From a virus: a stretch of DNA of 22,959 nucleotides. The stretch covers positions 1-22,959 of the IMG/VR virus record IMGVR_UViG_3300031237_000038; one strand, 5' to 3'. This document shows, piece by piece, positions 1 to 22,959 of this stretch. Below the pieces are notes generated by a model. That model saw nothing but the letters and a program-made list of their open reading frames with translations, did not search any database and was not told the origin of the DNA. The position numbers and the translations under genes were made by a program. How positions within the stretch are numbered: the stretch's first letter is position 1; the number at the start of each line of letters is the position of its first letter.

Positions 1-174
1 CGCGTGGCGGAACAGTTGCCGGTATTCGCCGTGGATGGGGATGAAATACTTCGGCCGCACCAGGTTGAGGATCATCTTCAGTTCTTCCTGGCTGGCGTGG
101 CCCGAGACGTGGATGGGGCCGGCGGCGCCGCTTTCGTAATACACCAGGGCGCGCCGGCGGAACATGTGGTCAAT
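1..174 (-). pseudogene. rnj: Ribonuclease J, interrupted internal fragment (host gene)
   Basis: Ribonuclease J is a metallo-beta-lactamase-fold exo/endoribonuclease used in RNA decay and maturation. Reading from base 174 downwards gives an open frame containing PIHVSGHASQEELK and PKYFIPIHGEYR, the signature of the stretch just after the beta-CASP domain; HVSGHAS is among the most conserved strings of the family. The frame runs off the window at base 1, so the C-terminal part lies outside. On its 5' side similarity ends after the codons for IDHMFRRRALVYY. The next codons (Pro, Ala, Pro, Pro, Arg) do not fit the family, and an in-frame TAG follows at 190-192. The N-terminal half must therefore be elsewhere, most likely beyond the far end of the prophage. 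The family call is firm. That the gene was split by prophage insertion is an inference from the repeats that begin 20 bases away. Confidence 0.85.
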
Positions 175-262
175 TGGGGCTGGCGGGCGCTATTTGTCAG
201 TGCAAAGCTAGTTACGGTGTCAGTAAAGCGGGAGCTGCATGTCAGTAGAGCCCAAAAGCGTT
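175..262 (+). repeat. Putative transposase-binding repeats at the prophage right end
   Basis: TGTCAG occurs at 195-200, 218-223 and 240-245, always in the same orientation, at intervals of 23 and 22 bases. The match extends rightwards as TGTCAGTGCAAAGC, TGTCAGTAAAGC and TGTCAGTAGAGC. Direct repeats about two helical turns apart, next to an abrupt break in a host gene, are what transposase sites look like at the ends of Mu and of Tn7/Tn5053-type elements, whose termini begin 5'-TG. Candidate terminal dinucleotides are TG at 175 and TG at 181; 175 agrees best with the loss of RNase J similarity. The role is inferred, since the partner end is not in the window. Confidence 0.7.
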
Positions 263-445
263 CGCCGTGGATTCGCCCCATCTGCCTGTTTTCTCCTCTC
301 ACACGAGGGGCCAAAAGAGGCAGGGGAAGGGGGCCGGGCCACGCCCAGATTAAGGCGTGCAATTCTTCACCGTGGTGTAAAGAACTAACGCACCCGTAAA
401 GAATCGTACACGTTTGTCCGCGCTCGCCCAACCGCCAGCAGGCCC
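263..445. other. Non-coding stretch between the phage end and the methyltransferase gene
   Basis: I see no convincing gene here on either strand. The stretch holds four runs of G at 307-310, 323-326, 329-333 and 336-338, a possible G-quadruplex on the plus strand with loops of 12, 2 and 2 bases. It also holds an 8-base direct repeat, GTAAAGAA, at 377-384 and 396-403. To the eye it is less GC-rich than the genes beside it. Confidence 0.4.
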
Positions 446-1219
446 TCAGAAGTTGCGGATCAGGAGCTCGGTGCGACGCGCGCCGCGGCCGCATTTCCCT
501 CCCAGCGAGTAGGTGATTTTCAGCCGCTCGGTGGTCCAACCGCGCCGGCGGTAGAGCTTAGCGATGCGCGGGTGGTCCTGGTAGCTGAGCAGCCACTTCC
601 CCTTCACGGTGGCCAGCGCCTGGGCGAGCTCCTCATGCTGCTCCCAGCTCATGCGGCTGAAGTAGTCGTCTTTGCGCGTCGAAGGGTAGGGCGGGTCCAG
701 ATAAAACAGCGTGTGCGGCCGGTCGTATACCGCGAGGCAGCGTTGCCAGGGCAGGTTCTCGATGGCCACTTTCTCCAGGCGGCCGCTGAACTGCTGCGCA
801 TGGAAGTAAAGTCGCGAGAGGTTCAGTGTAATCGGCTGCGTCGTGGACGTGCCGAAGCAGCGCTCCTCGCGCCGCCCGCCGAAGCAGAGCCGCAGCACGT
901 AGTAGAAGCGCATGGCGCGCTCCATTTCCGTCTTTCCCTCTTCGAAGCGGCGGTACTCGTTGAAGAGCTGGCGGCTGATGAGCTCGAGGTGGAACTGCTC
1001 GGCGAACTCCGCGGGCCGATGCTTCAGCACGCGGTAGAAGTTGATCAGCTCGCCGTCCACGTCGTTGATCACCTCCACGCGCGAGGCCTCCTTGCCGAAC
1101 AGAACCCAGCCCGCGCCGCAGAACACCTCGACGTAGCAGCGGTGGTCTGGGAATCGCTCGATGATCTTCTCGCGGAGCCGTGATTTGCCTCCTACCCAGC
1201 GGAGTGGGGCACACAGCAT
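446..1219 (-). CDS. D12-class adenine-N6 DNA methyltransferase (Dam-like)
   Basis: Predicted to transfer a methyl group from S-adenosylmethionine to adenine N6 in a short DNA target. The 257 residues are a normal length for the D12 (MethyltransfD12) family. In order, I see an N-terminal motif X-like segment PLRWVGGKSRL (residues 5-15), the S-adenosylmethionine-binding motif VFCGAG (32-37), the acidic VINDVDGELI strand (50-59) and the catalytic motif DPPY (175-178). The motif order (X, I, IV) is that of Dam-type alpha-class enzymes. The ATG at 1219 has GGAGG four bases upstream. No restriction enzyme gene adjoins it, so it is probably a solitary phage enzyme that marks packaged DNA against host restriction. 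It is the last gene before the phage end, the place occupied by mom in Mu, although the chemistry is unrelated. Confidence 0.93.
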   Translation of the reverse strand: MLCAPLRWVGGKSRLREKIIERFPDHRCYVEVFCGAGWVLFGKEASRVEVINDVDGELINFYRVLKHRPAEFAEQFHLELISRQLFNEYRRFEEGKTEMERAMRFYYVLRLCFGGRREERCFGTSTTQPITLNLSRLYFHAQQFSGRLEKVAIENLPWQRCLAVYDRPHTLFYLDPPYPSTRKDDYFSRMSWEQHEELAQALATVKGKWLLSYQDHPRIAKLYRRRGWTTERLKITYSLGGKCGRGARRTELLIRNF

Positions 1220-1372
1220 GTATCCTCCAGATTGTGAAATGCCGCCGCTCCGGAGTACGCTTCCCGCGCTCCTCTACCGGGGCACGGGAGAGCAGGCCGT
1301 TTCGGCGGTCCATCTGGAGGCTGTTCCAGGTGTTGCTCGGCGCGCGTCAACGCGCCTTGCGATGCTCTCCTG
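1220..1372. other. Intergenic gap before the methyltransferase gene
   Basis: This is a 153-base gap and the longest in the late operon. It ends with the methyltransferase ribosome-binding site GGAGG (1224-1228 on the minus strand). A five-base-pair GCGCG/CGCGC hairpin with a TCAA loop lies near 1340-1356 but has no T run after it. I see no gene with a credible start here. The length would leave room for a separate promoter for the methyltransferase, but I could not pick out clear -35 and -10 boxes. Confidence 0.3.
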
Positions 1373-1651
1373 CTACTGTAAACCTTCGAGCAGCTCTTGC
1401 CGGCGCAACTTCGATTCCGCCATCACCGCCGCGTATCGGATTGCCGCGTCGATGTCGGCCTGCGCCTGGGCCTGGTCATAAACAGCCGGGAGTGGCGCAT
1501 CGGCGGGGCCCAGAGTAACAGTGTGCTCATGCCGATGCCCGCCGAGAGAAGCGATCACGCGCACCACGCCGGCTTGTTCATCCACCAGGGCCTCCACGTC
1601 CACGGGCACATCTTTGGTGCCGATCCGTTCCGTCTTCGCGATCATTTTCAT
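1373..1651 (-). CDS. Small tail-end protein of unknown function
   Basis: The 92-residue product starts with an ATG (1651-1649) that overlaps the TGA of the tail-tip gene as ATGA, so it is very probably translated by coupling. A second Met follows at residue 3. The first two thirds look like a small beta-rich domain with alternating hydrophobic residues around VRVIASLGGHRHEHTVTL. The last third (about residues 58-92, QAQAQADIDAAIRYAAVMAE) is predicted helical and rich in Ala, Gln and Glu. There is no signal peptide or membrane segment. I do not recognise the family. Its place after the tip protein fits a tail accessory or assembly factor, but that rests on context alone. Confidence 0.7.
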   Translation of the reverse strand: MKMIAKTERIGTKDVPVDVEALVDEQAGVVRVIASLGGHRHEHTVTLGPADAPLPAVYDQAQAQADIDAAIRYAAVMAESKLRRQELLEGLQ

Positions 1652-4056
1652 GATTCCGCCTCGATCCATGCTTCGTAGAGTTCGCCCGTCACCGTGCCGG
1701 TGGTGTCGCTCAGGCCCACCTTCGTGAGCATGCGCACCTGCACGCGGCCCGTGTTCTGCGAGACGCCCAGAGTGATGGAGTCGATCATCACGGCGCGCGT
1801 ACTGCCTGAATCCAGCGAGTACACCACCGTGTAGTTCAGGCCGCCATCCGTGCTGTACGAGAGCACCGCCGCGCCCACAGTGCCTCCATCGAGGGAATTC
1901 GTGGGCACGGCGCTTTTGATTTTCAGCTTCAGGGATTTCCATGGCTGGAAGGAGCCCGGGACCTGGCTGAGCGTGAGTGTGGCGCTCTTGTTGACTGTCC
2001 CGCCGTTGACGGACTTGGTGGCCTTTGAGATCTCGTCCTGGTCGTAGGCATTGCCCTGGTTCGACCAGTTGCTCTCTCCCCCGGTGGTGGCGTCGGCGTG
2101 TGTCCCCGGAAAGAATTTGTAGAGCGCACCGGTTTGCGCGCCCACGCCGCCATCGTTGTTCCCGAGGGTATCGCTGGCGCCGTCGCGCGGCGTGAGGATC
2201 GAGCCCACTAGGAAGCGGCCCTCCTGCAGCGCGTTCTCCTTGGTGGTGAAGGCCTCGAAGGTCACGCTGCCGCCCGCCAGGCTCGGGTCCTTGTAGGCGA
2301 TGAAGTAGAGCGTGTTGAACGAGAGCGCCGTGATGCTTCCGGAGCTGATCGACTTCTGCCCCACCTGCGAAATCTCCATCGTGAACGCCGCTATGCTCAC
2401 CGTAGCCGTAGCCCCGGCATCCGTGCCCGTCAGCGGATTCGAGCGCGGCCGGTATGCATAGTTTGCCGCGCCAGTCACAGCCGGCAGGCCACCGCCCGGA
2501 AGCGAGGGCACAGCGGCCTGCTGCGCGCCGGCAACATCGCTCAGGATGGATTCGTCGTACTCTTCGCCGGCGATCTCCACTTCACCATCGGGCAGCAGGC
2601 CCATGTTCACGATGGTGAAGTCCTTGGTATTCGCCGGGTCCAGGTCCTGGCTCTTGAGCGTGGTGATCCGGTCCCCGGGTAGCAGATCCCGCAGCCCCGC
2701 GATGGGCAGCGCGCGCAGCGCCACCTGCTTCTCCAGGTCCAGGTTGCGGCCCTTGATGTACTTGACGATGCGTTCCGCGCGCTCCGCCGTCTGATTGTTC
2801 AGCTCCAACTCCTCGCTGAGCACGCGGCCGGTCTCCTCCTGCAGGGGCTCGTCTTCCGCGACCTTGGACCCGTCCATGAAATGCACCGCTGGATTCGAGT
2901 ATTTGCGCCCGCTCTGGTCCGCGCTGAAGGCCGTCTTCAGCGTCATCGAAGTGTCGCTGGCCACAGAAGCCACTTCGCGCGCCTGCCCCACCTGCGCCCC
3001 GTCCTCGAGTTGGCATACCTCGTCGGTCCGAAACCAGGACAGGAACTTCGTGGCCACGCCGGTCACCGCCGTCCCTGTCGTGCTTAAAGTTCCCTGGCCC
3101 ACTCCTGATTCCAGGTTCCGGTAGCGCGCCAGGTACCGGCTGGCCAGATCGGTCACGTCTTTGTCGCCGTGTTGCAGGGTGCCGGCGGCGATCTGGTCCG
3201 GGCCGATGGTCACCTGGCTCGAACGGGATTTATCGAGGTAGGGCGCGAGCTTGCCGCCGAACTCCAGGGAGTAGCCACGGCCCAGAACGTTCACCACCAG
3301 GTTCAGCGCGCGGATCAGCTCCGTCTCGTTCACGAAGGCCGGGTGCGCTTCGCAGCGCTTGGTGCCCTGCGGCGTGGCAGCATCGCAATCGGTGCGATAC
3401 GCGTCGTAAGCGGTGAAGTTGAGTTTCGCCTTCTCCGCGGTGGTCAGTGCCTCGTTCACCAGCCCGCGGGGCTTCAGAAACGCGCTGATCAACAGGTCCG
3501 CCCAGATATCGGCATTGTTTGCGGAGTACTGATAGGCCGTCTGCGTGCCGCTCGAATCGAACACGCGCACGCGGCGCGTCTTGAAGATGCCCACGATGCG
3601 AAAGCTGGCGTCAGGCGCGCGCGGGTCGGGGTCCAGCTTGAACGCGGAATAAGCGGTGCGCGAGAAGGTGAATCGGTCGGCGAAGGCCGCCGGCCACAGG
3701 GAGCAAATCTTCTGGTTACGCGTGGCCGGATCTGTCTCGACGCCCAGCTCTCCGTCGAGCCCGGGATGGAAATGATATTTCGCGGTGTTGGTGTGGTCGA
3801 ACAGGCGCCCGTTCACCCAGATCAACACGGGCCCTTCCCACTCATCTGCGCCATGCGCCAGAAAAAGAATCGTCTTGCCCTGGTCCGCGCCGCTGGGCAC
3901 CTCGTACTGGAAGATCCCGTTTCCGCCCACCAGGTGCAGCCCGTGGGCGATGGCGATGGGTCGCCCGAGCGCCGCGTACAGGAGCTGGAGCTTTTCCGTC
4001 TGCCCGGCCAGGGGCAGCGCCGTCAGTACCGACCCGGGAAGTCCAATGCTGGCCAT
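1648..4056 (-). CDS. Tail tip / central hub and receptor-contact protein
   Basis: This 802-residue protein is the largest after the tape measure and is the last big tail gene, the usual place of the tip protein of long non-contractile tails. Roughly residues 1-330 look like a hub-type domain. A helical, charged segment around residues 410-450 (EELELNNQTAERAERIVKY) recalls the part of gpJ-like hubs that precedes the C-terminal domains. From about residue 535, a NPLTGTDAGATATVSIAAF-like beta domain, often seen in phage tip proteins, is followed by Thr/Ser/Gly-rich beta segments to the end. This tail-end part is the probable host-contact region. The start overlaps the hub gene stop as TGATG (ATG 4056-4054). 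No second fibre gene or fibre chaperone follows. The function is assigned from position and general make-up, not from a catalytic motif. Confidence 0.8.
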   Translation of the reverse strand: MASIGLPGSVLTALPLAGQTEKLQLLYAALGRPIAIAHGLHLVGGNGIFQYEVPSGADQGKTILFLAHGADEWEGPVLIWVNGRLFDHTNTAKYHFHPGLDGELGVETDPATRNQKICSLWPAAFADRFTFSRTAYSAFKLDPDPRAPDASFRIVGIFKTRRVRVFDSSGTQTAYQYSANNADIWADLLISAFLKPRGLVNEALTTAEKAKLNFTAYDAYRTDCDAATPQGTKRCEAHPAFVNETELIRALNLVVNVLGRGYSLEFGGKLAPYLDKSRSSQVTIGPDQIAAGTLQHGDKDVTDLASRYLARYRNLESGVGQGTLSTTGTAVTGVATKFLSWFRTDEVCQLEDGAQVGQAREVASVASDTSMTLKTAFSADQSGRKYSNPAVHFMDGSKVAEDEPLQEETGRVLSEELELNNQTAERAERIVKYIKGRNLDLEKQVALRALPIAGLRDLLPGDRITTLKSQDLDPANTKDFTIVNMGLLPDGEVEIAGEEYDESILSDVAGAQQAAVPSLPGGGLPAVTGAANYAYRPRSNPLTGTDAGATATVSIAAFTMEISQVGQKSISSGSITALSFNTLYFIAYKDPSLAGGSVTFEAFTTKENALQEGRFLVGSILTPRDGASDTLGNNDGGVGAQTGALYKFFPGTHADATTGGESNWSNQGNAYDQDEISKATKSVNGGTVNKSATLTLSQVPGSFQPWKSLKLKIKSAVPTNSLDGGTVGAAVLSYSTDGGLNYTVVYSLDSGSTRAVMIDSITLGVSQNTGRVQVRMLTKVGLSDTTGTVTGELYEAWIEAES

Positions 4057-5240
4057 CAGAGCATCACCAGCCCATCCTTGCCGTTATCTCCCCGCACGCC
4101 GCCACCCCCGACACCGCCGCCCGGGCCGCCCCCTCCGCCAGGGGTGTTCGAGACGGCCGCGCTCACCGGCGGAACCAGCGTGGGGAATCCGTTGTACCGG
4201 TTCTCCTGCGCGCGGTCGAGACAGGCGCCGTAGTCCAACGTGCATTTCCCGAAGAGCACGCGGAAGACGCTCGTGCCATCCGGCGCCGGACTGAAGTCCG
4301 TCTCCGCATCGTCCAGATTGAAGCGCCCGCCGGTAGTGTTCGAGCCGACCTTCTTCAACTGGCCCGCGCCGGTCCCCGAGATGATGCGCACGTAGTCGCC
4401 TTTGTGCTCGTCAGTCACGAGCGCCAGGCCGGTGTCCTCGATGTACCGCGCAGCACCCCCGGTGGCCGTCGTTTCGAGTTTCGCCGCGGTGGCCGTGGTC
4501 AGCGGCTTCGGCGCGCCCTTGGTCACCGCATAGACCTTGAACTTCACCGTGCCCGTGGGCGTGGTCCGCCACGGCGTATAGAACGTCAGCCGCGTGGCCG
4601 TGTTGGTTTGCACCCGGATCACCTGGCCCTTGCCCGTGGTGCCCTCGGTGACGAACACCAGCTTGTTGATGTGCGCATCCACAGTCATGGCCAGCGTCGA
4701 GTCCTCGATGTAATTGGCGCCCACCGCGGACGCCGTGCGCTGCGCCACGTCCTCGCTCAGCGTGCCCGTCGCGCGGTCGTAGCCGCACTCGGGTGAATTG
4801 AATTTCCAGGTGCATTGCTGGGAGTAAACACGCGCAGGGACCTTGAAGCCGCCGGGGCTGAGCTCGCCCGCCAGGCGGAATCGGGCCGTGCCCGCCAGGC
4901 GCTGCGGCTCGCGCAGGATGAACGTGCCCACCAGGAACTCTTCCTCGATGCCCAGCAGGAGCTGCTTCACTTCGCAGTGCGCGCCGTTGAAGGCCTTGGC
5001 CTCCACAATCACCCGCAGCGCGTCATCCAGCAGTAGGGTCATCGCGCCGTCGCTCGCTTCATTCGAGCGCGAAAGGCGCAGCGTGTCCGTCCATTGCAGA
5101 TTGCGCGTGTAGGTCACGCCCAGGAAGGTCAGATCATCTTCGGCGAAGGTGTACACGCTGCCATCGCGCGCGGTGATCTTCACCGCCCACCAGAATGGGC
5201 CGATGTAGTTCTTCGCCGCCGTGGAAAGTCCGCGCGGCAT
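4056..5240 (-). CDS. Tail hub protein, DUF2163/BR0599 family, lambda gpL-like, with inserted repeat domains
   Basis: The 394-residue protein has the N-terminal beta domain of DUF2163/BR0599 tail proteins (residues about 12-135) and the family ending CTLDYGAC followed by RYNGFP. The cysteines are C143-X8-C152 and C333-X6-C340. From memory, lambda gpL uses the same two spacings to hold an iron-sulphur cluster, but with only about 22 residues between the pairs. Here 180 residues intervene. They contain two related copies of a domain, each starting YIED, at about 177-238 and 266-330 (offset 89 residues). A Gly-rich tail (about 367-384) and GDNGKDG close the protein. The ATG at 5240 lies two bases after the previous stop. 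The family is reasonably sure; the metal cluster is an inference. Confidence 0.82.
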   Translation of the reverse strand: MPRGLSTAAKNYIGPFWWAVKITARDGSVYTFAEDDLTFLGVTYTRNLQWTDTLRLSRSNEASDGAMTLLLDDALRVIVEAKAFNGAHCEVKQLLLGIEEEFLVGTFILREPQRLAGTARFRLAGELSPGGFKVPARVYSQQCTWKFNSPECGYDRATGTLSEDVAQRTASAVGANYIEDSTLAMTVDAHINKLVFVTEGTTGKGQVIRVQTNTATRLTFYTPWRTTPTGTVKFKVYAVTKGAPKPLTTATAAKLETTATGGAARYIEDTGLALVTDEHKGDYVRIISGTGAGQLKKVGSNTTGGRFNLDDAETDFSPAPDGTSVFRVLFGKCTLDYGACLDRAQENRYNGFPTLVPPVSAAVSNTPGGGGGPGGGVGGGGVRGDNGKDGLVML

Positions 5241-5242
5241 CT

Positions 5243-6040
5243 TCAGTACACCACTTCCAGGGCATCCGCGAGGATGGAGTTGCCGCTGCTCGAGGCGTTC
5301 TTCGTGTTGGTGGCCTTGATTTTCACCCGGTGAATGCCCAGGTTCACGTTCAGCCTACTGAATACAGCCGCGCTGGCCTGGCCCGACCCGGCGTAGAGGT
5401 CCACATTGCCCAGAGAAACGCCATCGAGGAAGAGTTCGAAAATCCCCAGGTCCACGTCTTTTTGCGCCCAGACGCGGAAGCCGTAGCCCGAGTACAGCCA
5501 TTGAAAAGCGTCCGTTGTGTTGGTGTTTGCGTTCACCCGTCGCTGCCCGCCGTGTGCGCCGCCGCTGGCCCCCGCGGTCCACGTACCGCCCAGCACACTG
5601 GCATCCGCGTGGTCTTCTTCCTTGAAGTAGCTGGCGTGTCCCGCCGTGGGGTCCGGATAGTTTGCGCCCGGCAGCGCGCGGCCCACGCCCTCCAGCAGGC
5701 GCACGTTGAAATCGTAGCTATCGTTCAGGACGTTTCGCTCGGGCAGCGAATCATCCAGCCACTCCACGGGAAAGCTGCGCGTGAGGTACGTGCCGGCGTT
5801 GTTCAGCCAGGTCTTGTGGTCGAAGCGGAAGAAGCTGGCCGCGAAGCGCCGCTTCCAGTCGCGGAGCTGCTCCACCTGGTCCGTTGAGCGCCCGCGGAAG
5901 GGCAGCGTGAAGATGCGTTGCGGCACCTGGCGCTGCACCAGTATGCGCGCGCGGCTCTCTGACTCCATGCGCAGCACTCCGTCGCGGTCCTCGATCTCGA
6001 CTTCGTAGTCCGGCGTCAGTGGGAAAACATCTGTTTCCAT
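5243..6040 (-). CDS. Distal tail protein with C-terminal carbohydrate-binding-like domain
   Basis: This 265-residue product sits directly after the tape measure, where siphoviruses keep the distal tail / minor tail (gpM-like or DUF2460-like) protein. Residues 1 to about 125 fit such a domain: RIFTLPFRGRSTDQVEQLRD, then RFDHKTW and an SFPVEW strand near its end. Residues about 145-265 form a second domain reading GGTWTAG, GYGFRVWAQKD, DLGIFELFLDG, then GIHRVKIKATN and a final LADALEVVY. This resembles jelly-roll carbohydrate-binding modules attached to glycosidases. It would decorate the tail end and may bind host surface sugar. The start ATG (6040-6038) is preceded by GAGGACGCAGAG, which serves as ribosome-binding site and also matches a dispersed repeat. 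No catalytic residues for sugar cleavage are apparent. Confidence 0.75.
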   Translation of the reverse strand: METDVFPLTPDYEVEIEDRDGVLRMESESRARILVQRQVPQRIFTLPFRGRSTDQVEQLRDWKRRFAASFFRFDHKTWLNNAGTYLTRSFPVEWLDDSLPERNVLNDSYDFNVRLLEGVGRALPGANYPDPTAGHASYFKEEDHADASVLGGTWTAGASGGAHGGQRRVNANTNTTDAFQWLYSGYGFRVWAQKDVDLGIFELFLDGVSLGNVDLYAGSGQASAAVFSRLNVNLGIHRVKIKATNTKNASSSGNSILADALEVVY

Positions 6041-6052
6041 CTCTGCGTCCTC
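6041..6052 (+). repeat. Short copy of the CTCTGCGTCCTC repeat (family A)
   Basis: CTCTGCGTCCTC fills almost exactly the 10-base gap between the tape measure stop and the next start codon. Read on the minus strand it gives GAGGACGCAGAG, the only Shine-Dalgarno-like sequence for the distal tail gene. It is 12 bases long, so a chance match to the longer copies at 18512, 16821, 10826 and 11053 cannot be excluded. Confidence 0.4.
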
Positions 6053-8495
6053 AGAACAGCCTGGAAAGCCCCTTGGCCTCGCGCTTCCTGTTCAGCTCCG
6101 CGGCCATCGCATCCGCCACGTCGCGGCCGATTCTTTCCCCATCTCCGCTCGCTCCGTTCACGACGATTGCTCCGGGCGCGATGTTGATGTACATTCCGGC
6201 GCCGCCGCCCACGCGCCCGCCGGTATCCAGATGCGGCGCGCCGGTGGCCCGCAATGCGCGGTCGATCTGCTGCGGACCCACCATCATCTGCTGCCGCGGA
6301 TTCAGCACCACTTCGCGGTCGTGCAGGATCGCGGGCAGCGCGCCTCCGGCTGCGGGAGCGTGCACGCGGCCCCCGCCGGCGAACTCCGGCACGGCGTTGA
6401 AGGCGCGCAGCCCTCCGGTCAGGCCGCGCGTGCCTTCCAGCTCGTTGATCCGCTTTATGGCCGAGTCGATGTGCGGGTCCATGCGCGATTTCCAGCCCAC
6501 CTTCTTCATCGCCTCGTTCACCTGCTGGCGCACCTGTTCGAGCTGGCCAATCGCGGAGAGATAATCGACCTTGTGCAGCCGGTAGGCGGACTCGATTTGC
6601 TCGATGGCGCGGAAAGCGTCGCGCTCGATCTGGTCGCGCACCTTGCGCTTCTTCCCGCGTCCCAGGAAGCCGAACAGCAGACCGAGCAGTGGGCCCAGCG
6701 CCAGGCCGATCGGACCGAACAGGAATCCAACGGACGAGAGGAGTAGCGAAGGAGCGACGGCCGCCGCGATGGCCAGCGCGCCCGCGCCAATCAGTCCGCC
6801 GGAAATAGCTCCCTTCAAGGGCGAGCCGAAACCGATTTTCCCCCCGGCCAGCATCAGCCCCGCGGGAATCAGTGCGGCCAGGCCGCCGAGTCCGCCTGCT
6901 CCGGCGGCGAGTCCCGTCGCTGTTGCGCCACCCGTGGTGCCCGTAGGCAGCCCCACTCCGCCGGTGCCTGCGCCGGCCAGCGCTGGGCCCAAGCCAAAAT
7001 TCGTGAAGTCGCCAGGCGCGAGCTGCAGGCCGGTTCTTGCATTCGGATTGAAGGGCGCCGTTCCACCAGGCCCGATGATCCCGAAGCTGCCTCCGCCACC
7101 TCCGCCGCCGAAACCGAAGAGTGAGCGCAGCGCGCCCAGGAATCCTCCGCCGCCGCCACCTCCGCCGCCCACGGCCCCGCCGGTAGCCGTGGCAGCGGCC
7201 ATCGTACGCTGGCCCAGCAGCCATCCAGCCACCATGCGCGACACCATGCTCAGGAAGCGCCCGAGGATCGCTGTCCAGATCTGGTTCATCACATCCTTCC
7301 AGCTTCGCGCCGTCAACACAGCGCGCTGGAAGAAGCTTTCAATCCCCTGGGCCATGCGTTCATAGGCCTGCTGGGCCTTCTCCGCCATTTCCAACTGAGC
7401 ATTCCGAAGACGCGCGGTCTGTTCGATCGCGCGGTCCGTCTGTTCACTCATCTCCTGCAACCACTTGGGAACGCCCTCCACTTCCGGCGGATTAGCGATG
7501 ACCTTCTTGGCCTCTTCGTTTAGTTTCCCTAGGAGCGCAGTGTTTCGCCCGTGAAGCTCCTGTACCTCCAGGAGCGTTTTGCGCCACGCGTCCGCGAATT
7601 TCTCTGCGGCCTTCACTCCCTCGTCCGCCAGCGACGCACTGATTTCCTTGCCCGTGTTCCTCGACACCTGCCCAAGTTGCGCAACCTCAGCGGTGGCCTG
7701 GGCAATTGCTGGCTGCAGGGTGGCCATTCTCTCCAATGCCCGCACCGCGGCCGCTGTAGGTTCTTCCCGGAAGCCCGTGCCCTCCGGCCCGGCCTGCACG
7801 GTTTGGGTTTGCTTTGACAACGCAAGCAGTTCGCGCCATTCCTTCTGAAGATCAGCGAGCTTTTTTTTCGCCTCTTCGATGGTACGATTCTGTTGCTCTT
7901 GAACCTTTGTGAACCGTGGGATTCCCTGTAGGCCGATCAGGTCGTATTCGTCCCTGAGTTCCTTTAACCTCTTCACCTTATCCGCCAGGATCGGGTTCAG
8001 CTTAGCCTCACTCTCCATGACCGCCTTGAGCGCGCCGTTCCAGTCGAACATCTTGTCGGTCACCTTGCCGATTTCATCGCTCAGGCTGATGATGATGGCC
8101 ACCGCCGCAGTCACCGCGGTGAACTTGAAGGCGGTGCTGAGAGCGGGGCCGATTAGCTGGGACTGCGAGATCAGCTTCTTCATCTCGCGCGGCAGCGGCA
8201 CGCCCAACTGAAAGGCCAGCAGGTCCGCCGCGTCGCGCGCGCCGTGGATGTCGTGCGTGGTTCTCTGTAGCTGCTGGCTGGCTGTGGCCATCTGCCGTTG
8301 CGAAGTCTGCAGCCGGCTTTCGAGCAGCGCCTCAGCAGTGCCCAGACCCGCCGTGGCTTTTGTGAGCTGCTCGCGGGTAATGCGCCCGGCGAGGTGCTGG
8401 CGGTTCAGATTGGCCAGGGCGATGGAAATCTTGTCCAGTCGCGCGGCGGCTTCCGCGTCGCCCACCACTTCGAATTCGGTTCTGGCTTTCGCCAT
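6051..8495 (-). CDS. Tail tape measure protein
   Basis: At 814 residues this is the longest product and lies between the tail assembly genes and the distal tail gene, the standard tape measure slot. Residues 1-110 are largely helical and polar. A hydrophobic helix follows at about 117-140 (FTAVTAAVAIIISL), then long charged helices to about 420. Residues about 440-485 are Gly-rich with runs of eight or nine glycines. A long hydrophobic Ala/Gly/Leu region spans about 530-610, as in tape measures that enter the membrane, then a basic KKRKVRDQ segment. The C-terminus has the common tape measure ending HDREVVLNPRQQMMVG. If fully helical at 1.5 angstroms per residue, the tail would be about 120 nm long. 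The first third looks less GC-rich than its neighbours. The start follows the previous TAG directly, with AGAGGA five bases upstream. Confidence 0.93.
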   Translation of the reverse strand: MAKARTEFEVVGDAEAAARLDKISIALANLNRQHLAGRITREQLTKATAGLGTAEALLESRLQTSQRQMATASQQLQRTTHDIHGARDAADLLAFQLGVPLPREMKKLISQSQLIGPALSTAFKFTAVTAAVAIIISLSDEIGKVTDKMFDWNGALKAVMESEAKLNPILADKVKRLKELRDEYDLIGLQGIPRFTKVQEQQNRTIEEAKKKLADLQKEWRELLALSKQTQTVQAGPEGTGFREEPTAAAVRALERMATLQPAIAQATAEVAQLGQVSRNTGKEISASLADEGVKAAEKFADAWRKTLLEVQELHGRNTALLGKLNEEAKKVIANPPEVEGVPKWLQEMSEQTDRAIEQTARLRNAQLEMAEKAQQAYERMAQGIESFFQRAVLTARSWKDVMNQIWTAILGRFLSMVSRMVAGWLLGQRTMAAATATGGAVGGGGGGGGGFLGALRSLFGFGGGGGGGSFGIIGPGGTAPFNPNARTGLQLAPGDFTNFGLGPALAGAGTGGVGLPTGTTGGATATGLAAGAGGLGGLAALIPAGLMLAGGKIGFGSPLKGAISGGLIGAGALAIAAAVAPSLLLSSVGFLFGPIGLALGPLLGLLFGFLGRGKKRKVRDQIERDAFRAIEQIESAYRLHKVDYLSAIGQLEQVRQQVNEAMKKVGWKSRMDPHIDSAIKRINELEGTRGLTGGLRAFNAVPEFAGGGRVHAPAAGGALPAILHDREVVLNPRQQMMVGPQQIDRALRATGAPHLDTGGRVGGGAGMYINIAPGAIVVNGASGDGERIGRDVADAMAAELNRKREAKGLSRLF

Positions 8496-8834
8496 CTATT
8501 TCCTCTGTCCGCCTCTGGCGGACGGTGAATTCAGGTCCGCGCCGCACTCCGTGCAGGTATAGAGCGCGTCGGTGGCCACCCCGCACCGCCAGCACTTGCG
8601 CTTGGCCCGAGCGCCCTCCATCACTTCATGCAGCAGCCGCAGCCCCTCGGCCTCATCCGCGGTCAGCGCCGCGCCGTTCAGCACGCCGGCATCGAGCCCG
8701 CTGCGCAGCTCCCACAGGTGCTCGATCCACCGCGCCAGGTCCGGCGGCAGCGCCACTCCCCCCGGCGAGGAGAGCGCTTTCTCCAAGGCTGCGCGGATCG
8801 CCGGATAATCCGCGCTTGTGGCAATCCATCTCAT
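8496..8834 (-). CDS. Small zinc-ribbon protein in the tail-chaperone slot
   Basis: The 112-residue product begins in a TGATG overlap with the previous stop, so it is translated by re-initiation. Residues 1-75 are predicted helical. The C-terminus is a zinc ribbon, C81-X2-C84-X9-C94-X2-C97, in KCWRCG and CTECGAD. In many long-tailed phages the second of two genes between tube and tape measure is a tail assembly chaperone fused to the first by a -1 frameshift. Here there is a stop and restart, and an unusual metal site. The last residues (PSARGGQRK) are encoded by a GTCCGCC/GGCGGAC palindrome of a repeated type, so the original C-terminus may have been different. Existence of the gene is well supported; a role in tail assembly is inferred from place only. 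Confidence 0.78.
   Translation of the reverse strand: MRWIATSADYPAIRAALEKALSSPGGVALPPDLARWIEHLWELRSGLDAGVLNGAALTADEAEGLRLLHEVMEGARAKRKCWRCGVATDALYTCTECGADLNSPSARGGQRK
8507..8523. repeat. GTCCGCC/GGCGGAC palindrome (family C)
   Basis: A perfect seven-base stem, GTCCGCC and GGCGGAC, with loop TCT. It lies inside the last codons of the zinc-ribbon gene, just before the tape measure start. Related palindromes are at 15007-15021 and 22808-22827. Confidence 0.65.
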
Positions 8835-9541
8835 CAGGCCGCTTGCTCTGCCGCCGGCGCCTCCGGAGGCTCGAACAGCGCCACCACGGCCGCCTGCTTA
8901 TGCAGCGGGTCCATGCGCCGCTTCATCTCGTCCAGGCCGGAGTAGCCGCAGTAGCCGAATGCTTCCACGATCAGCGCGTCCCACAGCCGGCAGAGTGATT
9001 CAAGCTTCAGGCCGATGCGCACCCGCGAGACGTTTTGCTCCTTCGTGCCGCGCGGCCGGAAGTACGAAATACTGACACGCTTGTAGGCCAGTTGCTCGTC
9101 GCGCGAGGGGACGCGGAAGGTGTGGCACAGCCGGTCGTGCACCCGCTCGTTCCACGCCGCCTCGAGCACCACCGTGCGGCGCTCCGCGGAAAAGGCATAG
9201 AGGTCCGGGCCTTCGCTCACATACACTTCCTGCAGCAGGGCCACGGCGCCGGCAATCACTGGCAGGGGCATGCATAGCTTCCAATCGCCCTCCGGGTAGC
9301 CCTCCACGCGCTCGATGCGCTTCTCCCACAGCTTGAGCGCGGCCACTTCGGCCTTCGATTCCGGCGTCCACGATTCGCCGCGCTGCACCATTTCCTGTTC
9401 GAGCGCGGCCACGTACTCGATCCAGTCTTCCTGGGTGATGGGTTTGAAGAAATGACGGCCGGTGCGCCCGGCAAACTTCACGCGCACCACGCGCTCGCCG
9501 GCCGCCAAATCCAAAGCTGGTTTTTCGCTTTGTTCAGACAT
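8834..9541 (-). CDS. Probable tail assembly protein between tube and tape measure
   Basis: The 235-residue product lies between the tail tube and tape measure genes, where tail assembly chaperones are usual. It has no signal peptide or membrane helix. Visible stretches include RTGRHFFKPITQEDWIEY (about residues 26-43), predicted helices around 45-80, and a basic/aromatic middle YKRVSISYFRPRGTKEQN. The C-terminus is Ala/Glu/Pro-rich. I chose the ATG at 9541 because GAGGAGGA lies three bases upstream; a GTG at 9568 is in frame but has no better site. Lambda gpG-type chaperones are usually shorter, and I found no slippery heptamer near the end, so this is not a clear gpG/gpGT pair. The specific family is not recognised. 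Confidence 0.72.
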   Translation of the reverse strand: MSEQSEKPALDLAAGERVVRVKFAGRTGRHFFKPITQEDWIEYVAALEQEMVQRGESWTPESKAEVAALKLWEKRIERVEGYPEGDWKLCMPLPVIAGAVALLQEVYVSEGPDLYAFSAERRTVVLEAAWNERVHDRLCHTFRVPSRDEQLAYKRVSISYFRPRGTKEQNVSRVRIGLKLESLCRLWDALIVEAFGYCGYSGLDEMKRRMDPLHKQAAVVALFEPPEAPAAEQAA

Positions 9542-9663
9542 CGCTCCTCCTCGTTTCCGATAATCCACGAGGCAGGGAGCAAGGCCTGCCGTGCTGCAGC
9601 TTCCCGAGAGGCAAGGCGGGAAGATTTTAAATGGCCCGATGAGCCGATGGGCCGATGGCCCGA
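9542..9663. other. Repeat-filled gap between tail tube and assembly genes
   Basis: This gap contains two hairpins. One is GGCAGG/CCTGCC at 9571-9576 and 9585-9590 with an eight-base loop. The other is TTCCCG/CGGGAA at 9601-9606 and 9617-9622 with a ten-base loop. A CCGATG-type repeat follows at 9631-9666. Neither hairpin has a T run on its minus-strand side, so I do not call a terminator, though either could stabilise an mRNA end and favour production of tail tube protein. Confidence 0.5.
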
Positions 9664-9666
9664 TTA
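9631..9666. repeat. CCGATG tandem repeat (family B, copy 1)
   Basis: Tandem units of the form (A/G)NCCGATGG: ATGGCCCGATG, AGCCGATGG, GCCGATGG and CCCGATT. The repeat ends at the stop codon of the tail tube gene. A second copy with the same unit is at 17161-17197. Confidence 0.65.
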
Positions 9667-10779
9667 CACCAGGTACGATGCGAAATCGTTGTCGGTGATG
9701 ATGGTGAACGGCGAATCGGCCACGGCCACGTCGCGGTACACCTGGTTCTCGCTGACGCCCACGCTGTACACCGCGCCGTTATCCTCGAAGCCCACCGGGG
9801 TTTCGCTGATGCGCACGTCGGGGAAGCGCACCGTCAGCTTGTGGTTCGACGTGCCCGTGCCGGCCACGATGCCCGAGTCGAACGTGAACTTCAGCTCCTT
9901 GCGCGCCTGCTGCTCGTTGGTCAGGCTGAGCATGTCGTCGATCAGGTCGCGGTTGGCGCGGTTCACGAAAAGGCCCATTTGGATCGACGCCTGGCGACTG
10001 GTGAACCACAGCATGCTGCGGAATTTTCCATCCGCGGGCGTGGTGGCGTTGGGCACATAGCCCTCGGGCAGCGCCAGGTTCTGCGTGAAGCGCAGGCTCA
10101 CTTCGCGGATGCGTTCGGTGATGTCCGTCAGCGCGCCGCCCTTGGCGCCGTACTCCACCTTCATGGCCTGCCCGCTGAAGAGCACCTGGCTCGAAAGCGC
10201 CACCAGGGTGATGGCCGTGGCCTCGTCATATTTGCCCGAGCCCACCAAATCCATGGCCATCTGGATCATTTCGCCGCGCCGCGAGGAAACGCTGAAGCCG
10301 GCCAGGGCCATCGAGGGATACAGGCGCTTGATGCGGCCGGCATCGGCCGAGCCGGTATCGATGTACACCGGGATCACCTTCACCTGGCGCACGCCCGAGC
10401 CGGCCAGCGGATTCGTGGGCCGCGAGGTGTGCGTGTAGTGTCCGGTGGCACCTTCCTGCACGCTGGTCACCTGGCTGGCAAACAGCGCGGCCGCCAAGCC
10501 CACCAGCCAGGAGTTCATGGCGAAGGGCAGGCTCATGTTGCAGTCGCGCAGGATGTGCCGCTCGCCTGCTCCATCGGGCCACTCGTGCCCGGTGAAGGCC
10601 ATGGCGCCTTCCTCCGCGCGCACCACGGAGATCTCGCCGATGGTGGCCGACTTCGGGCGGAAGGATTTTCCGGCGTTCAAGTTTGTCTGGTTGGTGGCGG
10701 TCACTCCGGGATAGGTGCCCTGCGCGATGTGCGTGAACTGCGCCCGCAAATCCTCACTGCGAATGACTTCGAATGCCAT
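9664..10779 (-). CDS. Major tail tube protein
   Basis: The 371-residue product is placed after the connector genes and before the assembly and tape measure genes, the slot of the tail tube subunit. It is beta-rich, has no membrane segment and contains repeated strand patterns such as VRQVKVIPVYIDTG, KYDEATAITLVALSS and the ending VYRDVAVADSPFTIITDN. No sheath gene precedes it, which separates this tail from the contractile tail of Mu. The ATG at 10779 has AAGGAGAG six bases upstream, one of the stronger sites in the operon and in keeping with an abundant structural protein. The assignment rests on position, size and fold impression, not on a diagnostic motif. Confidence 0.8.
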   Translation of the reverse strand: MAFEVIRSEDLRAQFTHIAQGTYPGVTATNQTNLNAGKSFRPKSATIGEISVVRAEEGAMAFTGHEWPDGAGERHILRDCNMSLPFAMNSWLVGLAAALFASQVTSVQEGATGHYTHTSRPTNPLAGSGVRQVKVIPVYIDTGSADAGRIKRLYPSMALAGFSVSSRRGEMIQMAMDLVGSGKYDEATAITLVALSSQVLFSGQAMKVEYGAKGGALTDITERIREVSLRFTQNLALPEGYVPNATTPADGKFRSMLWFTSRQASIQMGLFVNRANRDLIDDMLSLTNEQQARKELKFTFDSGIVAGTGTSNHKLTVRFPDVRISETPVGFEDNGAVYSVGVSENQVYRDVAVADSPFTIITDNDFASYLV

Positions 10780-10791
10780 CGTGGTCTCTCC

Positions 10792-11031
10792 TTAAAGGGC
10801 CGTCTTGGGCTCTTCCGTCCTGGAGCTCTGCGCCCTCTGCGCCCTCTGCGGTTCATCTGTTTCTTCCAGGATTCCCTGGTCCTTCAGCATCGCGTCCCAT
10901 TCCGCGCGCGTGACGCGCTCCGCCTTGCCGGCCTCGAATTTCCAGTGCATCGGTCCGATGACCACCGTCGAGCTGCCAAAACCTTCGCGCAGCCTCACCC
11001 ACACCCAGTCTTCCCTCTGCCGGTCGGCCAT
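10792..11031 (-). CDS. Small tail-connector region protein of unknown function
   Basis: The product is 79 residues from the ATG at 11031, chosen because GGAGGAG lies six bases upstream; an in-frame ATG at 11052 would add seven residues. The body (residues about 10-55, DWVWVRLREGFG then GPMHWKFEAGKAERVT) looks like a compact beta domain with several Trp. The last 20 residues, EPQRAQRAQSS and beyond, are encoded by a CTCTGCGCCC tandem repeat and are probably not part of the original protein. It sits between the DUF1834 gene and the tail tube, where Mu has small genes of the DUF2635 type, but I cannot confirm that family. Confidence 0.7.
   Translation of the reverse strand: MADRQREDWVWVRLREGFGSSTVVIGPMHWKFEAGKAERVTRAEWDAMLKDQGILEETDEPQRAQRAQSSRTEEPKTAL
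10826..10857 (+). repeat. CTCTGCGCCC tandem repeat (family A), in frame in a tail gene
   Basis: CTCTGCGCC is repeated almost perfectly two to three times and ends CTCTGCGGTTCATC. Read on the minus strand it encodes PQRAQRAQ near the end of the small tail-region protein. It belongs to the same family as the copies at 18512-18549 and 16821-16845. Confidence 0.7.
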
Positions 11032-11052
11032 AATTTTCTCCTCCAAATTCAT

Positions 11053-11079
11053 CTCTGCCCCTCCGCGTCCTCTGCCTCT
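11053..11079 (+). repeat. CTCTGC/CGTCCTCTGC repeat (family A), intergenic
   Basis: The sequence CTCTGCCCCTCCGCGTCCTC followed by TGCCTCT fills the space between the DUF1834 stop and the next gene. It is a diverged copy of the same family, in the same orientation as the copies at 10826 and 18512. Confidence 0.55.
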
Positions 11080-11560
11080 ATTCCCCCAGCCAGATGCCGT
11101 CGCAGCGGATCTCCAGGCTATAGAGGAACCGCCCGCGCTCGTCCGTGCCGTTGTACTCGTCGGGCATCAGCCGACAGTAGGCTGCCGCGCCCTCCGGCAG
11201 TTCGAGCTTGCGCCCGGCGAAGATGCGCTTCAGCCCCTCGATCAATTCGTACGCGCCCATCTCCGTGGGCGTGCCCTCGCGCGTGGCTTGCCCTCCGCGC
11301 AGCCCCTCCACCACGAGCTGCAGCAGGAACGAATAGCGTGCGTTGTACAGGTGCCAGGTGTCGTTCTCCGGTTCGTAGCTCCCGCCCAGGTAGATCAGCA
11401 GAATGGCCGGCGCGTTGATGATCACCTGCTCGCGCGCGAAATCCACGTTCGCTGAGGACACGGTCTGAATGTTGGCCGTGGGCACCTCGAGCGTCGGCGC
11501 CGCTTCCTTGAGCGCCGCGAGGATGGCCGCTTCCACGTCGTGAATTCGCGCCTGGCTCAT
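11078..11560 (-). CDS. Mu gp37-like connector/tail protein (DUF1834)
   Basis: This 160-residue protein follows the gpG-like gene with an ATGA overlap (ATG 11560-11558). It matches the DUF1834 pattern: an N-terminal helix starting VEAAILAALKEA, the strand pair INAPAILLIYLGGSYEP, then YNARYSFLLQLVVEGLRG, and a late ELIEGLKRIFAG helix. Mu gp37 belongs to this family. By position after the gp36-like protein it probably acts at the head-tail joint or in tail completion; its exact role is not settled for the family. There is nothing odd in its length. The family match is from memory of the motif layout. Confidence 0.8.
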   Translation of the reverse strand: MSQARIHDVEAAILAALKEAAPTLEVPTANIQTVSSANVDFAREQVIINAPAILLIYLGGSYEPENDTWHLYNARYSFLLQLVVEGLRGGQATREGTPTEMGAYELIEGLKRIFAGRKLELPEGAAAYCRLMPDEYNGTDERGRFLYSLEIRCDGIWLGE

Positions 11561-12177
11561 TCACTTTTTCTGATCGCCTCCCGCAGATGCTCTTCCACGA
11601 TGGCCGTGCCTTCCTTCTCGGTCAGCGCCGCGCCCGGCAGATAACTGCGCTTGGGCAGGAACATGTTCCGGTGGTGCGCCTTCACGAAACCAACCCCGCT
11701 AAAAATCTTCAGGCGGCGGCGCCGGCTGCGCGTCAGGTCTCCGAAATCGGAGCTGCTGATGGGATCATCAAAGCTCAGGGATTGATCGCGGCTCTTCACT
11801 TTCCGGCTGTGCCCTCGCACCATCACGCCGCGGTCGTCCACCCCTTCCTGATGAGCCAGCGCGTAGGGGAGAGTGGATTCCACGAATGCTTTGCTTCCCT
11901 GGACGCCGCTGAAGAGCGTGAGACGCAGCGCGCCCCTGGCCTGCAGGATCTGGCGCGCCGCTCCGAAGATCTTCGCCTTGCGCAGGGCGTAGCGGGGTGA
12001 AAGCTCCGCCCATGGCTGGCCCTCCGGACTCTGCTGCTTGCCGAAAGCCTGGCGCGCCGTCACCAGCATCCAATCGGCCACCGACTTGAGCACGCCCTTG
12101 ACGTTGCGGATGACGCCGGTGAGCGCGCCGATCTGCCGGCGCACCGCCTCGACGTCGAGCTTCACGTTGACGATCAT
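11557..12177 (-). CDS. Mu gpG-like virion morphogenesis protein (Phage_tail_S)
   Basis: The 206-residue product matches the phage virion morphogenesis family (Pfam PF05069). An N-terminal helix is followed by the diagnostic FGKQQSPEGQPWAELSPRYA (about residues 45-64), then the LRLTLFSGV and PYALAHQEGV strands. Family members help complete tails and join them to heads. The start directly abuts the previous stop (0-base gap). In Mu, G lies next to F, upstream of the protease, whereas here it follows the gp36-like gene, as in other mosaic Mu-like phages. The insert between residues about 115 and 170 is rich in Arg, Ser and Asp. Confidence 0.88.
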   Translation of the reverse strand: MIVNVKLDVEAVRRQIGALTGVIRNVKGVLKSVADWMLVTARQAFGKQQSPEGQPWAELSPRYALRKAKIFGAARQILQARGALRLTLFSGVQGSKAFVESTLPYALAHQEGVDDRGVMVRGHSRKVKSRDQSLSFDDPISSSDFGDLTRSRRRRLKIFSGVGFVKAHHRNMFLPKRSYLPGAALTEKEGTAIVEEHLREAIRKSE

Positions 12178-12606
12178 CTAAAAGCCCTCGAGCTTCTCAT
12201 CGTCGAACACTTCCTGCTCGTCGGCGTCCGTATGGTCGGGCTTTACCACGTCCATCTCGCTGGCCTGCTTCTTCCCGGGCTGGTCGAGCTGCGCCTTCGC
12301 CGCGGAAACGTCGCGCAGGAAACGCATGGCCTCGTCGTATTCGCTCTTCTTCACATCCTGCTGGCCGCGTCCTTCGTACAGCTTGTACACGGCCAGCACC
12401 ACGCAGAGGTCCTTCACCTGGTCGCTCACCACCAGCGGGAGGGTGTAGCGCCCGGCGGCGTAGGAATCGATGATGCCCGTGGCCTTGGCCAGCGCCTCGG
12501 TGATCTTCTCGTCGTCCACTTCGCCGCCCTGGTCGAAGTCGGTGAGCTGGACGAGTTGCGCGTTCGTCACGCGCTTCTGAATGTCGGCTTTTGTGGCGTA
12601 CGCCAT
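12178..12606 (-). CDS. Mu gp36-like connector protein (DUF1320)
   Basis: The 142-residue protein shows the DUF1320 hallmarks: the start MAYATKADIQKRV, the middle KITEALAKATGIIDSYAAGR followed by YTLPL, and a helix KDLCVVLAVYKLYEGRG. In Mu this is gp36, taken to be a head-completion or connector protein. The C-terminal 35 residues are very acidic and lysine-rich, as in a disordered tail. It starts three bases after the gp35-like stop with only a weak ribosome site, so translation is probably coupled. Confidence 0.9.
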   Translation of the reverse strand: MAYATKADIQKRVTNAQLVQLTDFDQGGEVDDEKITEALAKATGIIDSYAAGRYTLPLVVSDQVKDLCVVLAVYKLYEGRGQQDVKKSEYDEAMRFLRDVSAAKAQLDQPGKKQASEMDVVKPDHTDADEQEVFDDEKLEGF

Positions 12607-12609
12607 CGC

Positions 12610-12879
12610 TTAATTCTTGGGCGGCTCTTCCTTCTTGGGTTCGCTCTCTGCCTTGAACTTCTCGGCGGCTTCGCGCTCGATCTTCGAGAGCTTCTCGCGC
12701 TCCGCGTCTTCGGCCTTTTCGGCGGCGGTGCGCGGCCGCGACTTCAGGTCGGCCGGGGCTTCGCTGGAAACGGCCCACGGCATTTGCGCGGCCTGCTCTG
12801 CGGTGAGCTCGATGCTGTCGCCCGGCCTGAACATCTTGCCGCCTTGCAAGATGTTGGACTTCACGGTGAACTTGGCCAT
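12610..12879 (-). CDS. Mu gp35-like small protein (DUF7210-like)
   Basis: The 89-residue product starts at the ATG at 12879 with GGAGG seven bases upstream; upstream in-frame codons lack a site. Residues 1-38 hold a short beta domain, AKFTVKSNILQGG then FRPGDSIELTAEQAAQM, typical of the small DUF7210-like proteins coded beside capsid genes in Mu-like phages. Residues about 45-89 are a charged, lysine/glutamate-rich helix ending in EPKKEEPPKN. Its function is unknown. The gene stands between the secreted protein and the gp36-like gene. Confidence 0.78.
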   Translation of the reverse strand: MAKFTVKSNILQGGKMFRPGDSIELTAEQAAQMPWAVSSEAPADLKSRPRTAAEKAEDAEREKLSKIEREAAEKFKAESEPKKEEPPKN

Positions 12880-12956
12880 TTTGATTCCTCCACTGCAAGA
12901 TGCAGGGGAAGTGGTCCTCGAGGGGTCGGGGGCCACTATCCTCTGGACCCTGCGAA
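12880..12956. other. Short gap after the secreted protein gene
   Basis: This 77-base gap contains an imperfect inverted repeat, AGTGGTCC with GGCCACT (about 12909-12935), and GGTCC facing GGACC further on. There is no T run and no gene. It looks like another intergenic repeat unit, seen once in this window. Confidence 0.35.
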
Positions 12957-13448
12957 CTAATTCGTCAGCGCGCGAACGCCGGTGCCTGCAGCTTCTGTAT
13001 TCAGGCACAGCGCCTTCGCCGCCGGCACCAAGATGCCCAGCGGGATGTACCCCGGCAGCAGCGAGTTCGAAGTCGCGCCGCTAATTGTTAGCAGCGTGGT
13101 CGTACCCGTCCCGCAGTTGGTTCCCGTCCCATAGACCAGGGTTACGGCGCCGGTGGCCGCCACGGATTTGGTGACGACGATCCCGCGCACGTAAATGGAG
13201 AGCCCCGCAGCAGGGGCTGCCACCACTTGCGTGACCGTGGTATTCGTCACCTCCGCAGAGAGCGTGCTGACCTCGCCGGTCTGAATCACGCCCGTGCCGT
13301 TCGCAGTGACCCCGTCGCCCACGAAGCGCGTGCGGGCCATCTGCTGATCTCCGGACCTGCCTTGCGCCTGCGGCGACGGCCCCCACGGCTGAACCACCAG
13401 GATGGCCACCGTGAGCAGCGCCAACAGAGAAAACAATCGAGTCTTCAT
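12957..13448 (-). CDS. Protein with a signal peptide encoded within the head gene cluster
   Basis: The 163-residue product begins MKTRLFSLLALLTVAILVVQ, a basic N-end plus hydrophobic core, followed by PWGPSPQAQG with a likely signal peptidase I site after AQA (about residue 29). The rest is Thr/Gly/Ala/Val-rich and beta-like. The last 80 residues (IYVRGIVVTKSVAATGAVTL, GTNCGTGTTTLLTISG, ending in AKALCLNTEAAGTG) recall capsid-decoration or fibre domains that I have seen in phage structural proteins, with two cysteines that could pair outside the cytoplasm. A strong GGAGGAG site precedes the ATG. Export of a protein coded next to the capsid gene is odd: it could act on the host surface, or an original virion gene may have gained a leader. 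I do not recognise a function. Confidence 0.8.
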   Translation of the reverse strand: MKTRLFSLLALLTVAILVVQPWGPSPQAQGRSGDQQMARTRFVGDGVTANGTGVIQTGEVSTLSAEVTNTTVTQVVAAPAAGLSIYVRGIVVTKSVAATGAVTLVYGTGTNCGTGTTTLLTISGATSNSLLPGYIPLGILVPAAKALCLNTEAAGTGVRALTN

Positions 13449-13478
13449 GTTCCGTTTCTCCTCCTCGAGAGAATTTGC

Positions 13479-13513
13479 AGGTTGGAAGCCCGCCCTTTGC
13501 GAACTTCCAACCT
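13479..13513. repeat. Ten-base-pair hairpin downstream of the capsid gene
   Basis: AGGTTGGAAG (13479-13488) and CTTCCAACCT (13504-13513) form a perfect inverted repeat around a 15-base loop. It stands in the 87-base gap between the capsid stop and the secreted-protein gene. With no T run it is not a standard terminator, but it could protect the capsid message at its 3' end. Confidence 0.6.
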
Positions 13514-13535
13514 CACACTTCAGGCCCCGGCCTTT

Positions 13536-14474
13536 TTAGGCCACGGCGGACTTGATCAGGTACAGCGCTTCCACCGCCGTGATCTTCTGGTGGTAGTAGT
13601 CGTCCACGCCGATGATGTCCGACTTCGCGGTCGGATCCGGGTGGCGGCCCTTCACCACGCCGATGCCGCCGCTCGTGCCCGGCGCGCCGGTCCAGCGGAA
13701 GTTCTTCACCCCGCTGATGTCCTGCGCGCTCGGGGAGGGCGAGACGTAGCCGACGATGGCATTCTTGCCCCACACGAAGCTGATCACGCCGGCTTTGCTG
13801 CGCTTCACCGCGGCGCCCACCCAGAAGTTCTGGACGCCGAAGTAGGCGGCCAGGTCGGCATCGGTCAGGGCGCGGTCCTGGTGGTATTGGAACGTCGCGC
13901 GGATCGCCGGGTGCCAGCGCAGCTTGGCGAACACCTGCCAGCCCATGGCGATGAAGTTGCCGCGCACGCCGGACTCGACGATCTTGTCGAGCGCGGTCTG
14001 AATATCCACGCCCGGGGTGGAGGCGTCGTTGGACCACTGGCTGGCGCCGGCCAGTGTGGTGTTGTTGGTCACCTGCGCGGTGTCGCCGAGCATGGTGGCC
14101 AGTTCGTCCTCGCGCTGCAGCAGGATCTTCTCCATCATGGTCTGCACCGCGTCCCGCTCGATATCCCCCGCGTCGGCGTAACCCTGGCGGTCTTCATCGG
14201 CGATGCGCGATTGCAGCGCGTGGCTCTTGCAGTTGTAGCTGTCCGTGGAGAGCGTGATGCGGATGGCCTCCGCCGGCGCGCCCGTGGCGCGGAGCTGGTA
14301 TTCCAGAAGCTCCTGGCTCTCGCGCCCGAAAATCCAATACTTGTCCGTCTGCCGGCCCACCGGAACCGCCGGCGCGATGCGGTCCGCGATCAGTTCGTTG
14401 TTCACGAACTTTTTCGCGAAGTTGGTCAGCATCGCGTCCTGGTGTCCGACAAGGGGAGCTGCAACAGGTCCCAT
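13536..14474 (-). CDS. Major capsid protein (HK97-fold, Mu gpT-like position)
   Basis: The 312-residue product follows the decoration gene in the order protease, decoration, capsid. It has the features of Mu-type capsids: an N-terminal segment LTNFAKKFVNNELIADRIAP, the YWIFGRES strand, a helical spine from about 110 to 145 with EDELATMLGD, then VRGNFIAMGWQVFAKLRWHP and a late beta part with GVDDYYHQKI and EALYLIKSAVA. The start is the ATG at 14474 with AGGAGG six bases upstream. An ATG further up at 14495 lies inside a CCCCGAC palindrome and would hide that site. The strong ribosome site and the hairpins on both sides fit high expression. The fold itself is inferred. Confidence 0.88.
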   Translation of the reverse strand: MGPVAAPLVGHQDAMLTNFAKKFVNNELIADRIAPAVPVGRQTDKYWIFGRESQELLEYQLRATGAPAEAIRITLSTDSYNCKSHALQSRIADEDRQGYADAGDIERDAVQTMMEKILLQREDELATMLGDTAQVTNNTTLAGASQWSNDASTPGVDIQTALDKIVESGVRGNFIAMGWQVFAKLRWHPAIRATFQYHQDRALTDADLAAYFGVQNFWVGAAVKRSKAGVISFVWGKNAIVGYVSPSPSAQDISGVKNFRWTGAPGTSGGIGVVKGRHPDPTAKSDIIGVDDYYHQKITAVEALYLIKSAVA

Positions 14475-14494
14475 TTCGATTCCTCCTGCCGTCA

Positions 14495-14510
14495 CCCCGA
14501 CGTGTCGGGG
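14495..14510. repeat. CCCCGAC/GTCGGGG palindrome before the capsid start
   Basis: CCCCGAC, two bases (GT), then GTCGGGG make a seven-base-pair stem whose minus-strand 3' edge lies eight bases before the AGGAGG of the capsid gene. As RNA it would be a 5' hairpin that leaves the ribosome site free. Confidence 0.55.
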
Positions 14511-14547
14511 CTGCCGGCTCTCATTTCATGTCAGCGGGCCGTGCAGG

Positions 14548-14578
14548 CCTGCGGCGCCCCGCTGTGCGGCGCCGCAGG
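14548..14578. repeat. Strong 11-base-pair hairpin between decoration and capsid genes
   Basis: CCTGCGGCGCC (14548-14558) and GGCGCCGCAGG (14568-14578) are exact reverse complements around a nine-base loop. It is the strongest hairpin in the window and starts within ten bases of the decoration gene stop. It lacks a T run, so it may be an intergenic repeat of host type or an RNA processing or stability element. Confidence 0.65.
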
Positions 14579-14587
14579 GAAAGAGGT

Positions 14588-14989
14588 TTAGTAGCGGCTC
14601 GGGCCGCGGAAGAAGCCGATGAAGCCGTCGCCATCGGCGGCGGCCGCGGATCTGGCTTCGCCGAAGATGCCGTCGTTGTCTGTGGTGGTGGCGTCCACGC
14701 GGCCGTCCACGCCCACGGTGCTCAGCGCGTCGCCCGGCGCGATCACGCCGCCGGCGACCATGAAGCACTCGCCGAATTCCACCACGGGAACCAGCTCTCC
14801 CTCCGCGGCGCCTTCCGCGCAGATCCCCGCCACCTTCAAGTTGCCGGTGGCCACCGCCGCCGGAGTCTTCACCTGGTCTTCCGCCGTGCCGTGGATGACG
14901 GCCTGGCCGCGAACCAGCGCGCCGCCTTCGGCGCGATACGTCCGCACCACCGTCTCCCCGCGCGGTCCCATCGTTGCTTTGTCTGCCAT
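14588..14989 (-). CDS. Capsid decoration (cement) protein, DUF2190-like
   Basis: This 133-residue beta-rich protein lies between the protease/scaffold and the capsid genes. The pattern VRGQAVIHGTAEDQVK, then LKVAGICAEGAAEGELVPVV and GGVIAPGDALSTVGVDGRV, is that of small DUF2190-type cement proteins that sit on capsid surfaces (turn-rich, with Gly-Asp pairs). The ending FIGFFRGPSRY is typical of a closing strand. The ATG at 14989 has AAGGACAG nearby at a slightly long distance. Its role would be to strengthen the head. Assignment is by pattern and position; an alternative is a minor head protein of similar fold. Confidence 0.75.
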   Translation of the reverse strand: MADKATMGPRGETVVRTYRAEGGALVRGQAVIHGTAEDQVKTPAAVATGNLKVAGICAEGAAEGELVPVVEFGECFMVAGGVIAPGDALSTVGVDGRVDATTTDNDGIFGEARSAAAADGDGFIGFFRGPSRY

Positions 14990-15006
14990 GCTGCTCTGTC
15001 CTTTCT

Positions 15007-15021
15007 TCCGCCTTTGGCGGA
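15007..15021. repeat. TCCGCC/GGCGGA palindrome (family C)
   Basis: TCCGCC, loop TTT, GGCGGA, in the 77-base gap between the scaffold/protease stop and the decoration gene. It has the same arms as the palindromes at 8507-8523 and 22808-22827 but a different centre. Confidence 0.6.
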
Positions 15022-15066
15022 CGTGCGAATCAGAACTTCACTTCAAACGGACGCGCCCCCCAGGAT

Positions 15067-15783
15067 TCAGGCCTTGCCCGCGGCGATCCCGCCGGCCTTC
15101 ACCGCCGCGCCGGTCCTCGCGCGCGCCATGCCTTCCTTGAACGCGTCGAGCTCGTTGAGCTTGGGGTCCTGCGTGCGCAGCTCCGCGGCGATGGCTTCGG
15201 CCTGCGCGTTCAGCGCGAGAGACTCCGGGTCCACCTTCAGGTCCCTGGTCTCGTTGAACTTCATCTCGGTCACGTTGGAGTGCTGGCGATGCGCCTCGCC
15301 GGCCAGGTCGCCCATCGGCACGATCTTGGGCAGCTTCTCGAGGAAAGACGTGAGCGCGGCGTAGGCTTCCGCCTCGCCGAAGGTGACGTCTTTCTTCTTG
15401 TCGCCGTCGCCCTCGCTGAAGGTGACCGCCTCGCCCGTGGCCAGCACTTCCAGCACGCGGTCCAGCTTGGCTTCCGCGAACGCCGGCACCCACTGGTTGG
15501 CGGCTACGCGCGCGGCGATGAAGGCTTTCACCTTCTCCACTGCGGCCGTTTTCGCGCCGGCCTCGATGGTTTCCTTCGCCTTGTTGGCCGCCTCGGCGAA
15601 CTCTTTCTTCACCGCGGCGACCGCCTCGGCCATCTTGCCTTCCATTTCCTTCTTCATATCCGCGAGCTTTGCGGCCATCTGCTCCTCAGAGAAAGCCGTT
15701 GCTTCGGGTTTCTTGCCGCCGAGTTCGGCGAAGAACTCCCGAATGCTTTCCATCACCGTCTTCTTCACTTCTTTCGGGTCCAT
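15067..15783 (-). CDS. Nested scaffold protein from an internal start (Mu gpZ-like)
   Basis: Within the protease gene, AAGGAGG is followed five bases later by the ATG at 15783-15781, in the same frame. This would give a separate 238-residue protein, starting MDPKEVKKTVMESI, that consists only of the scaffold part (coiled coil to about residue 115 of the short form). Mu makes its scaffold Z from an internal start of I, and lambda makes Nu3 from C in the same way. The ribosome site here is close to the ideal sequence and stronger than that of the full-length gene, which fits the need for more scaffold than protease. Production is inferred from sequence only. Confidence 0.7.
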   Translation of the reverse strand: MDPKEVKKTVMESIREFFAELGGKKPEATAFSEEQMAAKLADMKKEMEGKMAEAVAAVKKEFAEAANKAKETIEAGAKTAAVEKVKAFIAARVAANQWVPAFAEAKLDRVLEVLATGEAVTFSEGDGDKKKDVTFGEAEAYAALTSFLEKLPKIVPMGDLAGEAHRQHSNVTEMKFNETRDLKVDPESLALNAQAEAIAAELRTQDPKLNELDAFKEGMARARTGAAVKAGGIAAGKA

Positions 15784-16212
15784 CTCGTCCTCCTTGTTTT
15801 CGTCGAACTCGATGGCGACGAATTCGCCATCCGAAAATTGAATCGGGGCCAGGCCCTTCACTTCCGGCGGCGTGGCGCCCAGAAACCCGATGTGCCGCAC
15901 CGCGGGACCGCTGCCCTTGGGGTCCACGTAAATGGCGATGGAGCGGTTCGGGAAACGCCCGCTGGCGACGTGCTGCTCCAGCTCCGGCTGCACTTTTTCC
16001 GCGCGCGCGAACAGCTTTCCGTTTTCCGCCTTCAGCTCCGCGGCCCAGCCCATCGCCGGAGAATTGGTGTCCGGATGCCCGATTACCAGCGGCGGCTTCC
16101 ACACTGGGAAATTCGCCACCATCTTTTCCAGGTCCTGCTGCGTGTACTTGCCCTTCGCGCCGTAGTCGCCCACGCGGAAGATCTCGATCCACTGGTTATT
16201 GAAGTCCGTCAT
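15067..16212 (-). CDS. Prohead protease with fused scaffold (Mu gpI-like)
   Basis: The 381-residue product starts in an ATGA overlap with the minor head gene. Residues 1-140 are the protease part: a VGDYGAKGKYTQQDLEKMV start, GHPDTNSPAMGWAAEL (45-60) with His46, RFPNRSIAIYVDP (86-98) with Ser91 as the likely nucleophile, and RHIGFLGATPPEVKGL (106-121). This is the layout of phage I-like peptidases that cut the scaffold and capsid during head maturation. Residues about 144-260 are a lysine/glutamate/alanine-rich coiled coil, the scaffold, followed by a helical C-terminal part. Catalytic residues are assigned by pattern and not proven. A strong internal start lies at residue 144, described separately. 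Confidence 0.88.
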   Translation of the reverse strand: MTDFNNQWIEIFRVGDYGAKGKYTQQDLEKMVANFPVWKPPLVIGHPDTNSPAMGWAAELKAENGKLFARAEKVQPELEQHVASGRFPNRSIAIYVDPKGSGPAVRHIGFLGATPPEVKGLAPIQFSDGEFVAIEFDENKEDEMDPKEVKKTVMESIREFFAELGGKKPEATAFSEEQMAAKLADMKKEMEGKMAEAVAAVKKEFAEAANKAKETIEAGAKTAAVEKVKAFIAARVAANQWVPAFAEAKLDRVLEVLATGEAVTFSEGDGDKKKDVTFGEAEAYAALTSFLEKLPKIVPMGDLAGEAHRQHSNVTEMKFNETRDLKVDPESLALNAQAEAIAAELRTQDPKLNELDAFKEGMARARTGAAVKAGGIAAGKA

Positions 16213-17087
16213 GCCGCCAGCCTCCTGCGGGATGCGCCCGCGGGGATTTGTTCCGTCAGGTCCTTGTACCCGCCGCCGGCCAGCAACTTGCGCGCGCGCG
16301 CCGCGGTGAGCCCCAGCACTACGCAGCGGCAGTTGAAATCGAGGGGCGGATAAAAATCCGAGCCTTCGCCGTTCCACCAAGTCATCGGCGCGATTCCGTT
16401 ATCCAGCGCTTCGTGCCCTGGGCGGGTGTAGCTGTCGTTCATGGCGTCGAACAGCCCGAACTGGATCACAGCAGCCACTTCCGGATCGGCGAACTCCGCG
16501 CGGCGCCCGGCGCCGAGCGCCTGGGCCACGTTGGTATTCCACACCGTGCGCAGCCGCGAGGGGCTCACCTCGTAATTGCGCAGCAGCTCGAATGCCTGGC
16601 GCTCAAACTGCCGCGGCGTCAGGCCGGACTCGAGCGACTCCGCGACCAGCGCCTTCATCTGATCGAGCACCACCTTCTGCTCCACCCCGGCCATGGTGAA
16701 CGCGCGCCCCTGCTGCCGCGCCACTGCCGCTTCCCATTCCTTGCGGGTCAGCGCGGGCAACGACCGCAAATACTCCACGGCCCGCGCCGGCGAGACCTTC
16801 CCGAGGGCTTCAGCAAAAAGCTTTACCGCAGAGGACGCAGAGAGCCCCGCATCTTTTCTGACCTGGATCCGCGCGGCGATGCGCGTGGAAGCCAGCACTC
16901 GCGCCATGCGCGCAACGTGTTCGCGCAGGTGCTGCTCGCTAACCGGGAAACCGAAGGCCTCCTGATGGCCGCCGCGGAACGCTTCCCGCGCGGCGCGCAG
17001 CACCTGAGCGCGGATCGCGCGCAGGAAGAGGATCGTCTCCACCATCCCCGCATCGCGCAGCTTTTGGAAATCCATTTGGAAGTCCAC
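16209..17087 (-). CDS. Minor head protein, Mu gpF / SPP1 gp7-like
   Basis: This is a head morphogenesis protein coded after the portal, thought to enter the prohead with it. The C-terminal half carries the family motif: NTNVAQALGAGRRAEF, then TRPGHEALDNGIAP, WWNGEGSDFYPP and the ending LDFNCRCVVLGL. I place the start at a GTG (17087) with AGGAAG six bases upstream, giving 292 residues. The frame also runs up to an ATG at 17198 that overlaps the portal stop as ATGA. That extra 37-residue piece is coded largely by a CCGATG repeat and neighbouring low-information sequence, so it may not belong to the protein. Around residues 81-88 (SASSAVKL) the gene also contains an in-frame CTCTGCGTCCTCTGCGGTAA repeat. 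Confidence 0.88.
   Translation of the reverse strand: MDFQMDFQKLRDAGMVETILFLRAIRAQVLRAAREAFRGGHQEAFGFPVSEQHLREHVARMARVLASTRIAARIQVRKDAGLSASSAVKLFAEALGKVSPARAVEYLRSLPALTRKEWEAAVARQQGRAFTMAGVEQKVVLDQMKALVAESLESGLTPRQFERQAFELLRNYEVSPSRLRTVWNTNVAQALGAGRRAEFADPEVAAVIQFGLFDAMNDSYTRPGHEALDNGIAPMTWWNGEGSDFYPPLDFNCRCVVLGLTAARARKLLAGGGYKDLTEQIPAGASRRRLAA
16821..16845 (-). repeat. CTCTGCGTCCTCTGCGG repeat (family A) inside the minor head gene
   Basis: On the plus strand the sequence is TTTACCGCAGAGGACGCAGA, opposite in orientation to the other copies. Read as coding strand it gives CTCTGCGTCCTCTGCGGTAA and is translated in frame as SASSAV within the minor head protein. Confidence 0.7.
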
Positions 17088-17160
17088 GGTCTGCTTCCTG
17101 GCCGCGCGCACGGGTCTGCTTTCCGGCAGGCTTCGGGCGATTGCGGTTTTCGATTCCGCA

Positions 17161-17197
17161 AATGACCCGATGGTCCGATGATGCGATGAACCGATCA
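17161..17197. repeat. CCGATG tandem repeat (family B, copy 2)
   Basis: The units ACCCGATGG, TCCGATGA, TGCGATGA and ACCGATCA sit exactly between the portal stop and the probable GTG start of the minor head gene. The same unit is seen at 9631-9666, again touching a stop codon. Confidence 0.65.
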
Positions 17198-18508
17198 TCC
17201 TTCAGGGATCTCCTGTGTGGGCGGTACCAGGTCCGGCGAAATCATGGGCGGCGGCAATCTGGCCTCGTCGCCTTCGGCCTGGCGAATCCCGCCGCGCAAA
17301 TAAACTTCCTCTTCGGGGATGCGTGACGCGCCCAGGTTGCGGGCGCGCGCCAGGATGTCCAGCTCCTGCACGCGGTCCTTGGGCGGCTCCTTGTCCACCG
17401 TCCACCAGGGCCGCACAGCGCGGTCCAGCGCCTGCGGGCCGAAGGTCCAGGTGAGCCAGGGCCCGGCGAGCTGCTCGTTGATTACGAACTCTTCGTCTTC
17501 GGCATCGTCGCGCACCAGCTCCCACATCAGGTTTTCGTGGACGCGGCCCAGCGCCTGCGTGCCCGAGCCGCCTTCGCCCACTCGTGTGGTCTGCGTCTGG
17601 CCCAGGACCATCCGCGTCATCTCGTCGTCGAAGTAGGTGAACATGTCCTTGAAGTCCGTGCCCGTGCGGCCGCGCTGCGTGGTGAGCCCGCTGCCCTCGA
17701 GCAGCGAGAAGGTTTCCGGGACCGCTGAGGCGATCTCCTGGGCAATGGCGAACGCCGCCTCGAGCGCCTTGTCCTTGTCATCATCGCTGGCGTTCGTCGG
17801 ATACTTCACCACCACCGTGCCGTCGCCCTTTTCCAGATACTTGAGCATGATGCGCAGCGCGTTGCGCTTGAACCACGACGGCCAGTAGAGCCGGCGCAGC
17901 AGCGGCAGGCCGCGGCGATCGCCGTGCCGCGGCTTGTAGGTGTTCACCAGGAATTTGTTGAGCGGAACCGCCTGGCCTTCGCCGCCGGGAAACGTGGCCA
18001 GCCTGAGCTCGCCGGTCTGTGGCTCCGTCAGCCGGCCAAAGCTGAAAAGCTCCTGCGGCCGGCCGATAATCCGCGCGCGGATTCCGCCAGCGTCCATGGA
18101 CCACAGGATCTCCGTCACGCTCACGCCGTAGGCCGGAGCATCGAGCAGCTCCCAACGCGCGAACTTGAAGCGCGGGATGGAGTCCAGGAACGCGGCCAGC
18201 GCATCGGCATAGAGCCGCGCCTGGCCGTTGTTGGGGTCCGCAGCCTGCACGCGCGCATCGCGCGAGCGCACCAGCAGCTTGCGGGTATCGAGCGCGGCGC
18301 TGATGGCCGTGTCCTTCTCCTCCACTTCGCGGTAGTAGGGATAGACGGTGGGGTAGTTGGCCACCATCTGCCGGTAGATGGTGGAAGGATTCTGCGCGCC
18401 ACTGAAGGCCTGCGCATTCAGCCCGGTGACGGTCAGAATCATCTTGGTCACCAGCTCCACGGTTGGCGGGCTGGCAATCGGCGTCACGTTTTGTGGAGTG
18501 CTGGCCAT
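17195..18508 (-). CDS. Portal protein, Mu gp29-like (DUF935)
   Basis: The 437-residue protein would form the ring through which DNA enters the head and to which the tail joins. It carries DUF935 hallmarks: YPYYREVEEKDTAISAALDT near residue 56, the aromatic core LRRLYWPSWFKRNALRIMLK (about 206-225), the signature GQTQTTRVGEGGSGTQALGR (about 303-322), and a QLAGPWLTWTFGP segment (about 347-359). Length and order after the large terminase are as in Mu. The ATG at 18508 follows a 49-base gap occupied by a family A repeat. The last residues (PDLVPPTQEIPEG) end at a TGA that overlaps a possible ATG of the next frame. Confidence 0.93.
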   Translation of the reverse strand: MASTPQNVTPIASPPTVELVTKMILTVTGLNAQAFSGAQNPSTIYRQMVANYPTVYPYYREVEEKDTAISAALDTRKLLVRSRDARVQAADPNNGQARLYADALAAFLDSIPRFKFARWELLDAPAYGVSVTEILWSMDAGGIRARIIGRPQELFSFGRLTEPQTGELRLATFPGGEGQAVPLNKFLVNTYKPRHGDRRGLPLLRRLYWPSWFKRNALRIMLKYLEKGDGTVVVKYPTNASDDDKDKALEAAFAIAQEIASAVPETFSLLEGSGLTTQRGRTGTDFKDMFTYFDDEMTRMVLGQTQTTRVGEGGSGTQALGRVHENLMWELVRDDAEDEEFVINEQLAGPWLTWTFGPQALDRAVRPWWTVDKEPPKDRVQELDILARARNLGASRIPEEEVYLRGGIRQAEGDEARLPPPMISPDLVPPTQEIPEG

Positions 18509-18511
18509 CAG

Positions 18512-18549
18512 TTCTCTGCGCCCTCTGTGTCCTCTGCGGTGAAATCTTC
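18512..18549 (+). repeat. CTCTGCG/CCTCTGTG/TCCTCTGCGGTGAA repeat (family A), fullest copy
   Basis: TTCTCTGCGCCCTCTGTGTC is followed by CTCTGCGGTGAAATCTTC. It fills nearly the whole gap between the large terminase stop (18558) and the portal start (18508). From memory, near-identical sequences are scattered in large numbers through Acidobacteriota and some other environmental genomes; I cannot verify that here. Confidence 0.7.
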
Positions 18550-18557
18550 ACGCATTC

Positions 18558-19967
18558 TCAGTAGCCCCTCGCCGCAATCGCACTCGCTTCGCCGCTCCAG
18601 CCGCGCGCCTGCATGCCCATCCTCTGCCCCACGTCCCGCGTCTGGCACTCCACGCTGACCTGCGCACCGCTCGCCGCGGCGGTGGCCAGGGCGGAAGCCC
18701 AGAATTCATCGGCGTGGCCGGCATCGGTGCGCTCGGCGTCGAAGCGGAAGTGCCCGGTGGGCGAGGTGTAACGCTTCACGGCATTGAACGACCGGCGAAT
18801 TGCCGCGGCAGAAGGAATGCGCTCGCGGCGCTCCTCGAGTTCCTTCTTCTGCAGCGTGGCCATGCGCTCTTTGTTTTCCAGGTTGAAGGTCACACCTTCG
18901 ACCAGCGCGCCATACTTGCGCACCGCTTCTTCGGCGAGCTGCATGCCCAGGCCCGAAGCGTCGAGCGCGGCGCGGCGCATGCGCGGCATCCCGAGAATCG
19001 AATCGAGCAGCGCCCACTGCGCGTGGAATGGCGTGCGCTCCAGAATCCACATGGCGCGCGTCCATTTCACGTCGCCCAGCTTTTCCTTCAGCCAGAAGAC
19101 GGTGCGGTCCTTCTTGCGGCCGATGTCGCCGCCAAGGTAGAGGTCGCCCTGCGCGACGAAGTTCTGCGGCAGCGCCATCGTCGCGTCGGAGTGCTCCGCG
19201 GCGATGATCAGCTCCATAGGGATGAAGTTCTCGGCATCGGCCAGGAAGTGCAGCTCCTCTTCTTGCAGCCAGGAATCTTCGTCGTTCATGGCCTGGCGGA
19301 GCGTCTCGATATTGATGGGGCAGCCCTGTTGCACCGCGTCATAGATCGTGATGCGGTGCACCGACCAGCCCTTCGCGGTCCAGCGCAGGTGCGGCATGCG
19401 CCCGCCTTCCATCGGCACGCCCACGAGCTTGGCGATCTCGCAGAACTGGCCCTGCTGGCCGTTGGGCGTGGAGCTGACGTCCATCAGGTAGCCGCGGCTC
19501 ACAATGGCCAGCGCGGCGCGCCACATTGCCAGGGAGTTTTTGAAGAACGCGTATTCGTTCAGCCAGGTGTCGCCGCTGAAGCCGCGCACCGTTTCTGGAT
19601 TCCCGGGGAACGCCAGGAAGCGCGCGCGGTTTTCCTTGAACACCACCTGCTTCACCAGCCCATCGACGCCGGGCCAATCGAGCTCGTCATAATCCACGGC
19701 CGCCTGCAGCCCGGCCGCGTGCATGCGCACCTTCTCGATGGCCTGCAACGATTGGCGCTCGCTGGGGCAGATGCAGTAGCTGTCGCCGCCCAAGCGCACG
19801 CGCCGGCGCGTGTGCTTCAGGGAGATGGTGAAGTCCTTGCCGGTCTGCCGCGCCCACGCGTAGAAGCAAAACAGCGCCTCGTCCATCGCGCCGTGCCGCT
19901 GGTATTCATACAGCGGGACGAGCGCCGCGGCTCCGGCATCCTTACGAGTTGGGTTTTTCGCGCCCAA
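18558..19967 (-). CDS. Large terminase subunit, Mu gp28-like
   Basis: This packaging motor is an ATPase plus nuclease that cuts and pumps phage DNA into heads. In 469 residues I see LYEYQRH (19-25), the ATP-binding loop WARQTGKD (38-45), the Walker B region GDTWLNEYAFF (132-142) with the catalytic Glu138 preceded by Asn where Asp is usual, and the coupling motif SSTPNG (165-170). The RNase H-like nuclease follows, with likely metal ligands Asp281 (GGDIGRKKD), Asp336 (AALDASGLG) and Asp420 (HADEFW). The only start that keeps LYEYQRH is a TTG at 19967, with a weak ribosome site, inside the end of a 64-codon frame. A stop lies three codons upstream, so no ATG is possible there. Translation is probably coupled to the upstream frame. 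Confidence 0.93.
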   Translation of the reverse strand: MGAKNPTRKDAGAAALVPLYEYQRHGAMDEALFCFYAWARQTGKDFTISLKHTRRRVRLGGDSYCICPSERQSLQAIEKVRMHAAGLQAAVDYDELDWPGVDGLVKQVVFKENRARFLAFPGNPETVRGFSGDTWLNEYAFFKNSLAMWRAALAIVSRGYLMDVSSTPNGQQGQFCEIAKLVGVPMEGGRMPHLRWTAKGWSVHRITIYDAVQQGCPINIETLRQAMNDEDSWLQEEELHFLADAENFIPMELIIAAEHSDATMALPQNFVAQGDLYLGGDIGRKKDRTVFWLKEKLGDVKWTRAMWILERTPFHAQWALLDSILGMPRMRRAALDASGLGMQLAEEAVRKYGALVEGVTFNLENKERMATLQKKELEERRERIPSAAAIRRSFNAVKRYTSPTGHFRFDAERTDAGHADEFWASALATAAASGAQVSVECQTRDVGQRMGMQARGWSGEASAIAARGY

Positions 19968-20136
19968 TTTCGATTACCGTGACTCCCTTTCTTTCCAACT
20001 CCTGCCTCAGCCGCCGCATCCTCACGGTCTTTCCAAGGCCTCGCGGCCAGACTGCGACTGCGTGGTCCGGGCCACTGGCGATGTCGAGCCCCATGTAAAC
20101 GTCACGCGTTGGTTTTGGTGAGGCCATAGATCTCAT
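19942..20136 (-). CDS. Small overlapping protein between the terminase genes
   Basis: This 64-codon frame overlaps the end of the small terminase gene by 35 bases and the start of the large one by 26. ATGs occur at residues 1, 4 and 15, and the start is uncertain; the ATG at residue 4 (20127) has GGATGAG four bases upstream. The protein contains YMGLDIASGPDHAVAVW and a basic helix RMRRLRQELERKGVTVIEIG. It has no cysteines and no signal. The frame fills the only gap between the terminase genes and ends inside the large terminase, so it probably carries ribosomes to the TTG start. I do not recognise a family; it may be a real small protein or chiefly a coupling leader. Confidence 0.5.
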   Translation of the reverse strand: MRSMASPKPTRDVYMGLDIASGPDHAVAVWPRGLGKTVRMRRLRQELERKGVTVIEIGREKPNS

Positions 20137-20728
20137 CCAGCTTCTTGGCCAGCTCCTCGCGCGATACCTTCTTCTTCCCGCCGGCCACCGCGTCCTTCAC
20201 GCCGCTGAGCTTCGCGCGCACCGCGTCGAGCTTCTGCTCCGCGAGCTTCACCTTGCGCTTCTCGATTTCCAACTTGTCCCTGCCCGCCTCGGCGGTGATC
20301 ATCTTCGAGAGCAGGAACGCCAGGTTGGAGAGCGCGGCCTGGCGCTCGGCGGAGTTCTTGGCCTTGGCGATGTTGAAGACTTCGCCGGAGAGCGCGTTCA
20401 TGGTGGCCGCGGGCAATTTCTCGAAGCCCATCGCGGCGAACTCCGCGGCGATCACCCGCGACGCTTCCGCCTCTTTCATCACCTCGGCATTCACCTGCGC
20501 CACGCGCACGTCGTACCAGCGACGCACCGAGGTGGCTGAGATGGGCCGCCCGGCAACCTTCGAGGCGATCTCCGCTGTCTCTTCCCACGTCTTCCCGTCC
20601 TGGTTGCGCGCCGTCAGGATCGCGTCGCGCACTTCCTGCGGCAGGCGGTCGAGCTTGAACGGCTGATCCACCGCGCGCTTCTCGCCCTTGCGCGGCCTGC
20701 GATAGCCCGGCTTGTGCTCGCCCTTCAT
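20102..20728 (-). CDS. Small terminase subunit, Mu gp27-like (DUF3486)
   Basis: The 208-residue DNA-recognition subunit of the packaging motor. After a basic N-terminus (KPGYRRPRKGEKRAVDQP), residues about 25-75 hold a helix-turn-helix-like region with LPQEVRDAILTARN, TWEETAEIASKVAG and ISATSVRRWYDVRV. Residues about 80-150 are helical and suited to ring assembly. A long lysine/glutamate coiled coil (about 148-178) and a basic linker lead to the closing helix REELAKKLDEIYG. This matches the DUF3486 layout of Mu gp27. The start ATG (20728) overlaps the previous gene's stop region as TGAATGAAG. Confidence 0.9.
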   Translation of the reverse strand: MKGEHKPGYRRPRKGEKRAVDQPFKLDRLPQEVRDAILTARNQDGKTWEETAEIASKVAGRPISATSVRRWYDVRVAQVNAEVMKEAEASRVIAAEFAAMGFEKLPAATMNALSGEVFNIAKAKNSAERQAALSNLAFLLSKMITAEAGRDKLEIEKRKVKLAEQKLDAVRAKLSGVKDAVAGGKKKVSREELAKKLDEIYGLTKTNA

Positions 20729-21055
20729 TCATTCCACGTCCACGGCGATACCCGCGTCGGCAATAGTTCCTTCCAGGATGTCGCGGCCGCGCGGCGTGAT
20801 CTGAATTTTGTAGATGGCCACTTCTCCGGCGCGCCGGTCCCTCACTTGCTCTGCGGTCAAGCACTGGCGCTCGATCAGGTCCTGCACAATCGTGCGCACC
20901 AGATTGAGGTGCGCGGGAAAATGCAGCCGCTCCAGCGTTTCCAGCAGTGAGTAATCGTCGTAGCGGTGCCGTTGATTGGCGTGTTGCATGCCCACGAGCT
21001 TCAGCACCACGCCGCGCAATCGCCGGATCTGGGCTGGGGTCACGCTCATCATCAT
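20729..21055 (-). CDS. Winged-helix-like protein upstream of terminase (Mu gp26 position)
   Basis: The product is 108 residues, starting in an ATGA overlap; three Met codons in a row make the exact start uncertain. Predicted helices (VTPAQIRRLRGVVLKLVG, YSLLETLERLHF, NLVRTIVQDLIERQCL) are followed by a two-strand wing, YKIQITPRGRDILEG, which resembles the wing of winged-helix proteins. Mu-like phages often carry such a small protein before the small terminase. It may bind DNA or help packaging start, but this is by analogy only. There is no signal or membrane segment. Confidence 0.75.
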   Translation of the reverse strand: MMMSVTPAQIRRLRGVVLKLVGMQHANQRHRYDDYSLLETLERLHFPAHLNLVRTIVQDLIERQCLTAEQVRDRRAGEVAIYKIQITPRGRDILEGTIADAGIAVDVE

Positions 21056-21462
21056 GGTTTTGGCAGCCTCTCGTGGATGAGCTTCAAGATTTCTTCGTTC
21101 TGCTGGGCGACGAATCCGATGGCCGCTTTGGTGGCCTGCGCCTCGCGGTCGTCCTTTTCTGCCAGCGCTTCCACGGAGCCCTGCAGGCCGCTGTGCGATG
21201 TGGCCAGGTCCTTGAGCGCGCCCACGAATTCGCCGGCGCGCTTATCGATGCGCCAGATCAGCAGAGCGCCCAGCACCGCCGGGAGGCCGAAACCTGGGCC
21301 CCAGCTCTTCAGGACTTCGACAACGATCTGCGGCTGCTGGCGGATCACGTCGGCCAGCACCAGCACCGCGGTGACGCCGGCGCTGCCGGAAACGCACATC
21401 ACTGCCAGGCGCTTGAAGCTGCCCGCCACGTCCGGCTTCTTCAGCTCGTCGACCACGCTCAT
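21052..21462 (-). CDS. Small membrane protein with two helices, holin or accessory candidate
   Basis: The product is 136 residues from the ATG at 21462, which overlaps the previous stop as ATGA. Two membrane segments are visible: about residues 16-38 (LAVMCVSGSAGVTAVLVLAD) and about 53-69 (GFGLPAVLGALLIW). A predicted cytoplasmic coiled coil, rich in Lys, Glu and Gln, then runs to the C-terminus (ALAEKDDREAQATKAAIGFV and EEILKLIHERL). This layout is common in phage membrane proteins coded beside lysis genes. It could be a holin, an antiholin partner of the preceding gene, or a membrane anchor. No family was recognised. Confidence 0.72.
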   Translation of the reverse strand: MSVVDELKKPDVAGSFKRLAVMCVSGSAGVTAVLVLADVIRQQPQIVVEVLKSWGPGFGLPAVLGALLIWRIDKRAGEFVGALKDLATSHSGLQGSVEALAEKDDREAQATKAAIGFVAQQNEEILKLIHERLPKP

Positions 21463-21749
21463 CGAGTGAAGGCGCCTCCCGAAGTTTTGCGCGTGTCCGC
21501 GGGCGGTGCCGCGGGAGTAGCGCCGGCATCCTTGCCGGCCGCAGTCTTCTCTTTCGCGCGTTCGACAACTTCGAGCAGCAAATTCGCATAGCGGTCGGCT
21601 TTGTCGCCCAGGCCGAACGCGGTGAGCCCCAGCCCGATCACCACCACGGCCTCGGCTGCATTCAACAGACCGAGCCAGAAGCCCGCGACGCCGGCCAGCA
21701 CCAGCACCGCCGCGCCGATCTTCGTCTTGTAGCCTTCGAGCCAACGCAT
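21459..21749 (-). CDS. Small membrane protein, holin candidate
   Basis: The 96-residue product starts MRWLEGYKTKIGAAVLVLAG. Two hydrophobic helices span about residues 11-28 and 33-47 (AVVVIGLGLTAFGLG), separated by a short turn with Leu-Asn-Ala-Ala-Glu. A charged, then Ala/Pro/Lys-rich C-terminus follows. The EGYKTKIGA opening and the FGLGDKADR close of the second helix are like many small phage holins, which gather in the inner membrane to time lysis. GGAGG lies in front of the ATG at 21749. No endolysin gene is in the window, so the lysis role rests on topology and place. Confidence 0.68.
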   Translation of the reverse strand: MRWLEGYKTKIGAAVLVLAGVAGFWLGLLNAAEAVVVIGLGLTAFGLGDKADRYANLLLEVVERAKEKTAAGKDAGATPAAPPADTRKTSGGAFTR

Positions 21750-21750
21750 G

Positions 21751-21927
21751 TCAGTCCTCCTCCTTCACCTCGATGGACTGGATCATGGAAAGCGGACCGC
21801 CCCAGCCGCTCGCGCCTTCTTGCGTCTTGCGCTGGAAGTCGGCAATGCCCCAAGATCCGTGCATGGCAATCACCAGGCTTTCAACCTCGAACTTTTCCCC
21901 CGTTTTCAGCGTGACGATGCACTTCAT
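21751..21927 (-). CDS. Small protein of unknown function
   Basis: The product is 58 residues from the ATG at 21927 (GGGAGG ten bases upstream); an ATG at 21963 in the same frame lies inside the flanking hairpin region and is less likely. It begins KCIVTLKTGEKFEVESLVIA, a short beta pair, then a Trp/Gly segment WGIADFQRKTQEGASGWGG and a final strand with IQSIEVKEED. It looks like a tiny beta-barrel or wedge. No membrane segment is visible. It lies between two genes of the presumed lysis region. Confidence 0.68.
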   Translation of the reverse strand: MKCIVTLKTGEKFEVESLVIAMHGSWGIADFQRKTQEGASGWGGPLSMIQSIEVKEED

Positions 21928-21959
21928 GGGCCACGAACCTCCCGACTTCTGAGAACCTT

Positions 21960-21980
21960 GCACAGGCTACGAGCCTGTGC
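21960..21980. repeat. GCACAGGCT/AGCCTGTGC hairpin
   Basis: A perfect nine-base-pair inverted repeat with loop ACG, in the 62-base gap between two small genes. I recall similar GCACAGGCT...AGCCTGTGC units as dispersed intergenic repeats in Acidobacteriota. No T run follows, so I do not call it a terminator. Confidence 0.6.
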
Positions 21981-21989
21981 TACCAGCGC

Positions 21990-22349
21990 CTACGTCTTCG
22001 CCACGCCGGGGGCATCGAGATACGGCCAGTCGATCACCACGTCGCGGAGCTGCGCGGCCCACACTTCATTGCCGATCACCGGCTCCAGCGCGGCGGCCAC
22101 GGCCTGGAATTCCGCGGCGAGTTTGTCGTCGCCGGTGCGCGCGGTGGTCTCCGCGTAGTAGCGCGCCGTGGCCAGCAGCATGTTGGCGATGGCCCACGCA
22201 TCGATCTGCGGCCGCGAGAGCAGAACGTTCAGCGAGCGGTCCAGTCCCTCGGCGATCTGGTCGTCCAGCTTCGACTTCGTGCGCGCCGCCACCAGGCGGA
22301 ACGCCTGCAGCGCAATCTGGATCAGGACGGGAATCAGGGCTGGATTCAT
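21990..22349 (-). CDS. Small helical protein of unknown function
   Basis: The 119-residue product starts in an ATGA overlap with the lipoprotein gene and has AGGAGG six bases before the ATG (22349). The N-terminus NPALIPVLIQIALQAFRLVA is an amphipathic or weakly membrane-seeking helix. Charged helices follow, KLDDQIAEGLDRSLNVLLSR then DAWAIANMLLATARYYAETT, and a C-terminal segment with RDVVIDWPYLDAPG. It has no cysteines and no cleavage site. It is probably a soluble or membrane-touching accessory protein of the pre-head block. I do not recognise it. Confidence 0.72.
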   Translation of the reverse strand: MNPALIPVLIQIALQAFRLVAARTKSKLDDQIAEGLDRSLNVLLSRPQIDAWAIANMLLATARYYAETTARTGDDKLAAEFQAVAAALEPVIGNEVWAAQLRDVVIDWPYLDAPGVAKT

Positions 22350-22903
22350 TGGCCGCCTCCTGCTCTCTTGAGCGCGTCCATCGCGCCCTGAAATTCAGTG
22401 AGCCGCTTCTGGAGTTCGGCTTCGCGCGCGGCGCGGGCCGCGGGATCTTCATCCAGGCGGCATGGCGCAGTGCCTTCGCGCCAGCCTGGTCCGGTGCACA
22501 CCGCGTCGATGGCGACGTTCAGCAGGCGGTGCTGCTCGCCGGCGGCCTTGATCGCATTGCAAAGGCCGACGCAGAAGTTTTGGTCCTTGATCGTTTCGAG
22601 CGTGCACAGCGAACGGCACTCGTCGCCGTGGTGCTCTTTGGCCTTTTCCAGGAACGCGCCCTCGCCCACGCTCACATCGCGCGCCAGCCAGTGCAGCGGA
22701 TACTTCGGCTGCGTGTCGGGGTTCGCGCCGGAATTCTTGCCGCCGCAGCCGGCCAGCGAGACAACTAGGAGGACGAGGGCGACGAACGAAACTGCGCGAG
22801 TTCCTCCTCCGCCAGAATTCTGGCGGACTCGATCCGCAATCCGCACAGCGCCAGAAACGTTTTTGTCGCGGGATGCAGTCTCTGCCTTCCCCTTGCTGTT
22901 CAT
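22346..22903 (-). CDS. Lipoprotein with paired cysteines, function unknown
   Basis: The 185-residue product is read from the ATG at 22903 (GGAGG nine bases upstream, ATGA overlap with the preceding stop). A 35-residue polar leader comes first, then a hydrophobic stretch VSFVALVLLVVS and the lipobox LAGC with Cys53 as the lipid site. The leader is unusually long for a lipoprotein, and part of it (VRQNSGG) is coded by a 20-base palindrome. The mature part holds C96-X3-C100-X10-C111-X3-C115 plus C136 and C148, six cysteines that could form three disulphides. A charged C-terminal helix follows. It may be an envelope protein for lysis (spanin-like place) or superinfection exclusion; neither is shown. 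Confidence 0.72.
   Translation of the reverse strand: MNSKGKAETASRDKNVSGAVRIADRVRQNSGGGGTRAVSFVALVLLVVSLAGCGGKNSGANPDTQPKYPLHWLARDVSVGEGAFLEKAKEHHGDECRSLCTLETIKDQNFCVGLCNAIKAAGEQHRLLNVAIDAVCTGPGWREGTAPCRLDEDPAARAAREAELQKRLTEFQGAMDALKRAGGGQ
22808..22827. repeat. 20-base perfect palindrome (family C)
   Basis: TCCGCCAGAATTCTGGCGGA equals its own reverse complement. It lies inside the leader of the lipoprotein gene and is translated. Its arms match the palindromes at 8507-8523 and 15007-15021. Confidence 0.65.
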
Positions 22904-22959
22904 CGTCCTGGTCCTCCATTTCGTTTGCGCGCGGCGGGCAGATCCCATTGGCCCAGGTC
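22900..22959 (-). CDS. C-terminal end of an upstream gene (partial)
   Basis: An open frame enters from base 22959, codes for 19 residues (DLGQWDLPAARKR then NGGPGR) and stops at a TGA that overlaps the lipoprotein ATG as ATGA, like the other junctions of this operon. Too little is present to name it. Its place would suit a lysis or regulatory gene. Confidence 0.4.
   Translation of the reverse strand, partial: DLGQWDLPAARKRNGGPGR

Follow-up and report, generated by a model that had tools for sequence, protein, structure and literature searches.

Three evenly spaced copies of TGTCAG lie near one edge of a 22,959-base viral sequence (the window, which is a complete IMG/VR record), between the broken end of a host gene and a block of phage late genes, and raise the question of whether they mark the end of a transposable prophage and which enzyme would recognise them. 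The initial annotation, made from the letters alone, had read them as transposase-binding sites that mark the right end of a transposable prophage, at the edge of a Mu-type late gene block. Comparison with related sequences makes us confident that an acidobacterial transposable prophage of Mu type, inserted in an RNase J gene, has its right end (attR) at positions 175-246, with boxes there for its own MuA-like transposase.

The phage-host boundary in an RNase J gene

Window positions 1-174 (minus strand) hold a 58-codon fragment of a phage-interrupted host gene. It matched acidobacterial RNase J (TIGR00649) over its whole length, with 81% identity in G021, a genome of the Terriglobia (Acidobacteriota), and 60-72% identity in four further genomes. 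DNA identity was 140/168 inside this stretch and almost none in the bases directly outside it, and the codon preceding the match, which is ATG in four of the five intact RNase J genes, reads CCA in the window. As the RNase J homology runs to 174 and ends there, the phage starts at 175 with 5'-TG. The break at 174/175, located by the intact genes, agrees with the initial annotation, which had put the first repeat 20 bases past the point where the host gene breaks off; in keeping with that reading, RNase J is continuous in related genomes. The tip of the phage, TGGGGCTGGCGGGCGCTATT (175-194, plus strand), is predicted to form the outer half of the first of the three transposase sites and aligns with the tips of the relatives G020 and G025 (TGATGCTGCGGCCGCTCGA) and G146 (TGGGGCTCCGGGAATTACG). 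The last five host bases, TCAAT (170-174), would recur at the left end if the target duplication is 5 bp.

The repeat array and the genes beside it

TGTCAG was found at 195, 218 and 240 on the plus strand (steps of 23 and 22 bases), exactly where it had been annotated, and the core common to all three boxes is TGTCAGT: R1 at 195-201, R2 at 218-224 and R3 at 240-246, starting 20, 43 and 65 nt from the tip. TGTCAG is not over-represented in the window (6 hits vs 8.5 expected) and is the only 6-mer there with three copies at such steps, besides its one-base shift GTCAGT. The triple was unusual in simulations: a Markov-simulated window held a mean of 0.29 6-mer triples of such spacing, any such triple fell within a given 100 bases in 108 of 200,000 simulations (~5e-4), and any 7-mer triple appeared in 4 of 300 simulated whole windows (~1%).

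The late gene block occupies 1648-20728 on the minus strand, includes tail genes, and has orthologues in matching order in relatives. It encodes the small (20102-20728) and large (18558-19967) terminase subunits, a Mu portal protein (17195-18508), a Mu F-like protein (16209-17198), a capsid protein (13536-14495), Mu Gp36 (12178-12606) and a virion morphogenesis protein (11557-12177). The portal, F-like and Gp36 proteins matched Pfam Portal_Mu, Phage_Mu_F and Phage_Mu_Gp36 above cut-off, as expected of a Mu-type transposable phage. Among described terminases, most of the nearest came from transposable siphophages such as B3, with identities of about 30-35%. The gene closest to the right end (446-1219, minus strand) encodes a D12-class adenine DNA methylase of the Dam family (Pfam PF02086), which holds the same terminal place in the relatives G017 and G025; in Mu, the DNA modification gene mom sits at the equivalent place by the right end. 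No transposase, including one of the Tn5053 kind, was recognised among the scanned window genes; the phage's own left end and early region lie outside the record. An open reading frame at 22346-22948 encodes 200 amino acids with a lipoprotein-like signal (LVVSLAGCGG) and matched no Pfam or NCBIfam family.

Relatives of the phage

Relatives were obtained by several routes. G001 (IMGVR 3300005532_000022) came from a scan for the TGTCAGT triple and was the only one among 16 triple-bearing records tested to have a Mu-transpos_C domain; a Portal_Mu search over the same 16 records gave zero matches and, as the controls likewise gave zero, carries no weight. In all, 81 contigs had TGTCAGT triples; the majority seem to hold unrelated repeats, in many cases exact tandem ones, and were set aside. 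G017 (IMGVR 3300009537_004357) and G018 were found through the portal protein of the window, and G020 (3300046817_001299), the Terriglobia metagenome-assembled genome (MAG) G021 (JAIQEV01), G024 and G025 through transposase and terminase alignments. As it was the terminase that first led to G024 and G025, with the array seen only afterwards, these two are independent tests of the repeat. Structural proteins shared with the window were encoded in matching order in G001, G017, G018, G020, G024 and G025; in G021, terminase and transposase lie on separate contigs. When 396 acidobacterial genomes were surveyed with the transposase, G146 was found, along with copies that are more distant.

A tail-protein scan of viral contigs gave no relative, and a scan of genome contigs with a two-row transposase alignment gave no match, the terminase alignment later giving the Terriglobia MAG. 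A strict search for the repeat pattern in 89 genomes of the family of this MAG gave no match, and a looser search in the 396 acidobacterial genomes gave three. Of these, only G146 proved to be the end of an element, and two were rejected because they resemble coding sequence or tandem repeats. No TGTC clusters were found around the distant transposases in G204, G098, G083, G161 and G282, and a blind scan of G204 for TG tips and duplications gave no convincing ends. The virus records G017 and G025 (far end) were trimmed at gene borders, namely the methylase stop and the starts of MuA- or MuB-like genes, and G017 has therefore lost both phage ends.

Right ends compared

In G001, G020, G024, G025 and G146 the three boxes start exactly 19, 41 and 62 nt from the tip, the spacing in the window (20, 43 and 65 nt) being 1-3 nt wider than in all five. 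As the relatives keep nearly the box spacing of the window, the array is a real phage end, known in kind but with a sequence code peculiar to it. The tips of G020 and G025 are identical, TGATGCTGCGGCCGCTCGATGTCAGTAAAACGGCCG, and the DNA outside them is wholly different, which fixes the position of the tip; the differing flanks would fit a phage that transposes replicatively and packages host DNA at variable sites. Alignment of 18 boxes from the six right ends revealed a repeating unit that extends beyond TGTCAG and whose outer half approximates CGGxCGCT, and the 19-20 nt between the tip and the first core can thus be read as the outer half of the first site. The motif does differ from the Mu sites, as had been remarked from the window, since TGTCAGT with its CGGxCGCT outer half contrasts with the CGAAA-type site of Mu. 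By eye, the tips look similar to those at the right ends of Mu, B3 and BalMu-1, with TGxxGC followed by G/C-rich bases.

Left ends and target duplication

Inverted repeats, which the initial annotation had expected at the far end of the prophage, were present in four relatives (G001, G020, G021 and G146), the far end of the window phage lying outside the record. Each has an inverted box 19 nt from the far (left) tip and a second box 93-117 nt further in, the latter degenerate (TGTCGG) in G020; in three of the four left ends a TGTCCGTTGG box follows 17-18 nt after the second box. The 5'-TG...CA-3' tips and short target duplication that had likewise been anticipated were also found in relatives. 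In G146 both ends were located around 14,489 bp with GTCGT on each side, a 5-bp target duplication shown in this one relative only. The two flanks of G020 do not match and show no target duplication, and probably come from different insertions.

The G146 element (L128:565-15053; C2:163565-178053) lies upstream of an infC-like gene. It has tail tube and tape-measure matches, a regulator, a transposase and an ATPase, most phage genes being gone. As only the tail tube and tape-measure genes remain beside the regulator, transposase and ATPase, it is probably a deleted prophage, and it may still be movable.

A second motif, TGTCCGYTGGATT, occurs near the left tip in G001 (L088:155-330), G020 and G021, once in forward and three to four times in inverted orientation, with the inverted copies at conserved steps of about 64, 30 and 11 nt; two similar copies with the core CCGTTGGATT are found in G146. 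These repeats may be a candidate repressor operator or transposition enhancer. In Mu, the operator/enhancer likewise lies nearer the left end (PMC3562280).

The transposase branch

The transposases of the relatives have a DDE triad that aligned with Mu D269, D336 and E392, and matched PHROG 310, as do MuA and the transposases of D3112, B3 and BalMu-1, and, more weakly, TniA. The nearest transposases in the phage collection searched were only 22-26% identical, and an AlphaFold model had a mean pLDDT of 41, too low to be of use. In a phylogenetic tree, eight acidobacterial transposases formed one group (support 71/76), or seven without G204 (80/91), with the Tn402 TniA falling elsewhere, weakly joined to B3 by long branches. 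By sequence, the acidobacterial transposases are their own cluster within the Mu A family, in keeping with the suggestion that the enzyme might belong to a separate branch; we infer from these relatives that the window phage's own transposase is of the same branch. A gene for a MuB-like AAA ATPase adjoins the transposase gene in G001 and G146, and was the only one identified among the neighbouring genes scanned; in Tn5053/Tn402 elements the expected neighbours are tniB, tniQ and tniR.

The kinship with Tn5053-like elements that had been suggested from the TGTC-type repeats was not upheld. Tn5053/Tn402 elements share with the phage TGTC-type end sequences and a DDE transposase of the same wide superfamily. 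However, the tip of Tn402 begins with TGTC, whereas the phage tip does not, and is set 19-20 nt outward of the first TGTC box. As the transposases also group apart from TniA, in a different branch, a Tn5053 affinity is not supported.

Transposase sites, a second element or regulatory repeats

The TGTCAG boxes are most likely docking sites for the transposase, as judged from their conserved positions at the right ends and the inverted boxes at the far ends of relatives, which together support the array at a Mu-type prophage right end first proposed from the window, with binding itself a prediction. The repeats could instead belong to a separate insertion sequence or a Tn5053/Tn402-type transposon sitting at the phage-host junction, where an insertion would likewise put them beside a host gene, and TGTC-type repeats are known at Tn402 ends. 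We consider this very unlikely: the same array stands at an equal distance from the tip in four other phages of the group, with host DNA directly outside in G020, G025 and G001, and the space between 175 and the methylase gene at 446 leaves no room for a second element. Moreover, none of the scanned window genes was recognised as encoding a Tn5053-type transposase, and the transposase branch is not that of TniA.

It is just as improbable that the repeats are an operator or promoter of a late gene or the methylase gene, and are near the tip by chance. They do lie in a non-coding stretch that could hold regulatory sites, roughly 1 kb downstream of where the last gene starts, and the TGTCCGYTGGATT repeats of the left end may well be regulatory. 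In five relatives, however, the box positions are exact relative to the tip and not to any gene, and the same core is inverted at the left end; G146 retains both sets of boxes though most of its phage genes are gone. Least probable, and scarcely credible, is that the repeats arose by chance or that misassembly produced a chimeric junction. Chimeras can occur in metagenomic contigs at the ends of Mu-like phages because the packaged host DNA varies between particles, but the junction in the window falls, to the very base, at a TG tip such as other phages have, and the simulated frequency of a triple within a given 100 bases was already low with the relatives not yet counted.

If, then, the boxes are transposase sites, a working scheme can be set out with its reaction steps taken by analogy from Mu. 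The phage begins at 175 with 5'-TG, followed by three tandem sites of ~22 bp (outer half roughly CGGxCGCT, core TGTCAGT), and its other end would carry inverted, unevenly spaced boxes, the first at 19 nt from the tip, with one or two others about 95-135 nt further in. We infer that the boxes are bound by the MuA-like DDE transposase, which would occupy three right and two to three left boxes, pair both ends, nick at the CA-3' tips and join these to target DNA cut 5 bp apart, with the MuB-like ATPase presumably choosing and delivering the target DNA.

Comparison with known transposable phages

Mu has three sites at each end, with a spacing that differs between the ends (PMC3562280), and the acidobacterial phages resemble it in having three right-end sites at a step of ~22 bp and uneven left sites (PMC3562280). 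They are also like Mu in their 5'-TG...CA-3' tips, 5-bp duplication and genes for MuA and MuB, and unlike it in a transposase that is only distantly related and in siphovirus-like, B3-type late genes. With the B3 group they share a late block with a related terminase (33%), and the right tip of B3, TGTAGCGCGGCGCG, is similar by eye; however, Pseudomonas phage B3 makes a 6-bp target duplication (PMC8705779), as against 5 bp in G146, and no TGTCAG boxes were seen in the B3 ends.

As far as our searches show, the Mu-type right end is genuine and ordinary in kind, and its sequence and host phylum are new; in the literature on Mu-like prophages in Acidobacteria/Acidobacteriota, of which our coverage was incomplete, no title described such ends. 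These results fix the end of a group of transposable phages that infect Acidobacteriota, and the likely site code of the group's transposase can be read from six right ends. This allows such prophages to be trimmed correctly, records such as G017 losing both ends, and in our view offers ready mini-transposon substrates for a phylum with few genetic tools.

TG and TA tips

Nineteen nucleotides out from the first box, the tips of G020, G025 and G146 read TG. TA stands there instead at both ends of G001 (L088:1-19, where the left tip is the first base of the record, and the last 250 bases of L090) and at the right end of G024 (L168:713-731), where the host DNA beside the tip is probably intergenic. 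Each of the three TA-reading ends also has a TG 3 nt further in, which may instead be the true tip. We hold it evenly balanced whether a terminal switch between TG...CA and TA...TA has occurred inside one acidobacterial phage group with the same TGTCAG boxes and distances. Transposable prophages of Leptospira have TA-TA tips and a 6-bp duplication (PMC8705779); TA tips are perhaps a feature that G001 and G024 share with them, the 6-bp duplication being a difference. A true switch would place a TA-tip case in a host phylum other than that of the known Leptospira case and would offer a natural experiment on the reading of the cleavage tip by a Mu-family transposase; real TA tips would make tip recognition directly testable in this phage group.
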